NCBI RefSeq assembly: GCF_022482365.1
Contig: NZ_JAKVPE010000001.1
Location: 2,160,176 to 2,224,175, forward strand
DNA length: 64,000 nucleotides
Direction: 5' to 3'
DNA from: Limosilactobacillus sp.
GTDB lineage: Bacteria; Bacillota; Bacilli; Lactobacillales; Lactobacillaceae
The position numbers were made by a program, and so were the translations under genes. The notes under the pieces are model-generated. The model was not told the DNA's origin. It saw nothing but the letters and a program-made list of their open reading frames with translations, and did not search any database. Below, in pieces: positions 1 to 64,000 of this stretch (position 1 is its first letter; every line of letters starts with the position of its first letter).

Positions 1-264
1 TTTTATCGAGATCTGTATAATCAAATCACGCAAAGAATTAAACCATATGTTGATCAAGCACAGGCTCAAAAACTTAATGTTGTTAGTAAGGTTTTAGTTG
101 GAAACATCAAGGTCATATTGGCTAAAGAGTTTCCCCAAGAAAATCAAATTGATTTAATCATATTAGGAAATACTGGCATTAATGTAGTTGAGAAAATGAT
201 TCAGGGATCACATAGCGGTTATGTCGTTCGGCATTCCTCCTGTGACGTCCTAATTGTTAAGTAA
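1..264 (+). CDS. Universal stress protein UspA family, 3' end only
   Basis: The reading frame is open from base 1 and stops at TAA 262-264, leaving the last 87 codons; the 5' part lies before the window. The segment ILGNTG followed nine residues later by GS fits the UspA nucleotide-binding signature G-x2-G-x9-G-S, and the protein ends in the usual hydrophobic strand (VLIVK). UspA proteins are small cytosolic stress proteins, many of which bind ATP. The specific role of this copy cannot be told. The sequence is more AT-rich than the genes that follow. Confidence 0.85.
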   Translation, partial: FYRDLYNQITQRIKPYVDQAQAQKLNVVSKVLVGNIKVILAKEFPQENQIDLIILGNTGINVVEKMIQGSHSGYVVRHSSCDVLIVK

Positions 265-464
265 ATAATTTAATTTCCATGATTAATTACATTTCAGTGT
301 AAAGATTTCGGTACTGTGCCCTGTCAAGTTTACACTTTAAAACAGACTAAGGGGTATTGTACGGTCCGAATTCATTCGAATGCTGAAGACTTTTTGCGTC
401 TAGTGGGAATCGTTTCCGATTACTGACTAGATATGTTAAATTTAATAAAAAAGGTGGGACGAAA
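265..464. other. Intergenic stretch, possible IS end
   Basis: No gene is seen. An 8-bp inverted repeat, AGTGTAAA (296-303) and TTTACACT (329-336), encloses GGTACTGTGCCC. That string loosely resembles the terminal sequences of IS3-family elements of lactobacilli, so a solitary IS end is possible but unproven. A 10-bp palindrome CATTCGAATG lies further on. A ribosome binding site AAGGTGGG at 451-458 belongs to the next gene. Confidence 0.25.
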
Positions 465-830
465 ATAAAATTAGAAGTAACTGATCATGCCGCAAGCTGG
501 TTGAAAGACCACTTGGGCCTCCATGAAGGAGACCAACTAGCCTTTGTGGCGGAGAAAGGGCCGACGGGTGTCAAGGTCAAATACCAAGTGCCAACTGAAC
601 CGGGTCAGGCAGTCGCAAAGGTGGTCAAAGCTGGGGTCACCTACTACATCGATTTTAGTGATGAGTGGTACTTTTCTGGAAAGGTGACCACCGTCGATTA
701 TGAAAAGCAAAGGGGGATTAGCTACCACTTTGCGGCGGAAAATGATGATTTGAAGATTGTCAAGGGCAACGTAGTTCAGGCGGATAGCACGACGGCGGCG
801 TCACGGGACTTTGAAGATTTTTGGGAATAG
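465..830 (+). CDS. HesB/YneR-like iron-sulfur biosynthesis family protein, probable AUA start
   Basis: The protein of about 121 residues resembles the HesB/IscA-like YneR group of lactobacilli: an N-terminal KLEVTDHAASWL helix, a central YYIDFSDEWYFSG segment and a VDYEK-SYHF end. No conserved cysteines are visible, so a role as a classical A-type Fe-S carrier is not supported; the function is unknown. The start is unusual. AAGGTGGG at 451-458 is ideally spaced for ATA at 465, and translating from there restores the expected N-terminus. The first conventional in-frame start is TTG 501, which has no ribosome binding site and would remove the conserved first 12 residues. The ATA start is an inference. 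Confidence 0.7.
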   Translation: MKLEVTDHAASWLKDHLGLHEGDQLAFVAEKGPTGVKVKYQVPTEPGQAVAKVVKAGVTYYIDFSDEWYFSGKVTTVDYEKQRGISYHFAAENDDLKIVKGNVVQADSTTAASRDFEDFWE

Positions 831-840
831 GATGGTAATA

Positions 841-1658
841 ATGAAGGAGGTTAAACTAAATAACGGGATTATCATGCCCGCAGTGGGGTACGGAACCTAC
901 CAAACGGCACCGGAGGAGACAACGAAAAATGTCCTCTTGGCCCTGCAGACGGGGTACCGCCTAATTGACACGGCCCAGTATTATGGCAACGAGGCTGAGG
1001 TCGGCGAGGCCTTGACTGAGAGTGGGCTGGCCAGAGACCAGGTCTTTGTCACCACCAAGGTGCAGACTAGTGGCTACGCGGCCACCAAGGCAGGCTTAGA
1101 CGAATCGTTGCGACGGTTTAACCATGACTACTTTGACCTGGTGATCATCCACTGGCCGACCGGGAACGATGACGAGACCTACCGGGCACTAGAAGACGCC
1201 TACCAGGACGGCAAGGTGCGGCAATCGGCCTCAGTAACTTCAACGCTTCCCAGGTCCAAGCGATTATCGATGGAGCAACCGTGGCCCCGGCGATTGACCA
1301 GATTGAAACCCACCTGCTCTGGCAGCAAAAGCGGATGCACGCCTATTTGATGAGCAGGGGGATGGTTCACGAGTCTTATGCACCACTGGGTGAGAACCAG
1401 CCCGGCTTTTTGGATCAGCCGGTTTTGCAGAAGGTGGCGGCGCGTTACCATAGGACACCGGCCCAGGTTACCCTGCGCTTCTTAAACCAGGAAGGGATCG
1501 TTGTGATTCCAAAGGCCCTGGACCCGCAGCATATGGCAGATAACTTAGCGATTTTTGATTTTACCTTAGCCCCGGCTGATGTGCGGCTGCTGGAAAGCTT
1601 GGATAAGCGGCAGGCAATTGTCGGCTGGCCAGCAACGATGCAGGAGGACCAGTATTAG
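841..1658 (+). pseudogene. Aldo/keto reductase broken by one frameshift
   Basis: The ATG at 841 begins a 2,5-diketo-D-gluconate-reductase-like aldo/keto reductase of about 270 residues. The first frame carries the family landmarks: the Asp/Tyr region IDTAQYYGNE, the Lys of VTTKVQ and the His of IIHWP. At 1219-1226 the text reads GTGCGGCAATCGGC where GTGCGGGCAATCGGC would keep the frame, so one base is missing after codon 127. The second part (IGLSNFNAS, then SYAPLG, TPAQVTLRF and VIPKA) continues in the next frame to TAG 1658. The family reduces aldehydes and ketones with NADPH. Unless the base is a sequencing error the enzyme is inactive, because the cofactor-binding C-terminal half is lost. 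Confidence 0.85.
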
Positions 1659-1717
1659 CATTCTTTATGCTCATCGGGTAAAATAGGGTTAACATTGAAT
1701 AACGAGGAGATTTGATT

Positions 1718-2872
1718 TTGCAAAAATATCAATTAATGGCAACGGCGGCGGCCGGGATTGAGGCCCTGGTCGGCAAGGAACTCCGCCAGTTAGGTTACGA
1801 AGCCAAGGTTGAAAACGGCCGGGTGCGCTTTACCGGCGACATGCGGGACATTTTAACCACCAACCTGTGGCTCCGGACGGCGGACCGGATCAAGATTATT
1901 GTCGGCGAGTTTCCTGCCCGGACCTTTGATGAGCTCTTTGAAAACACGACGGCGTTGCCCTGGGAAGAATTCCTCCCGGTCGATGCCGAATTCCCGGTGG
2001 AGGGCCGCAGTCACCATTCTCAGCTCCATAATGTTCCCAGCGTTCAGGCGATCGTAAAAAAGGCAATTGTCCAGCGGCTGAGCAGGGTGTATCACCGGCG
2101 GACACGGTTGCCAGAAACAGGGAACCTGTACCCGCTAGAAGTTGTAATTAACAAGGACCAGGTAATGTTGACCCTGGATACGACGGGAGAGAGCCTGTTC
2201 AAGCGGGGCTACCGGAAGAATAAAGGGGGCGCTCCCTTGAAGGAAAACATGGCGGCAGCGTTGGTGATGCTTGCCCACTGGTTTCCTGATAACCCGTTTG
2301 TGGATCCGGTTTGTGGTTCAGGAACGATTCCAATCGAGGCCGCTTTACTGGGACATAACATTGCTCCGGGGATCAACCGGGCCTTTGCGTGTGAGCAGTG
2401 GGTTAACTTGATGCCAGCGGGCTTATCTGATGACGTCCGTGATGAGGCTGATGATAAGGCGGATTATGATGTCAAACTCGACATCCATGGTTATGATATT
2501 GACCAAAACATGGTGGAGATTGCTGAAGAGAACTGTCGGGCCGCTGGATTGACCCATGACATTACCTTTAAGCAATTGGCGCTAAAGGACTGGCGGACTG
2601 ACAAGTATAACGGGGTCATCGTGGCCAACCCGCCATACGGGGAACGGCTGAGTGACCATGCGGCCGTCCACGAATTGTACCGGCAGATGGGGGAGCTCTA
2701 CCGACCACTGACGACCTGGAGCAAGTACATTTTGACCGCCGATTTGGAATTTGAGAAGTACTACGGGGCAAAGGCAACCAAGCGGCGGAAGCTGTATAAT
2801 GGTGCTTTGCGGACCGACCTTTTCCAATTCTGGGGTCATAAGGACCGGAGTAAGTTTAGGACAGTGAGATGA
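1718..2872 (+). CDS. THUMP-domain 23S rRNA (guanine-N2) methyltransferase, RlmL/YpsC type
   Basis: Of 384 residues. An N-terminal THUMP RNA-binding region (about 1-155) is followed by a Rossmann methyltransferase domain with SAM motif I DPVCGSGTIPIEAA and the catalytic motif VANPPYGERL. This is the architecture of RlmL N-terminal-half enzymes (B. subtilis YpsC), which make m2G in 23S rRNA using SAM. GAGGAGA (1704-1710) lies one base before a TTG at 1712 but seven before a TTG at 1718, so 1718 is preferred. The gene stands alone, downstream of the broken reductase. Confidence 0.88.
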   Translation: MQKYQLMATAAAGIEALVGKELRQLGYEAKVENGRVRFTGDMRDILTTNLWLRTADRIKIIVGEFPARTFDELFENTTALPWEEFLPVDAEFPVEGRSHHSQLHNVPSVQAIVKKAIVQRLSRVYHRRTRLPETGNLYPLEVVINKDQVMLTLDTTGESLFKRGYRKNKGGAPLKENMAAALVMLAHWFPDNPFVDPVCGSGTIPIEAALLGHNIAPGINRAFACEQWVNLMPAGLSDDVRDEADDKADYDVKLDIHGYDIDQNMVEIAEENCRAAGLTHDITFKQLALKDWRTDKYNGVIVANPPYGERLSDHAAVHELYRQMGELYRPLTTWSKYILTADLEFEKYYGAKATKRRKLYNGALRTDLFQFWGHKDRSKFRTVR

Positions 2873-3308
2873 TATACAAATAGGAAAACCGGTTAGAAAA
2901 TATGGAATAATTATTTTAAGTTAGCTTAACGGCTGGCTTTTTTGTATGCACCAAAAGATTACGTGGTAAGACATAAATTGGCATATTGAAGGAGTAATTT
3001 TTGCCTAGAAAGCCTCCTTATCGGACGTTAAATTAAATGAATTTTAAAAAATTTTGCCTTTTCTTATCGGTGGCGAAAAATTAATTTTGGCACCGTAGCA
3101 ATATCATTTTAAGCCCGTTAGCATGATATTGCACCCACTTAAATAGGTAAAGTAATTTAATTATCAACTGAAAAATTGGATTTCAAAATACCCAAACCTT
3201 AAATTATTGGTGATTTGTAAGTCGTGACCAGGAGGAATAAAATATAAGTTGTTAAAAAATTATTAAAAGTGTTTTTACGTATACGAAGAAATTAGGAGAA
3301 GACAGTCG
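2873..3308. other. Long intergenic leader before the exopolysaccharide locus
   Basis: 436 bases without a gene. Near the start, TTAAG-TTAG-CTTAA and a T-run (about 2918-2942) may terminate the methyltransferase transcript. Further on lie the inverted repeat described separately and a possible promoter TTGCAC (3129-3134) with TAATTT 18 bases later. The ribosome binding site TAGGAG (3292-3297) precedes the first gene of the cluster. A long untranslated leader ahead of an eps operon suggests regulation, but no known riboswitch was recognised. Confidence 0.4.
3098..3132. repeat. Perfect 10-bp inverted repeat upstream of eps genes
   Basis: GCAATATCAT (3098-3107) and ATGATATTGC (3123-3132) are perfect complements around a 15-base loop. 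The right arm overlaps the candidate -35 TTGCAC, so the repeat could be an operator or an RNA hairpin. It lacks a T-run and is not an obvious terminator. Confidence 0.5.
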
Positions 3309-4328
3309 ATGTCAGAGAACAATGATACTAAAGATGAATTAGCGGGTCAGCAGTCGTTGAATGAACAAGTTGTTCGTCATCACCACCACCACCGCCATCA
3401 TCGTCACCACCACCGGCGACGGATACTGAAGAATATCTTTTGGTGGGCCGTGGGGATTCTCCTGCTTTTTGCGATTTTCTTTGCAACAATTGCATGGCGA
3501 AACCTGAAAGTCACGACGAATGACATGTACAACAGCGCCGGCATCACTAAACAGCGTGATGCCGATAAGGTGCTTGCAAAGCGGCGGCCGGTATCGATCC
3601 TCTTACTGGGGACTGATACAGGGGCCCTTGGGCGAAACTACAAGGGGCGGACAGATACCATGATGGTAATGACCCTTAATCCCAAGAAGAAGACGACCAC
3701 GATCGTCAGCCTGCCGCGGGACATGAAGGTCGACCTCCCTGGTTACCCTGATGAGTCACCGGCTAAGATCAACGCCGCCTACACATTTGGCGGGGTAAAA
3801 GAGAGTGTCAAGGTTGTTCACCAGCATTTCAATATCCCAATCGATTACTACGTCCTGGTCAATATGGGCGGCCTGGAAAAGGCAATTAACCAGGTTGGTG
3901 GGGTTGATGTAAAGTCACCACTGACCTTCACATACGGTGGTGTTTCCTTCAAGAAGGGAACGACCTATCATCTGAATGGGAAGAACGCGTTGAAGTTTAG
4001 CCGGATGCGTTATGACGATCCGCAGGGTGACTACGGACGGCAACAACGGCAACGGTTGATCATCACCGCTTTATTGAAGAAGTCCATCTCTTATGAGACG
4101 GTTCTCAACCGGCAATTCTTAAAGTCAATTGCTGACAGTTCACAAACAGACCTGACTTTTAAGAATATGGTCACGCTAGCCAAGGACTACCGCCAGGCAA
4201 ATGCCAAGGTGGTCCAAGACCACGCCCAAGGACGGGGCCAAAACGATGATGGCCAGGACTTTGAAGTAGTACCAAGTGCCGAACAGGAGCGGGTAACGAC
4301 CCTGCTCCAGAATAGTTTGAAAAATTAA
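3309..4328 (+). CDS. LytR-CpsA-Psr (LCP) family glycopolymer ligase, His-rich cytoplasmic tail
   Basis: Of 339 residues. A short cytoplasmic N-terminus with ten histidines among residues 24-35 precedes one membrane helix (about 43-62); the rest is outside the cell. The LCP domain has the conserved ILLLGTDTG, RTDTMM and SLPRDMK segments that hold the polyprenyl pyrophosphate substrate. LCP enzymes transfer undecaprenyl-linked polymers to peptidoglycan, so this one probably anchors the exopolysaccharide of this locus. It is the first gene of the cluster, 10 bases before the chain-length gene, the common arrangement in Gram-positive eps/cps operons. The histidine run is not a family feature and might bind metal. 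Confidence 0.9.
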   Translation: MSENNDTKDELAGQQSLNEQVVRHHHHHRHHRHHHRRRILKNIFWWAVGILLLFAIFFATIAWRNLKVTTNDMYNSAGITKQRDADKVLAKRRPVSILLLGTDTGALGRNYKGRTDTMMVMTLNPKKKTTTIVSLPRDMKVDLPGYPDESPAKINAAYTFGGVKESVKVVHQHFNIPIDYYVLVNMGGLEKAINQVGGVDVKSPLTFTYGGVSFKKGTTYHLNGKNALKFSRMRYDDPQGDYGRQQRQRLIITALLKKSISYETVLNRQFLKSIADSSQTDLTFKNMVTLAKDYRQANAKVVQDHAQGRGQNDDGQDFEVVPSAEQERVTTLLQNSLKN

Positions 4329-4338
4329 GGAGTAGACA

Positions 4339-5130
4339 ATGACGGATTCACAAAACGAAGCAACGAATACGATTGACCTTCACCGGTTACTGGTGATTAT
4401 TCGCAATAATTACCTGATGCTGATTTTATGGACAGTCTTGATTGCCGTGTTAGGCTTTGCCGTGGCAAAGTTTGCGGTAATTCCGAAATATACGGCTAAT
4501 ACAGAAATACTGGTCAACCAAAAGCACAGTAATAGCAACGGTCAGGCATATAACGACCAGCAGGCCGATGTCCAGATCATCAATACCTACAAGGACATCA
4601 TCACGAATAACGTGATCTTGGAGCAGACCAGTAATGAGCTGAATAGTAGTAGTCAGGTGGCTAAGGAATATGGTCGCAATTACAATGTTCCCGCTAGTCA
4701 ACTGAAAAAGGGCATCAAGATCAGTAACGAACAGAATTCGCAAGTCTTTTCAGTAGCGGTAACGACCGATGACCCACAGAAGTCAGCAGCAACCGCCAAC
4801 ACGATTGCGTCCGTCTTCAAGAAGCGGATCAAGAAGATGATGAGTGTCAACAACGTCACGATTGTGTCGCGGGCATCGGCACCATCTGCGCCGTCCTTCC
4901 CGAACGTTAAGTTGTTCACCCTGGCCGGGGCAATCTTGGGACTTTTAGCTTCCTTTATTTACTTGATTATCAAGGAACTGATGGATACCGCGGTTAACTC
5001 TGATGAATTCATGGTTGATGAGTTAGGGTTAACGAACCTGGGACACATCGATCACATTCATCTTGACCGGAAAAAGGAAACACTTAACAGTAAACAGCGT
5101 TCAAATACAAGCGCAAGGCGTCGGGTTTAA
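4339..5130 (+). CDS. wzd: Polysaccharide chain-length determinant / tyrosine-kinase modulator (Wzd/EpsB)
   Basis: Of 263 residues with a Wzz-type fold: cytoplasmic start, first membrane helix about 25-47, a large extracellular part, a proline-rich SAPSAPSFPN segment and a second helix about 190-213, then a cytoplasmic tail of about 50 residues. In Gram-positives this membrane adaptor pairs with the separate BY-kinase encoded just downstream and stimulates its ATPase and autophosphorylation through the C-terminal tail, setting polymer length and export. ATG at 4339 follows AAGGAGTAGACA. It sits between the LCP gene and the kinase gene with gaps of 10-12 bases. Confidence 0.92.
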   Translation: MTDSQNEATNTIDLHRLLVIIRNNYLMLILWTVLIAVLGFAVAKFAVIPKYTANTEILVNQKHSNSNGQAYNDQQADVQIINTYKDIITNNVILEQTSNELNSSSQVAKEYGRNYNVPASQLKKGIKISNEQNSQVFSVAVTTDDPQKSAATANTIASVFKKRIKKMMSVNNVTIVSRASAPSAPSFPNVKLFTLAGAILGLLASFIYLIIKELMDTAVNSDEFMVDELGLTNLGHIDHIHLDRKKETLNSKQRSNTSARRRV

Positions 5131-5142
5131 GGAGGTCAGAAA

Positions 5143-5898
5143 ATGTCTTTATTTCACCGCAAAAATAAGAATTCAACCGACACAATGGATAACGGGGTTA
5201 AGCTAATTACTGCTGTCCACCCGAAGAGTGTTATTTCCGAACAGTTCCGGACAATTCGGACTAACATTAGTTTCATGTCGATTGATAAAACAATCAAGAC
5301 CTTAGCATTCACCTCCGCCAATGTTTCTGAAGGAAAATCGACGGTCGCTGATAATATGGCCGTGGTTTTTGCCCAAAATGGGAAGCATGTTCTGCTAGTC
5401 GACACCGACTTACGGCGGCCGACGTTGAGCCGCACCTTTGGGATTGATGGTCGGGAAGGACTGACTTCAATCCTAAACAGCCAGGAACACTCCATCGACT
5501 TAGCGCGGATTATTAAGCCAAGCGAGATTGATGGCCTCGACCTCTTATCAAGTGGGCCAATCCCACCGAACCCGGCAGAATTGTTAGGCTCTCACCGGAT
5601 GCAGACCTTCTTGAAAGCCGTCCGGGAAAATTATGACCTGGTAATCCTGGATGTGCCACCAATGCTGGAAGTTACGGATACCCAAGTGATTTCCCATAGC
5701 CTGGATGCCGTTGTGATGGTCATTCGGCAGGGGAGCACCCAAAAGATGGCCGCACGGCGGTCGGTTGAACTTCTGAAGATGGCCCATGCTAACCTACTGG
5801 GATACGTGATGAACGCCGTTGATAACAAGGGCGATAGTGCCTACGGATATGGCTACGGTTACGGCTATGGATATGGTTATGGTGAAGGTGATAAGTAA
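5143..5898 (+). CDS. wze: Bacterial tyrosine kinase of the polysaccharide locus (Wze/CpsD), seven-fold Tyr-Gly tail
   Basis: Of 251 residues. Walker A is SANVSEGKST (58-67), Walker A' LLVDTDLRRPT (84-94) and Walker B LVILDVPP (166-173). This is the cytoplasmic BY-kinase that acts with the membrane adaptor upstream and autophosphorylates on a C-terminal tyrosine cluster. Here the cluster is a regular run of seven Tyr-Gly pairs (Tyr 234 to 246) followed by EGDK. The stop codon overlaps the phosphatase start in TAATG, implying translational coupling. AAGGAGG precedes the ATG. Confidence 0.94.
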   Translation: MSLFHRKNKNSTDTMDNGVKLITAVHPKSVISEQFRTIRTNISFMSIDKTIKTLAFTSANVSEGKSTVADNMAVVFAQNGKHVLLVDTDLRRPTLSRTFGIDGREGLTSILNSQEHSIDLARIIKPSEIDGLDLLSSGPIPPNPAELLGSHRMQTFLKAVRENYDLVILDVPPMLEVTDTQVISHSLDAVVMVIRQGSTQKMAARRSVELLKMAHANLLGYVMNAVDNKGDSAYGYGYGYGYGYGYGEGDK

Positions 5899-6671
5899 TG
5901 GTCATGGTGGATTTGCACTGCCACCTGTTACCTGGCATCGATGATGGTTCGAAAAGCACGGCGATTTCGCTCCGTCTCGCCCGGGAGGCAACGGAAAACG
6001 GGATAACGCATGCGTTGTTGACGCCGCACCATATGAATGGTCGTTACGTGAACCATAAGCAGGACGTTATAAAGCGGACAGCGGCTTTTCAAAAAGAGAT
6101 TGACGCACACCAGATTCCGCTGACGGTTTTTCCGGGACAGGAAGTGCGAATCAACGGTGATTTGCTGACGGCGTTGGATAAGGACGATATTTTGTTTGCC
6201 GATACTGGTAACCGGTATTTGATGCTAGAGTTCCCGGATGACGATGTGCCGCATTACACTGGTCAGATGATTTTTGACTTGCAACAGCGGGGAATCATTC
6301 CGGTAATTGTCCACCCGGAGCGGAACACGATGATTATGGCAAGACCAGAATTACTGCACGAGCTGCTGGAAAAGGGATGTCTGTCGCAGATAACGGCGAG
6401 CTCGTATGTGGGAACCTTTGGTAAGAAGGTTGAACGTTTTAGCAAGCAACTGATTGCGGCCGGTCAGGGCTATGTATTTGCTTCGGATGCCCATGACCTG
6501 CCAGGACGGAAGTATGAGATGCGACAAGCGTTTGAAAAGCTGCGTCGCGAGTTTGGCGAAGGGCTTGCAAAACGTTATGCGACGAATGCCCGGGCAATTA
6601 TTAATGGGGATGATGTCCCACAGAACGTGGTAAGAGCTGTGAAGAAAAAGAAGAGGTTTTGGATATTTTAG
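5898..6671 (+). CDS. wzh: PHP-family protein-tyrosine phosphatase (Wzh/CpsB)
   Basis: Of 257 residues. Metal ligands of the PHP fold are visible in VDLHCHLLPGIDDG (His 7 and 9), FPGQEVR, VHPERN and FASDAHD. This Mn-dependent phosphatase removes phosphate from the BY-kinase tyrosine cluster and closes the regulatory loop of polysaccharide assembly. The ATG at 5898 uses the last base of the kinase stop; an alternative ATG lies two codons in. The C-terminus is rich in Lys and Arg. Confidence 0.93.
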   Translation: MVMVDLHCHLLPGIDDGSKSTAISLRLAREATENGITHALLTPHHMNGRYVNHKQDVIKRTAAFQKEIDAHQIPLTVFPGQEVRINGDLLTALDKDDILFADTGNRYLMLEFPDDDVPHYTGQMIFDLQQRGIIPVIVHPERNTMIMARPELLHELLEKGCLSQITASSYVGTFGKKVERFSKQLIAAGQGYVFASDAHDLPGRKYEMRQAFEKLRREFGEGLAKRYATNARAIINGDDVPQNVVRAVKKKKRFWIF

Positions 6672-6690
6672 TTAATTAATGGGGGATTCT

Positions 6691-7629
6691 ATGATTAAAG
6701 TATTAATAACCGGTGGGGCTGGTTTTATAGGTTCAACTTTAGCTCACAAACTTGTTAGGAATAATAGTAAAGTCGTTATTGTAGATGATTTATCGATGGG
6801 GCGTTTGCAGAACCTCTCAGATATTAGTGATAAGATAACCTTTTTCAAACATAATGTTTGCGATGAAGACTTTATGCATAAGCTTCTTTTAAAATGGAAC
6901 TTTGACTACATATATTATTTGGCTGCGGTATCCAGTGTTGCAGATTCGATTGTTCGGCCTTGGTATACACACCTTGTAAATCAGGAATCGGTAATAAATA
7001 CATTAGAGTTTATCCGGACTAACCACTTGCCAATTAAAAAGTTCTTGTTTACATCTTCAGCTGCAGTTTATGGAAATGCTGCAGACTTTCCGAAGACAGA
7101 AGAATCGCATGTAGATCCCCTTACCCCCTATGCAATTGATAAATATGCTTCTGAACGTTATACGGTTGATTTCGGTAAACTATATGACATACCGACAGTT
7201 GCTGTTCGCTTTTTCAACGTTTATGGACCAAGACAGAACCCAAATTCGGAATATTCCGGCGTCCTATCAATTGTGACAAAATGCCTTAAAGAAAATAAGC
7301 CATTTGTCCTTTACGGCGATGGATCTCAAACCCGCGATTTTGTTTATGTTGAAGATGTTGTCGATGCACTGATTAAGATTTCAGAAGAGACAGACAAGCC
7401 AACTGTGTATAATATTGCAAATGGTAACGAAACACCATTGATTGATGTCGTTCATACATATGAGGATATTGCGAGAAAAAAGTTAAACATTATTCAGAAA
7501 GAAGCTCGTCAGGGTGACATTAGTAAGTCACGTGCAGATGTTTCTAAGCTTAAGAAAATTGGCTTTGAACCGCAGTGGTCGCTTCACGATGGCCTAAGCA
7601 ATTATTGGAAGTATTATTCAGAAAACTAG
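6691..7629 (+). CDS. NAD-dependent nucleotide-sugar epimerase (extended SDR, UDP-hexose 4-epimerase-like)
   Basis: Of 312 residues when started at ATG 6691, which follows GGGGGA at a normal distance; an ATG at 6679 has no ribosome binding site. The Rossmann motif TGGAGFIGS, the SSAAVYG strand, the catalytic YAIDK (YxxxK) and FNVYGPRQ mark an extended short-chain dehydrogenase of the GalE/WbgU class. It probably supplies a UDP-sugar for the repeat unit; whether the substrate is UDP-Glc, UDP-GlcNAc or UDP-GlcA cannot be read. Base composition falls sharply from here, marking entry into the serotype-specific part of the cluster. Confidence 0.85.
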   Translation: MIKVLITGGAGFIGSTLAHKLVRNNSKVVIVDDLSMGRLQNLSDISDKITFFKHNVCDEDFMHKLLLKWNFDYIYYLAAVSSVADSIVRPWYTHLVNQESVINTLEFIRTNHLPIKKFLFTSSAAVYGNAADFPKTEESHVDPLTPYAIDKYASERYTVDFGKLYDIPTVAVRFFNVYGPRQNPNSEYSGVLSIVTKCLKENKPFVLYGDGSQTRDFVYVEDVVDALIKISEETDKPTVYNIANGNETPLIDVVHTYEDIARKKLNIIQKEARQGDISKSRADVSKLKKIGFEPQWSLHDGLSNYWKYYSEN

Positions 7630-7642
7630 CAGGAGGATTATT

Positions 7643-8302
7643 TTGCAAGCTTCAGTAGAGAAGACAGCCAGTCCAGAGAACGGTTACACATTCTTGAAAC
7701 ATATTGGGAAACCATTTCCTAAGTCGAAGTTGGTTGGTAAGAGAATCTGTGATGTTGTCTTTGGAGTGATTTTTGGGATTATTAGTTTACCAATTATTTT
7801 CATTTTTGCAATTTTAATTAATTTAAATTCAAAGGGTCCGGTGTTCTTTAAGCAGAAACGAGTTGGTTACTTGGGTAAGCCAATTACAATTGTTAAATTA
7901 AGGTCAATGCGTAATGATGCCGAAAAGAAGACTGGTGCTGTTTGGGCGAAAAAAAATGATCCACGGGTTACTTCAGTTGGGTGTTTTATGCGGAAGACGC
8001 GGATTGACGAATTACCACAGTTTTGGAGCATCATTAAGGGGGATATGAGCTTAGTTGGTCCGCGGCCGGAGCGATTTGTTCTTACTCAGAAATTTTATGA
8101 AGAATGGCCGGATTTTCCGCGCCGCTTACGAATTATTCCCGGATTAACTGGTTATGCTCAAGTTAATGGAGGATATGATCTTAATCCTAATGAAAAATCT
8201 AAATTAGATAATTATTATATTGAACATTATTCCTTAAAGTTCGATTTCAAAATTGCTTTGAAAACATTTAGAATTATTTTTACGGGTGATGGAGCTAGAT
8301 AA
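7643..8302 (+). CDS. Undecaprenyl-phosphate sugar-1-phosphate transferase (priming glycosyltransferase)
   Basis: Of 219 residues, start TTG 7643 with a perfect AGGAGG (7631-7636). One hydrophobic hairpin (about 33-59) is followed by the conserved catalytic region of the WbaP/CpsE family: FFKQKRVG, KLRSMRNDAE, RKTRIDELPQ, SLVGPRPE and PGLTGYAQV. This membrane enzyme starts each repeat unit by placing hexose-1-phosphate on undecaprenyl phosphate. It lacks the extra N-terminal helices of long homologs, as is usual for lactobacillar EpsE proteins. The sugar is probably Glc or Gal but is not determined. Confidence 0.92.
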   Translation: MQASVEKTASPENGYTFLKHIGKPFPKSKLVGKRICDVVFGVIFGIISLPIIFIFAILINLNSKGPVFFKQKRVGYLGKPITIVKLRSMRNDAEKKTGAVWAKKNDPRVTSVGCFMRKTRIDELPQFWSIIKGDMSLVGPRPERFVLTQKFYEEWPDFPRRLRIIPGLTGYAQVNGGYDLNPNEKSKLDNYYIEHYSLKFDFKIALKTFRIIFTGDGAR

Positions 8303-8303
8303 G

Positions 8304-9410
8304 ATGAAGAAAATACTCTATTTTATTACAACTTCTGAATGGGGAGGTGCCTCTCGTTACGTATATGAATTGTGTAAATACGAAAAATTTAGAGGCAATG
8401 AGGTATATTTAGTTGTTGGGTCTCAAGGAAAGCTTTCTGATAAAGTTAGTAAATTAGGTGTAAAGGTATTTATAGTTGAATCAGTTAAAAGGAATATAGA
8501 CCCGCTGAATGATTTTGAATCAATTTTCAAGGTGCGGAAATTAGTAAAAAAAATAAAGCCCGACATTGTTCATCTTAATTCTTCTAAGGCAGGTATAATT
8601 GGGAGAATTGCTTGTAAAGGTATAAAAACTAAGGTAGTATTTACGGTCCACGGATGGTCGTTTACTGATGGAATACCATCTGCATTTAAGAGAAAATTAT
8701 TTAGAAATGTTGAAAAAGTAGTTAGTGGTTTTACTGACTTGTTTATTTGTGTTTCTAATTATGATGAAAAGATTGGTATGAGAGATGGAGTGCTGAATAC
8801 AAATAGCAATGTAAGGGTTATCCATAATGGATCAAAGGCACCACGAGAAAATAATGTTAATTATTCTGTGCATTCACCAATCCGATTAGTTATGGTTGCT
8901 AGATTTTCACCTCAGAAAGATCATGAAACTTTGATTAAAGCAGTTGCAAAATTACCTAAAGATAGTTATGAATTAACCTTTGTAGGTAATGGTGAAACAT
9001 TGCAATATAATAAAAAATTAGTTTCTCAATATGGGCTAACTAATAATGTTAAATTTGTAGGATTTAAAGACGATATAAGTGAATACCTCATTAATAATGA
9101 TATATATATATTGTCTACTCATTACGAAGGGTTACCAATTAGTATTATAGAAGCTATGAGTTATGGATTACCTGTTTTAGCAACAAATGTAGGTGGAAAC
9201 TCAGAATTGGTAGAAAACAATATTAATGGTTTCTTATTTACCTCTAAAAGTGAACTTATTGATAAGCTCACTTTTATTATAAATAATCCTGGAATAATAA
9301 AAAAGATGGGTAAGCAGAGCTATCGTATTTTTAGTGATAAATATTATCTATCAAGTTGTTTAAATAAAGTTGATAATGCCTATGCAAAATTAATAGACAA
9401 TCGGAGTTAA
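8304..9410 (+). CDS. Glycosyltransferase family 4
   Basis: Of 368 residues with a GT-B layout. The N-terminal acceptor domain begins KKILYFITTSEWGGASRYV. The C-terminal donor domain has the VARFSPQKDHETL strand and the E-x7-E type motif THYEGLPISIIEAMSYGLP. It transfers an activated sugar to the lipid-linked repeat unit on the cytoplasmic face. ATG 8304 lies one base after the stop of the priming enzyme; upstream GTG and ATG codons at 8286-8291 overlap that gene and are less likely. The gene is very AT-rich with many AAT, ATA and TTA codons, unlike the flanking regulatory and rml genes. Confidence 0.88.
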   Translation: MKKILYFITTSEWGGASRYVYELCKYEKFRGNEVYLVVGSQGKLSDKVSKLGVKVFIVESVKRNIDPLNDFESIFKVRKLVKKIKPDIVHLNSSKAGIIGRIACKGIKTKVVFTVHGWSFTDGIPSAFKRKLFRNVEKVVSGFTDLFICVSNYDEKIGMRDGVLNTNSNVRVIHNGSKAPRENNVNYSVHSPIRLVMVARFSPQKDHETLIKAVAKLPKDSYELTFVGNGETLQYNKKLVSQYGLTNNVKFVGFKDDISEYLINNDIYILSTHYEGLPISIIEAMSYGLPVLATNVGGNSELVENNINGFLFTSKSELIDKLTFIINNPGIIKKMGKQSYRIFSDKYYLSSCLNKVDNAYAKLIDNRS

Positions 9411-9414
9411 ATTT

Positions 9415-10461
9415 ATGAAAATCTTATTTCTATTAAAAAGCCATAAATATTCTGGTGCCGAAAACGTGATTTTAACTTTAATGCAACTTTTGCCGGATGA
9501 GTATGAAACATACTATGCTTCACCAGATGGCCCTATTAAGCAGGTAGTTAAAACTAGAGGACAGCGTTTTATCGCTTTGGATAAACCGAATCTTAAATCT
9601 GTAAAAAAAGTAATAGATGATATTGAACCTGATATCATTCATGCTTCAGATTTTTCTATGAGCATACTGACGGTAATGGCTTCCCCTAAAGTACCTGTTA
9701 TCTCACATTTACATAGTAATCCGACTTGGATTAAAAAAGGATTTGATCCAAGGGCTATTTTGTATAAATTGGCCTTACGGAGAATTAATAAAGTTGTATG
9801 TGTTTCTCCTGCCATTATTGATGAATTTGGTAGTAAAGAATTAAAAAGTAAGGCAATAATAATTCCGAACGTTATTAATATAAATAGAATCAAGCAATTG
9901 TCTAATGGTAATGGTGGTGTTAGTAGTGATATTTGTCTAGTGGGAAGGCTAACATCACAGAAAAACCCATTATTTTTTTGTAAGATAATAAAAGAAATAA
10001 AAAAACACCAACCGAATGTTAAAGCTATAATTATAGGACGCGGAGAGCTTAAAAATAAAGTTGATAATTACATTCAAACTAATAAATTATCTAATAATGT
10101 TAAATTAATAGGCTTCAAAGCAAATCCATATCCTTATATGAAAAAAGCAAAAATTTGTATAATGCCTTCAAAATATGAAGGATTTGGTTTGTCAGCGTTG
10201 GAAATGCTAGCTTTAGGCAAACCTGTTATCGCTAGTAACGTTGGTGGGCTGAAAACTATTATAAACACAACTTGTGGGGATTTAATTAGTGAATTTAATC
10301 CTGAAAAATATTCAGATAGTTATTTTAATCTAATTGACCCTGAGATATATAAGAAAAAGGCTCAAGGAGCATTGTTAACATCTAAAAAATTCGCCGACAT
10401 AAACTTATTTAGGAAAAAATTTATGAGAGTCTATGCGGAGGCGATAAAATGCCAGAATTAA
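9415..10461 (+). CDS. Glycosyltransferase family 4
   Basis: Of 348 residues. The GT-B fold is indicated by KILFLLKSHKYSGAEN at the start, the linker region CLVGRLTSQKNP and the donor-site motif PSKYEGFGLSALEMLALGKP. It probably adds one sugar of the repeat unit. It starts five bases after the preceding transferase, behind CGGAG, and overlaps the next gene by 13 bases, so the three transferases are translated as one unit. AT-rich like its neighbours. Donor and acceptor unknown. Confidence 0.87.
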   Translation: MKILFLLKSHKYSGAENVILTLMQLLPDEYETYYASPDGPIKQVVKTRGQRFIALDKPNLKSVKKVIDDIEPDIIHASDFSMSILTVMASPKVPVISHLHSNPTWIKKGFDPRAILYKLALRRINKVVCVSPAIIDEFGSKELKSKAIIIPNVININRIKQLSNGNGGVSSDICLVGRLTSQKNPLFFCKIIKEIKKHQPNVKAIIIGRGELKNKVDNYIQTNKLSNNVKLIGFKANPYPYMKKAKICIMPSKYEGFGLSALEMLALGKPVIASNVGGLKTIINTTCGDLISEFNPEKYSDSYFNLIDPEIYKKKAQGALLTSKKFADINLFRKKFMRVYAEAIKCQN

Positions 10462-11339
10462 CAATTTTAACGCCGTGCTTTAATCGATTGGAACAAATTA
10501 AAAAATTGATAAAAAGCTTAAATAATCAAACAGTGTTTAACTTCCAATGGTTAATAATTGATGACGGAAGCAATGATGGGACTGAACAGTGGTTTGAACG
10601 ACTCGATAAGGATTCGTATCATTTTAAGATAGATTATTTTTATAAAAAAAATGGTGGAAAACATACTGCATTAAACTATTCTCATCAATATATACAAGGA
10701 AAATATGTAGTTATTGTTGATAGCGATGATATTTTAATAAGTAAGGCAGTAGAAGTAATTCTGGATTATTGGAGAGAATATGAACATGATAAGAATATAG
10801 GGAGTATAATTTTTCAAAAGGGTTGGTTAGACAATCAACAAAAATTTGATAATAAGATTAATGGAATTAAGGAATCGACTTTTGCTGAAATGGCTAATGA
10901 AGGAGTATCCGGAGACCATTGTGAAACCTTTCGGACTAGTTTATTTACGCAAGAGAATTTTCCAATTTACAAAAATGAAAATTTTGTTGCAGAAGGTGCA
11001 ATGTGGTATCTTTTAACAAAGAACTATCATGTTATATACGTTGATAAAGTAATATATTTGGCTAAGTATTTAGAAGGTGGATTAACAAAATCAGGAAGAA
11101 GATTACGAGTAGTTAATCCTAATGGAAGCAGATGGCATGCACGAATATTTTTAGATCGGGATTTTTGCTTCAAAATAAGATTAAAAAATTCAATCTTATT
11201 TGATACTTATTCTCACTTTATAGGAGAAAAATGGTCAAAAGCTGTAGAAAACGTACCACATTCTCGACTAATGTTATCTATAGTATGGTGGCCAAGCTAT
11301 ATTTTGTATTATTTATGGAATAAGAAATACGGCAATTAA
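10449..11339 (+). CDS. Glycosyltransferase family 2
   Basis: Of 296 residues. A GT-A domain begins PELTILTPCFNR, has LIIDDGSNDGT for nucleotide binding and the metal-binding VIVDSDD (DxD). An AEGAMWYLL segment is at the acceptor side. The C-terminus has a hydrophobic stretch (MLSIVWWPSYILYYL) that may touch the membrane. It overlaps the previous gene by 13 bases; GGAGG precedes the ATG. Likely transfers one sugar of the repeat unit; specificity unknown. Confidence 0.88.
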   Translation: MPELTILTPCFNRLEQIKKLIKSLNNQTVFNFQWLIIDDGSNDGTEQWFERLDKDSYHFKIDYFYKKNGGKHTALNYSHQYIQGKYVVIVDSDDILISKAVEVILDYWREYEHDKNIGSIIFQKGWLDNQQKFDNKINGIKESTFAEMANEGVSGDHCETFRTSLFTQENFPIYKNENFVAEGAMWYLLTKNYHVIYVDKVIYLAKYLEGGLTKSGRRLRVVNPNGSRWHARIFLDRDFCFKIRLKNSILFDTYSHFIGEKWSKAVENVPHSRLMLSIVWWPSYILYYLWNKKYGN

Positions 11340-11374
11340 TTTTTGGTAAGACTTATATATGAGGTTTATGAGAA

Positions 11375-12283
11375 ATGAATGATGATGCTAAATTGCAAAA
11401 AAATAAAACACTTATTTTAACACAAACTAATCCCGAAGTCGATGTTATGTTCAAAAGCTGGCTTGAATATAATTTACATGCTGATGTTATATTTAAAAAT
11501 GTTTCTAAACCATTACGTGCTTTACGAAGAATTGTAGCTATGAAGATGCCAGCGCGTTTTCTTTCTTGTTGGCTCAATAATTGGAAAACAGAATTGAATA
11601 ATTACAATACGATTATTATTCATGCAAGTGAATTGACAAATCATCTTCCTGAATATATTCATCGAATTAATCCCCAAATTAGAATTATATATTGGTATTG
11701 GAACCCGGTTAATAATCATACTTTACCAAGACTGGTTACGGATAGTAATGTTGAGTTTTGGACCTTTGATAAAGGGGACAAAAAAAAATATCATATGAAA
11801 TTTAATATTCAATATTATACTGGGACTACCAATATTCAAAAAGAAAATGTAAAATATGATGTATATTTTATTGGACATGATAAGGGAAGAAAAAAGAAAA
11901 TTAATGACATACTAAAAAAAATTAAAAATGCTGGTTTGAAATATAAGGTTGATATATTATCAGATAATTCTAAGAGGCATATTGCATATAATATAGTAAA
12001 AAAAAGGATTATGGCTGCCAAAGCTATTTTAGAAGTAAATCAAAAGGGACAAACAGGTTATACATTACGGGCCTTGGAATCACTTTTCTTAGAGAAAAAA
12101 TTGATAACAACTAATAAGAGTATTGTTAATGAGAACTTTTATTCTTCCAAGAATATTTTTGTTGTTGATTCTGATGATTGGGGAAAATTACCGTCTATTA
12201 TTACGTCTCCATACGATAAAACCGTAAATCATTTTAAGAATAAGTACGATATTAATGCATGGTTTAGTAATTTCTTTGATTGA
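11375..12283 (+). CDS. Unassigned polysaccharide-cluster protein, possibly a GT-B-like transferase
   Basis: Of 302 residues; no family was recognised with certainty. It opens with a Rossmann-like strand (KTLILTQTNPEVDVMF), has a middle segment NIQYYTGTTNI, a second-domain-like strand VYFIGHDKGRKKK and a stretch ILEVNQKGQTGYTLRALES that sits where the donor-site E-motif of GT-B enzymes would be, followed by KKLITTN. This suggests a divergent GT-B glycosyltransferase of the capsule type, but it is inference. It lies between a GT2 and the polymerase gene, with GAGG before the ATG, and is strongly AT-rich. No signal peptide or membrane helix. Confidence 0.7.
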   Translation: MNDDAKLQKNKTLILTQTNPEVDVMFKSWLEYNLHADVIFKNVSKPLRALRRIVAMKMPARFLSCWLNNWKTELNNYNTIIIHASELTNHLPEYIHRINPQIRIIYWYWNPVNNHTLPRLVTDSNVEFWTFDKGDKKKYHMKFNIQYYTGTTNIQKENVKYDVYFIGHDKGRKKKINDILKKIKNAGLKYKVDILSDNSKRHIAYNIVKKRIMAAKAILEVNQKGQTGYTLRALESLFLEKKLITTNKSIVNENFYSSKNIFVVDSDDWGKLPSIITSPYDKTVNHFKNKYDINAWFSNFFD

Positions 12284-12312
12284 AAAGGCGGCATTTTTAA
12301 AGGGTTTTCTAT

Positions 12313-13461
12313 ATGTCTTCAAATATTAAATTAACAATTTATACTAAGATTCTTGAATGTAGTATTTTTTATTTTGTTTTGATGAATAGTCTTTTGAAAA
12401 ATAATATTTCTATTTCGATTATCAACTTGAGTAGAATTCTTATTTTCTTGGTATTAGGATTGGCATTAGTTTGGAATGTATTTTTTTATCAAGACTTAAA
12501 TGCTAAGCTAAAACTTTTAGTACTAGCATTAATAATGATTCTATTATTTTTTATTAATGCTAGTCAATTTAGTTGCTTAATTTTCTTTGCTATGTATTGT
12601 TTATTTATAAAGCCTTATAAAGTAATTAAATTATATTTTAATGGAATATTATATGGGATTGTAATTGTTGTATTACTAAGTTTGACTAATTTTATTCCTA
12701 AACAGCAAGGAAATTTGTGGGTATTTGGATTTCCTAATCCTAATATTATTGGCTTTTTAGTGGTAGTAGAACTTTTATCTTATTTTATCCTAAAATGGTA
12801 TAGAATTAACTTTTTTGATTTTATAGTTTTCTTACTTTGCATTTTTTTTGAAAAGAAAATACTGAGTGATGATACGGCAGTAATTGTATTATTAATTTTC
12901 TTAACTACTTACATGGTTTCAAAAAATCCTAAGTTATTTTTGTTAGTTGGGAAGTTGACATTAATTGCTCCTATTTTTTTGCTTGCTTTTTCCTGGTTTC
13001 TGGCAAGTTATTATGGTAAGTATAATTGGATATATAGATTAAGTAATTTTCTTACATATAGGCCTGAGATATGGCATGATTATCTTGAAATTTATGGTGT
13101 TCACTTATTACCATCTAGAATGACGATTTTATTTGCTACAGATTTTCAAAAGTTGTTTTATGGTGGTAATTTGCCCCGTTTATATGCAGGTTTTGATACT
13201 TCATATATGTATTTACTTTTATCGGGTGGATTAATAATATCATTATTCATTATTTTTATATTGTCTAATTTTGTGTATAGAGTTAAGGATAATCCAGCAT
13301 TTATTTGTTATAGCCTTGCTTTGTTTATTTTTGGCTTTACTGAAACATCTGTACTAACTCCCCTAGGATATTATCAAAATGCATTATTGATGATTGCTCT
13401 TGCAGGTTTTATTGATCATAGTTATTTCAAAACAATATGTAGAGTTAAAAATGTTAATTAA
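12313..13461 (+). CDS. wzy: Wzy-type polysaccharide polymerase (candidate)
   Basis: Of 382 residues, almost entirely hydrophobic, with about ten predicted membrane helices and a larger outer loop around residues 240-300 (RPEIWHDYLEIYGVH...). Wzy polymerases have little sequence identity and are recognised by this topology and by position; the RPEIW segment resembles loops of O-antigen ligase/polymerase-like proteins. It would link repeat units on the outer face of the membrane. It lies in the transferase block with a flippase two genes on, completing a Wzx/Wzy pathway. Confidence 0.8.
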   Translation: MSSNIKLTIYTKILECSIFYFVLMNSLLKNNISISIINLSRILIFLVLGLALVWNVFFYQDLNAKLKLLVLALIMILLFFINASQFSCLIFFAMYCLFIKPYKVIKLYFNGILYGIVIVVLLSLTNFIPKQQGNLWVFGFPNPNIIGFLVVVELLSYFILKWYRINFFDFIVFLLCIFFEKKILSDDTAVIVLLIFLTTYMVSKNPKLFLLVGKLTLIAPIFLLAFSWFLASYYGKYNWIYRLSNFLTYRPEIWHDYLEIYGVHLLPSRMTILFATDFQKLFYGGNLPRLYAGFDTSYMYLLLSGGLIISLFIIFILSNFVYRVKDNPAFICYSLALFIFGFTETSVLTPLGYYQNALLMIALAGFIDHSYFKTICRVKNVN

Positions 13462-13476
13462 TAAGGAGCTGCAATT

Positions 13477-14553
13477 ATGAAAATAAATATGATTTTGCCA
13501 GGAATAGGACACTCCGGAGGCGTGCAAATGGCAACTGATTATTTAAATTATTTTTCAAAGCATGGTAATGATGTTATATGTTATGTTCCTTTTACAGGGG
13601 CATATTATGGATGGAAAAGAATATTATTTCCTAAATCAATATATAGAATTTTAAGATCAAAAGATTTACGAGGAAGGTGGATCTCTCATAATATTACAGT
13701 AAAATTTGTACCTTTTATTGATAATATATTTGTTAGAAATGCAGATATTACAATAGCAACTAGCTGGCTGACAAGTTATTGGGTTTATAAATTAAGGCCT
13801 CAAAAGGGAGCTAAAGTTTATTTTATTCAAGATTTCGAAACATGGGGAAAAGAAAGGGAAAATTCTAAAGTAAAAGCTAGTTATCAGTTACCATATGATC
13901 TACGCGTTTCAGTAAGTACTGAACTTCATGATAGGCTAATGAAAGAAACAGATGCATCATCATCTGTTATATGCAATGGTATTCCTGAAAGCTATATCAT
14001 TAAAACAAGAGAATATGGTAGTAATAACAATAATATTGTTATAGGAATACCTTTTAGAGAAAAACGAGCTGTTAAGCAAGATATAAAGAATACATCATTT
14101 GGTATTAATAGTTTACTAACCTTTGTAAAAAAACATCCAAATATTAAATTAAAAACATTTGGTTTTAAAAAGCCTAAGGACTTTCCTAAACAAATTAAAT
14201 TTTTGGAAAATCCTAGTAGAGAAGAGCTAAATGAATGGTATGATTCTGTTAATCTTTTTTATGTTCCAAGTATATATGAGGGATGGGGATTACCTGCTAT
14301 GGAGGCCATGGCACGTGGTTGTGTTGTCTTAGGCTCGGATACAGGTTGCCTCAAAGAATTAGGACGGCACTTGAAGAATTGCTATAAAATCCAAAATATG
14401 ACTGATCAGGAGGAATTATTCAAAGGATTAGAAATATTATGTCGATCTCAGAATTTGAGAAAAAACATTTCAAAAAATGCAATTTCTACTGTTAAATATT
14501 ATTCTTTTGAAGAAGAGGCTAATAAATTTCTTGAGCTTCTTAATAAGCTATAA
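13477..14553 (+). CDS. Glycosyltransferase family 4 (rhamnosyltransferase-like, tentative)
   Basis: Of 358 residues. It begins KINMILPGIGHSGGVQ, has VYFIQDFETWGK in the N-terminal domain and the donor-site motif PSIYEGWGLPAMEAMARG. The IQDFE-W segment recalls transferases often annotated as rhamnosyl- or mannosyltransferases in Gram-positive eps clusters, and rml genes follow, so dTDP-L-rhamnose is a possible donor; this is only inference. AAGGAG precedes the ATG, 15 bases after the polymerase gene. Confidence 0.85.
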   Translation: MKINMILPGIGHSGGVQMATDYLNYFSKHGNDVICYVPFTGAYYGWKRILFPKSIYRILRSKDLRGRWISHNITVKFVPFIDNIFVRNADITIATSWLTSYWVYKLRPQKGAKVYFIQDFETWGKERENSKVKASYQLPYDLRVSVSTELHDRLMKETDASSSVICNGIPESYIIKTREYGSNNNNIVIGIPFREKRAVKQDIKNTSFGINSLLTFVKKHPNIKLKTFGFKKPKDFPKQIKFLENPSREELNEWYDSVNLFYVPSIYEGWGLPAMEAMARGCVVLGSDTGCLKELGRHLKNCYKIQNMTDQEELFKGLEILCRSQNLRKNISKNAISTVKYYSFEEEANKFLELLNKL

Positions 14554-14609
14554 AAACATTATTTTGTTTGTCATAGTTATAGTTTACTTGTATTTTAAAG
14601 GAGTAGTTA

Positions 14610-16100
14610 ATGAATAATAATAATAGTAGTAAAAAAAAACATTCTTTAGGTGTTAATGCGGCTCTTAATGGGCTCCAGAGTATTCTAAATTTAATTTTTC
14701 CCCTTATAACTTTTCCTTATGTTTCTAGAATTCTTTCGGTTGAAGGAATGGGGATTTATAATTTTTCATCTACGTATGTTGGTTATTTTCTATTGATTGC
14801 TGGCCTAGGTATTAATACATATGCTATTAGAGAGGGGGCTAAATTTAGAGATAATTATAGAAAAATGAGTAATTTTTCTAGCGAAGTTTTTTCTCTTAAT
14901 ATGACTTCTACTCTGGTAGCATATATTTTATTGATTTTAAGCTTGTTAGTTTTTAAAGTTTTGAATAATTATTCATTGTGCATTTTGATTTTTAGTATTC
15001 AAATACTTTTTACTACGCTTGGCACAAATTGGCTATATGTAATATATGAGGATTATGCATATATTACAACTAGGAATATTGTATTTAAGATTATTTCGAT
15101 TATATTATTATTTGTATTTGTAAAAAAGACGACTGATTATCTTATTTACGCTTGGATAACTGTTTTGGCTTCAGTAGGTTCCAATTTGTTAAATTATATT
15201 CATGCAAAATCTTTTGTAAAATTACGGTTTTCATGGAAAACAAATTGGAGGATTCACGTAAAACCTACATTAATTATTTTCGCGTCAGCTATAGCAGTTA
15301 ATATATATGTTTCTTCTGATAACACGATTCTAGGATTAATTAAAGGGGATCGAGAAGTCGGTATCTATGGTGTTTCTGTAAAAATTTATACAATTGTTGC
15401 CAGCTTACTAACTGCAATTTTAACTGTAACAATTCCTAGACTTTCAGTTTTATATGGGAAAAAGCTTTTTAATGAGTACAAAGTTATTCTAAATAAGTTA
15501 ATAAATTTATTGATTGTTTTAACTTTTCCTGCAATGACAGGGCTTATGATGCTTAGTAAAAATATTGTAGTAATAATTGCAGGGGAAAAATATATACAAG
15601 CTTCAAATTCCTTGGCAATTATTGCTTGGGCTATTCTATTTTCACTATTTAGTTGGGTCATTTCAGATTGCGTATTATTGCCTGCAAAAAGGGAAAAATA
15701 TCTTTTAAAGAGTACAATTATAACTGCAATATTTAATGTTATGATTAATCTAGTTTTTATACCTCTTTGGTCATATGATGGCGCTTCATTGAGTACTGTC
15801 TTAGCTGAGGTAATGTCAGTAACTATGAATGCTTATTATGGGAAAGATATATTAAAAAAGACACTGACAAAGAAAACTTTTGTTAAAAATGTTTTAGACG
15901 CTTTAATAGGTTGCGTTGTCGTATTGCTATTTTGCTATATGGTTAATTTAAACGTTAAATCATTTGTAGTAGGAATATTAATTTCGGTTCCGTTAGCCAT
16001 AATAGGTTATTTTATTACTCTGGTGCTTTGCAACAATTTAACGGTTAAAGAGGCTGTTGAGTATATGAGGAATACCTTTCAAGAAAAGAGGCAATTTTAA
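14610..16100 (+). CDS. wzx: Wzx-type oligosaccharide flippase (MOP superfamily)
   Basis: Of 496 residues with about 12-14 membrane helices. The N-terminal [22 protein letters not shown] region is typical of the polysaccharide transport (RfbX/PST) branch of the MOP/MATE superfamily, as are the later [11 protein letters not shown] and the [14 protein letters not shown] segment. It moves the undecaprenyl-linked repeat unit across the membrane for the polymerase. AAAGGAG precedes the ATG. The stop overlaps the rmlA start in TAATG. It is the last gene of the AT-rich block. Confidence 0.92.
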
Positions 16101-16969
16101 TGAAGGGAATAATTTTAGCAGGTGGGTCTGGTACCCGTCTATATCCAATTACACGTAGTATTTCGAAGCAACTGATCCCGGTTTACGATAAGCCAATGAT
16201 CTATTATCCATTGTCGACGTTAATGTTAGCCGGTATTCGGGATATTCTGGTAATCTCAACACCAGAATATGTGCCTCTGTTTAAGGAACTATTGGGTAAC
16301 GGCTCTGACCTGGGGATGAACTTCTCTTACAAGGTTCAGGAGCACCCGAATGGTCTGGCAGAAGCTTTTATCCTGGGGGAGGACTTTATCGGAGATGACT
16401 CGGTAGCCCTGATCCTGGGTGACAACATCTATTATGGTGCGGGCCTGTCCCAACTGGTTCAAGACGCTGCCAAGAAGACTGACGGAGCGACAGTCTTTGG
16501 TTACCATGTCAACGATCCGGAACGGTTTGGGGTCGTTGATTTCGATGATCAAATGCACGCTCTGTCAATTGAAGAGAAGCCGGCGCACCCAAAGAGCAAC
16601 TACGCGGTCACCGGTCTCTACTTCTACGACAACAATGTGGTTGATATTGCCAAGCACATCAAGCCATCCGACCGTGGTGAGCTGGAGATCACCGATGTGA
16701 ACAAGGAATATCTCCGGCAGGGCAAGCTGGATGTTAAGCTGATGGGCCGGGGTTATGCCTGGTTGGATACCGGGACCCACGACTCCATGCTAGAAGCGGC
16801 TAACTTCATCGCTACGATCGAACGACGTCAAAATTTGAAGGTCGCAGCTCTGGAGGAGATTGCCTACCGGATGGGTTACATTGATAAGGACAAGCTGGTC
16901 GAATTGGCCCAGCCGCTCAAGAAGAACGACTACGGTCAATACTTATTGCGGCTAGCTAAGCAAGATTAG
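16100..16969 (+). CDS. rmlA: Glucose-1-phosphate thymidylyltransferase RmlA
   Basis: Of 289 residues, the usual length for RmlA. The pyrophosphorylase motif [11 protein letters not shown], the substrate segment [20 protein letters not shown] and [12 protein letters not shown] are clear. It makes dTDP-glucose from dTTP and glucose-1-phosphate, the first step of dTDP-L-rhamnose synthesis. Codon use and GC return abruptly to the level of host core genes at this point, although the gene is coupled by a one-base overlap to the AT-rich flippase gene. Confidence 0.97.
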
Positions 16970-16979
16970 GAGGAAAAGA

Positions 16980-17561
16980 ATGGGACAATTAAAGGTACAA
17001 ACGACTAAGTTACAGGATGTTAAGATCATTACTCCAAAGGTCTTCGGTGATAACCGGGGCTTCTTTGAGGAAACCTACTCTGACCGGGACTTTAAGGAAG
17101 CCGGGATCGACTTCAACTTTGTCCAAGACAACCAATCATTGTCTAGCCGGGCTGGCGTGCTGCGGGGCCTGCACTTCCAACGTGGTAAGGCCGCTCAGAC
17201 GAAGCTGATCCGGGTCGTTACCGGGGCCGTACTGGATGTCATCGTGGATGTCCGGAAGGGTTCCCCAACGTACAAGCAATGGGAAGGCTACATCCTCTCC
17301 GCAAGTAACCACCGTCAGCTCTTGGTGCCACGTGGCTTTGCTCATGGTTTTCTGACCTTGACCGATAATGTTAACTTCCTCTATAAGGTGGACAACTACT
17401 ACGACGCTGAAGCTGATGGTGGTTTTTCCTTCAAGACCCCTGAATTGAACATTGACTGGCCAATCGAATTCGATAAGACCATTACTTCCGAGAAGGATGC
17501 CAATCAGCCAACTTTTACGGAATTTGAGAAGGACAACCCATTTGCTTACGGTGAAATCTAA
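16980..17561 (+). CDS. rmlC: dTDP-4-dehydrorhamnose 3,5-epimerase RmlC
   Basis: Of 193 residues in the RmlC cupin fold. The catalytic His lies in LRGLHFQ, followed by KLIRVVTGAVLDVIVDVRKGSPTY in shape and the PRGFAHGF motif; both are conserved in the family. It epimerises carbons 3 and 5 of dTDP-4-keto-6-deoxyglucose. It begins ten bases after rmlA behind AGGAGG. The order A-C-B-D is common in lactic acid bacteria. Confidence 0.97.
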   Translation: MGQLKVQTTKLQDVKIITPKVFGDNRGFFEETYSDRDFKEAGIDFNFVQDNQSLSSRAGVLRGLHFQRGKAAQTKLIRVVTGAVLDVIVDVRKGSPTYKQWEGYILSASNHRQLLVPRGFAHGFLTLTDNVNFLYKVDNYYDAEADGGFSFKTPELNIDWPIEFDKTITSEKDANQPTFTEFEKDNPFAYGEI

Positions 17562-18620
<1,059 letters not shown>

Positions 18621-18634
18621 TTAAAATGATTTAA

Positions 18635-18664
18635 CCAGGCAGCTAAATGTTGCCTGGCTTTTTT
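18635..18664 (+). terminator. Intrinsic terminator between rmlB and rmlD
   Basis: CCAGGCA (18635-18641) pairs with TGCCTGG (18651-18657) and is followed by CTTTTTT. The rmlD ribosome binding site GGAGGG begins two bases after the T-run, so only read-through or a promoter inside this stretch could express rmlD with the cluster. Confidence 0.85.
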
Positions 18665-18677
18665 GGAGGGAACGAGA

Positions 18678-19514
18678 ATGACAAAAATTTTAATCACCGG
18701 TGCCAACGGTCAGCTGGGTAGTGAGTTACGCAACTTGCTTGATGAACGTGGGGTAGCTTATGATGCCTTTGATTCCAAGGGCTTGGACATCACCGATAAG
18801 CAGGCGGTTGATGCTAAGTTCGATGCCTTGAGGCCTGAAGTGGTTTACCACTGTGCGGCTTATACTGCAGTTGACAATGCCGAAGATGAAGGAAAACAGG
18901 CCAACTGGAAGGTCAACGAGGACGGAACCCGTAATGTTGCTGAAGCAGCTAAGCGGGTCGGAACCAAGATGGTCTACATCAGCACGGATTACGTCTTCGA
19001 TGGAACAAATCCTGACGAGTACCAGGTCGATGATCCAACCAACCCAAAGAACGAGTATGGCAAGGCCAAGCTTGCTGGTGAGCAGGCTGTTAAGGAAACA
19101 CTGGATGATTACTACATTATCCGGACGTCCTGGGTCTTCGGTAAGTACGGCAAGAACTTTGTTTACACAATGCTACGTCTGGCTAAGGATCACGATAAGC
19201 TGACGGTAGTTGACGACCAGTTTGGCCGCCCAACGTGGACGCGGACCTTAGCCGAATTTATGATCTATCTGGTGGATAATGATCAGCCGTTTGGCACTTA
19301 CCAACTCTCCAACGAAGGAAGTTGTTCCTGGTACGAGTTTGCCAGTGAAATTCTGAAGGACAAGGATGTCGAGGTGGCACCGGTAACATCTGAGGCTTAC
19401 CCACAGAAGGCTTACCGTCCACGGCACTCAATCATGAATCTGGATAAGGCAGAAAATACTGGATTTAAAATTTTAAGATGGCAAGAGGCATTGCAAAAAT
19501 TTTTAAAAGAGTAG
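18678..19514 (+). CDS. rmlD: dTDP-4-dehydrorhamnose reductase RmlD
   Basis: Of 278 residues from ATG 18678, preceded by GGAGGG; an in-frame TTG at 18663 lies in the terminator T-run. The NAD(P)-binding ITGANGQLGSE, YISTDYVFDG, catalytic YGKAK (YxxxK) and RTSWVFG motifs are those of RmlD. It makes dTDP-L-rhamnose, the final donor. It is the last gene of the exopolysaccharide cluster and is followed by mobile-element debris. Confidence 0.97.
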   Translation: MTKILITGANGQLGSELRNLLDERGVAYDAFDSKGLDITDKQAVDAKFDALRPEVVYHCAAYTAVDNAEDEGKQANWKVNEDGTRNVAEAAKRVGTKMVYISTDYVFDGTNPDEYQVDDPTNPKNEYGKAKLAGEQAVKETLDDYYIIRTSWVFGKYGKNFVYTMLRLAKDHDKLTVVDDQFGRPTWTRTLAEFMIYLVDNDQPFGTYQLSNEGSCSWYEFASEILKDKDVEVAPVTSEAYPQKAYRPRHSIMNLDKAENTGFKILRWQEALQKFLKE

Positions 19515-19909
19515 TTATAACTAGCATAATGGTTTCCAAGGATAGTAATATTAAATGAAATTGCCTATTTGATAAGCACAACTAAAATTGCTTTGATTAT
19601 TGTGAATTTAGCTGGTAAATTAATAAAATAATAGGATAGGTATTCGCAGATTTATTAGTTCTTAACTGAAACTTGAAAGCACGAAAATAGACCGGAGCTC
19701 TGATGAGCTCTGGTTTGTCAAGGGCGGTTTTAAATTGTCATTTTATGGCGGTTTAAAAATGTATGATTTGGGCGGTTTAAGAATTGACCGATGCCAAGCG
19801 GGACTATCAACGTAATAATTATTTTTTATAATATTCTCAATGTTTCAGGAAAATCTCTATATTATTATTGAGAAACTAAATATGGAAGATTTGAAAGGAA
19901 GCTTTTAAT
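19515..19909. repeat. Gene-free stretch with IS21-like terminal repeats
   Basis: 395 bases without a gene. Three direct repeats of the form GGCGGTTT(T)AAAxxTG start at 19723, 19747 and 19771, spaced exactly 24 bases. Just before them, ACCGGAGCTC (19691-19700) and GAGCTCTGGT (19705-19714) form a hairpin like the terminator after an istB gene. Multiple short repeats inside the ends are typical of IS21-family elements, so this is probably the remnant end of one whose body is gone. Its ribosome binding site AAAGGAAG near 19895 serves the next gene. Confidence 0.5.
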
Positions 19910-20446
19910 TTGTATGAGATTTGGAATTGGTTTAAAGGATTATTTTCAGGGGGTAAAATTCAGTCTAATATTGGAAAAACTAATACTAATATTTCTGTTG
20001 ACGGTAATAATAACTTCAATGGCAATATTAAAGCAGAAAATGGTTCTATTGTAAGAAACAGCAATTCATTAATAATATATAAGGATGATTCTGATAGAAT
20101 TAGATTAATAAAAAATTTTTCTAATAATTTCCTTGTTAAAGTTGATAAAATTCACCAAGAAATTGGTCTTTCTAGTGGTAAAAAGAATATTCCGGATTTT
20201 TGTAGTGAATTGGCTGTTCTTGAAAATTCGATAGATACGACTATGGATATTCCTGAAGAGCTTGTTTCTCCTGCTAAAGAAATTGTTCAGTCTTTGTGGA
20301 ATTATTATAAGCTAGTTGCTAATTCTAAGAATGTTGATGCTAAACAATATGCAGTTGATTTTGAGTCAAGTAAACAAAAAGTTGTGGTTTTAGCAAGAAA
20401 ATATTCTGATATTTTAAGAAGATATATTCATGGTGAAAATAGTTGA
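19910..20446 (+). CDS. Orphan AT-rich gene of unknown function
   Basis: Of 178 residues, start TTG 19910 after AAAGGAAG. No family was recognised. The first 60 residues hold an amphipathic WNWFKGLF segment and an Asn/Gly-rich stretch of short beta-like strands (NTNISVDGNNN, NGNIKAENGS). The remaining part is predicted helical with Glu/Lys/Asp and aromatic residues and may be a small helical domain. No signal peptide. It stands alone between an IS21-like end and an ISL3-type element, which suggests accessory cargo; a terminator hairpin (20493-20540) follows it. Confidence 0.6.
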   Translation: MYEIWNWFKGLFSGGKIQSNIGKTNTNISVDGNNNFNGNIKAENGSIVRNSNSLIIYKDDSDRIRLIKNFSNNFLVKVDKIHQEIGLSSGKKNIPDFCSELAVLENSIDTTMDIPEELVSPAKEIVQSLWNYYKLVANSKNVDAKQYAVDFESSKQKVVVLARKYSDILRRYIHGENS

Positions 20447-20492
20447 TTTTGATTTTGGCTCTTTGTCAATCGGTAAGGATGAAGAGATTTTG

Positions 20493-20540
20493 GAGAACTA
20501 GACTAAGCTACTTTGGCTTTTGGTCTAGTTCTCTTTTTTG
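20493..20540 (+). terminator. Hairpin with T-run at the end of the ISL3 element
   Basis: GAGAACTAGAC (20493-20503) pairs perfectly with GTCTAGTTCTC (20523-20533), followed by TTTTTT. It terminates rightward transcripts, including that of the orphan gene 19910, and overlaps the transposase stop codon. ISs often carry such a structure to block outside transcription. Confidence 0.8.
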
Positions 20541-21809
20541 ATAATTCACGAATCATGAGATTAGAAGTCTTCAACGAAATAAGAATCCTAATCCGAAAAT
20601 GGAAGAAGTAGCGATAGCCATATGCAGTTCGCTTGATGACTTTAATTTTATTGTTGGTACCTTCGATCGGACCGTTGGTTAATCGGGTGTAAAAGCTGGC
20701 AATAATCTCCTGACGGTGCTTGGCGAGGGTTCGCTTAACTCGTCTCATAACGTTTGGTAGATTATTCTGCTTAATTAACTGATCTAGCAAGGCCTGACTG
20801 CGGTCGTGGCTATTAAGTCTTGATAGTATTCGTAGGCAGCCCTTAGATCTGGAGAGAAATCGAGTAGCCGTTCGACAACTTCTTGATTGGATAACCAGTG
20901 ATATTGGAAGTTACGTCGGGAATAACAGTGTAGGTAATCTAGTTGGCTTTCCTTGGTCATTAATATCTTCCAGTAATGCTTCAGAGCTCGGTATTCATGT
21001 GTGTTGGGGCCATATGCTTTCATGACTTTGATCCGGGCACTTTGAAGTGCCCGGTAAGCTTGGGCAACGACGTGAAAATGATCAGCTACAATCATAGACT
21101 GAGGGAATAAGTCATGGATTAAGTTGCGATAAGGTTCAAATAGATCGACAACGACAATCTTAACCGACCAGCGAGCCCTTTTAGAGTAGTGAGAAAGAAA
21201 GTAATCACGCATAAAGTGCGAATTACGGGACTGGATGATATCAATAGTGCGATGGTTTTGTGGATTCATTAAGATCATACTCATCTTACCTTGGGCGAAC
21301 TTACCAGATTTAAAATCATCAAAAGCGATGGTTGCCGGTAACCAGTGAGGATTAGTCTTAAAGGTATCTTCGAGGCCCTCGAGCTGACGCTCAACGGTGT
21401 TAGTAGAAACATTGTGATGACTAGCAATGGTCCGCATTGATTCATTCTCACTGAGTTCCTGTACAATATGGTATTTAACGACATTCGCAATTCGACAGGC
21501 AAAGTTAACTCCTTGGGCCTCGGCAACTTTGGTAACTCGCTTGGGGCATTGGGGTGATGGTGGACAGAGATACTGTTGCTTCTTGATTTTTAAGACAGCT
21601 GGTTTCCCGGCCAGTGAAAGGATTTTAATCGTTACGGGCCGCTTACGGAAACCGTTGCGCCGCATCAGCTAGCCGCAAAGCGGACAGTGCATGGGATAAG
21701 ACTGAATTAAATGAATGACCTTTAGTTCTTTACTCTCAGTTAAAAACGGTTTGTCAGGTTTTAAGTAAGGGTCCTTGATTTCGGTCCAAAAGTTGATATC
21801 ATTAGTCAT
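20503..21809 (-). pseudogene. ISL3-family transposase, nonsense codon and frameshift
   Basis: Reading left from ATG 21809, the frame starts MTNDINFWTEIKDPYLK and reaches the zinc-finger half HCPLCG, then a TAG at codon 47 (21671-21669) before LMRRNGFRKR. The main part carries the second finger CPPSPQCPKR, the HTH and the DDE region (AFDDFKSGKF, VVDLFEPYRNL, VADHFHVV). Near 20800-20804 one base is missing in the ACGACCGC run, so the last 95 residues, with the catalytic Glu in NGPIEGTNNKIK, are in another frame. Two independent lesions make autonomous transposition very unlikely. Confidence 0.9.
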
Positions 21810-21953
21810 GAGGAATATATCCTTTCTAAGACAACTGAGTGGTTATGGGGATAACTTAAGACAGTTGTTTTTTTTTTAAATCAATGGTACAGCAAGTAAC
21901 AAAAAACGGTAAAGATAAGAAATTATCTTATACTTACCGAATATCATAGAACC

Positions 21954-22487
21954 TTTTATTGCTGCGGAAAAGTGCGGAAAAATCATCCCCGTTTTTGTTC
22001 CAGATAAGTAGGACTATCTTTTTATGCCCTGCCCAATGTGCCCTTTTAAAGGGTGCAAAATGTGAAATTACTTTGGATATATCATCTTCGCAAATTTAAC
22101 GATCAACTATGCGGTAAAATGCTTTTCGTTTCGTCTGAATGGCAACAATACCCCACCCCCTTAGCTATTCAAAATTTCTCACTTGCCAAAATAATAGTTA
22201 AAGCAGGGTAGGGGATGCTTAACCCTCAAAAATTCAAAAACGGGCATTAATGCGGGCTATCATATAGCGTTAAAGCCTGTATTATCAATAATTAGCATTT
22301 AATAGCCCCCCTACCTAAAAGTTTTAAATTACCGCTTGCGTGTAAGATGATGGCAATGTGTGCGCTCTTTTTGTTTGAGCCATAGGGGGCGGGGGTCAAA
22401 ATCATGACCGGGTCTTAATTAGGTTTTTAATTATATTAACATCATGTATCTCAATAGCTTTTGCATTAGGCACATCGCGCCGAACAG
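21954..22487. other. Gene-free stretch at the left edge of the island
   Basis: 534 bases in which no convincing gene was found on either strand. It contains ACGATCAACTAT at 22099-22110, repeated at 29369-29380. It also has several poly-C tracts (CCCCACCCCC near 22150, CCCCCC near 22303) and a near-palindrome TGCCCTTTTAAAGGGTGC near 22037. Decayed phage-related sequence is possible. Confidence 0.4.
22099..22110. repeat. Candidate left attachment core
   Basis: ACGATCAACTAT, identical and in the same orientation as 29369-29380 beyond the integrase gene. Short direct repeats at both ends are expected after site-specific integration. Twelve bases is short and chance cannot be excluded. Confidence 0.35.
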
Positions 22488-22739
22488 TTAAGCATTCGCA
22501 TCATCTCCGTTCTTTATTAATAATCTGCCATTACAATCAATGTAGTTATTCTTGCGCAAGAAACGCCAAACATCAGTAAGATTATCTGCGCCAACTCTGT
22601 AATAAAACGCAATCGTGTATCTCAAATCTATTATCTTATCTATTTGCCATGTTGTCCTCCTAACTGTGACAGCTTTCATGTGTGTGTGGTGTTCTGTCTT
22701 TTTCCTTTCTATTTTGTCCAAAAAGACACTTAAAGGCAC
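22488..22739 (-). CDS. Small hypothetical protein of the island
   Basis: Up to 83 residues from a GTG at 22739, with another possible start at the ATG of MKAVTVRRTTW, 20 codons in. Neither has a good ribosome binding site. The C-terminal part (YYRVGADNLTDVWRFLRKNNYID) is rich in Arg and Trp and looks like a small winged-helix-sized domain, but no family was recognised. It is the last gene of the leftward unit, downstream of the helicase and iterons. Whether it is expressed is uncertain. Confidence 0.45.
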   Translation of the reverse strand: MPLSVFLDKIERKKTEHHTHMKAVTVRRTTWQIDKIIDLRYTIAFYYRVGADNLTDVWRFLRKNNYIDCNGRLLIKNGDDANA

Positions 22740-22789
22740 TTTTTTTGGAAGACTTTTTCTTACTCTCCCAAGGGCTTAACCCTCTAAAA

Positions 22790-22990
22790 AGACAAAAGGA
22801 CATTTTATTCTCTACTACTTTTTTTCAAAATAAAAACCTTCTTTTTCTTTTTTAATTTAACTTATATAGTGTAAATTGTCCTTTTGTCCATTTTGGCCGT
22901 TCAGCCTTGATATAACAGCTTTTACGACCTTATGAAAAACTGTCTTTTGCTGTCCATTTGGACATTTTAGCCCCAAAATGGACATTTTAT
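22790..22990. other. Candidate replication origin: GGACATTTT/TGTCC iterons beside the helicase gene
   Basis: GGACATTTT occurs at 22798, 22960 and 22980, the last overlapping the helicase stop. The opposite-strand form GTCC(A/T)TTT occurs at 22878, 22886 and 22952, and TGTCC-ATTT-GGACA (22951-22963) is an inverted pair. Between them lies a very AT-rich run of about 60 bases (22811-22870). Iterons plus an AT-rich tract just downstream of a rep/helicase gene is the usual place for the origin of phage satellites. Function is inferred from position and repetition only. Confidence 0.55.
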
Positions 22991-24789
22991 TCGATACTAT
23001 TATCTTCGGCGTACATCGCTAACAGCTTTATAAGCACTTCTTGATTGCGCCAGCTTGTATATTTAACTCCGTCATCTTTATCGGTATCTCTGTCTTTTTC
23101 AAAATCGAACTTAATTTTTAATTCTGAACTCCAGCTTTTTTTACTGTAAGCATTCAAATCATTATCGTTGCAATATTGCTTATAGTCATTCCACGCTTCT
23201 TTGTCTGCGAGAAAATAAATTTCGTTTTTAGTTCGTCTAATCAGATTAGGGTTATTATACGGAATAGAGTTAAGCCAACTACCTAAAACGTCATTATCTT
23301 CTAGCCATTCATCTGTTGCACTTCTTATCTCTTTAGAGATTGTGAAGCCGTGCTTGAATGTATTTCGGAAAGCCTGAATACATTCATAGACAAACTGTGG
23401 TCGCTCTGCCTTGATAGTCTCAATGTTGTGTCGCTTCCAGAAAGCACGGTCAACATCACGGGTATCTTTATTAAAGAAGGGGAGTACGATTGCCCGGTCT
23501 TTTAATGCACCATCTACTTGTTTCCCACTAACCGGCGGCAAGTCATTAGCTGAAAATAGTAGTTTCGCATAAGCATTAAGCATGAATTGCTTACCGCCCT
23601 TGAATTCAGCCGGTAACCCATCACCACCGGTCAATTTTTTTATTCGGGCCATTGATTGAAGTAAGTCCGTTCCAATATCCGCATCATAAGCTAATTCCTT
23701 ACTATATAAGGTAGATACGACAAACCTATTATTAGGGTCTGTCAGTTGTACTAGGTCAATTGGTGTGGTATTATCGTTGTTTTCCCCGTCTAAGTACCAG
23801 TTGCCAATCAAATTAATTAGAGTCGACTTACCATTACCTTTTTTGCCAGTAAATATCATGAAACGATTAGGAGCTTTTTTATAAGAGTTAAAGAACATAT
23901 AACCTATATATTCTTTAAGACAAGTCACTGATTCATTATTTGCAGCCAACGTTGCTAGCTTATCGCTGCCGTACTCGCCAAGTTTTAGGCCATCGGTCAA
24001 CATTTCTTCTAACATGGCATTAGTTTCAGTCGCTGGCTTGCTATTACTAGTGTCAAGGTCATAGCTGTGGTAATTAACCAGGTAATCACTTCTACAATGT
24101 CCCCTTAGAGCATTTTCTTTAAAGTCATATGTGCCATTCTTAAAAGCGACTAAACCAGTTGTCATTTTTTTATCCGGAGTTTTTACATCGTATTTATAGA
24201 CAAAACGACTAGAATTGAAGATGTTCCAGCCTTTTGTAAAACCATCATTTAAAGCTCTAGTATCGGTTATCCCCCATTTTGCTAATTGTCCTTGTAATTG
24301 ATAATTGAACCAATTTTTCATTTCTCTATGTTCAAATATTCGCCATGTACCCTTTTCCTCTTGATAAGTTTGGCCTTGTGATAGTTGTGGATAGACTTCT
24401 GTTGGTCTGTTGATTGCTAACTTAGTAGCAAAGGTGGACCACTCATAAACTAAATAAGGGCGACCGGTACGTTTAGCTAAAAGTAATTTTATCCAACAGG
24501 GGATAAATAATTCTATCATTTTTCGCCAATCATCACCCTCATCACTCCATGCAAAAAGAGGAGCACGACCGGAATTTTCATTCTCGTTATAAACATATTT
24601 TTCTTTATCAAAAGTACTTAGAAGGGCCGGTATAGATAATGGTTCAAGTTTGAAATTGCCGTTATATTGGGGGTCATGCCAAAGAGCGTCTGCTTCATCA
24701 TATAAGCTTGACCACTCGCTTTCAGCAATACCATAGGCTTTACAGATTAATTTTTGGTCGTCGCTAAGTTTTACCTTGTTTTCTTCCAT
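22987..24789 (-). CDS. D5-type/SF3 replicative helicase (phage/plasmid primase P4 family)
   Basis: Of 600 residues. A D5_N-like region (about 190-290, with VAFKNGTYDF) is followed by an SF3 helicase core: Walker A FTGKKGNGKST (314-323), a Walker B-like KELAYDADI (364-372), KLTGGDGLPAEFKGGK and motif C LLFSANDLPP. The C-terminal region contains a winged-helix-like part. Such proteins unwind replication origins in P4-like phages and satellites. ATG 24789 follows AGAGGTGA. It lies 13 bases after the primase gene; iterons follow its stop codon. Confidence 0.9.
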   Translation of the reverse strand: MEENKVKLSDDQKLICKAYGIAESEWSSLYDEADALWHDPQYNGNFKLEPLSIPALLSTFDKEKYVYNENENSGRAPLFAWSDEGDDWRKMIELFIPCWIKLLLAKRTGRPYLVYEWSTFATKLAINRPTEVYPQLSQGQTYQEEKGTWRIFEHREMKNWFNYQLQGQLAKWGITDTRALNDGFTKGWNIFNSSRFVYKYDVKTPDKKMTTGLVAFKNGTYDFKENALRGHCRSDYLVNYHSYDLDTSNSKPATETNAMLEEMLTDGLKLGEYGSDKLATLAANNESVTCLKEYIGYMFFNSYKKAPNRFMIFTGKKGNGKSTLINLIGNWYLDGENNDNTTPIDLVQLTDPNNRFVVSTLYSKELAYDADIGTDLLQSMARIKKLTGGDGLPAEFKGGKQFMLNAYAKLLFSANDLPPVSGKQVDGALKDRAIVLPFFNKDTRDVDRAFWKRHNIETIKAERPQFVYECIQAFRNTFKHGFTISKEIRSATDEWLEDNDVLGSWLNSIPYNNPNLIRRTKNEIYFLADKEAWNDYKQYCNDNDLNAYSKKSWSSELKIKFDFEKDRDTDKDDGVKYTSWRNQEVLIKLLAMYAEDNSIE

Positions 24790-24802
24790 CTATAAATCAC
24801 CT

Positions 24803-25870
24803 CTATCCAATCTCGCTTTTTAAGCCCTTAATGTTGAATTCAACTTTGTATCTGTTGCGCTGTGCTGATTTATAATTAATAGCTCTTTGAATAGTTCGCT
24901 GGCCATAAGTCCCGGCACCGTCTTTAGAATCCCACTTAGGACGGTATAAGTGAGTTTGCTTAAATATTTCGTCAATAAGCTTGCTGTTATATTCGCCGGT
25001 CGTTCGCTTAACCCAATAAGCTAAGATATTGCAACAAGTTTGGTCCTGGCTTGAAGGGTCATAATCAATCATTATTCCGTTCCAGTTAGGAACCTGTTTG
25101 CCACTAACGTTAGTACTAACAGTAGGCAAGTCGGCATTGAGCCACCAACTGAATTTAGTAGCATCAGTACTTTTCATAATGTTGTCGATTACTGCTAACC
25201 CCTGTTCACTCAACACACCTTGTGAAAGCTCTGTACCGCTAAAGGCATCATTAGTTGAAATAGTAGGGGAGTAATCACCAAATGCTAATTTATGCAATTG
25301 TTCCCACTGTTGTTGGTTAATAGTGGTTATTTTTAACGGCCGGTCAATATCTAGGCGGTTACCGGTCAGTGCTGCCATTCTTCCTTTTACATATAATTCA
25401 CAGCCATGTTTTTTTCGTGTAAATTGCTTTACAGAATTGTCTAGTTTGAAAATGAAGTGAAGCCCTTCTTGCGACTGGCTAACTTCACAATAGGTGTAGT
25501 CCAGTAGTTCCACAATATTGCTGATAATGTTGTGTTCACCTAAGCTATAGTTAGCTATCACAGTTGGTATGTGGTCTATGTCTAAGAAGGCCCAACCGTC
25601 ACCAAACATGAATCCGGGACCGCCGTAATGCATTTCTTTTATTCTTTGGGGGTTATTCTTAGCAAATACATAAGTGTTGTTTGCCTGCTGGTATGTCCCC
25701 CATGTGTTAGGGTTAGTAGATGAAGCCATACCTTTACACATAAAACTGTTAAGATTGTGTGGTATCTTTTTACGTTTGTGAATATTAGAAATGCTCATTT
25801 CTTCATAGAACCAAGCACACCAGCGCTTTTCTTTTTTCATCTCATCGGGGACAGTGAAGTCGTTAGTCAT
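24803..25870 (-). CDS. AEP-superfamily primase/polymerase-like protein
   Basis: Of 355 residues from ATG 25870, which has AAGGTGA five bases before it and overlaps the previous gene by eight bases. The archaeo-eukaryotic primase signatures are visible: the metal-binding D-x-D in WAFLDIDH (Asp 97, 99), S-x-S-x-x-G-x-H in SQSQEGLHF (131-139) and the later R-x4-TG in GRMAALTGNRL. The C-terminal part (KRTTGEYNSKLIDEIFKQT) is like the primase C-terminal domain that joins helicases. It should make primers for island replication with the helicase encoded downstream. Confidence 0.85.
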   Translation of the reverse strand: MTNDFTVPDEMKKEKRWCAWFYEEMSISNIHKRKKIPHNLNSFMCKGMASSTNPNTWGTYQQANNTYVFAKNNPQRIKEMHYGGPGFMFGDGWAFLDIDHIPTVIANYSLGEHNIISNIVELLDYTYCEVSQSQEGLHFIFKLDNSVKQFTRKKHGCELYVKGRMAALTGNRLDIDRPLKITTINQQQWEQLHKLAFGDYSPTISTNDAFSGTELSQGVLSEQGLAVIDNIMKSTDATKFSWWLNADLPTVSTNVSGKQVPNWNGIMIDYDPSSQDQTCCNILAYWVKRTTGEYNSKLIDEIFKQTHLYRPKWDSKDGAGTYGQRTIQRAINYKSAQRNRYKVEFNIKGLKSEIG

Positions 25871-26099
25871 TAGCTTCACCTTCCAACCTGTATTGAGCTT
25901 CCAGGGCATCAAGTACATTGCGTAATTCTTTGATGAATTGCACGTCATCAATGGCGCTTACTGATTTACCCGGCACTTTTGACAAGTCACCCTTGCTAAT
26001 AATCAAGGCTGAATTTCCTTGATGGTCACTGGAATAAATAACCTTGTATGGCTTCTTGAGGTTCACCAGGGAAGTTTCTACATTTATCTTTTTTTTCAT
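25863..26099 (-). CDS. Small hypothetical protein of the island
   Basis: Of 78 residues from the ATG at 26099, preceded by AAGGAG; an ATG seven codons upstream contains that ribosome binding site and is less likely. The sequence KKKINVETSLVNLKKPYKVIYSSDHQ then a Val/Glu-rich helix is soluble and unassigned. Its last eight bases overlap the primase start, so the two are probably translationally coupled and may act together in replication. Confidence 0.7.
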   Translation of the reverse strand: MKKKINVETSLVNLKKPYKVIYSSDHQGNSALIISKGDLSKVPGKSVSAIDDVQFIKELRNVLDALEAQYRLEGEAND

Positions 26100-26214
26100 G
26101 TCTTTTAAATCTCCTTCCATCGTGTTAAAATGAAAGGGTAAAGATATTTATGTTTCACGTCCTTAACGCCTGTCAGCACAAGGACTTTTTTTGTTTCACA
26201 AATATTCTTTACCC

Positions 26215-26532
26215 TTAAAACCATTTGTCATTGACAACTTCTTGGGTGGAATCTTGTAAGTTGTTAATGGCTTTTTTATTTTGCCCAAAAACATTATCTT
26301 CTAACTTGGTTAAGGCTTGGTATTGGATAGCCATTTTCTTAATCTCACGGGCTGTATTGAGAATATCATCTGCTTTTTCCACCGGATCAGTAATAACTAC
26401 ACCATCATCGAAAGTGATAGTTCCTTCATCTGGAATACCTTCACAAGCAGCAGCTACATACTTGCCAGCGTTGATAATCTTATCTTGAACGGTGATAATT
26501 TCATCTTCTAATTGTTGTTCTGTTTTAGTCAT
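26215..26532 (-). CDS. Hypothetical acidic coiled-coil protein of the island
   Basis: Of 105 residues with AAAGGATGA before the ATG. Two helical segments rich in Glu, Lys and Gln (1-30 and 50-105) flank a short beta-like insert GTITFDDGVVITD. No family recognised. It belongs to the leftward operon between the membrane peptide and the primase. Proteins of this size and charge in satellites are sometimes replication accessory factors or inhibitors, but nothing here shows the role. Confidence 0.7.
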   Translation of the reverse strand: MTKTEQQLEDEIITVQDKIINAGKYVAAACEGIPDEGTITFDDGVVITDPVEKADDILNTAREIKKMAIQYQALTKLEDNVFGQNKKAINNLQDSTQEVVNDKWF

Positions 26533-26548
26533 CGTAAATCATCCTTTC

Positions 26549-26677
26549 TTATAAATAGTTTGTAATAGTTGCTATAACAGCAAGCAGCGGAATAAGTGTC
26601 ATGGCATACGCCCAAACACGTTCATCTGGGGCTGTGTACCAGAAATTAAGAATACTCTGGTCAATCTTTGCTAACAT
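26549..26677 (-). CDS. 42-residue single-pass membrane protein
   Basis: A short frame starts at ATG 26677 with an excellent GGGAGGTGA ribosome binding site and stops at TAA 26549. The product MLAKIDQSILNFWYTAPDE is followed by a hydrophobic helix (about residues 21-41). The context, with the start of the next gene 17 bases after the stop, supports a real gene. Function unknown; small holin-like or regulatory membrane peptides are possible. Confidence 0.65.
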   Translation of the reverse strand: MLAKIDQSILNFWYTAPDERVWAYAMTLIPLLAVIATITNYL

Positions 26678-26680
26678 TAA

Positions 26681-26709
26681 ATCACCTCCCAACATATCCC
26701 CCGTGTCGG
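26681..26709. repeat. 29-base direct repeat, copy 1
   Basis: Matches 28033-28061 at 28 of 29 positions; the common core CAACATATCCCCCGTGTCGG is identical. This copy lies just upstream of the 42-residue gene and includes its ribosome binding site on the minus strand. The second copy is upstream of the integrase. Confidence 0.8.
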
Positions 26710-26714
26710 AGAGA

Positions 26715-26984
26715 TTAATTTGTTGCCATGAATTTGTCTAAGTCGTTACGATTGAAGCGATATGAACCAGCAATGTGCTTATAAGGAACTTTTTCCTCAT
26801 CCATCCATGTGGACAGGGTGTTATAGGAAATTCCCAAGTATTTGGCCGCCGTGCCCTTATTCATATACATGGGCCACTTATCGTTCTTGCTTTTAGAATC
26901 ATCAACGATTTTTTGTGCCGCTGTGCTAATAGCGACTTTTAGAGCATCTTCTAATTCTGGGGAGAGGTTAATTTCCGCTTGCAT
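26715..26984 (-). CDS. Helix-turn-helix excisionase/AlpA-like DNA-binding protein
   Basis: Of 89 residues with GGCGGTGA before the ATG. The C-terminal half is a MerR-type winged helix of the excisionase group: NKGTAAKYLGISYNTLSTWM, then KVPYKHIAGSYRFNRNDLDKF. Such proteins act as recombination directionality factors for tyrosine integrases or as activators (AlpA). It is the first gene of the leftward operon, immediately behind the divergent promoter, the usual place for the xis/regulator of a satellite. Confidence 0.85.
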   Translation of the reverse strand: MQAEINLSPELEDALKVAISTAAQKIVDDSKSKNDKWPMYMNKGTAAKYLGISYNTLSTWMDEEKVPYKHIAGSYRFNRNDLDKFMATN

Positions 26985-27008
26985 ATTTTCACCGCCTTTT
27001 AATTTTTT

Positions 27009-27061
27009 GAACTAATTCCGAACTAGCTCGCAAAAAATAAAAATCCGAACTAATTCCGAAC
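27009..27061. promoter_or_regulatory. Candidate operator pair in the divergent control region
   Basis: GAACTAATTCCGAAC occurs at 27009-27023 and again at 27047-27061, starts 38 bases apart. The second copy touches the rightward -35 box. A second repeated element, CGAATTTTTGAA, occurs at 27102-27113 and 27121-27132 in the repressor leader. Both are likely binding sites of the XRE repressor or the AlpA-like protein. Confidence 0.6.
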
Positions 27062-27063
27062 CA

Positions 27064-27092
27064 TTGACTATATATTAAATCTAATTTATACT
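27064..27092 (+). promoter_or_regulatory. Promoter for the repressor/integrase unit
   Basis: TTGACT (27064-27069), 17-base spacer, TATACT (27087-27092). It overlaps on the opposite strand the promoter of the leftward operon. Confidence 0.8.
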
Positions 27093-27100
27093 TGTGTCAA
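27072..27100 (-). promoter_or_regulatory. Promoter for the leftward replication unit
   Basis: On the minus strand TTGACA (27100-27095), 17-base spacer, TAATAT (27077-27072). It shares over 20 base pairs with the rightward promoter, so RNA polymerase cannot occupy both. Confidence 0.8.
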
Positions 27101-27145
27101 TCGAATTTTTGAACTTTTTTCGAATTTTTGAAGGAAGGTGAAACT

Positions 27146-27778
27146 ATCTCAAAAAATGCTGAAATGGGGAAACGAATCAGGTCTATTCGTAAAAGACTTG
27201 GAAAAAACCAAGAGGAGTTTGGACAATTGTTTGATCCGCCGGCCCCCAAAAGTAGCGTTTCCTATTGGGAAAACGGTGGTGGTCCTAATAAACAACGCTT
27301 AAAGAAAATAGCTGAACTTGGCGGTGTTTCTGTCGAATATCTTATAAATGGTAGCCATATGAGTGCGGCCGATACTAAACAATTACTTGATAAAGCGGTA
27401 CACGGTTCTAAATTGAATGAAGAAGAGCAGAGAAAAATAACCGAATCACAAATTGAATTTACTTCAGTTATGTCAGCAATAACATCAAAGTGGGAAAGTA
27501 CGGCCCGTAGCCAATTTGAAAAACAGCAAGACATTATTAAAAAAAATCCGTTATCAGTGATTGAGCTTTTAGCCTACGACGATTTCCTTATTCTTTTTAA
27601 TTTGATTCGTTTACATGGCACCGATAGTCAGCAGGAAGATTATAGAGCGTTCTTAAACTTGATACGACAAATTGCTGTTGGCACTATTCAATATGATAAG
27701 GCCGATATTCTTCCTAATGTTGATAAGCTACTGTCTAGTTTTCCTATTAAGAAAGATGATAGCGATGAATCAAATTAG
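27146..27778 (+). CDS. XRE-family repressor of the island, possible AUC start
   Basis: About 210 residues. An N-terminal XRE helix-turn-helix (GKRIRSIRKRLGKNQEEF then SSVSYWENGGGPNKQRL) is followed by a helical C-terminal part (about 90-205) that may dimerise or sense an inducer; there is no LexA-like protease motif. The start is unclear. AAGGAAGGTG (27131-27140) points to ATC 27146, which gives an N-terminus like that of related repressors (SKNAEMGKRI). TTG 27128 lies before that site, and ATG 27164 is 23 bases after it. It should hold the leftward operon off, like Stl-type repressors. Confidence 0.8.
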   Translation: MSKNAEMGKRIRSIRKRLGKNQEEFGQLFDPPAPKSSVSYWENGGGPNKQRLKKIAELGGVSVEYLINGSHMSAADTKQLLDKAVHGSKLNEEEQRKITESQIEFTSVMSAITSKWESTARSQFEKQQDIIKKNPLSVIELLAYDDFLILFNLIRLHGTDSQQEDYRAFLNLIRQIAVGTIQYDKADILPNVDKLLSSFPIKKDDSDESN

Positions 27779-28005
27779 GGTACCATTTTTACTTCAATTT
27801 CATTATGGTACCGCTAGAATCATTATGGTACCGTCTCAGCCTTACGGCCCCAACGGTTTAGGCCACTCGGTACCACGGTACCATGCAATTCCACTTACTC
27901 AGTCAGTTTGAGATGTAGAGAAAGTGTAGTCTACATTCTACATATTGTTCTACACGGTTGAAGCTTACTCCCATAAAGGGTTAGACCACTATGTAGAGAT
28001 GTAGA
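27779..28005. repeat. Dense short-palindrome region: five GGTACC and six TGTAGA/TCTACA
   Basis: GGTACC occurs at 27779, 27807, 27827, 27869 and 27877; CATTATGGTACCG is repeated exactly at 27801 and 27821. Then TGTAGA or its complement occurs at 27914, 27937, 27949, 27992 and 28000, plus TGTAG-T-CTACA at 27925-27935. No gene lies here. The two families form separate blocks between repressor and integrase. They could be protein-binding iterons, integrase arm sites or a second origin. Confidence 0.7.
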
Positions 28006-28032
28006 GTTCCATATCTGTTATTATGTGTTTTT

Positions 28033-28061
28033 ATCACCTCTCAACATATCCCCCGTGTCGG
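28033..28061. repeat. 29-base direct repeat, copy 2
   Basis: Matches 26681-26709 with one difference. It lies 27 bases upstream of the integrase start codon and contains CCCCCGTGTCGG. Suggests a shared regulator for the integrase and the leftward small genes, or a duplicated recombination site. Confidence 0.8.
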
Positions 28062-28088
28062 TCAAACGATCGGAAAGGTGATAATAAA

Positions 28089-29192
28089 ATGGCATATATT
28101 GGAACTACTGTGAAAAAGGCAAAAAATGGCTACTATGGTTATGTAAATTATCGTGACTCTAACGGTAACCGTAAGCAGAAGAAGGCCAAGGGGCATTTTA
28201 AGTTAAAGCGAGATGCCAAAGAAGCTGCCGGAAAGCTTAAATTAGAGCTTGAAGCATCAAATACTAGCTTGGCAGATATTTCTTTCGCTGATTATTATCG
28301 TCGGTGGGTTGAGTTATATAAGGAAAACAAAATCAAGAGCCATAGTGCAAAGTATCAATACAAGCTCATTGGTAACTATATTGAGGACTATTTTGAGCAG
28401 AAGAAGCTCAAAGATATACATAGAAGCGACTACCAAGCCTTCATTAATTGGTATGGTAAAGATCACTCCTATGAAAGTGTGAGGAAACTAAAAGGGGCTT
28501 GCCATACTTGTGTTAGCTATGCCGTTGATGATGATGTCGTGCGAAAGAACTTTACCGACAACGTTGAATTAGTTTATGACTCTGAACGGACTCGTAAGGT
28601 TCAGTATCTAAGTAATGATGAGCTTATTAAATTGAAAAAGCGGGTGGTTAGTCAGCTAGATCATAACTACACCAGTCGCTACATGATCCTCACGGCAATT
28701 TATACCGGAATGAGGAAAGCAGAAATTCAAGCGCTGACCTGGAACGACATTGACTTCTTGCACTCGACTATTTCTATAAATAAGTCGTGGGACGAAAAAG
28801 AAAAAACCTTCAAATCAACTAAGACAGAATCAAGCAACCGGGTAATCAAGGTTAACCGGGAACTACTTAAACGTTTAGAAGATTTGAAGGTTAATAGTTC
28901 TACCATGGTATTTAGAAATATGTTTGGGACAATTCCCACATCAAACGCATTGAATAAGTGCCTACATGAAATAATGAAGAACGCTAAGATTGATAAAGAA
29001 GGATTTCACTTCCATTCATTGCGTCACGTCCATGTAGCTTATTTGATTGGTCAGGGTGTCGATATATACGCAATCAGTAAGCGGTTAGGCCATGCTAACG
29101 TGAATATCACGTTAAAGGTGTATGCTTATCTGATTGATGAATACAAGGCAAAGAACGATAACTTAATAGTGGAAAAGCTTCAAAAAATATAA
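28089..29192 (+). CDS. int: Tyrosine-family site-specific integrase
   Basis: Of 367 residues from ATG 28089 behind AAAGGTGA; an upstream in-frame start lacks a ribosome binding site and crosses the 29-base repeat. An AP2-like arm-binding domain (about 1-55: NGYYGYVNYRDSNGNRK) and a SAM-like core-binding domain (60-165) precede the catalytic domain. The residues Arg 209 (TGMRKAE), His 309/Arg 312 (HSLRH), His 335 (LGHAN) and nucleophile Tyr 345 are intact. It should integrate and excise the island. GAGTCAAAA is repeated at 29197 and 29208 just after the stop, possible arm sites. Confidence 0.95.
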   Translation: MAYIGTTVKKAKNGYYGYVNYRDSNGNRKQKKAKGHFKLKRDAKEAAGKLKLELEASNTSLADISFADYYRRWVELYKENKIKSHSAKYQYKLIGNYIEDYFEQKKLKDIHRSDYQAFINWYGKDHSYESVRKLKGACHTCVSYAVDDDVVRKNFTDNVELVYDSERTRKVQYLSNDELIKLKKRVVSQLDHNYTSRYMILTAIYTGMRKAEIQALTWNDIDFLHSTISINKSWDEKEKTFKSTKTESSNRVIKVNRELLKRLEDLKVNSSTMVFRNMFGTIPTSNALNKCLHEIMKNAKIDKEGFHFHSLRHVHVAYLIGQGVDIYAISKRLGHANVNITLKVYAYLIDEYKAKNDNLIVEKLQKI

Positions 29193-29307
29193 ATCTGAGT
29201 CAAAATTGAGTCAAAACAAGCCGCAGCCCTTAGTAGGCAAGGCGTTGCAATCCCCGTGCGGGTGATTTTAATATTACTGAAAAACATTGATATGGCAATG
29301 TTTTGCG

Positions 29308-29341
29308 AGGCTGATGTGCTTTTTGTACACCAGCCTTTTTT
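29308..29341 (+). terminator. Terminator downstream of the integrase
   Basis: AGGCTGATGTGC (29308-29319) pairs with GTACACCAGCCT (29325-29336) with one mismatch and one G-T pair around a TTTTT loop; TTTTT follows. It ends the repressor-integrase transcript before it reaches the chromosomal flank. Confidence 0.8.
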
Positions 29342-29368
29342 GATGCTGAATAGTTTTCCTTGCCAAGT

Positions 29369-29380
29369 ACGATCAACTAT
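29369..29380. repeat. Candidate right attachment core
   Basis: ACGATCAACTAT, identical to 22099-22110. It lies 177 bases after the integrase stop, a normal distance for an att site. Confidence 0.35.
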
Positions 29381-29504
29381 TGATTGCCTGAAGAAAACGG
29401 TCGCTAGCTGATAATCTTTACAAAGCGCTTAAAAAAACGATTTTTCATGTTAAAATGATTTTGTATCGATTTTAAGAAATAATGAATTTATGGTGTTTTA
29501 AATT

Positions 29505-30359
29505 ATGCGAATCAAGAATCTATTTATTATCGTGGCCGTTGCGGCAGCCATCTTGTTAGTTCTTCAATACATTCGACAGGTTAATCGTCTGAAGCGTGGC
29601 GTCAATCACGTTAGTGGCGGGGGCGTCTTCTTTAACTGGCTGATGGCAATTCTCCTGGTGGGAAGTCTTGTCGGTGTCGGTGTAACCTCCTTTACCAGCC
29701 GGCAGGAGGCCTCAACTAAGGCGACAAAGGTTAGCAAGCCAGCGAAAACCAAGACCTCAACTAGTGAGGATAAGGAAGTGACGCTGAGCTTTAAGAAAAC
29801 CGTCCACGTGGATGACAATGGGAATGCAAAGGTGAAATTTATGATTTCGCCGGACACTAAGGTGGTTATTCGTGGTCACCGGACTGGGACCACGTACGCA
29901 ACCATTAAGGCCCAGTCGGGAACCGGTGTAGTGACGAAGACCGTGACACTCGACACCACTGGGACCTATGACGTAATCGCAACCCGGGGGAAGAAGAAGG
30001 TTACTAAACAGCTGAAGGTAAAGGAACAAAAAGTGGAGAGTTCATCATCAAGCAACTCTTCCAGTTCGTCTAGCTCCTCTAGTTCCAGCAGTTCGCACTC
30101 CTCCAGTTCTTCGTCGCACAGCAACAGTAACAATAGCAACGCTGGCAACAGCAATGCTAATGCCGGCAATGGTGGCGGCAGTCAGAGCAATGGCGGCGGT
30201 ACCAGTTACAGCAACGGTGGTGGCGGCAGCTCCTACCGTGGCGGTGGCGGCGGTGGTTCTCGCTCAACCTACCGTGGCGGCGGTAATGGCGGTGGCGGTG
30301 CCACTCAACCAACGATTTCAAACCAGCCAAGTGGCGCCATCTCCAACCAACCAGGCTAA
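29505..30359 (+). CDS. Membrane-anchored protein with Ser-rich and Gly-rich tail
   Basis: Of 284 residues; no family recognised. Two hydrophobic helices (about 5-21 and 43-62) are followed by a Lys/Thr linker, a beta-rich domain (about 90-172: VTLSFKKTVHVDDNG ... TYDVIATRGKKKVTK) resembling a bacterial Ig-like fold, a tract of about 30 residues that is nearly all Ser (179-208), an Asn/Ser/Ala stretch, and a Gly-rich end with Tyr and Arg (SYRGGGGGG). The domain is probably outside the cell, the Ser tract a flexible or glycosylated stalk. It has no LPXTG. The ATG has no strong ribosome binding site. It flanks the island's right end. Confidence 0.75.
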   Translation: MRIKNLFIIVAVAAAILLVLQYIRQVNRLKRGVNHVSGGGVFFNWLMAILLVGSLVGVGVTSFTSRQEASTKATKVSKPAKTKTSTSEDKEVTLSFKKTVHVDDNGNAKVKFMISPDTKVVIRGHRTGTTYATIKAQSGTGVVTKTVTLDTTGTYDVIATRGKKKVTKQLKVKEQKVESSSSSNSSSSSSSSSSSSSHSSSSSSHSNSNNSNAGNSNANAGNGGGSQSNGGGTSYSNGGGGSSYRGGGGGGSRSTYRGGGNGGGGATQPTISNQPSGAISNQPG

Positions 30360-30374
30360 TCGCATTTTCAAAAT

Positions 30375-30405
30375 GCTCGTGAGCAATTTTGCTCCGGGCT
30401 TTTTT
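30375..30405 (+). terminator. Terminator after the Ser/Gly-rich protein gene
   Basis: GCTCG-T-GAGC (30375-30384) pairs with GCTC-CGGGC (30391-30399) with a bulged T and one G-T pair, then TTTTTT. Confidence 0.75.
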
Positions 30406-30407
30406 GT

Positions 30408-30461
30408 TTGCATTTTTGGCAGGTCGTGGTAAAATTATCAATCGTTATGTACCTAACGATT
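30408..30461 (+). promoter_or_regulatory. Promoter and palindromic operator of the marR-ABC operon
   Basis: TTGCAT (30408-30413), 16-base spacer, TAAAAT (30430-30435). Directly downstream is the perfect inverted repeat AATCGTTA (30440-30447) / TAACGATT (30454-30461) with a 6-base centre, covering the expected start of transcription. This is where a MarR protein would bind to repress its own operon. Confidence 0.75.
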
Positions 30462-30486
30462 TAAAAAAGAGAGGAGCAATCAACAA

Positions 30487-30936
30487 ATGACGGTTACGGA
30501 TGAGGAATTTTTTCACCGCTTATATGGCCTGATGAAGGACATTTACGTCACGATGCAGCGTTCGCCCCACCCGACGATTTTTCGTGGTCAGGGTCGAATC
30601 GTGGCAACAATTTATCGTCATCCCGGCAGCTCCCAGCGCGAAATTGCTAAGCTTGCCCGGATTAAGCCTGGTTCTCTGACCGAAGTTTTGGAACGCTTGG
30701 AGAAGGGTGGTTATGTCACTCGCTCGCGTGATCCCAAGGACCGCCGAATTATTCGGGTTGACCTGACGGAACGGGGCAAAGAATTTTATCAGGACTTAAT
30801 TGCTCGTCGGGACCGTTTTAACCAGGCCCTGCTAGCCAATGTTGACGTGCAGGAGCGCCAGCAGTTCGTGACGGTGTTGGCTAAAATGGAAGAACAGCTT
30901 CAAAATTTGGCACAGGAAGGGAATGATCAGCAGTGA
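30487..30936 (+). CDS. MarR-family transcriptional regulator
   Basis: Of 149 residues, ATG after GAGGAG. The winged helix is clear: SSQREIAKLARIKPGSLTEVLERLEKGGYVTR, then the wing RDPKDRRIIRVDLTERG. Flanking helices form the dimer interface. MarR proteins are usually released from DNA by hydrophobic or phenolic compounds. The stop overlaps the start of the ABC gene in GTGA, and the palindrome upstream is a likely autoregulatory site, so it probably controls the exporter below. Confidence 0.92.
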   Translation: MTVTDEEFFHRLYGLMKDIYVTMQRSPHPTIFRGQGRIVATIYRHPGSSQREIAKLARIKPGSLTEVLERLEKGGYVTRSRDPKDRRIIRVDLTERGKEFYQDLIARRDRFNQALLANVDVQERQQFVTVLAKMEEQLQNLAQEGNDQQ

Positions 30937-32693
30937 TAAAGATTGCCAAGAAGAACCTCGAATGGTGGGCGACCAGCCTTGCCGTTCTCTTTTTACTGGT
31001 GCAGGTTGGCTGCGACTTGTACCTGCCGACGATTACCTCGGAACTGGTTGACCGGGGGATCATGCGGCAAAACATGGCCAGTGTCTGGCACGACGGCATC
31101 TTGATGCTGATCGTGGCTGGAATTGGCCTGGTGGCAGCGGCCGGGAACGTTTATTTTGCGTCAACCCAGGCGATGCGGGTCGGTGAAAAACTGCGTCGAC
31201 AGATTTTTCACCGGGTGCTGCGCTTTTCCAGCAAGGAGGTTAACCACTTTGGCGACTCCTCGCTGATTACCCGCTCGACCAACGATATCGTTCAGATTCA
31301 AAACGTGATGGTTCAGGTGCTGCGGATGATGCTTCAATCACCGGTTATGCTGGTGGCGGCCTGTGTTCTGGCCTACATTCGGGAGCCGAGATTGACCCGG
31401 GTCTTCCTGATCAGTCTGCCAATCCTGGCCGTGGCGGTAATCCTGGTGATGTACTTTGCCGTGCCGCTTTTCAAGAGCATTCAGAAGAAAACCGATAAGA
31501 TTAACCTGGTTTTCCGCGAGGGCTTGACCGGTGTTCGGGTCATCCGGGCCTTTCGTCAGGAAAAACGGGAACAGAATCGCTTCCAGGCGGCCAATGAGGA
31601 TTACACCGCGACAGGGATCAAGGCCTTTACCCTGGTTTCGTTTCTCTTCCCGGTGATGACCCTGATTCTTAGCCTGACCAACGTTGGAATCATTCTGCTC
31701 GGTAGTCACCTGATCGCCGGGATGACCATGCAGGTCGGGAATTTGATCGCCTTCATGACCTATGCCACCCAAATCATGATTTCCTTCATGATGCTTTCGA
31801 TGATCTTCGTCTTTGTTCCGCGGGCCTCGGCATCTGCCAGCCGGGTCAATGCGGTGCTGGAGATGCCAATCAGCGTCGCGGACCTGCCGGCAGAATCACG
31901 GGTTAAAATCGATCCGCACCACCCGGCGTCACTCCAGTTCGACCACGTTAATTTCCGCTATGACGGTGCCGAACGCCTGGCACTCCAGGACCTTCACTTT
32001 ACGGTTCACGCTGGGCAAACCCTGGCGATCATCGGTGGAACGGGATCGGGGAAGTCGACCTTGGTTAACCTGATCCCCCGGCTCTTCGATATTGAAAGTG
32101 GCCAGATTAGGGTAAACGGCCAGCCAATCGACAAGCTTAGCCAGCATGACCTGCATCAGGTGATTTCGATTACCCAACAGAAAGCGGTCCTCTTTACCGG
32201 GACGGTGCGGTCCAACCTGCAGTTCGGCAACGACCAAGCAACGGACGAACAGATGTGGCAGGCACTGAAGATTGCCCAGGCGGACGACTTTGTCAAGGAA
32301 GCCGGGGGACTGGATGCAATCGTTGAGCAGGACGGCAGCAACTTTTCCGGTGGGCAGCGTCAGCGGCTGGCGATTGCCCGGACGATTGTCAAGCAGGCGT
32401 CGATCTACATCTTCGACGACTCCTTCTCGGCCCTGGACTTCAAGACCGATGCCAAGCTGCGACTGGCCCTGCGCCAGGATCCGCAGATTCAGCAGGCGGT
32501 TACGGTCATCGTTGCGCAGCGGGTGTCCACCGTTGCCGATGCCGACTTGATCATTGTGCTGGATGACGGGAAGGTCGTTGGGCAAGGGACCCATGCGGAA
32601 TTAAAGGCCCACAACAAGACCTACCAGCAGATCGTTGATTCACAGATTCAAAAGGGGGATGAGGAACGTGCAACGCAGACCCGGAAGAAATAA
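30933..32693 (+). CDS. Heterodimeric ABC multidrug exporter, half with degenerate catalytic site
   Basis: Of 586 residues, GTG start overlapping marR by four bases. Six membrane helices (about 15-300) then an ATPase domain: Walker A IIGGTGSGKST, signature NFSGGQRQR, Walker B YIFDDSFSALD. The catalytic Glu after Walker B is Asp, and the switch His is Gln (VAQRVST). This asymmetry is the mark of the LmrC/BmrC half of LmrCD-type exporters. It pairs with the next gene product to export drugs or lipophilic compounds. Confidence 0.92.
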   Translation: MIKIAKKNLEWWATSLAVLFLLVQVGCDLYLPTITSELVDRGIMRQNMASVWHDGILMLIVAGIGLVAAAGNVYFASTQAMRVGEKLRRQIFHRVLRFSSKEVNHFGDSSLITRSTNDIVQIQNVMVQVLRMMLQSPVMLVAACVLAYIREPRLTRVFLISLPILAVAVILVMYFAVPLFKSIQKKTDKINLVFREGLTGVRVIRAFRQEKREQNRFQAANEDYTATGIKAFTLVSFLFPVMTLILSLTNVGIILLGSHLIAGMTMQVGNLIAFMTYATQIMISFMMLSMIFVFVPRASASASRVNAVLEMPISVADLPAESRVKIDPHHPASLQFDHVNFRYDGAERLALQDLHFTVHAGQTLAIIGGTGSGKSTLVNLIPRLFDIESGQIRVNGQPIDKLSQHDLHQVISITQQKAVLFTGTVRSNLQFGNDQATDEQMWQALKIAQADDFVKEAGGLDAIVEQDGSNFSGGQRQRLAIARTIVKQASIYIFDDSFSALDFKTDAKLRLALRQDPQIQQAVTVIVAQRVSTVADADLIIVLDDGKVVGQGTHAELKAHNKTYQQIVDSQIQKGDEERATQTRKK

Positions 32694-34506
32694 CGGTAAT
32701 AGAAAGGCCCAGCACTTCTGGCCGACCACGAAGCGCCTCATTGCCTACCTTCGTCCATGGAAATACGGGGTGCTCTTCTCGATTGTCCTGGCAATCGGCT
32801 CGGTCATCCTGTCGATTTTGGCACCGAAGATCCTTGGTGAGGCAACAACGATTATTTACAATGGCGTGATGAAGGGCTATGCCGGGATTAAGGCCGGCCA
32901 GCACCTGACCAGTTTGCCAATTGACTTTCACCGCATCATGATGATCGGAGTAACAGTAATCCTCCTGTACGTGTTTTCCGGGCTCTTCAGCTTCGTTCAG
33001 CAGATCACCATGACTCGCATCTCGCAGCGGGTGGTCTACAACCTGCGCCAGGACCTGGAAAATAAGATTGGCCGGGTCCCGGTCAGCTTTTACGACACCC
33101 ACAGCAACGGGGACATCATGAGTCGGATGGTCAACGATATGGATAACATTGCCGGTACCCTCCAGCAGAGCTTTATCCAGATCATCACCAGCACGATCAC
33201 CTTCGTCGGGGTCTTGATTTTGATGCTCACGATTAGCTGGAGGCTGACCCTGGTGGCACTGATCATCATTCCGCTTAGCCTGGCGGTGGTGGCCTTCGTC
33301 GCCCCAACCGCCCAGAAGCTGTTCGCCCGTCAGCAGGCGGAGCTGGGGAAAATCAACGCCCAGGTCGAAGAAACCTATGCGGGACACACGATTGTCCGGA
33401 CCTTCAATAAGGAAAGTGACGAGGAGAAAAAGTTTGGCAAAACCAACCACCATTACTACCAGGCAGCGTGGAAGGCCCAGTTCTTCTCCATCCTGATCTT
33501 CCCCTTGATGAACTTCATTCGGAACCTGGGCTACCTGATGGTTGCCGTTGTTGGGGCCATTCAGGTTATCCACGGCCAGATCACCCTAGGGAACGTTCAG
33601 GCGTTTCTGCAGTATACCAACCAGTTTGCCCAGCCGCTTACCCAGATTGCCAACCTGTCGAGCACCATTCAGCAGACGATTGCCTCGGCGGAGCGGATCT
33701 TTACCGTCCTGGACGAGCCAGAAATGAATAATGACCTTATTGAAGATCATCCCCTGACAACCACGCCGGTACCAAAGATCGAATTTGACCACGTCAAGTT
33801 CAGCTACCGGCCGGAGGAACCGCTGATCGAGGACTTCAATCTGAAGGCGCCGAAGAATCATATGGTGGCAATCGTAGGGCCGACGGGGGCTGGAAAGACA
33901 ACCATTATCAACCTCCTGGAGCGCTTCTATGAGATTCAGGGTGGCCACATTTACTTGGACGGCCACGACACCCGGTCAATGACTCGCCAGGACCTGCGGA
34001 GTCACATCGGAATGGTTCTTCAGGATACCTGGCTCTTTACCGGGACGATCATGGATAACATTCGTTTCGGCCGGGAAGATGCCAGTGACGAAGAGGTTTA
34101 CCAGGCAGCCAGGATGGCCTACGCCGACAACTTCATTCGGGAGCTGCCGGATGGCTACCAGACCGTTTTGAATGAAGCAGCCTCGAATATTTCCCAGGGG
34201 CAGCGGCAACTGCTGACGATTGCCCGGGCCTTCTTGGCCAACCCCGAAATCCTGATTCTCGATGAGGCCACCAGTTCGGTTGATACCCGGACCGAGGCCC
34301 TGATCCAAAACGCGATGAATGATCTGCAGAAGGGGCGGACCAGTTTTGTTGTTGCCCACCGGCTTTCGACGATCCGCAACGCTGAACAGATCATCGTCGT
34401 CAACCATGGTCACATCATTGAAACTGGGAACCACGAACAGCTGATGAAGGCTAACGGCTTCTATGCCGACCTGTACAACAGTCAGTTTATGGGCAACCAA
34501 ATTTAA
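32668..34506 (+). CDS. Heterodimeric ABC multidrug exporter, second half
   Basis: About 612 residues. GTG 32668 is chosen (GGGGGATGAGGA just upstream), overlapping the first half by 26 bases; an ATG at 32659 is possible. Six helices with an extended loop between the first two, then an ATPase domain with Walker A VGPTGAGKTT, Walker B LILDEATSSVD with the catalytic Glu, and switch VAHRLST. Its signature is ISQGQ rather than SGGQ. It thus complements the degenerate residues of its partner exactly as in LmrD/BmrD. Expression is probably set by the MarR protein upstream. Confidence 0.92.
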   Translation: MQRRPGRNNGNRKAQHFWPTTKRLIAYLRPWKYGVLFSIVLAIGSVILSILAPKILGEATTIIYNGVMKGYAGIKAGQHLTSLPIDFHRIMMIGVTVILLYVFSGLFSFVQQITMTRISQRVVYNLRQDLENKIGRVPVSFYDTHSNGDIMSRMVNDMDNIAGTLQQSFIQIITSTITFVGVLILMLTISWRLTLVALIIIPLSLAVVAFVAPTAQKLFARQQAELGKINAQVEETYAGHTIVRTFNKESDEEKKFGKTNHHYYQAAWKAQFFSILIFPLMNFIRNLGYLMVAVVGAIQVIHGQITLGNVQAFLQYTNQFAQPLTQIANLSSTIQQTIASAERIFTVLDEPEMNNDLIEDHPLTTTPVPKIEFDHVKFSYRPEEPLIEDFNLKAPKNHMVAIVGPTGAGKTTIINLLERFYEIQGGHIYLDGHDTRSMTRQDLRSHIGMVLQDTWLFTGTIMDNIRFGREDASDEEVYQAARMAYADNFIRELPDGYQTVLNEAASNISQGQRQLLTIARAFLANPEILILDEATSSVDTRTEALIQNAMNDLQKGRTSFVVAHRLSTIRNAEQIIVVNHGHIIETGNHEQLMKANGFYADLYNSQFMGNQI

Positions 34507-34517
34507 TTAAGTGCCGA

Positions 34518-34565
34518 AACGACGGCCACGACAGCCACCAACTTGTCGTGGCCGTCGTTTTATTT
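34518..34565 (+). terminator. Strong terminator of the marR-ABC operon
   Basis: A perfect 16-bp stem, AACGACGGCCACGACA (34518-34533) with its complement at 34544-34559, a 10-base loop and TTTATTT after it. Confidence 0.92.
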
Positions 34566-34574
34566 CCCGGGAAA

Positions 34575-34602
34575 TTGCTTATGGTTGGTTTGTCGTTATA
34601 AT
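34575..34602 (+). promoter_or_regulatory. Promoter of the serine hydrolase gene
   Basis: TTGCTT (34575-34580), 16-base spacer, consensus TATAAT (34597-34602), followed by AAGGAG and the ATG. Confidence 0.7.
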
Positions 34603-34637
34603 AATGAAAGCAACCAATAATAAGGAGCAAATATAAT

Positions 34638-35657
34638 ATGAAAAAATACGCGCAAACAATCGGGCAGCTCAACGCCATGGTTGATGATGGAGTTGTCCCG
34701 GGAATGACCTACCTCATCTTTGATGGAGAACAGGAATACTCAGCCGTTCGTGGCATGGCCGAGCTGCAGCCCCACCGGGAGCCGTTGCGACCGGGGATGC
34801 TCTATGACCTGGCCTCGCTGACCAAGGTGGTGGGAACGGTGCCGTTCGTGGCACTGTTATTGCAGCAGGGACGACTGGGCTTGGATGATCCGGTGCAAGA
34901 GTACCTGCCGGAGTTCACCGACCCCCGGCCAACGATTCGCAACCTCTTAACCCACACCTCCGGAATCACTGGTTATATTCCCCACCGCAATGAACTTTCC
35001 GCACCGGAGCTTAAGCGGGCCTTTTTGACCCAGCAGCACGTCGACGATACCCTTAATCGGCAGATTCGCTATGCCGACGTCAATTACCTTTACCTGGGGT
35101 GGATTATTGGGCGGCTGTGCAAGGCGCCGGTCCAGGAAGTGATTGCCCAACAGATTCTGCGGCCATTAGGGTTGCCAACCGCCACCTTTCATCCGCAGCC
35201 AGAACTAGCGGTGCCAACGGAGATTCAATCCGGCCGGGGACTGATCAGGGGCCAGGTTCACGATCCCAAGGGGTACATTCTCGGTGCCGACTGCGGGTGC
35301 GCGGGACTCTTTGCTAGCCTGGCCGATTTGCGAATCTTTGCCCGGCAGCTGATTGAAAATGACCTGGGCAACCTCTTGAAGCCGGCGATTGTGGCCGCCA
35401 TGTTTGCAGACCAAACACCGATTCCCGGTCCGCATAGCCGCTCGCTAGGCTGGAAACTTTTTCACGATCCGCGAGATGGCCACCCGCTGATCAGCCATAC
35501 CGGTTTTACCGGTACCTGGCTGGTTTTGGATAAGCAAACCGATCAGGGCTTTATCTTCTTGTCCAACCGGGTCCACCCAACGGCACAAAACCAGGCCTAC
35601 CTGGATCGGCGGGACCAGGTCTTCGCAACCTATCTGCGGGAAAAAGGCGCTTTTTAA
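34638..35657 (+). CDS. Serine hydrolase of the beta-lactamase / penicillin-binding (class C) family
   Basis: Of 339 residues. The catalytic S-x-x-K is SLTK (60-63). A Tyr motif lies in RYADVNYLYLG and the third motif is the HTG of SHTGFTGTW in place of KTG. The LLTHTSGITGY segment is typical of the family. There is no signal peptide or membrane helix, so it is probably cytosolic, and in lactobacilli such proteins are usually esterases or peptidases of unknown substrate rather than resistance enzymes. It is monocistronic with its own promoter. Confidence 0.85.
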   Translation: MKKYAQTIGQLNAMVDDGVVPGMTYLIFDGEQEYSAVRGMAELQPHREPLRPGMLYDLASLTKVVGTVPFVALLLQQGRLGLDDPVQEYLPEFTDPRPTIRNLLTHTSGITGYIPHRNELSAPELKRAFLTQQHVDDTLNRQIRYADVNYLYLGWIIGRLCKAPVQEVIAQQILRPLGLPTATFHPQPELAVPTEIQSGRGLIRGQVHDPKGYILGADCGCAGLFASLADLRIFARQLIENDLGNLLKPAIVAAMFADQTPIPGPHSRSLGWKLFHDPRDGHPLISHTGFTGTWLVLDKQTDQGFIFLSNRVHPTAQNQAYLDRRDQVFATYLREKGAF

Positions 35658-35673
35658 AAAACTTTGTGAAATT

Positions 35674-35832
35674 ATTATTCAATCCCTATGCATACCGGCT
35701 TGCGGATTATTCAATCATCCTTGACAAACTGCATAAAATGAGGGCGGCTGTTTAAATTGATACACTTAGCTGCATAAGTACACAAATGACTGTTAAATAG
35801 GGATTTGACAACGGTTACATTTATGATAAGAT
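35674..35832 (+). promoter_or_regulatory. arcA promoter with candidate ARG boxes
   Basis: TTGACA (35805-35810), 16-base spacer, TAAGAT (35827-35832). Upstream are direct repeats ATTATTCAATC at 35674 and 35706 and related TGCATAAAAT (35730) and TGCATAAGTA (35771). These resemble half ARG boxes bound by ArgR/AhrC hexamers, and argR lies just downstream. Assignment to ArgR is inference. Confidence 0.6.
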
Positions 35833-35874
35833 AGAATACGTAATCAAGTGAATCTCTTAAAGGAGTGATTGTAT

Positions 35875-37107
35875 ATGCAAAGTCCAATTCATGTAACATC
35901 TGAAATTGGAAAGCTGAAGACAGTTATGCTTCACCGACCAGGTCACGAAATTGAAAACGTGTACCCGGACATCCTTCACCGGATGCTGGTTGATGACATC
36001 CCATACCTGCCAATTGCACAAGAAGAACACGACTTCTTTGCAGACACCCTGCGCAAGCAAGGCATCGAGGTATTATACTTCGCCAAGTTAGCCGCAGAAG
36101 CACTGCAAGACAGCCAGGTTAAGGAAAAATTCCTTGAAACGATGCTGGCTGAATCTGGCTACGCAGCTGGTGCCGTTCACGACGCACTGAAGGAATACCT
36201 GTTGGGTATGGACACTCAGGCAATGGTTGACAAGATCATTGCCGGTGTACGGAAGGATGAAATTGACGTTAAGTTCGTTTCACTTGCTGAAATGGCCGAA
36301 GACGCTGACTACCCATTCTTCATGGACCCAATGCCAAACGCCTACTTCACGCGTGACCCACAAGCTTCAATTGGTGACGGTATTACCATCAACCACATGA
36401 CCTTCAAGGCTCGTCAACGTGAATCTCTCTTCACTGAATACATCATCAAGTACAACCCACGCTTTGCCAACAAGGGTGTTCATGTATGGCGTGATCGTTA
36501 CCACGACACCCGGATTGAAGGTGGGGACGAATTAGTTCTCAGTGACCACGTATTTGCAATCGGAATTTCTCAACGGACTTCTGCAGACGCAATCATGGAC
36601 ATCGCACGGAACCTCTTCAAGGACTCCAACTACGACACTGTTATTGCTATTCACATTCCACACAACCACGCAATGATGCACCTTGACACCGTCTTCACGA
36701 TGATCAACTACGACCAATTCACTGTTCACCCGCAAATCCTGGACGATGATGGCCAAGTTGACACCTACATCCTGCACCCAGGCAAGGATGGGGACGTTGA
36801 AATTCAGCACCGCACCGACCTGAAGAAGGTTCTGGAAGAAGCACTGGACAAGCCAGAAATCGACCTGATTCCAACTGGTAACGGTGACCCAATTGTTGCT
36901 CCACGTGAACAGTGGAATGATGGTTCCAACACCTTGACGATCGCTCCAGGTGAAGTTGTAACTTATGACCGGAACTATGTATCAAATGATTTGCTGCGCA
37001 AGCACGGAATTCTCGTTCATGAGGTTCGGTCAAGTGAATTATCACGTGGTCGTGGTGGTCCGCGTTGCATGTCCTGCCCACTTGTTCGTGAAGATCTTGA
37101 TAAGTAA
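35875..37107 (+). CDS. arcA: Arginine deiminase ArcA
   Basis: Of 410 residues from ATG 35875 behind AAAGGAG; a TTG two codons upstream is less well spaced. Family motifs include [41 protein letters not shown] and the C-terminal [11 protein letters not shown] with nucleophile Cys 398. It hydrolyses arginine to citrulline and ammonia, the first step of the ADI pathway that gives ATP and acid resistance. The usual partners arcB and arcC are not nearby; argR and the antiporter follow instead. Codon bias indicates high expression. Confidence 0.97.
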
Positions 37108-37120
37108 TTTAAGTTAAATT

Positions 37121-37187
37121 AAAAGCAGCAAGTTTATCCGGTGACTCATTGACAGATGGGACCAGAGGGTATAATTTTGCTGCTTTT
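37121..37187 (+). terminator. arcA terminator enclosing an argR promoter
   Basis: AAAAGCAGCAA (37121-37131) and TTGCTGCTTTT (37177-37187) are perfect complements around a 45-base loop, with further T after them. Inside the loop lie TTGACA (37149-37154) and TATAAT (37170-37175), 15 bases apart, so argR can be transcribed from within the terminator. The short spacer makes the promoter less certain. Confidence 0.6.
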
Positions 37188-37233
37188 TCTAGTATTATGA
37201 ATGATGTAATCACTTTATTGCGAGGGACCCAGG

Positions 37234-37704
37234 ATGGATCGAAAAGCGAGACGAAAATTTATTGAACAGCTAGTTAATGATCGAAAGATTGAAACGCAGG
37301 ATGAGTTGCTGCGACTCCTTACAGAGGCCGGGGTCGAGACTACTCAAGCAACAATCTCTCGGGACATTCACGCCTTAAACATCGTTAAGGCCAACGACGG
37401 GCAGGGACATACCTACTATGTCCAGCTCCACCTGGCACCGGAACACGACTTCAATCGTTTGTACCAGGGCATTCACGATAATGTTCGGACAATCGAGACG
37501 GTCCAGTTCTTAAACGTTGTGAAGACCGCGCTGAACTCTAGCTACGCCACGATTTTAGCGGGGATGTTCGATGAACTCGATATTCCGGAGGTCGTGGGGA
37601 CCTTAGCCGGCAATGACACGCTGATTATCATTAGCAAGGATAACGCGGACGCCAAGCTGGTTTATAACTTGATTGCAAAGCACATTAACACACGAATTGT
37701 GTAG
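37234..37704 (+). CDS. argR: Arginine repressor ArgR/AhrC family
   Basis: Of 156 residues. N-terminal winged helix with QATISRDIHALNIVK, C-terminal arginine-binding and hexamerisation domain with TILAGMFDELDIPEVVGTLAGNDT in which the family's GT-x-AG-DT pattern is kept. It senses arginine and, in lactic acid bacteria, often activates arc genes and represses biosynthesis. GAGGG precedes the ATG. It lies between arcA and arcD and probably controls both. Confidence 0.94.
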   Translation: MDRKARRKFIEQLVNDRKIETQDELLRLLTEAGVETTQATISRDIHALNIVKANDGQGHTYYVQLHLAPEHDFNRLYQGIHDNVRTIETVQFLNVVKTALNSSYATILAGMFDELDIPEVVGTLAGNDTLIIISKDNADAKLVYNLIAKHINTRIV

Positions 37705-37719
37705 AAATGAGGGGATAAC

Positions 37720-39141
37720 ATGGATACTGAGAAAAAAGGTATCGGCAAGGGCGAATTGATTGCCCTGATTGTTAGTTCATGTATCGGTACTGGGATTTTT
37801 GGGATTACTAGTGATGTCTCAGCTGCCGCTGCACCAGGTCCAGCTCTTCTGGCCTGGGTATTTGCAGGTTTAGGTTTCTTGATGTTGGTTCTTTCATTGA
37901 ACAACCTGGGTGCTAAGCGTCCAGACCTGGAAGCCGGGATTTTCTCATACGCCGGCGCAGGTTTCGGTCCAATGGGTGAATTTATTTCCGGTTGGTCCTA
38001 CTGGCTGTCTGCATGGCTGGGGAACATCGCCTTCGCCACGATGCTGATGGCATCAATCGGGACCTTCTTCCCAATGTTCAAGGGTGGTCAGAACGTTCCA
38101 TCGATCATTGTAGCTATTATTTTCTGCTGGTTACTGACTATCCTGGTTAACAACGGTGTTGAAACGGCCTCCTTCGTCAACATGATTGGGACGATCTGCA
38201 AGGTTGTACCACTGGTTATTTTCATCATCATCATGATCGTCAGCTTCAAGAGCGGCATGTTCACTGCCGACTTCTGGGGCCGGGTAGCCAACAATGCTTC
38301 CAAGGGGACCACGACCGGTTCTACTTGGACACAGATGAAGGGTACCCTGATGACGCTGATCTGGGTATTTATCGGGGTTGAAGGTGCCTCCGTTATGGCC
38401 CACCGTGCTAAGTCCCGTTCAGATGCTCAATCAGCAACCCTGATTAGTTTCGGCCTCTTAGTATTGATCTACGTTATGATTTCCGTTCTGCCTTACGGTG
38501 TTCTGACTCGTGCACAATTAGCCTCAATGGGTCAGCCTGCCATTGGTCACGTTCTGCAAATGACTGTTGGTACCTGGGGCTCCGTTCTGATCAACATCGG
38601 TCTGATCATCTCCACCATCGTTTCCTGGCTGTCCTGGACGATGCTGCCAGCTGAAACGACCATGCTGGTTGCCGAAGACCACGCAATGCCAAAGCTGTGG
38701 GGTGACACCAACTCCAAGAACGCCCCAACGGCTTCTCTGATGATCACTGGTGTTCTGCAGACGATCTTCCTGTTCTCACTGCTGTTCACCCAACAGGCAT
38801 ACGAATTTGCTTACTCACTTTGTTCTGCCGCTATCCTGTTCTCCTACCTCTTCGTTGGTCTTTACCAGATGAAGTACAGTCAGGAACACGGTGAATGGGG
38901 TCAATTCACGATTGGTCTGCTTTCCGCTGCCTTCATGCTTGCCTGCATGTTCCTTGCTGGTTGGCAAGAAGTTCTGCTGGTTTCCATCAGTTTCATCCCA
39001 GGCTTCTACATCTACTACCTGGCATGCAAGGAAAACAACCACAAGATGACCACTGCCGAAAAGTGCGTCATGGTATTGATTCTGGCACTGTCCGTTGTTG
39101 CCATCTGGCTCGTTGCTAACGGCACGATCAAGGTTGGCTAA
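37720..39141 (+). CDS. arcD: Arginine/ornithine antiporter ArcD (APC superfamily)
   Basis: Of 473 residues with about 12-13 membrane helices. The N-terminal GELIALIVSSCIGTGIFGIT is the substrate-binding signature of the basic amino acid/polyamine antiporter branch, and VFIGVEGASVMAHRAKSR is typical of ArcD/ArcE. It exchanges arginine for ornithine at no energy cost, feeding the ADI pathway. GAGGGG precedes the ATG, 15 bases after argR. A strong bidirectional terminator follows. Confidence 0.95.
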   Translation: MDTEKKGIGKGELIALIVSSCIGTGIFGITSDVSAAAAPGPALLAWVFAGLGFLMLVLSLNNLGAKRPDLEAGIFSYAGAGFGPMGEFISGWSYWLSAWLGNIAFATMLMASIGTFFPMFKGGQNVPSIIVAIIFCWLLTILVNNGVETASFVNMIGTICKVVPLVIFIIIMIVSFKSGMFTADFWGRVANNASKGTTTGSTWTQMKGTLMTLIWVFIGVEGASVMAHRAKSRSDAQSATLISFGLLVLIYVMISVLPYGVLTRAQLASMGQPAIGHVLQMTVGTWGSVLINIGLIISTIVSWLSWTMLPAETTMLVAEDHAMPKLWGDTNSKNAPTASLMITGVLQTIFLFSLLFTQQAYEFAYSLCSAAILFSYLFVGLYQMKYSQEHGEWGQFTIGLLSAAFMLACMFLAGWQEVLLVSISFIPGFYIYYLACKENNHKMTTAEKCVMVLILALSVVAIWLVANGTIKVG

Positions 39142-39161
39142 TCGCCAGTTTCACATAAAAC

Positions 39162-39198
39162 AAAAGATCGCAAATCGAAAAATGATTTGCGATCTTTT
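39162..39198. terminator. Bidirectional terminator between convergent operons
   Basis: AAAAGATCGCAAATC (39162-39176) and its complement (39184-39198) form a perfect 15-bp stem with a 7-base loop, T-rich on both sides. It ends arcD on the plus strand and the gatD-murT operon on the minus strand. Confidence 0.92.
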
Positions 39199-39504
39199 TT
39201 ATTTGGGTTGATTTAACTGGGACCTAATCCGGTCCATCTCAAAAACAATGATTGTTTCGATCAGGGTAATGACGCTGATCAGGAGGATCGTGTAGTGATT
39301 TGGCAGCAAAATCAGGGCAATCAGCAATACCCAGGACAGCCAGTTCCAGGTTTGCTCCACCCGCATGATCCGGGTCAGGCGCTTATTCTGGGTGAACTGG
39401 GGGAAGCGCTGGACGATCACCTGAAAGAGCATGTACAAACGGGTCTCGTAGAAGCTCTCCACCAGAAAAGCAATCGTGAGGCCGAAGAGAAAGATTGATT
39501 CCAA
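39199..39504 (-). CDS. Small membrane protein of unknown function
   Basis: Of 101 residues, TTG 39504 preceded by AAGGAGG. Two or three hydrophobic helices (about 2-20, 52-68, 70-88) with a basic loop VQRFPQFTQNKRLTRIMR between them and a charged tail. No family recognised. It is the last gene of the murT-gatD operon, 13 bases after gatD, which hints at an envelope role. Confidence 0.8.
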   Translation of the reverse strand: MESIFLFGLTIAFLVESFYETRLYMLFQVIVQRFPQFTQNKRLTRIMRVEQTWNWLSWVLLIALILLPNHYTILLISVITLIETIIVFEMDRIRSQLNQPK

Positions 39505-39517
39505 AGTTGCCTCCTTC

Positions 39518-40225
39518 CTAAAACGTCGGCTGGATCTTGAGCGCTTCCTGCCGGCTGAAGTCCTCGTCCGGGTACTTGTTCTTCAATGCCCGCAGGAGGA
39601 GGGTCTTAGCGATTTCACCGTTTCGGGTCAGGATTGGCCCATGGAAGTACGAGCAGTAGGTCGACTTGTAAATTGCCCCCTCGGTGTGGTCCTCACCGTT
39701 GTTGCCGTGACCGGAGATGACCATCCCCAACGGCTTCTCGCTCTTACCGATAAAGGTGCGGCCGTTGTGATTCTCAAAGCCGTGGTATTCCTGGCCGTTT
39801 TCGGGGTTCTTGATTGTGATGTCGCCGATGAAACGATTGTTGTCCTGGCTCAGGGTGTAGTGATCAAGGATGCCCAGGCCGGGAATCTTTTCACCGTTTG
39901 CACCGATGTAGTAGTGACCAAGCAACTGGTAGCCCCCGCAGATTGCCAGGAAGGGCTTGTTTTCGTTGATGAACTTGTCGATTCCGGCCTTCTTGTTTGG
40001 CAGGTCGTGAGAGACCACGAGCTGCTCGTAGTCCTGGCCACCGCCGAAGAGGGCAAGGTCGAAGCGGTCGGGATCAAAGTCGTTATCGATGCTGATGACC
40101 TCAACGGCGATGTCGGCATCCATCTGCTTGGCATAGTAGCGCAGGGCAATGATGTTGCCAACGTCACTGTAGGTGTTGAGCAGGTCGCCGTAAAGATGGG
40201 CGAGTCGTAAGTGATACTTTGCCAT
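39518..40225 (-). CDS. gatD: Lipid II isoglutaminyl synthase, glutaminase subunit GatD
   Basis: Of 235 residues, class I glutamine amidotransferase fold: FGGGQDYEQLV, the nucleophile elbow LAICGGYQLLG (Cys 96) and the catalytic His in the later YHGFENHNGRT region. It releases ammonia from glutamine for MurT, which amidates D-Glu of lipid II to D-isoglutamine. Its ATG shares one base with the murT stop (TAATG), so the subunits are made together. Confidence 0.95.
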   Translation of the reverse strand: MAKYHLRLAHLYGDLLNTYSDVGNIIALRYYAKQMDADIAVEVISIDNDFDPDRFDLALFGGGQDYEQLVVSHDLPNKKAGIDKFINENKPFLAICGGYQLLGHYYIGANGEKIPGLGILDHYTLSQDNNRFIGDITIKNPENGQEYHGFENHNGRTFIGKSEKPLGMVISGHGNNGEDHTEGAIYKSTYCSYFHGPILTRNGEIAKTLLLRALKNKYPDEDFSRQEALKIQPTF

Positions 40226-41565
40226 TAGTCCATACCGCCTTTCTTCAAGTAATTCTTTTCCGCCAACAGTTTGCGCAGCTGCAGCATGGCCGTGTAGGTG
40301 GCCAGAATGTAGACGTGCTCAGTCGGCATCTGCTTGATTTTGTCGATCACGTGGGTCAGGTCGGGCTCGTGCCAAACGTTGTCAATCCCGGCCATCGTCA
40401 GGCGGGTCGTAATGTCCTTGTAGCGTTCACCCCCGGTCATGTACTGCGGAATCGGGTGCTGGCTGAGCTTTTCAAAGTTGCCGTCCCAGATCCAGCTGGT
40501 GTCGATCCCGTCAGCGTAGTTGGCGTTGAGCAGGAAAGCAAAGGAAAACGGCTTGGGGTCGGTTTCGATCATGTCCAGGACCTGGTTTAAGCCGACCGGA
40601 TTCTTGACCAGGATGATTGTAACCTGCTTGCCGTCAACGTCGATGATTTCCTGGCGCCCGAAGACCCGCTCGTCGGATTCAAAGGCGTGCTTGATCTGTT
40701 CCTGGTTGACGCCGAGAAAGCGGCCCAGTGAGTAGGCGGCCAGGGCGTTGTAAATATTGTAGAGCCCACCGATCCCGATGGTGTACTGCTGGCCGTCGAT
40801 TTCAAAGATTGAATTGGTCGGGGTCAGCTTGTCAATCTTAGTGACAGCGTAGGTCAAAGCCGGTCGGTGGAAACCACAGTGTGGGCAGAAGTAGTCGCCC
40901 AGCCCGGCATAGGTCCGCATGTGGTACTTGAGAATGTGCTGGCACTTTGGACAGAGCAGACCATCGGTGTTGGCCGGAGCGCTGAAGGCTGGGTGGTGCT
41001 CGTGATTGAACCCGTAGTAAATGATCGGGTTGGGTAGGTCCTTGCTGTGGAAGAGCTGCTCGTCACCATTGGCAATGATCGTGGCCTTAGGTGCCATCTT
41101 GACCCCGCGCAGAATCTTGTTGTAGGTGGTGTAGATTTCACCGTAGCGGTCCATCTGATCGCGGAAGATGTTGGTAAAGACGAAGGCCTTCGGGGTAATG
41201 TACTGGCAGACAATCGGTACGTTAGCTTCGTCGACTTCGAGCACGGCCAGTCCCTTCTTGTGCGAACGGGGTGCCGTGATGAAGGTCGTGACGATTCCTT
41301 GTTCCATGTTCGAACCGGTTGGGTTGGTCAGCACCTGGTCGTAACGTTCCCGGAGAACCCGAACACTGAGCGCGGTGGTCAGCGTCTTGCCGTTGGTCCC
41401 GGTGATGATGATCAGGTCATATTTTTTACTAAATGCCTGGAGGATGTTGGGATCCAATTTGAGGGTTAATTTGCCGGGAAGCGAGCTGCCACCATGCATG
41501 AAGGTGTGGAGGAACCAGTAGCTGGAGCGTCCGGCAAATTCAGCGAATGAACTTCGAATTGACAT
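40225..41565 (-). CDS. murT: Lipid II isoglutaminyl synthase, Mur-ligase subunit MurT
   Basis: Of 446 residues. Mur-ligase P-loop TGTNGKT (55-61), a four-Cys zinc ribbon (Cys 205, 208, 227, 230) in the position typical of MurT, and a C-terminal DUF1727 region that contacts GatD. It uses ATP to activate the alpha-carboxylate of D-Glu in lipid II. AAAGGAA precedes the ATG. Transcribed divergently from tdk; required for normal peptidoglycan cross-linking in Gram-positive cocci and lactobacilli. Confidence 0.95.
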   Translation of the reverse strand: MSIRSSFAEFAGRSSYWFLHTFMHGGSSLPGKLTLKLDPNILQAFSKKYDLIIITGTNGKTLTTALSVRVLRERYDQVLTNPTGSNMEQGIVTTFITAPRSHKKGLAVLEVDEANVPIVCQYITPKAFVFTNIFRDQMDRYGEIYTTYNKILRGVKMAPKATIIANGDEQLFHSKDLPNPIIYYGFNHEHHPAFSAPANTDGLLCPKCQHILKYHMRTYAGLGDYFCPHCGFHRPALTYAVTKIDKLTPTNSIFEIDGQQYTIGIGGLYNIYNALAAYSLGRFLGVNQEQIKHAFESDERVFGRQEIIDVDGKQVTIILVKNPVGLNQVLDMIETDPKPFSFAFLLNANYADGIDTSWIWDGNFEKLSQHPIPQYMTGGERYKDITTRLTMAGIDNVWHEPDLTHVIDKIKQMPTEHVYILATYTAMLQLRKLLAEKNYLKKGGMD

Positions 41566-41746
41566 CGAAACAGTTCCTTTCTTAATAGAGATTAAATACC
41601 GTTTAATTTTAATCTTTATGGATGAAAAATGAAAGCTTTCCGCCTAAATCGATTTGTGAGGTCGTGCCGGAAAGAGCGAAGTATTTAAAAGCATTTGAAT
41701 TTTCGATATAATGAAGAGTACTATGCAATAAAAAGGAGCACGCATC
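41566..41746. promoter_or_regulatory. Divergent promoter region murT / tdk
   Basis: For tdk, TATAAT at 41707-41712 has only a weak -35 TTTAAA (41684-41689) 17 bases before it. AAAAAGGAG precedes the GTG start. On the other strand an AT-rich tract at 41584-41612 probably holds the murT promoter; no consensus boxes stand out. Confidence 0.5.
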
Positions 41747-42325
41747 GTGGCACAGTTATTTTTCAAGTACGGCGCAATGAATTCTGGCAAATCAATCGAT
41801 ATCCTGAAGGTTGCCCACAACTATGAGGAGCAGGGCAAGCCGGTCGTCTTAATGACCAGCGGGATCGATAACCGGTCCGGCCAGGGAGTGATCGCCAGTC
41901 GGATTGGCCTGAAGCGGCGGGTGACCCCGGTGATGGACGACACCGACATTTACGAGTACGTCAAGCAGATTGACCACCCCGTCTACTGCGTTTTGATCGA
42001 CGAGGCCCAGTTTTTGAAGAAGCACCACGTTCTCCAGCTGATCAAGATTGTCGATGAACTGGACATCCCGGTGATGACCTTTGGGCTGAAGAACGACTTT
42101 CGAAATGAACTATTTGAGGGTTCCAAGTACCTGCTGATCTATGCCGACAAGATCGAGGAGATGAAGACTATCTGCTGGTTCTGCCCGCACAAGGCAACGA
42201 TGAATCTGCGCATCCACGATGGCAAGCCCGTGTACGAGGGGGAGCAGGTGCAGATCGGTGGCAACGAGTCCTACTACCCGGTTTGCCGCAAGCACTACTT
42301 CCATCCCCAATTAGACCAACAATAG
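41747..42325 (+). CDS. tdk: Thymidine kinase
   Basis: Of 192 residues, GTG start. P-loop [10 protein letters not shown] (7-16), the DEAQF Walker B segment and two Cys pairs for structural zinc (CWFCPH and PVCRKH). Type II thymidine kinase that salvages thymidine to dTMP. It lies 15 bases upstream of prfA, a conserved pairing in Bacillales and Lactobacillales. Confidence 0.96.
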
Positions 42326-42340
42326 GAGGAAAACAGACCG

Positions 42341-43429
42341 ATGGAAATGAAAGACATCTTCGATAAGCTCCAGGCGGTTGCCGACCGTTACGACGAGCTG
42401 AACGAACTGATCAGCGATCCGGAAGTGATTGCTGACTCGCAACGCTTTATGAAGCTCTCCAAGGAAGAGGGAAGCCTGCGTGAAACGGTTGAAAAGTACA
42501 ACGAATACAAGCAGGTCACCGAGACGATTCAGGGTGACGAGGAACTGCTGCGGGAATCCGACGATCCGGACCTGACCGCCTTGACCAAGGATGAACTGAG
42601 CGAGGCTAAGGACAAGCAGGCCAAGCTGGAAAAGGAACTAGAAATGCTCCTGATTCCAAAGGATCCAAACGATGACAAGAACATCATCATGGAAATCCGC
42701 GGTGCCGCCGGTGGGGACGAGGCCAGCCTGTTTGCGGCCGACCTTTACAACATGTACCTCCACTACGCTGAACGCCAGGGCTGGAAGGTCGAAGTCGTTG
42801 ATAAGAACGAAACCGAGGTCGGTGGCTTCAAGGAAATCGCTCTGATGATCACCGGGGACAAGGTTTACTCGAAGCTGAAGTTTGAAAACGGCGCCCACCG
42901 GGTTCAGCGGGTGCCGGTGACCGAATCGGCCGGCCGGGTGCACACCTCGACGGCGACGGTCGGAGTCATGCCCGAAGCCGAGGACGTGGACGTGGAACTG
43001 GATCCTAAGGACATCCGGGTTGACGTTTACCGTTCCAGTGGTGCCGGTGGTCAGCACGTCAACAAGACCTCTTCAGCTGTCCGGATGACCCACCTGCCAA
43101 CCGGGATCGTCGTTGCCATGCAGGATGAGCGGTCCCAGCAGCAAAACCGGGCTAAGGCCATGCGGATTTTGAAGTCGCGGGTCTACGATTACTACCAGCA
43201 AAAGGAACAGAGCGCCTACGACCAGAAGCGGAAGGATGCCATCGGGACCGGTGATCGTTCAGAGCGGATTCGGACCTACAACTACCCGCAAAACCGGGTT
43301 ACGGATCACCGGATCGGCTTGACCTTAAACAAGCTGGACAAGATCATGGCCGGTGACCTCGATGAAATTATCGAGGCCCTGATCGTTGCTGACCAGACCA
43401 AGAAGCTAGAACAGCTGCGCAATGAATAG
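42341..43429 (+). CDS. prfA: Peptide chain release factor 1
   Basis: Of 362 residues. The peptidyl-hydrolase motif is [10 protein letters not shown] and an N-terminal coiled-coil domain precedes it. It recognises UAA and UAG. AGGAGG stands 11 bases before the ATG. The last eight bases overlap prmC, whose product methylates the Gln of the GGQ motif in this protein. Confidence 0.97.
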
Positions 43430-44291
43430 CAACAGCAGCTGGACCTACTTTGCGGCCCAGCGCTGGGCCAAAGAGCAGTTGACGGGAACCGAGCTTGACC
43501 CAAGTGCCGGGCAGTTTTTGCTGCAAATGCGTCACGACTGGGATGCCACCCACCTGTTGCTGCATAACCGCGATCAGATGCCGGTAACCGAGTGGCACTG
43601 GTTTGAAGAGGCGGTCGCACGGCTCTTGAAGCATGAGCCGGCCCAGTACATTGCCGGGAAGGCGCCGTTTTACGGGCGAAACTTCAAGGTTACCCCGGCG
43701 GTGCTGGTTCCCGAAGCAGAGACTGCCGAACTGGTCGACTGGGTGCTCGCCAAAATGCCCAATCGGCCGTTGCGGGTACTGGACCTGGGCACCGGCAGCG
43801 GAGTGATCGGAATCACTTTGGCACTGGAACGGCCCGAATGGCGGGTGACGCTGAGCGATGTTTCCCCGGCCGCGTTGGAGGTGGCGAGGGAGAACTGCCG
43901 CCGCTTTGGCCTGGATTTGCCATTGGTGGCAAGTGACCTGTTCGCGGCGCTTGCTGACCAGCGCTTTGACCTGATCGTGACCAACCCGCCCTACATCGAT
44001 CACCAGGACACTGGTGTGATGGATCAGGCGGTTTTGGACTATGAGCCTGCTCTGGCCCTGTTTGCTGACGAACACGGTCTCGGCTTTTACCACCGCCTCT
44101 TTGACCAGGCGGGTGACCACCTGACTGCAGATGGTCAGCTGTACGGCGAGACCGGCTATGACCAGGAAAAAACGATTCAGGCTCTGTTGCACCGTTGCGA
44201 TCAGCGGGCTAAGATTGAGACGCGCCATGATGTGGCTGGAAAGATGAGGATGATACACGTATGGGATTTTTCAGGCGCAGGAGGAAATTAG
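43422..44291 (+). CDS. prmC: Release factor glutamine methyltransferase PrmC
   Basis: Of 289 residues. An N-terminal helical domain is followed by a SAM-binding domain with [12 protein letters not shown] and the NPPY motif VTNPPYID, which binds the substrate Gln. It methylates RF1 and RF2. It overlaps prfA by eight bases and the next gene's frame begins near its stop. Standard gene order. Confidence 0.96.
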
Positions 44292-44296
44292 CAAGA

Positions 44297-45325
44297 ATGG
44301 ATACCAAGATTTTTCAGTTGAGTGACATTGACGAGGCGGCGGCCGCCATCAAACGGGGCGAGCTCGTGGCCTTTCCGACCGAGACGGTGTACGGCCTCGG
44401 GGCGGACGCAACCAACGAGGACGCGGTCAAGAACGTTTACCTGGCAAAGGGCCGGCCGAGCGACAACCCCTTGATCGTCCACGTCAACTCGGTGGCCATG
44501 GTTGAAAAGTACGCGGCCGAAATTCCGGACAACGCACGGAAGTTGATGAAGGCGTTTTGGCCCGGTTCATTGACGATCATCTTAAAGATCAAGAAGCACG
44601 TTCTCTCGAAGACCGTAACGGGGGGCCTGAACACGGTCGCCTTCCGCTTCCCGGACTGCCAGCCGACCCTGGACCTGATTGCCAAGGCGGGGGTTCCACT
44701 GGTTGGCCCGTCCGCTAACACGTCTGGCAAGCCGAGCCCGACCACGGCCCAGCACGTCTACCACGACCTGCACGGCAAGATTGCCGGGATTCTCGATAAT
44801 GGACCAACGCGGGTCGGGGTTGAATCGACCGTCTTGGACATGTCAACTGCTACCCCGGTTATCCTGCGGCCGGGGGCGGTCACCAAGAAGGATATCGAAG
44901 CGGTGATCGGCTCAATCGATTTGAATCACCACAAGGTCGGCAAAAACGAAACCCCGAAGGCACCGGGGATGAAGTACAAGCACTACGCCCCGAATGCCCA
45001 GGTTTACATTGTTGACCAGGGAACCGACTGGGCTCAGGTGATCAAGTGGATTGCTGATCAACCGTTTGACGTCGGCATCATGGCCGAGGGTTCAATCCTG
45101 CAGAAGACCACCCTGCCGATGAACGCCATTCAGTTCTCCCTTGGCACCGGGGTCAAGGACGCCAGCGCCCGCCTCTTTGACGGCCTGCGTCAGTTCGATG
45201 ACCAGCCCAACGTAAAGGCGATCGTGACCGAGGCCTTCGACGCTACGGGACTAGGGGGCGCCTACATGAACCGGCTCAATAAGTCGGCTGGTGGGGTCCA
45301 CTTTAGTACTGACATGGTCAAGTAA
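44297..45325 (+). CDS. L-threonylcarbamoyladenylate synthase (Sua5/YwlC)
   Basis: Of 342 residues from ATG 44297, with AGGAGG at 44279-44284; an ATG at 44261 would add an Arg-rich start and overlap prmC by 31 bases. The YrdC domain has VAFPTETVYGLG, KGRPSDNPL and GPSANTSGKPSPT; a separate C-terminal Sua5 domain follows the linker near residue 215. It makes threonylcarbamoyl-AMP from Thr, bicarbonate and ATP for the t6A modification of tRNA. Confidence 0.94.
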   Translation: MDTKIFQLSDIDEAAAAIKRGELVAFPTETVYGLGADATNEDAVKNVYLAKGRPSDNPLIVHVNSVAMVEKYAAEIPDNARKLMKAFWPGSLTIILKIKKHVLSKTVTGGLNTVAFRFPDCQPTLDLIAKAGVPLVGPSANTSGKPSPTTAQHVYHDLHGKIAGILDNGPTRVGVESTVLDMSTATPVILRPGAVTKKDIEAVIGSIDLNHHKVGKNETPKAPGMKYKHYAPNAQVYIVDQGTDWAQVIKWIADQPFDVGIMAEGSILQKTTLPMNAIQFSLGTGVKDASARLFDGLRQFDDQPNVKAIVTEAFDATGLGGAYMNRLNKSAGGVHFSTDMVK

Positions 45326-45344
45326 ATGAACATTTGCAAAGATT

Positions 45345-45388
45345 GTGAGGAGTTTGGCAAACAAGTTTTGTCACCCCTCACTTTTTTT
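45345..45388 (+). terminator. Terminator after sua5, overlapping the upp promoter
   Basis: GTGAGG (45345-45350) pairs with CCTCAC (45376-45381) with a smaller inner stem CAAA/TTTG; TTTTTTT follows. Confidence 0.75.
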
Positions 45389-45396
45389 GGTAAAAT
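45368..45396 (+). promoter_or_regulatory. upp promoter
   Basis: TTGTCA (45368-45373), 17-base spacer, TAAAAT (45391-45396). The -35 is inside the preceding terminator stem and the spacer is its T-run. Confidence 0.7.
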
Positions 45397-45428
45397 AGGG
45401 GAGAAATTCAAAGGAGTGTGTATAAGGC

Positions 45429-46064
45429 ATGGGCAAGTTTGAAGTTATTGATCATCCATTGATCCAGCACAAGTTAACAATGATTCGGGACAAGAACGTG
45501 GGGACCAAGTTCTTCCGGGAAACGGTGAAGGAGATTTCGACCCTGATGGCATACGAGGTTTCTCGTGACATGCCATTGAAGGACGTCGAGATTGAAACCC
45601 CGATTGCCAAGACGACCCAAAAGGAACTGGCCGGCAAGAAGGTTGCCATCATCCCAATCCTGCGGGCTGGTCTCGGCATGGTCGACGGGATGACCGACCT
45701 GATCCCGGCAGCCAAGATTGGTTTCATTGGAATGTACCGGGACGAGAAGACCCTGAAGCCACACGAATACTTCGTTAAGCTGCCAAACGACATCACGGAC
45801 CGGCAGCTCTTCATCGTTGACCCAATGCTGGCCACCGGTGGTTCTGCCATGATGGCGATCGAAGCGCTGAAGAAGCGGGGCTGCCAGGAGAAGAACATGA
45901 AGTTCGCCTGCCTGGTTGCCGCACCGGAAGGGGTTCAGGCCGTTCGTGAAGCCTATCCTGACGTCGACATCTACACCGCGGGCCTTGATGACCACCTGAA
46001 CAAGGATGGCTACATTGTTCCTGGCCTTGGGGATGCCGGTGACCGGCTCTTCGGTACTAAGTAA
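45429..46064 (+). CDS. upp: Uracil phosphoribosyltransferase
   Basis: Of 211 residues. The PRPP-binding loop is [12 protein letters not shown], with LRAGLGM and the C-terminal uracil-binding [12 protein letters not shown]. It salvages uracil to UMP. AAGGAG precedes the ATG. Own promoter and terminator; the uracil permease gene lies two genes downstream, so uptake and salvage are close together. Confidence 0.97.
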
Positions 46065-46077
46065 TTTCATGATTTTT

Positions 46078-46118
46078 GCGTCACTAGATTCAGGATGACT
46101 GAGTTTGGTGGCGTTTTT
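46078..46118 (+). terminator. Terminator of upp
   Basis: GCGTCAC (46078-46084) pairs with GTGGCGT (46108-46114) using two G-T pairs; TTTT follows. Confidence 0.55.
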
Positions 46119-46223
46119 CTTGTTGCGAAACTTATAAAGCCCTTAAATTTTCCCCAGAGGCTTTCCTCTTGGATTAGGAATAGTAAAATGGCAGGTAGTG
46201 TTAATTGAGAAGGAAGTCTTGCA

Positions 46224-47339
46224 ATGTTTCAAAAATCGTGGCTGAAAAAGCGCCGCTGGCTGTTGCTGATTTTGGTGCTGGTTGGGATTCTTAGCATCGG
46301 CTTTACCACCCATAACCAGCGCTTTTATCACCAGCCAATCGCCAGGGTCGTCCGGGTCAGCAAAACGGGGAAGGCACGCCGAACCAGCGACCAGTTTAAA
46401 AATGTTGACCACCAGTATGACCAGCGCTTGGTGGCGGTGATCATGAACGGGCGCTACCGGGGACGGCGGCTCACCCTGTCCAACACCTACAGTGATTCCC
46501 AACCGATGGACCAGCGCTTCCGGGTGGGTGACCAGGTCTTCTTGACCCAGCTGCACCAGCACAAGGGGACCCTGTCGGCTAACATCGCCGGCTACAAGCG
46601 GGACACGGTCCTGGTCACCTTGGCCTGGCTGGTCGTGGCCCTGCTCCTGCTGATGATGGGCCGGTCCGGCGCCTGGGCCCTGGTGAGCGTGATCGTCAAC
46701 GCCCTGCTCTTTATGGCGGCAGTTACCCTGGACCTGAACGAGAACGGGGAGCACGTGCTGCCCATCTTTAGCGTCCTGACGGTCATCTTTGCCTTCGTCA
46801 GCCTGCTTTTGGTACTGGGCCCCAGCAAGAAGATGCTGGCCACCTTTAGTGCGACGGTCATCGGGACCTTTGCCGCCCTGGGAGTCAGTCTGCTGGTCTT
46901 TGCCTGGACCCACGAGCGGGGGATCTACTACGAGTCGATGCAGTACGTCACCCAGGTCCCCCGGCCACTCTTTTTGGCCGAAACGCTCCTGGGATCGTTG
47001 GGGGCGGTGATGGACGAATCCAGCGACATCATTGCGACCCTTTTTGAGCTTAAGCAGCTAGAACCCACGGTGAGTGCGCGCCAGCTCTTCATATCCGGGC
47101 GCAACGTCGGTAAATCGATCATGGGACCGCTGATCAACGTCCTCTTCCTGATTTTCATGGCCGACACCTTTACGTCTAGCCTGCTCTACATTAAGAACGG
47201 CAATTCCTGGGGCTATACCTTCGCGATGAACATGAGCCTGGGAACGGTTCAGAGTCTGGTCAGCGGGATTGGGATCGTCCTGGCGATCCCGCTGGTCAGC
47301 GCGTTTGGGGCACTGCTATTAGGGAGGCGAGCGAAGTGA
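46224..47339 (+). CDS. YibE/F-family membrane protein, first of a pair
   Basis: Of 371 residues. A short cytoplasmic start, one signal-anchor helix (about 11-28), an extracellular region of about 100 residues with beta character, then seven or so helices of the YibE/F family (ILPIFSVLTVI-like region, LGSLGAVMDESSDIIAT, VGKSIMGPLINVLFL). Function unknown; some relatives are suspected transporters. The stop overlaps the second gene in GTGA, so the two make a two-component membrane system. Confidence 0.85.
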   Translation: MFQKSWLKKRRWLLLILVLVGILSIGFTTHNQRFYHQPIARVVRVSKTGKARRTSDQFKNVDHQYDQRLVAVIMNGRYRGRRLTLSNTYSDSQPMDQRFRVGDQVFLTQLHQHKGTLSANIAGYKRDTVLVTLAWLVVALLLLMMGRSGAWALVSVIVNALLFMAAVTLDLNENGEHVLPIFSVLTVIFAFVSLLLVLGPSKKMLATFSATVIGTFAALGVSLLVFAWTHERGIYYESMQYVTQVPRPLFLAETLLGSLGAVMDESSDIIATLFELKQLEPTVSARQLFISGRNVGKSIMGPLINVLFLIFMADTFTSSLLYIKNGNSWGYTFAMNMSLGTVQSLVSGIGIVLAIPLVSAFGALLLGRRAK

Positions 47340-48124
47340 CGACGATTACGGCCCTCGGGCTGGTATTAATGATTTTAATGATTCTTGTTGGTGGCAAGCA
47401 GGGGTGGACGGCATTTTGGAGCCTGCTGCTGAACTTCGGTTTCCTCTACTTTGCAATGGTGCTGATTGCCTTTCACGTCCCACCGATGTTTGTAATGGCC
47501 ACGACCGGGGTGATTATCCTGGCCGTGACGATCTTCATGGGGGAGGACGACCTGCGCACCACGGTGACGGCCTTCTATGCTTCCCTGATCGTTCTGGCGA
47601 TTTTGATCCTGTTCATCATCGGCATCGAGCACTGGGCGATGGTCCAGGGCTTTGGCACCGAGGACAGCGACGAACTGGAGGGGATGTCGATCCTGATCGG
47701 CATCTCTTACCTCAAGGTGGCCGAGACGGTGATGGTTCTCAGCACGCTGGGGGCGATTGCCGAGGCCGCCATGGCGATCTCCTCCGGGTTGACCGAGGTT
47801 CTCGACAACCATCCGAGGATCACCAATGCCCGGTTGATGGGCAGCGGGATGGCAATCGGTCGCCAGATCATCGGCACGACCTTCAACACGCTTTTCTTCG
47901 GCGTCTTCGGGGGCTTCTTGGCGCTCTTCCTTTGGTTCGCCGGCCTTCACTACTCGCTGGGCACGATCATGAACAATAAGATCTTCGTGGCCGAGATGTT
48001 GGAGATCCTGGTTTCCTTTATCGGCGTGCTGATTACGGTGCCCATGACCGCCTGGGTGATGACCAGGAGACGTAATCACCTGGTTGACAAGCAGTCCCCA
48101 AGTAACTATGATAAGAACGATTAA
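47336..48124 (+). CDS. YibE/F-family membrane protein, second of a pair
   Basis: Of 262 residues, GTG start overlapping the first gene by four bases. About seven helices with the family segment LGAIAEAAMAISSGLTEV and RLMGSGMAIGRQIIGTTFNTLFFG. It lacks the extracellular domain of the first protein. Function unknown. Confidence 0.85.
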   Translation: MTTITALGLVLMILMILVGGKQGWTAFWSLLLNFGFLYFAMVLIAFHVPPMFVMATTGVIILAVTIFMGEDDLRTTVTAFYASLIVLAILILFIIGIEHWAMVQGFGTEDSDELEGMSILIGISYLKVAETVMVLSTLGAIAEAAMAISSGLTEVLDNHPRITNARLMGSGMAIGRQIIGTTFNTLFFGVFGGFLALFLWFAGLHYSLGTIMNNKIFVAEMLEILVSFIGVLITVPMTAWVMTRRRNHLVDKQSPSNYDKND

Positions 48125-48127
48125 AAA

Positions 48128-48230
48128 CCTTTAAGCGGGATCCCATGAGATCCCAAAGGTGCGTGAAATGATTAGCGGCAGATGGCCGAATTTGAGTGCA
48201 GCTTTGGGTGAGATCCCAAGGCTGCTTTTT
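48128..48230 (+). promoter_or_regulatory. uraA leader: attenuator, probable PyrR binding loop
   Basis: Three overlapping structures can form. (1) CCTTT + GGGATC (48128-48142) with GATCCC + AAAGG (48149-48159), loop CCATGA. (2) An antiterminator CCCAAAG (48152-48158) with CTTTGGG (48202-48208). (3) A terminator GCAGCTTTGGG (48198-48208) with CCCAAGGCTGC (48215-48225) then TTTTT. Structures 1 and 3 exclude 2. The sequence AUCCCAUGAGA in hairpin 1 partly fits the PyrR site ARUCCNGNGAGGYU, so UMP-bound PyrR may stabilise it and stop transcription of uraA. Confidence 0.65.
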
Positions 48231-48248
48231 AATTGAGGAGGGAAAAGA

Positions 48249-49526
48249 ATGGCGCATCGTCGCGATGTCGTACTCGATGTTGATGAGAAGCCGAGGCCCG
48301 CGCAGTGGGTGGGGCTTTCTCTGCAGCACATGTTTTCAATGTTCGGTTCTACCGTCCTGGTGCCGATCCTGGTGGGCTTAAATCCCGGAATCGCCCTGTT
48401 TAGCTCTGGGGTGGGAACCCTAATCTATCTATTAATTACCAAGCACAAGATCCCAGCCTATATGGGATCGAGTTTCTCCTTTGTCGTGCCGATGATGGCG
48501 CTGATGAAGACCACTGGTTACCCGGGGATTGCCCAGGGGACCGTGGCGGTTGGCTGCGTCTACTTAATCGTGGCGCTGGTGGTCAGCCGGATCGGTTCGG
48601 CCTGGATCGACCGGGTCCTGCCGCCAATCATCGTCGGCCCGATTGTGGTTGTTATCGGCCTGTCGCTGGCCAGCACGGCCGCCAAGGATGCCACCATCAA
48701 TTCGGCGACCGGTCACTACGACCTGAAATTTTTTGCCGTGGCGATGCTGACGATGCTGATCACGATTGCCTTCAATATGTACTTCAAGGGCTTCTTGGGT
48801 CTGATCCCGATTTTACTGGGGATTGTCGGGGGCTATTTGATTGCCTGCCTCTTCGGGATCGTGGACTTCACTCCCGTCATGCGGGCCTACTGGTTTAGCC
48901 TGCCGGACTTCCAGGTTCCCTTTGTCACCTACCGGCCGCAGCTATACTGGGGCGCGATCCTCAGCATGGCGCCGATTGCCTTCGTGACGATGACCGAACA
49001 CCTCGGCCACATCATGGTGCTCAACGAACTGACCGATCGCAACTACTTCAAGGATCCGGGACTCAACCACACCCTGGCAGGTGACGGGACGGCCTCGATC
49101 ATTGCCGGCTTTGTCGGTGGGCCCCCGGTGACCTCCTATGGTGAAAACATTGGGGTGCTGGCGATTACCCGGGTTCACTCGGTCTATGTCCTGGCCGGGG
49201 CGGCCGCCTTCGCGATCTTCTTCAGCTTCATTGGCAAGCTCAGCGCCCTGATCGAAACGATTCCGTCACCGGTCATCGGTGGGATTTCCTTCCTGCTCTT
49301 CGGGGTCATTGCCTCCAGCGGGTTGCGGGTCATGATTGAGCACCAGATTGACTTTAATATTAAGCGCAATTTGATGATCTCCTCGGTGATCCTGGTCGTC
49401 GGCATTGGGAACGCCTACCTGCAATTGGGCAAGTACCAGTTCTCGGGGTTGGCCGTGGCTGCCGTGCTCGGAATCATCCTGAACCTGGTCCTGCCACAGC
49501 GGGCCTTTAGCGAACAGAACAAGTAA
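48249..49526 (+). CDS. uraA: Uracil permease (NCS2 family)
   Basis: Of 425 residues with 14 helices in the UraA fold. LQHMFSMFGSTVLVPIL at the start, MTEHLGHIMVLNELT (substrate-binding Glu) and GGPPVTSYGENIGVLAI are characteristic of uracil/H+ symporters. GAGGAGGG precedes the ATG. It sits behind a pyrimidine-type attenuator. Confidence 0.95.
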   Translation: MAHRRDVVLDVDEKPRPAQWVGLSLQHMFSMFGSTVLVPILVGLNPGIALFSSGVGTLIYLLITKHKIPAYMGSSFSFVVPMMALMKTTGYPGIAQGTVAVGCVYLIVALVVSRIGSAWIDRVLPPIIVGPIVVVIGLSLASTAAKDATINSATGHYDLKFFAVAMLTMLITIAFNMYFKGFLGLIPILLGIVGGYLIACLFGIVDFTPVMRAYWFSLPDFQVPFVTYRPQLYWGAILSMAPIAFVTMTEHLGHIMVLNELTDRNYFKDPGLNHTLAGDGTASIIAGFVGGPPVTSYGENIGVLAITRVHSVYVLAGAAAFAIFFSFIGKLSALIETIPSPVIGGISFLLFGVIASSGLRVMIEHQIDFNIKRNLMISSVILVVGIGNAYLQLGKYQFSGLAVAAVLGIILNLVLPQRAFSEQNK

Positions 49527-49627
49527 GTTTATTCATCAGACAAATCCCTAAAACTGTATCGAAGTAAAAAGGACGCGAAAGTAGGGCGCCCAAGGCTTAA
49601 CAAGTGGTTAGAACAACTTAAAATTTT

Positions 49628-49656
49628 TTGAAATTTTGCTTAAATAATGATATATT
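49628..49656 (+). promoter_or_regulatory. atp: Promoter of the ATP synthase operon
   Basis: TTGAAA (49628-49633), 17-base spacer, TATATT (49651-49656). About 95 bases of leader follow before atpB. The rest of the 224-base gap (49527-49750) shows no gene. Confidence 0.65.
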
Positions 49657-49750
49657 AGTGGACGTAACTTGGGCTTAACACGTTTTTTTCCACAACGTTC
49701 ATCCAATTTACAAGCCAAATTTTTGTTATAAGGAAAGAGGTGGAATATGA

Positions 49751-50458
49751 ATGGGCGGTGATGCTTTAACTTTTAAGCTTTTCGGACTCACGTTCAATAC
49801 AACGAACATTGTTTCTGGACTGATTATCTACGCAATCGTGTTCTTCACTCTTTACGGGATGTCACGAAAGATCAAGATGAAACCAACCGGCGCGCAGAAC
49901 GTCTTTGAATGGTTAGTTGATTTCACGAACGGGATCGTCAGAAGTCAGATGCCAGCTGAAGAACAGGGCCATTACAGTTTCTTTGCCTTTGTCTTGTTCG
50001 TCTTCATCTTCTTCGCTAACCAATTCGGGTTGCTGTTCCAGTTCCATTGGAATGGGGCGGAAGTGCTTAGAAGTCCTACGGCGGATCCAGTCGTAACGTT
50101 GACCTTCTCACTGATGGTAATGACACTGGCTCACTTTGCTGGGGTAGCACACAACGGTCTTGGCGGTTACTTAAAGAACTACGCTAAGCCATTTACGCTG
50201 ATGCTGCCAGTTAACATCATTGAAGACTTCGCCAACTTCTTGACGCTGGGCCTTCGTATCTTTGGTAACATTTTTGCCGGTGAACTGTTAATGAGTTTAA
50301 TTGCAAACATGGCCTTCTCACATGGTATCTTAACCATTATCCCAGGACTGCTCCTGGAGCTTTGTTGGCAAGGATTCTCAGTATTTATCGGTTCAATCCA
50401 GGCGTATGTCTTTGTAACATTAACGACGGTTTATATTTCTCGGAAGATTTCCGAATAA
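49751..50458 (+). CDS. atpB: F1Fo ATP synthase subunit a
   Basis: Of 235 residues, five to six helices. The essential Arg lies in [18 protein letters not shown]. It forms the proton half-channels next to the c ring. AGAGGTGG precedes ATG 49751; an out-of-frame ATG four bases earlier stops after four codons. First gene of atpBEFHAGDC. In fermentative lactobacilli the enzyme mainly works as an ATP-driven proton pump for pH homeostasis. Confidence 0.96.
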
Positions 50459-50461
50459 TAA

Positions 50462-50701
<240 letters not shown>

Positions 50702-50746
50702 TCGTTAATCACTTTTCGATTTTTACAAACAAGGAGGTGTCAATAG

Positions 50747-51265
50747 ATGTTTGTGAACAGTGTGTTAGCTGAATCGAACAGTTTATACATTGGGGACCTT
50801 GTTTTCTACATTGTAACCTTCATTATCCTGATGCTGCTGGTCAAGCACTTTGCATGGGGACCAGTCACCGACATGATGAAGAAGCGTGCCGACAAGATTG
50901 CTAGTGATATCGACAATGCTGCCAAGTCCCGGGAAAATGCCGAGAAGATGGCTGCCAAGCGTCAAGCCGAACTGCAAAATTCACGTCAAGAGGCTGCTGA
51001 CATCGTAAGCAATGCCAAGAAGTCAGCCGAAACACAACGAGCACAAATTGTTGAGGCTGCGCAAAACGACGCGCAAAGTCTTAAACAACAAGCACAAAAG
51101 GATGCGGATCAAGCACGTCGCGATGCGCTGAATGGTGCTAAGGATGACGTTGCAAACTTATCTATTGAGATTGCTTCCAAACTCATCCAAAAAGAATTAA
51201 AGGCAGACGATCAAAAAGCATTGATCGACTCCTACATCGAAGGGTTGGTAGATCATGAGTCTTGA
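50747..51265 (+). CDS. atpF: F1Fo ATP synthase subunit b
   Basis: Of 172 residues. One N-terminal membrane helix (about 18-38) and a long Ala/Gln/Lys-rich coiled coil (45-150) forming the peripheral stalk. It overlaps atpH by 11 bases. AAGGAGG precedes the ATG. Confidence 0.95.
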
Positions 51266-51797
51266 TAAGAAAACGGTAGCCGGACGCTATGCCCGGGCAC
51301 TGTTCGAATTGGTCGATGAGGACAACGAACTCGACACGACTTATCAAGAATTGATTGCTTTGCGCCAAGTCTTTGAGGATAACGAGAACTTGGAATCCGC
51401 CTTGGCGGGGGTCCAATTATCACTCGATGAAAAGAAGGCATTAGTTCAGGATCTGAAGCAGGGTGCTTCCAAGTACGTTGCCAACCTGATTCAAATGCTT
51501 TTTGATTACGGCCGCATGGATTGCATGGTCGCAATTATTGATGAGTTTGAGCGGCGGTATGACGCTAAGAATAAGCGGATGCATGCCGACGTTGTCACAG
51601 CGATCCAACTCGATAAACAACAACGGGATCAATTGAAGGCCAACCTGGCCAAGCGGTTTGGGGCTACTGATGTGGTCTTAAACGAAGCGGTTGATCCAGA
51701 AATTTTAGGTGGGGTTATCGTCCATGCCAATCACAAGACGCTGGATGGTAGTCTCAGCTCAAAGATTAAGCAAATTCGTCGTTTACTAGTTAGATAA
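51255..51797 (+). CDS. atpH: F1Fo ATP synthase subunit delta
   Basis: Of 180 residues, helical N-terminal domain and a C-terminal domain with the family signature [18 protein letters not shown]. Joins the b stalk to the alpha subunits. Translationally coupled to atpF. Confidence 0.95.
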
Positions 51798-51810
51798 TAT
51801 AGTTTGTTAA

Positions 51811-53361
<1,551 letters not shown>

Positions 53362-53395
53362 TTAGATTAGTTAGTCGAAAGGACGGTGAGATTTA

Positions 53396-55800
<2,405 letters not shown>

Positions 55801-55813
55801 GAGGGGATAAATT

Positions 55814-56242
55814 ATGGCTGACAGTAAGTTTAAGGTCACGATTATTACCCCTGACGGTACTGTTTACGATAAGGACGACGCAACGATGCTGGTCATGAAC
55901 ACGTCTGGTGGTCAGATGGGTCTCATGGCGCACCACGTTCCGCTGATTGCGGCACTGGAAATCAGCACCGTGCAGATCAAGCACGACAGCGGGACCGACG
56001 AGGTGGCCGCCGTCAACGGTGGGATCATTCAATTCGATGGCGAAAACGCGCTGATCGCTGCTGATAGTGCGGAAATGCCGGAAGAGATTGATATCCAGCG
56101 GGCCGAGGCTGCCAAGCGGCGTTCAGAATCGGCAATTGAAAAGGCCAAGCGCGAACATAATCAGGACGCCTTGGCACGGGCTGAAGTACATCTCAAGCGG
56201 GCAATTAACCGTTTGAACACTTCCAAGCTCAACCAACAATAG
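55814..56242 (+). CDS. atpC: F1Fo ATP synthase subunit epsilon
   Basis: Of 142 residues. Beta-sandwich N-terminal domain (FKVTIITPDGTVYD) and a two-helix C-terminal domain (about 90-138) that can regulate ATP hydrolysis. Last gene of the operon, followed by a terminator. Confidence 0.96.
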   Translation: MADSKFKVTIITPDGTVYDKDDATMLVMNTSGGQMGLMAHHVPLIAALEISTVQIKHDSGTDEVAAVNGGIIQFDGENALIAADSAEMPEEIDIQRAEAAKRRSESAIEKAKREHNQDALARAEVHLKRAINRLNTSKLNQQ

Positions 56243-56256
56243 GAATCAGGTTCCTT

Positions 56257-56293
56257 AAAAAGGGGTTATGGCATAATTGTCAGGCCCCTTTTT
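56257..56293 (+). terminator. Terminator of the ATP synthase operon
   Basis: AAAAAGGGG (56257-56265) pairs with CCCCTTTTT (56285-56293) with a 19-base loop; the T-run is part of the stem. Confidence 0.85.
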
Positions 56294-56392
56294 CTGTTCT
56301 TTAAACTTAAGTTAAAGCTTTGCCACTACTAGCGACCGGGAAAGCGTGTTATGATAAAATACAAACTGTTTTGTTAGTAGGGAGGTACCAGT

Positions 56393-56623
56393 GTGCAATT
56401 AACGGGAATTCACGCCCTGATTGAAATCATTGTTCAGCTGCTCTTTGTTTGGCTGGCCTTTAGCGCCATTCAGGGCCTTCATTTAGAGCGCTTCTTTAAG
56501 CACCCACCCCGCACCTTGCCACTGGCAATTGTCCTGTGTGCAACGGCGCTGGGCTACTTATGCGCAAGTTTTTTCTTGAACATCTTCAACGCGATCGGGA
56601 ACCTTCAGTACCTGGTTCGCTAG
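56393..56623 (+). CDS. DUF1146 family small membrane protein
   Basis: Of 76 residues, GTG start after GGGAGGT. Two helices (about 5-24 and 42-64) with RFFKHPPRTLPL between them match the YwzB/DUF1146 family, always found near atp and murA genes in Firmicutes. Function unknown. Confidence 0.88.
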   Translation: MQLTGIHALIEIIVQLLFVWLAFSAIQGLHLERFFKHPPRTLPLAIVLCATALGYLCASFFLNIFNAIGNLQYLVR

Positions 56624-56641
56624 CAAGCGAGGGAGTATTTG

Positions 56642-57952
56642 ATGGATAAGATGGTTATCAAGGGTGGTCAACGCTTAGCTGGACGCGTCCACGTCGCGGG
56701 CTCCAAGAATGCGGCACTGCCGATGCAGGCAGCCAGCATTCTGGCCTCGGTGGGCAACGTTCACCTGACAAACGTACCATCACTATTAGACATAAAAACA
56801 ATGAATCAGCTGCTCCAGTTTTTAAACCTGACGGTGGCCTTTGACGAGGAGAAACACGAGCTGCTACTGGACGCCCGACAAAAGGTGGCCAGCGAGGCAC
56901 CCTTTGAGTACGTCGATGAGATGCGGGCCTCACTTTTGGTGATGGGGCCACTCTTGGCCCGGACCGGTCACGCCAAGGTCGCCTTGCCCGGCGGCTGTGC
57001 GATCGGCTCGCGGCCAATTGATCTCCACATCAAGGGCCTGGTTCAGTTGGGGGCGACAGTGCGCCAGCAGGACGGCTACATTGAGGCGCAGGCTGAGCGC
57101 CTGGTGGGGAAGCTGATCTACCTGGACTTTCCTAGTGTTGGTGCCACCGAAGACCTAATGATGGCGGCCACTCTGGCCCAGGGGATCACCACGATCGAAA
57201 ACGCGGCCCGTGAGCCGGAAATTGTTGAGCTGGCTAACCTGCTCAACAAGATGGGGGCCCGAGTCCACGGTGCGGGGACCGAGGTCATTCGCATCCAGGG
57301 GGTCAACTTCCTCCACGGCTGTGACTATGAGCTGATGCCGGACCGGATCGAGGCCGGAACCTTCATGATTGCCGCGGCGGTCACCAATGGGGACGTGATT
57401 GTCGAGGACGCGATTGCGGCTCACAACGCCTCCCTGATCGCCAAGCTAGAAGAGATGGGGGTCACGGTGATCGAGCAGGACGACGGCATCCGAGTCGTCG
57501 GCACCGCGGTCCTGCTGCCGACGACGGTCAAGACGATGCCGTATCCGGGCTTCCCGACCGATCTCCAGCCGCAGATGTCGGTTCTCCAGCTTCTGGCCAA
57601 CGGGACCAGCACCCTGGACGAGCAGATCTTCGAGAAACGCTTCATGCATTTGGAGGAGCTGCGGCGGATGAACGCCAAGTTCCAGATCAGCGGCCCGGTT
57701 GCCGTGCTCTCTGGCCCCACCAAGTTTAGCGGGGCCGAGGTAACGGCCTCCGATCTGCGAGCCGGGGCGGCACTGGTTCTGGCGGGGTTAGCGGCGGACG
57801 GGATCACCCAGGTGCGCAACGTTAGTGAGATTGATCGTGGTTATGATCATTTTCAGGAAAAGCTGCACGCGCTGGGGGCTTCGATTGACCGGATTGACAT
57901 TGCCGACAAGATCAAGCTGTCACCAGATCACCGGACCGGCGAGACAAACTAG
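56642..57952 (+). CDS. murA: UDP-N-acetylglucosamine 1-carboxyvinyltransferase
   Basis: Of 436 residues from ATG 56642 after GAGGGAG. Active-site loop [11 protein letters not shown] with Cys 119, the residue alkylated by fosfomycin, so the enzyme should be sensitive. First committed step of peptidoglycan synthesis, transferring enolpyruvate to UDP-GlcNAc. Gram-positives usually have two copies; position next to DUF1146 and mreB is that of the main copy in lactobacilli. Confidence 0.96.
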
Positions 57953-57980
57953 GACCGGTCCGCAGTTGACGGTCATTGTA

Positions 57981-57989
57981 TGGTATAAT
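57981..57989 (+). promoter_or_regulatory. Extended -10 element upstream of mreB
   Basis: TGGTATAAT, an extended -10 with a perfect TATAAT (57984-57989); no good -35 at 17 bases (CGCAGT). It lies 50 bases before the mreB ATG. Confidence 0.5.
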
Positions 57990-58039
57990 ACGAACGATAT
58001 TAAGAAAAATAATCTTTCATTAAAGAGGAGAAGAAACGA

Positions 58040-59035
58040 ATGGCACAAGATATTGGTATTGATTTAGGAACAGCCAACGTGCTGATCTATGTCCAAGGTA
58101 AGGGCATTGTGTTAAACGAACCATCGGTAGTGGCAATTGATACGCAAACCAATAAGGTTCTGGCGGTGGGCTCCGAAGCTTACCGGATGGTTGGGCGGAC
58201 CCCAAGCAACATCCGGGCAATTCGGCCGCTGAAGAACGGGGTAATCTCCGACTTCGACGTCACCGAGGAAATGCTGTCGTACTTCATCGGCAAGCTGAGC
58301 GTCAAGGGCTTCATGTCCAAGCCAAACATCATGATTTGTGCGCCAACCAACATCACCGAGATCGAACGCAAGGCCATCATCCAGGCCGCTGAGCAGTCCG
58401 GTGGTGGCAAGGTCTACCTGGAATACGAGCCTAAGGTAGCGGCCATCGGTGCCGGCCTGGACATCTTCAAGCCGCGCGGCAGCATGGTGATCGATATGGG
58501 TGGTGGGACCAGCGACATTGCGATCCTCTCCCTGGGTGACATTGTCTCCAGTAGCTCAGTTCGTCTTGCCGGTGATAAGCTGAACAGTGACATTGCCGCC
58601 TACATCAAGGACAAGCACGGTCTGGTCATCGGTGAACACACCGCTGAAAACATCAAGATGAAGCTGGGGACGGCACTGAAGGTTGACAAGCCGGAAGAAA
58701 TGGATGTCCGGGGCCGGGACGTGGCCACCGGGATGCCAAAGCAGGTCACGGTTAACGAAAATGAAATCGAAGAGGCCATCCACGACACCCTCGATCAAAT
58801 TCTGACGGCCACCGTCAACGTGCTGGAGACGATTCCACCGGAGCTGGCCAGCGACATTATCGATCGGGGCATTGTTCTGACCGGTGGGACGGCATTACTG
58901 AAGAACATTGACAAGCTCTTCAGTGATCGGCTCAAGGTTCCGGTAATGGTTTCCCAGAGTCCTTTGGATAACGTTGCCAAGGGTGCCGGTGAGATGCTGG
59001 AACGGATGCAAAAGACGGAAGGAAAGAAGAAGTAA
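58040..59035 (+). CDS. mreB: Rod-shape-determining protein MreB/Mbl
   Basis: Of 331 residues, actin fold. Phosphate-1 loop GIDLGTANVL, phosphate-2 MVIDMGGGTSDIA and the adenosine motif LTGGTALL. It organises cell-wall elongation with RodA, encoded three genes below. AAAGAGGAGAAG precedes the ATG. Its presence supports a rod-shaped cell. Confidence 0.96.
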   Translation: MAQDIGIDLGTANVLIYVQGKGIVLNEPSVVAIDTQTNKVLAVGSEAYRMVGRTPSNIRAIRPLKNGVISDFDVTEEMLSYFIGKLSVKGFMSKPNIMICAPTNITEIERKAIIQAAEQSGGGKVYLEYEPKVAAIGAGLDIFKPRGSMVIDMGGGTSDIAILSLGDIVSSSSVRLAGDKLNSDIAAYIKDKHGLVIGEHTAENIKMKLGTALKVDKPEEMDVRGRDVATGMPKQVTVNENEIEEAIHDTLDQILTATVNVLETIPPELASDIIDRGIVLTGGTALLKNIDKLFSDRLKVPVMVSQSPLDNVAKGAGEMLERMQKTEGKKK

Positions 59036-59039
59036 AGTG

Positions 59040-59276
59040 ATGGTTCGGGCCTTGTGCAAGCTTGTCCGCTGGTATCAAAGGACGATTTCTGTCCGGCGGC
59101 CGTACCGGGTTTGCCGCTACGAGCCGACCTGCTCGCAATACATGCTTGATGCCCTGCACCGCTTTGGCTTAAAGGGGGTCCTGTTGGGATTGTGGCGCCT
59201 CTTGCGTTGCCAGCCCTTTGCCCGTGGCGGTTATGACCCCGTTCCCGATCATTTTACGTTCCGACGCAAATACTAA
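59040..59276 (+). CDS. yidD: Membrane protein insertion efficiency factor YidD
   Basis: Of 78 residues from ATG 59040, four bases after mreB. YQRTISVRRPYRVCRYEPTCS and the final GGYDPVPDHF mark the YidD family, which aids YidC-dependent insertion. Three Cys residues are conserved in the family. Confidence 0.9.
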   Translation: MVRALCKLVRWYQRTISVRRPYRVCRYEPTCSQYMLDALHRFGLKGVLLGLWRLLRCQPFARGGYDPVPDHFTFRRKY

Positions 59277-59292
59277 AATTAAAGGTGAAATT

Positions 59293-59517
59293 GTGGCTAG
59301 AAAAGATAAGAAAATTGAAGTAAGCGTTAAAGACATTGAACGGCACCACCAGCCGGTTCAACAGATTTTCATTGGCCAGCGGTTGATCGGTGAAGTGGTT
59401 ACCGACAACGACCGCTTCAAGGCCCTGCTGACGACCGATGAGAGTGAATTCTACGTTCATTCCCAAGAGGAAGGCCTGGAAATGGTTCTCCAGCAGTATC
59501 ACCTCCACCAGCACTAG
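59293..59517 (+). CDS. DUF2969 family protein
   Basis: Of 74 residues from GTG 59293, with AAAGGTGA just before it. KKIEVSVKDIE then FIGQRLIGEVV and a C-terminal FYVHSQEEGLEMVLQQYHLH. This soluble family is found mainly in Lactobacillaceae between yidD and rodA. Function unknown. Confidence 0.8.
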   Translation: MARKDKKIEVSVKDIERHHQPVQQIFIGQRLIGEVVTDNDRFKALLTTDESEFYVHSQEEGLEMVLQQYHLHQH

Positions 59518-59568
59518 GGTGGAAGACGATGGAAATACCGTTCTCTTTAACGAAGAAGGAGTTAGGTA

Positions 59569-60762
59569 ATGCAACGTTCGCAAAGTGATGAAGAAAGTCG
59601 AATTGACTGGGGAATTATTTTCTGTGTGCTCCTGTTGGCGCTGATTGGTCTGGCATCGATCTACGTCGCGGCGGTTCACGACCAGCAGGCAACCAGTGTG
59701 GCCCGGCAGGTCATCACCCAGCTGGCCTGGTACGCGATTGGGACCGTGATGATTATTATCATCATGCAATTTGATTCGGAGCAGCTCTGGAAGATTGCAC
59801 CGATCATCTACTGGCTGAGTATTTTCCTGATGTTTGCCATCCTGGTCTTCTATAGCCGGGCGTACTACGCCAGCACCGGGGCCAAGAGTTGGTTTGCCAT
59901 CGGGCCCTTTACCTTCCAGCCGTCAGAAATCATGAAGCCGGCCTACATCTTGATGATGGGTCGGGTGATCACCACGCACAACAACCGCTATCCGGTCCAC
60001 ACGGTTCGCTCCGACTGGCACCTAATTGGCACCATGCTGCTGTGGCTATTGCCGATCTTGATTTCCCTGCACTTCCAAAACGACTTTGGGACTGCCCTGG
60101 TTTTCTTTGCCATCTTCTGTGGGATGATCCTGGTTTCGGGGGTCACCTGGCGGATCCTGGCCCCGGCAGCGACCGCCCTGGTGGTTGTCGGTGGGTCGGC
60201 CCTGGCGATGGTGACGTCCTCAACTGGACGGCGAATCCTGGAGCACATCGGGTTCCAAGCCTACCAGTTTGACCGGGTCGACACCTGGCTGCATCCCGAA
60301 CAGGATACGACCAACCAGGGTTACCAGCTGTGGCAAAGCATCAAGGCGGTTGGTTCCGGCGGGATCACCGGGACCGGCTTTAACAACTCAAAGGTTTACG
60401 TCCCGGTGCGGGAGTCGGATATGATTTTCTCCGTAATCGGGGAAAATTTCGGCTTTATCGGTGGCGTTTTGCTAATTTTAATCTATTTACTCTTAATTTA
60501 TTTAATGATTCGTGTTACATTTGATACGAAGAATGAGTTTTACGCCTATATTTCGACCGGGGTCATTATGATGATCCTCTTCCACGTTTTTGAAAACATT
60601 GGGATGAACATCGGTCTGCTGCCGCTGACCGGGATCCCGCTTCCGTTCATCAGCGCTGGGGGGTCGTCCTTAATTGGTAACCTGATCGGGATTGGGATGA
60701 TAATGTCGATGCGTTATCATCATCATTCCTACATGTTTAGCAATAAACAAGAATTTAGATAG
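59569..60762 (+). CDS. rodA: SEDS-family peptidoglycan polymerase RodA
   Basis: Of 397 residues with about ten helices. GAKSWFAIGPFTFQPSEIMKP, the catalytic-Asp region of FQNDFGTALVFF, and PLTGIPLPFISAGGSS are SEDS hallmarks. Makes glycan strands for elongation with a class B PBP and MreB. GAAGGAG precedes the ATG. Confidence 0.95.
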   Translation: MQRSQSDEESRIDWGIIFCVLLLALIGLASIYVAAVHDQQATSVARQVITQLAWYAIGTVMIIIIMQFDSEQLWKIAPIIYWLSIFLMFAILVFYSRAYYASTGAKSWFAIGPFTFQPSEIMKPAYILMMGRVITTHNNRYPVHTVRSDWHLIGTMLLWLLPILISLHFQNDFGTALVFFAIFCGMILVSGVTWRILAPAATALVVVGGSALAMVTSSTGRRILEHIGFQAYQFDRVDTWLHPEQDTTNQGYQLWQSIKAVGSGGITGTGFNNSKVYVPVRESDMIFSVIGENFGFIGGVLLILIYLLLIYLMIRVTFDTKNEFYAYISTGVIMMILFHVFENIGMNIGLLPLTGIPLPFISAGGSSLIGNLIGIGMIMSMRYHHHSYMFSNKQEFR

Positions 60763-60777
60763 TGGGGTATTTATATT

Positions 60778-61077
60778 ATGGCTGCAAAGAACAACTATTT
60801 CTGGACCAAGAAGCTCGACAACGGTAACACCCGGGTGGGACTGAATGACCAGGGTCGTGACGACCTCGGTAAGATCAGCTTCATCGATGTACCAGCAAAG
60901 GGCGCTAGCTTAAAGAGCGGCGACAAGTTCATTTCCGTGGAAGCGGAAAAGGCCGTAACCGACCTGGATAGCCCAGTTGACGGGACCATCGTAACGGTTA
61001 ACGACAAGATCGTTGATGATCCTGCCGGCTTAAGTTCCACTGACGAAAACGAAAACTGGATCGTGGAAGTCAAGTAA
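60778..61077 (+). CDS. GcvH-like lipoyl-carrier protein
   Basis: Of 99 residues, short compared with normal GcvH (about 127). Biotinyl/lipoyl fold with the modified Lys in VEAEKAVTDLDSP; N-terminal NYFWTKKLDNGNTRVGL. No glycine cleavage genes are nearby. GcvH-like proteins of Firmicutes without the cleavage system are used in lipoate relay or in macrodomain/sirtuin modules. It lies 15 bases after rodA and ends the operon. Confidence 0.85.
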   Translation: MAAKNNYFWTKKLDNGNTRVGLNDQGRDDLGKISFIDVPAKGASLKSGDKFISVEAEKAVTDLDSPVDGTIVTVNDKIVDDPAGLSSTDENENWIVEVK

Positions 61078-61111
61078 GCAATTAGTGCTTAGTGGAAAAC
61101 ACTATTAATCA

Positions 61112-61146
61112 AACGGAGAAAAGTTTACTTTTCTCCGTTTTTTTTG
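61112..61146 (+). terminator. Terminator of the mreB-rodA-gcvH-like operon
   Basis: AACGGAGAAAAG (61112-61123) and CTTTTCTCCGTT (61128-61139), perfect 12-bp stem, TTTA loop, then a T-run. Confidence 0.92.
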
Positions 61147-61175
61147 TGGTCAAGCAAGCGCTCTCATGTTATACT
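61147..61175 (+). promoter_or_regulatory. ddl: Candidate ddl promoter
   Basis: TGGTCA (61147-61152), 17-base spacer, TATACT (61170-61175). Confidence 0.55.
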
Positions 61176-61229
61176 TAAGATTCTGAGAGATACGGTATAA
61201 GTAAAATTTAAGATAAGGTGGTATGCTAA

Positions 61230-62360
61230 ATGGCACAGAAGTTACAAGTTGCCCTGCTCTTTGGTGGCAATTCTTCCGAACACGATGTTTCTAAGCGCTC
61301 AGCACACAATATTTACGACGCACTCGATAAGGACAAGTATGATATCAGCCTGTTCATGTTTACCAAGGACGGAATCCTGCTGAACAACGAAGCTTCGCAG
61401 CGGATCTTCGATGGTGAGCCTGAGGATCAGGTGGTCGCTGATGCCTACGCCAAGATGGATCTTGACCGGCCGCTGGCACCAATCATGGCCTTAAACGAGC
61501 TGGAGCACATCGACTTCTTCTACCCGGTCATTCACGGGAACCTCGGGGAAGACGGAACGATCCAGGGCCTGTTCAAGCTGTTGAACAAGCCGTACGTGGG
61601 CTCCAACATCGCGGCCAGTGCCATGTCATTTGACAAGGACCTGACCAAGAAGATCTTGAACGAAGCCGGGATTCGCAACACGCCATACGTCCTGCTGACG
61701 CCGGAAAACCGTGCGGACTACTCCTGGGACGCAATCGAAGAACAACTCGGCGACCTGGTCTTCATCAAGCCGGCCAAGCAGGGATCATCGGTTGGTATTC
61801 ACAAGGTAACCAACGCCGACGAGTACGAGGCCGCACTTGACGACGCCTTCAAGTACGACTTTAAGGTTCTGGCCGAGCAGGGGGTTGCCAACCCACAGGA
61901 AGTGGAGATTTCCATCCTGGGCAACGAGCACCCGATCGCTTCCAAGCTGGGGGCCATTCGCGTTCCAGAAGGGGACCCATTCTACGACTACGAGAACAAG
62001 TTCGTCGACGCCAGTGGGGTGGTCTTCGAGCTGCCAGTTAAGCTGCCACAGTACCTGACCGATGAGATTACCGACATGGCGCTGCGGGCTTACAAGGCCC
62101 TGGACATGAAGGGCCTGTGTCGGATTGACTTCCTGGTTGATGAGAACAACGTGCCATACCTGAGTGAACCCAACACCCTGCCTGGCTTCACCAACATCAG
62201 CCTTTACCCGCAGATGTGGGAAGTTTCCGGCATCAGCTACTCCGACCTCGTTGACCGCCTGATCCAACTGGGCCTGGAGGAATTCAAGCGCAACAGCCAG
62301 ATTACCTACGACTTTAAGGAACTGGGGACCGAGCACGTCGGCAAGAAGAAGTTTAATTAA
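61230..62360 (+). CDS. ddl: D-alanine--D-alanine ligase
   Basis: Of 376 residues, ATP-grasp fold. FGGNSSEHDVSKRSA at the start, the HGNLGEDGTIQGL loop, KPAKQGSSVGI and LSEPNTLPGFTNISLYP. It makes D-Ala-D-Ala, or D-Ala-D-Lac in intrinsically vancomycin-resistant lactobacilli. The residue next to the substrate in the omega-loop, in which D-Lac ligases have Phe (family knowledge), appears to be Phe in FTNISLYP's vicinity or in HIDFFYPVIHG; assignment is not certain. AAGGTGG precedes the ATG. Confidence 0.94.
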   Translation: MAQKLQVALLFGGNSSEHDVSKRSAHNIYDALDKDKYDISLFMFTKDGILLNNEASQRIFDGEPEDQVVADAYAKMDLDRPLAPIMALNELEHIDFFYPVIHGNLGEDGTIQGLFKLLNKPYVGSNIAASAMSFDKDLTKKILNEAGIRNTPYVLLTPENRADYSWDAIEEQLGDLVFIKPAKQGSSVGIHKVTNADEYEAALDDAFKYDFKVLAEQGVANPQEVEISILGNEHPIASKLGAIRVPEGDPFYDYENKFVDASGVVFELPVKLPQYLTDEITDMALRAYKALDMKGLCRIDFLVDENNVPYLSEPNTLPGFTNISLYPQMWEVSGISYSDLVDRLIQLGLEEFKRNSQITYDFKELGTEHVGKKKFN

Positions 62361-62387
62361 AAATTTTTTAAGGAATATTGTCTAAAG

Positions 62388-62429
62388 TAGACGGTGATGC
62401 TAATATTATTAGTGTCCCTGTCTATTTTT
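62388..62429 (+). terminator. Terminator of ddl
   Basis: TAGACGG-TGATG-CTAAT (62388-62404) folds back on ATTAG-TGTC-CCTGTCTA (62408-62424) with one mismatch and a few G-T pairs; TTTTT follows. The rest of the 234-base gap to the next gene has only TATAAT at 62518-62523 as a likely promoter element. Confidence 0.7.
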
Positions 62430-62594
62430 GTTGTAATCAAACAATAAATCCGGCAATAGGCAGTAGTCCAAATCGAGAGCGAAGGCGCATGGCTAACGGT
62501 CATCTTATAATTAGTGTTATAATAATGGCTGAAGTCATGGTACTTAGTTTTAAGTGGACTTAAGAGAGATAATTATAATTGAGGATGATAACCA

Positions 62595-63437
62595 ATGAAA
62601 CTCCGTGGAAACGTATTAAAGCAAATTCGCCGCAAAAGGGGCTTATCGCAGACGGCACTCGCCGAAGGAATCTGTACTCAAGCGACGATTAGTTTGATGG
62701 AAAAGCAAAACCGCTTGCCGAAGATGGATATCTTAACAGCAATTTGCGAACGGTTAAACATTCCAACTGACCGGATTGTGGAGAACGAGGTCAGCGGGGT
62801 CAACGATACCTTTAACCAGGTCGATGAACTCATGACCGCCCACAAGTTTGCCCAGGCCGAAAAGCTGCTGGACACGATCAAGGTCAAGACCCTGGAGAGC
62901 GATTTCGATAAGCAGCGTTACTACTACCTGTTGGGGATGGTTCAGGCTGAGAACGACCAAATCGATGACGCGATCTTCAACTTCGAACTGGTCCTGACCC
63001 AGTTTGCGACCACCAGTGCCAACGTCTACCTGGCGATGACGACCGCCGGGATGGCGATGGCCTACCTGAAGCGGCATGATCGTGAACGGGCCATTCGGCT
63101 GACCAATCGCTCGGTAAAGTTGATTGACAATAAGAAGCTGATTGGGAGCCTTCACCAGTGGGCCTCAATTAACGACCAGATTGCCAACCTCTACCTGAAG
63201 CTGGATGATCCGGACAGCGCCATTGAGATGGCTAACCGGGGAATTGAGCTCTGCCGCAAGCACGACTCACTCTTCCTCCTGGATGAACTCTACCTGTGCT
63301 TAGGGAAGGCCTACATTGCCAAGGGTGACAACGAGGAGGCCCGCGAAGCCCTGGAAGTTGCCAAGAGCCTCAGCATCGCCCGGCATGGCACCTTGATGGA
63401 AGAAGATATCCAGCAGGAGCTGGCTAAATTAAAATAA
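62595..63437 (+). CDS. XRE-family regulator with TPR domain (RNPP/PlcR-like)
   Basis: Of 280 residues. XRE helix-turn-helix at 4-58 (LKQIRRKRGLSQTALAEGICTQ), then about five TPR-like helical repeats (NQVDELMTAHKFAQAEKLL, QIDDAIFNFELVL, DDPDSAIEMANRGIELC, KGDNEEAREALEVAKSL). This architecture is that of peptide-sensing RNPP regulators, but no signal-peptide gene is obvious next to it. GAGG precedes the ATG. Confidence 0.88.
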   Translation: MKLRGNVLKQIRRKRGLSQTALAEGICTQATISLMEKQNRLPKMDILTAICERLNIPTDRIVENEVSGVNDTFNQVDELMTAHKFAQAEKLLDTIKVKTLESDFDKQRYYYLLGMVQAENDQIDDAIFNFELVLTQFATTSANVYLAMTTAGMAMAYLKRHDRERAIRLTNRSVKLIDNKKLIGSLHQWASINDQIANLYLKLDDPDSAIEMANRGIELCRKHDSLFLLDELYLCLGKAYIAKGDNEEAREALEVAKSLSIARHGTLMEEDIQQELAKLK

Positions 63438-63446
63438 AGATTGATT

Positions 63447-63482
63447 AAAGAACCTGCTAGTCGCTGACTAACAGGTTCTTTT
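63447..63482 (+). terminator. Terminator of the XRE-TPR gene
   Basis: AAAGAACCTGCTAGTC (63447-63462) with GACTAACAGGTTCTTTT (63466-63482), one mismatch, loop GCT. Confidence 0.88.
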
Positions 63483-63486
63483 GATC

Positions 63487-63521
63487 CTAAAAAAGGAGCC
63501 GTGCTGGGACACGACTCCTTT
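63487..63521 (-). terminator. Terminator of the MFS gene
   Basis: On the minus strand AAAGGAGTCGTG (63521-63510) pairs with CACGGCTCCTTT (63503-63492) with one mismatch, followed by TTTTTT. Confidence 0.8.
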
Positions 63522-63554
63522 AGTATATCGAGGTGTAAAAGTTGGTTGACTAGA

Positions 63555-64000
63555 CTACTTGGTGCTTTCCTTTACTTCACCGGCCTGAACAGGGTCTTCC
63601 TTGGTCAGGGTGAAGGCACAGATCAGGGTCACAACCCCGACGATGATCCCTAAGATCAGGTAAGTGTGTTGGAAACCGATTTGGTCGTAAAGCTTACCTG
63701 CAAAGGATGAGAAGAAGAAGACCGATATCTGTTTAGCAAAGTTCGACGAGAGGGCGTAGACAGTGGCGTACAGACGTAGGTCAAAGGCCCCGGCGATGTA
63801 CTTCATGATGGAAACCAGCAGCAGTGGCATTTCTAGACCGGCTAGCAGCCGCAGGATAATAACCAGGGTCAGGCTTGGGACCAGGGCGGAACCGATGATC
63901 CGGATCGTCAGGATGACCCCGTAGCAGATCAGACCGTTTCGAGAACCAATCTTGTTAATGATCCATGGCATTGGGATCATCAGCAAGAATTCCAATGCCG
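63555..64000 (-). CDS. MFS permease, C-terminal part (runs off the window)
   Basis: The frame is open to base 64000, giving the last 148 codons. Four to five membrane helices remain, with PMPWIINKIGSRNGL (loop between helices 8 and 9 in the LacY-like family), FAGKLYDQIGFQHTYL and a charged tail LTKEDPVQAGEVKESTK. The motif suggests the oligosaccharide:H+ symporter branch, but the substrate is not shown. Confidence 0.8.
   Translation of the reverse strand, partial: ALEFLLMIPMPWIINKIGSRNGLICYGVILTIRIIGSALVPSLTLVIILRLLAGLEMPLLLVSIMKYIAGAFDLRLYATVYALSSNFAKQISVFFFSSFAGKLYDQIGFQHTYLILGIIVGVVTLICAFTLTKEDPVQAGEVKESTK

What the first reader, a model, noticed from the sequence alone, without database searches (positions are those of the whole stretch)
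22099..29380. Compact phage-satellite-like island without packaging genes
Integrase and repressor read right, and an AlpA-like protein, small proteins, an AEP primase and a D5/SF3 helicase read left from one control region. The order matches Gram-positive PICIs, but there is no terminase, capsid-size or interference gene. It is either truncated or a very small satellite that relies on other means of transfer. The AEP primase next to a D5 helicase is a full replication module.
Basis: partly seen in the sequence, partly recalled or inferred. Interest (0 to 1): 0.7.

Follow-up and report, generated by a model that had tools for sequence, protein, structure and literature searches.

The report
Cos-bearing mini phage satellite, now split
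This is a very small phage-dependent mobile island that carries no packaging genes but does carry what looks like a copy of a helper phage's DNA-cutting site, and it is one of a family of such islands in related bacteria that also show an unexpected match between two of their messenger RNAs.

Summary
Gene order confirmed: repressor and integrase read right; excisionase/AlpA-like protein, small proteins, primase and SF3 helicase read left; no packaging gene. The borders are wrong: the 12-bp repeat at 22099/29369 arises in 19 of 500 shuffles and is absent from empty sites. The right end is tRNA-Glu 3' sequence at 29251-29269; its partner tRNA-Glu lies 44.7 kb left, outside the window. About 37 kb of IS-rich DNA, partly near-identical to another species, separates the island's first ~160 bp from the other ~7.3 kb. 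Five related genomes show an empty site.

The missing packaging genes have an explanation: 22306-22396 matches the block between HNH and TerS genes of lactobacillar phages, where the BK5-T record has its ends. This is a candidate cos site; eight other annotated islands of the genus carry it.

Unexpected: in 16 of 16 islands, and 3 of 3 held out, the integrase leader is complementary to the early-operon leader beside alpA/hp48, and in 15 of 16 the integrase ribosome site is predicted to be mostly hidden in a hairpin. This may be an RNA switch tying integrase to the early operon.

The parts
21761..21875 (-). right end of a broken IS copy (IS relic from about 20457; ISL3 type by eye, not searched) that abuts the island
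   Evidence: 94% copy elsewhere in the genome ends here
21876..21953 (.). short repeat with inverted ends (MITE-like by eye), second copy at about 251 kb in the genome
   Evidence: 88 of 92 identical over 21862-21953
21954..22305 (.). left-end zone of the island: inner arm-type repeats TGCGGAAAA x2 from 21963
   Evidence: similar layout in other tRNA-Glu islands
22306..22396 (.). candidate cos site (C-run, cosN-like GCAATGTGTGCGCTCTT at 22353-22369, G-run)
   Evidence: same block in HNH-TerS gaps of prophages and at the end|start junction of the phage BK5-T record
22488..22739 (-). hp83, unknown small protein; similar to one beside the helicase in L051
   Evidence: 48% over 50 aa; no credible family
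22600..22985 (.). probable replication origin: AT-rich, TGTCC/AAAGACA repeats just past the helicase
   Evidence: 7-mer count reached in 12 of 300 shuffles in the window; 0 of 300 in L049, L052 and L050 at the same place
22987..24789 (-). SF3/D5 helicase, 600 aa
24803..25951 (-). AEP-type primase (NrS-1 polymerase-like)
25863..26120 (-). hp85, small protein with relatives in other islands (33-35% over 51 aa)
26215..26532 (-). hp105, small protein, 49% to the second island of this genome
26549..26695 (-). hp48, small hydrophobic protein (probable start 26677), found right after alpA in several islands
   Evidence: 73% in L063, 55% in L013
26681..26709 (-). hp48 leader with its ribosome site; complementary to the integrase leader
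   Evidence: 28 of 29 nt identical on + strand to 28033-28061
26715..26984 (-). AlpA-like / excisionase-family HTH protein
   Evidence: HTH_17 1.1e-9; TIGR01764 over cut-off
27128..27778 (+). cI-like repressor
   Evidence: HTH_3
27779..28022 (.). control region with GGTACCA x5 and ATGTAGA x5 repeats
   Evidence: 0 of 300 shuffles
28028..28088 (+). integrase leader: predicted hairpin pairs a 5' arm with the ribosome site AGGTGA
   Evidence: P(paired) 0.99; fold -16.3 kcal/mol, z -2.07
28089..29192 (+). tyrosine integrase (start at 28089 preferred; ORF opens at 28023)
   Evidence: PF00589, phrog_1
29197..29214 (.). arm-type repeats GAGTCAAAATTGAGTCAA; the same motif with one base different lies beside the tRNA-Glu at the far left end
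29251..29269 (+). right attachment core = 3' end of tRNA-Glu(CTC)

Best explanation
It is a cos-type phage satellite integrated at the 3' end of tRNA-Glu(CTC). When a helper phage is active, the early operon (alpA/xis, small proteins, primase, helicase) is switched on. Integrase and the excisionase-like protein cut the island out. Primase and helicase copy it from the repeat-rich origin beside the helicase gene into concatemers. The helper's HNH nuclease and terminase cut and package these at the cos site that the island carries, so it needs no terminase of its own. In this genome the island is split: ~37 kb of IS-rich foreign and chromosomal-type DNA lies between its first ~160 bp (still at the tRNA) and the remaining ~7.3 kb, so it is probably stranded as a 7.5-kb unit. 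Shown by sequence: modules, site, empty sites, the cos-like block and its phage counterparts, the distance between the two cores. Inferred: induction, excision, replication, packaging, and that the split is an insertion into one island.
For: Gene families. Same int/alpA/primase/helicase module beside a tRNA-Glu core in G022 (tRNA on another contig), G032 (integrase cut by the contig end) and G041. Core in 32 of 50 genus genomes at up to 1 mismatch; the printed contexts are tRNA-Glu 3' ends except for copies at the inner ends of islands. Empty sites: genes left of the tRNA and the window's right-flank gene both lie beside it in G034, G010, G002, G024, G006 (G034 and G010 over longer stretches). 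Cos: block in the HNH-TerS gap of L128, L123, L125, L126, of Sha1, and at the end|start junction of the BK5-T record. Genus-wide 22 matches in 16 of 50 genomes, 7 for the reversed pattern: 5 left ends of tRNA-Glu islands, 5 HNH-TerS gaps, 8 other blocks with both flanking runs, 4 chance hits. Seven cos-bearing relatives BLASTed to terminase references: 0 of 7 hit, while the prophage L174 hit TerL, TerS and HNH. HMM scan of 10 ORFs each from G042 and G036 (not their full gene sets): no packaging family. The related island L013 encodes a TerS and has no block in the 11.1 kb held. Split: matching arm repeats at window 29197 and L100 3800; insert partly 89-97% identical to G032 DNA.
Against: No resident helper is evident: the cos motif occurs once in this genome, in the island itself, and PF10145 (tape measure) has no match. 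A second TerS-family hit at 943.7 kb (36 bits), besides the one in the second island, was not looked into. The inner arm repeats at 21963 (TGCGGAAAA) differ from the outer ones at both ends (GAGTCAA), so the left part may come from a second island. The window's iteron signal alone is weak (12 of 300 shuffles). G041 has neither the block nor a recognised TerS, so the terminase-or-cos rule is not complete. A blastn search of the block alone in the phage collection did not recover phages of lactobacilli. Record ends are not always cos ends: the CHPC974 record starts just upstream of the block. No expression or particle data.
Confidence: 0.8

Rival explanations
1. Prophage remnant: the island is what is left of a temperate phage that lost its late genes.
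For: Int, cI and primase-helicase genes are also phage genes; the HNH-TerS block is a phage site.
Against: Eight other annotated islands in other species carry the block, integrase and AlpA-type genes and no terminase hit where BLASTed (G022 BLASTed in part); separate primase and helicase genes are seen in the closest relatives, whereas most other hits in the family are fused proteins of about 770 aa; in the window the block is not beside HNH or TerS.
Confidence: 0.08
2. Two tandem islands: the GAGTCAA end at the tRNA belongs to one, the stretch from 21954 to a second; the part between was replaced.
For: Inner arms differ from outer arms; a tandem arrangement exists in L013.
Against: The arms next to the tRNA match those after the integrase at 29197; the layout left of the cos block fits one island interrupted near the terminator.
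Confidence: 0.25
3. The whole 44.7 kb between the two cores is one mobile unit, of phage-genome size, that carries the polysaccharide cluster.
For: Both cores and both outer arm repeats match; 44.7 kb is close to the 39.1, 44.6 and 45.2 kb of three phage contigs with the same block; rlmKL inside is a second copy, 98% to G032.
Against: Several IS copies and core-type genes inside suggest later insertion (named by eye); no strain seen with and without the whole unit.
Confidence: 0.1

Closest known systems
cos-type PICIs: SaPIbov4/5 and EcCICFT073
   Same: EcCICFT073 has no TerS and carries cos sites used by helper phages; SaPIbov4/5 have a phage cos site in place of most of operon I (passages of PMC6092414 and PMC5052747).
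   Different: Different host group, tRNA-Glu site and cos type (BK5-T/Sha1-like); the window island is about 7.5 kb against about 14 kb for SaPIs.
PICMI, minimal satellites of Vibrio (PMC10803314)
   Same: Int, AlpA-type regulator, DUF5906 protein, very small, no capsid-remodelling genes (passages).
   Different: PICMIs sit at fis, no cos or pac site was identified, packaging looked headful-like; here tRNA-Glu, a cos-like block and a cI-like repressor.
cf-PICI (name recalled; cited paper seen in a reference list only)
   Same: A second island in the same genome (L063) shares cI, alpA, hp48 and hp105 relatives and carries HNH, TerS, TerL, portal, protease/capsid and adaptor.
   Different: The window island has none of the capsid or packaging genes.
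Lactococcal bIL310 and StCI-301 of Streptococcus thermophilus
   Same: Small int/repressor/replication elements of lactic bacteria; StCI-301 has two putative cos sites (PMC13376191 passages).
   Different: The bIL310 record has a gene annotated terminase; the StCI-301 cos sequences differ from the block here.

Membership tests
Gram-positive PICI | int and repressor divergent from an early replication operon | tested here: met
Gram-positive PICI | specific attachment site with empty sites elsewhere | tested here: met
   tRNA-Glu core, five empty-site genomes; left core now 44.7 kb away
Gram-positive PICI | own replication origin with iterons beside rep | tested here: inconclusive
   weak in the window, strong in three relatives
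Gram-positive PICI | induction and transfer by a helper phage | not testable with these tools
   needs an experiment
cos-type satellite | no terminase small subunit | tested here: met
cos-type satellite | carries the cos sequence of phages of its host group | tested here: met
   sequence and position match phage HNH-TerS gaps and the BK5-T end junction; cleavage itself not tested
cos-type satellite | packaging by the helper at that site | not testable with these tools
   needs a transduction assay
PICMI | integration at fis | tested here: not met
   site is tRNA-Glu
PICMI | DUF3987 + DUF5906 primase | tested here: not met
   DUF5906 only; separate primase with NrS-1 HBD
cf-PICI | own capsid and packaging genes | tested here: not met
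   none in the window island

The most novel reading that the evidence does not exclude
Satellites of lactic bacteria share an RNA switch. The integrase mRNA leader hides its own ribosome site in a hairpin, and the leader that follows alpA/xis in the divergent early mRNA is complementary to the hiding arm. The early mRNA would therefore open the integrase mRNA in trans, and be masked itself, so that integrase is made only when the excisionase operon is transcribed. The pairing sequences change together from island group to island group.
Probability: 0.45. Interest if true: 0.82.

Novelty: new variant of a known kind. Interest (0 to 1): 0.62.

Why it matters
The work replaces 'no packaging genes, transfer unknown' with a concrete prediction: a named 91-bp block should let a named type of phage (HNH plus P27-type TerS, BK5-T/Sha1-like cos) carry the island. 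It also indicates that such islands are common in this genus (nine annotated ones, this one included, in 50 genomes). If the RNA pairing is real, it would be a way for a mobile island to tie its integrase to induction that I found in no paper listing, and it can be tested with two short leaders and a reporter.

Tried and rejected
12-bp repeat as attachment site: rejected (19 of 500 shuffles; absent from 7 loci of 5 empty-site genomes). Near DNA matches in the phage and plasmid collections: none. blastn of the cos block alone in phages: two 26-base hits in staphylococcal phages at E 0.3, not used. L124 and L127 carry the motif among unrelated phage genes without the flanking runs: chance. Four of 22 genus matches lie in ordinary genes: chance. 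Cos-block loci that could not be used as islands: G010 (no island genes in the stretch held), G024 (other genes), G007 C215 and G032 C106 (not annotated in full). Rfam: nothing over the gathering score in the window, two sub-threshold hits in the island. hp48 as a toxin was considered; no family supports it. Leader pairing in named elements: bIL311 has a strong match (48), but before its first early gene and with a second, inverted match (40) near an IS; bIL310 has one at an early-gene junction with a score (35) no higher than the control phage bIL286 (35); bIL312 has none that fits; control Sha1 30. Phage T25 was fetched but not scanned. Other held loci with related helicases (L053, L057-L061, L011) were not tested for the pairing. 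A DNA operator bound by the AlpA-like protein was considered for the repeats and is not excluded. Structure prediction was not used. IS families, rlmKL and the polysaccharide genes are named by eye, not by a family search.
Full report
WHAT IS THERE. The window is G000:C1:2160176-2224175 of a single-contig 2.34-Mb genome; the tools give no species name. Between a broken IS and a 284-aa ORF lie, reading left, hp83, an SF3 helicase, an AEP-type primase, hp85, hp105, hp48 and an AlpA-like/excisionase-family protein, and, reading right, a cI-like repressor and a tyrosine integrase. No credible packaging or capsid family was found; PADLOC gave only HTH-type and weak matches.

WHERE IT ENDS. Shuffled sequence gives such a repeat in 19 of 500 trials, and the 12-mer is absent from 7 of 7 loci from 5 empty-site genomes. 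The integrase is instead followed by TCCCCGTGCGGGTGATTTT at 29251-29269, once in the window. A 17-base version occurs, with up to one mismatch, in 32 of 50 genus genomes. In the contexts printed it is the 3' end of a tRNA gene, identified as tRNA-Glu(CTC), except for copies at the inner ends of islands. In G041 a 24-bp form flanks a 9.4-kb island on both sides, and a 20-bp arm-type repeat recurs at both its ends.

THE ISLAND IS SPLIT. The only other exact copy in this genome is in the intact tRNA-Glu at G000:C1:2144623-2144697, 44.7 kb to the left; a third copy with two mismatches is at 69.7 kb. Next to the tRNA are arm repeats GAGTCAAATTTGAGTCAA, one base different from those after the integrase. 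In G034 the genes left of the tRNA (88-100% identical to G000) are followed directly by the window's right-flank genes, and a stretch before the first of these is nearly identical. G010, G002, G024 and G006 show the same empty arrangement. So the DNA between the two cores in G000 is extra at this site. By eye it holds IS copies, a polysaccharide cluster and a second rlmKL; that copy is 98% identical to G032's, while the other copy, at 557 kb, is 88% identical to it. Part of this DNA is 89-97% identical to G032. I read this as a ~37-kb insertion between the first ~160 bp of the island and the rest. A tandem-island origin is not excluded, because the inner arms at 21963 are of another type.

A COS SITE INSTEAD OF PACKAGING GENES. 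A ~100-bp block at 22306-22396 recurs about 300-630 bp inside the tRNA-Glu core in G022, G032, G042 and G023. In IMG/VR contigs L123, L125, L126 and L128 it lies between the HNH nuclease and TerS genes; the other two of six contigs, L124 and L127, are chance matches. TerS of L128 is 97% identical to that of Lactobacillus phage Sha1, which has the same block in the same gap, and 56% to that of Lactococcus phage BK5-T, whose record has its ends inside the equivalent block. The C3.1 record has its ends at the equivalent place too; the CHPC974 record starts a little upstream. That BK5-T has 12-nt cohesive ends there is recalled; no call read it. Genus-wide there are 22 matches in 16 of 50 genomes, against 7 for the reversed pattern. 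They fall into 5 island left ends at tRNA-Glu (the window's among them), 5 HNH-TerS gaps, 8 other blocks with both flanking runs and 4 chance hits. Eight islands besides the window's were annotated with integrase and AlpA-type genes: G022 (block and integrase on two contigs), G032, G042, G023, G036, G026, G009, G037. Seven of these (not G022, which was done in part) were BLASTed against reference terminases: 0 of 7 hit; the prophage L174 used alongside does. HMM scans of 10 ORFs each from G042 and G036 agree. The related island L013, without the block in the 11.1 kb held, encodes a TerS. G041 lacks the block and has no recognised TerS. Within this genome the motif occurs only in the island and PF10145 has no match, so no resident helper is evident; a TerS-family hit at 943.7 kb was not followed.

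A SECOND ISLAND. At ~163-178 kb the same genome has a related island with HNH, TerS, TerL, portal, protease/capsid and adaptor genes and a 14-bp end repeat, and no tail gene among the ORFs scanned, as in cf-PICIs.

ORIGIN. Past the helicase the window has TGTCC/AAAGACA repeats (12 of 300 shuffles reach the count); at the same place L049, L052 and L050 have other, stronger repeats (0 of 300 each). Each island thus seems to have its own iterons.

AN UNEXPECTED RNA PAIRING. A 29-nt stretch before hp48 recurs, 28 of 29, in the integrase leader. Because the two genes read in opposite directions, the two RNAs are complementary. I compared 16 islands (the early leader was taken after alpA, or before hp48 in five islands where alpA was not located). 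All 16 pair with -43 to -70 kcal/mol, z -3.5 to -12.5 against shuffles. The early leader is the best of 814-1282 windows around its own integrase in 11 of 16; the other five rank 2 to 5. In G022, G032 and G037 a leader from another island group pairs nearly as well (within about 3 kcal/mol), so specificity is weak there. The sequences differ between groups. Of the mismatches, 14 keep a G-U pair, 6 are the reverse transitions and 28 are transversions, most in the looser alignments; the islands are related, so this is only suggestive. The integrase ribosome site is paired with upstream bases with median probability 0.78 against 0.41 for 187 other genes; 15 of 16 are at 0.63 or more and G026 is at 0.17. 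Overall folding z-scores are weak, -0.4 to -2.8 in the 10 of 16 leaders tested. Three islands not used before (G006, G063, G070, the last two from another family) all have the leader after alpA as the best match of their stretch and above 300 of 300 shuffles, G063 by a single point (27 against 26); their lowest-energy folds also cover the ribosome site. G006 had been listed, which stopped before reaching it. Among named elements bIL311 has a strong match before its first early gene, bIL310 is borderline, bIL312 does not fit. The simplest reading is that the early mRNA frees the integrase ribosome site. A DNA operator would explain the repeats but not the hairpins.

LITERATURE. Passages were seen in PMC10803314, PMC6092414, PMC5052747 and PMC13376191. 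Listings for phage satellites with cos sites or PICIs in Lactobacillus, and for Limosilactobacillus satellites, show no such report (five listed papers, none opened). Listings for satellite integrase antisense or riboregulation show none either (with 12 of 216 listed, 119); none of these was opened. The library is open-access papers only.

VERDICT. A cos-type mini-satellite, new to me in host group, site and cos type, now split; a known kind of element whose missing packaging genes are explained, plus one RNA feature that deserves an experiment.

Noticed in passing
window 26681-26709 and 28033-28061; also L063, L051, L050, L013, L049, L052, L014-L016, L151, L153, L169, L171-L173, L054-L056: Complementarity between the early-operon leader beside alpA/hp48 and the integrase leader, in all 16 islands compared and 3 held out; among named lactococcal elements bIL311 yes, bIL310 borderline, bIL312 no.
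   Followed up: yes
window 1712-2872 (G000:C1:2161887-2163044) and G000:C1:556844-557980: A gene that looks like rlmKL is present twice; the copy beside the polysaccharide cluster is 98% identical to another species (G032), and the two copies are 88% identical to each other.
   Followed up: partly
window 3309-19514: Apparent exopolysaccharide cluster, GC 28-30% at about 10-16 kb, inside the 44.7 kb between the two tRNA-Glu cores, with IS-like genes on both sides.
   Followed up: partly
L063 3660-17553 (G000:C1:163659-177552): Second satellite in the same genome with its own HNH, terminase, portal and capsid genes and a 14-bp end repeat.
   Followed up: partly
G000:C1:943745-943972: A second TerS-family (PF05119) hit in the genome, outside both islands; possible phage remnant.
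   Followed up: no
L013 1-11137 (IMG/VR): Two related islands in tandem at one tRNA-Glu core.
   Followed up: no
window 27779-28022: Two sets of repeats, GGTACCA x5 and ATGTAGA x5, between repressor and integrase; function unknown.
   Followed up: no
L153 2640-5054 and L154 2761-8842: Relatives carry what look like restriction-modification genes near the cos block or past the helicase, as possible cargo.
   Followed up: no
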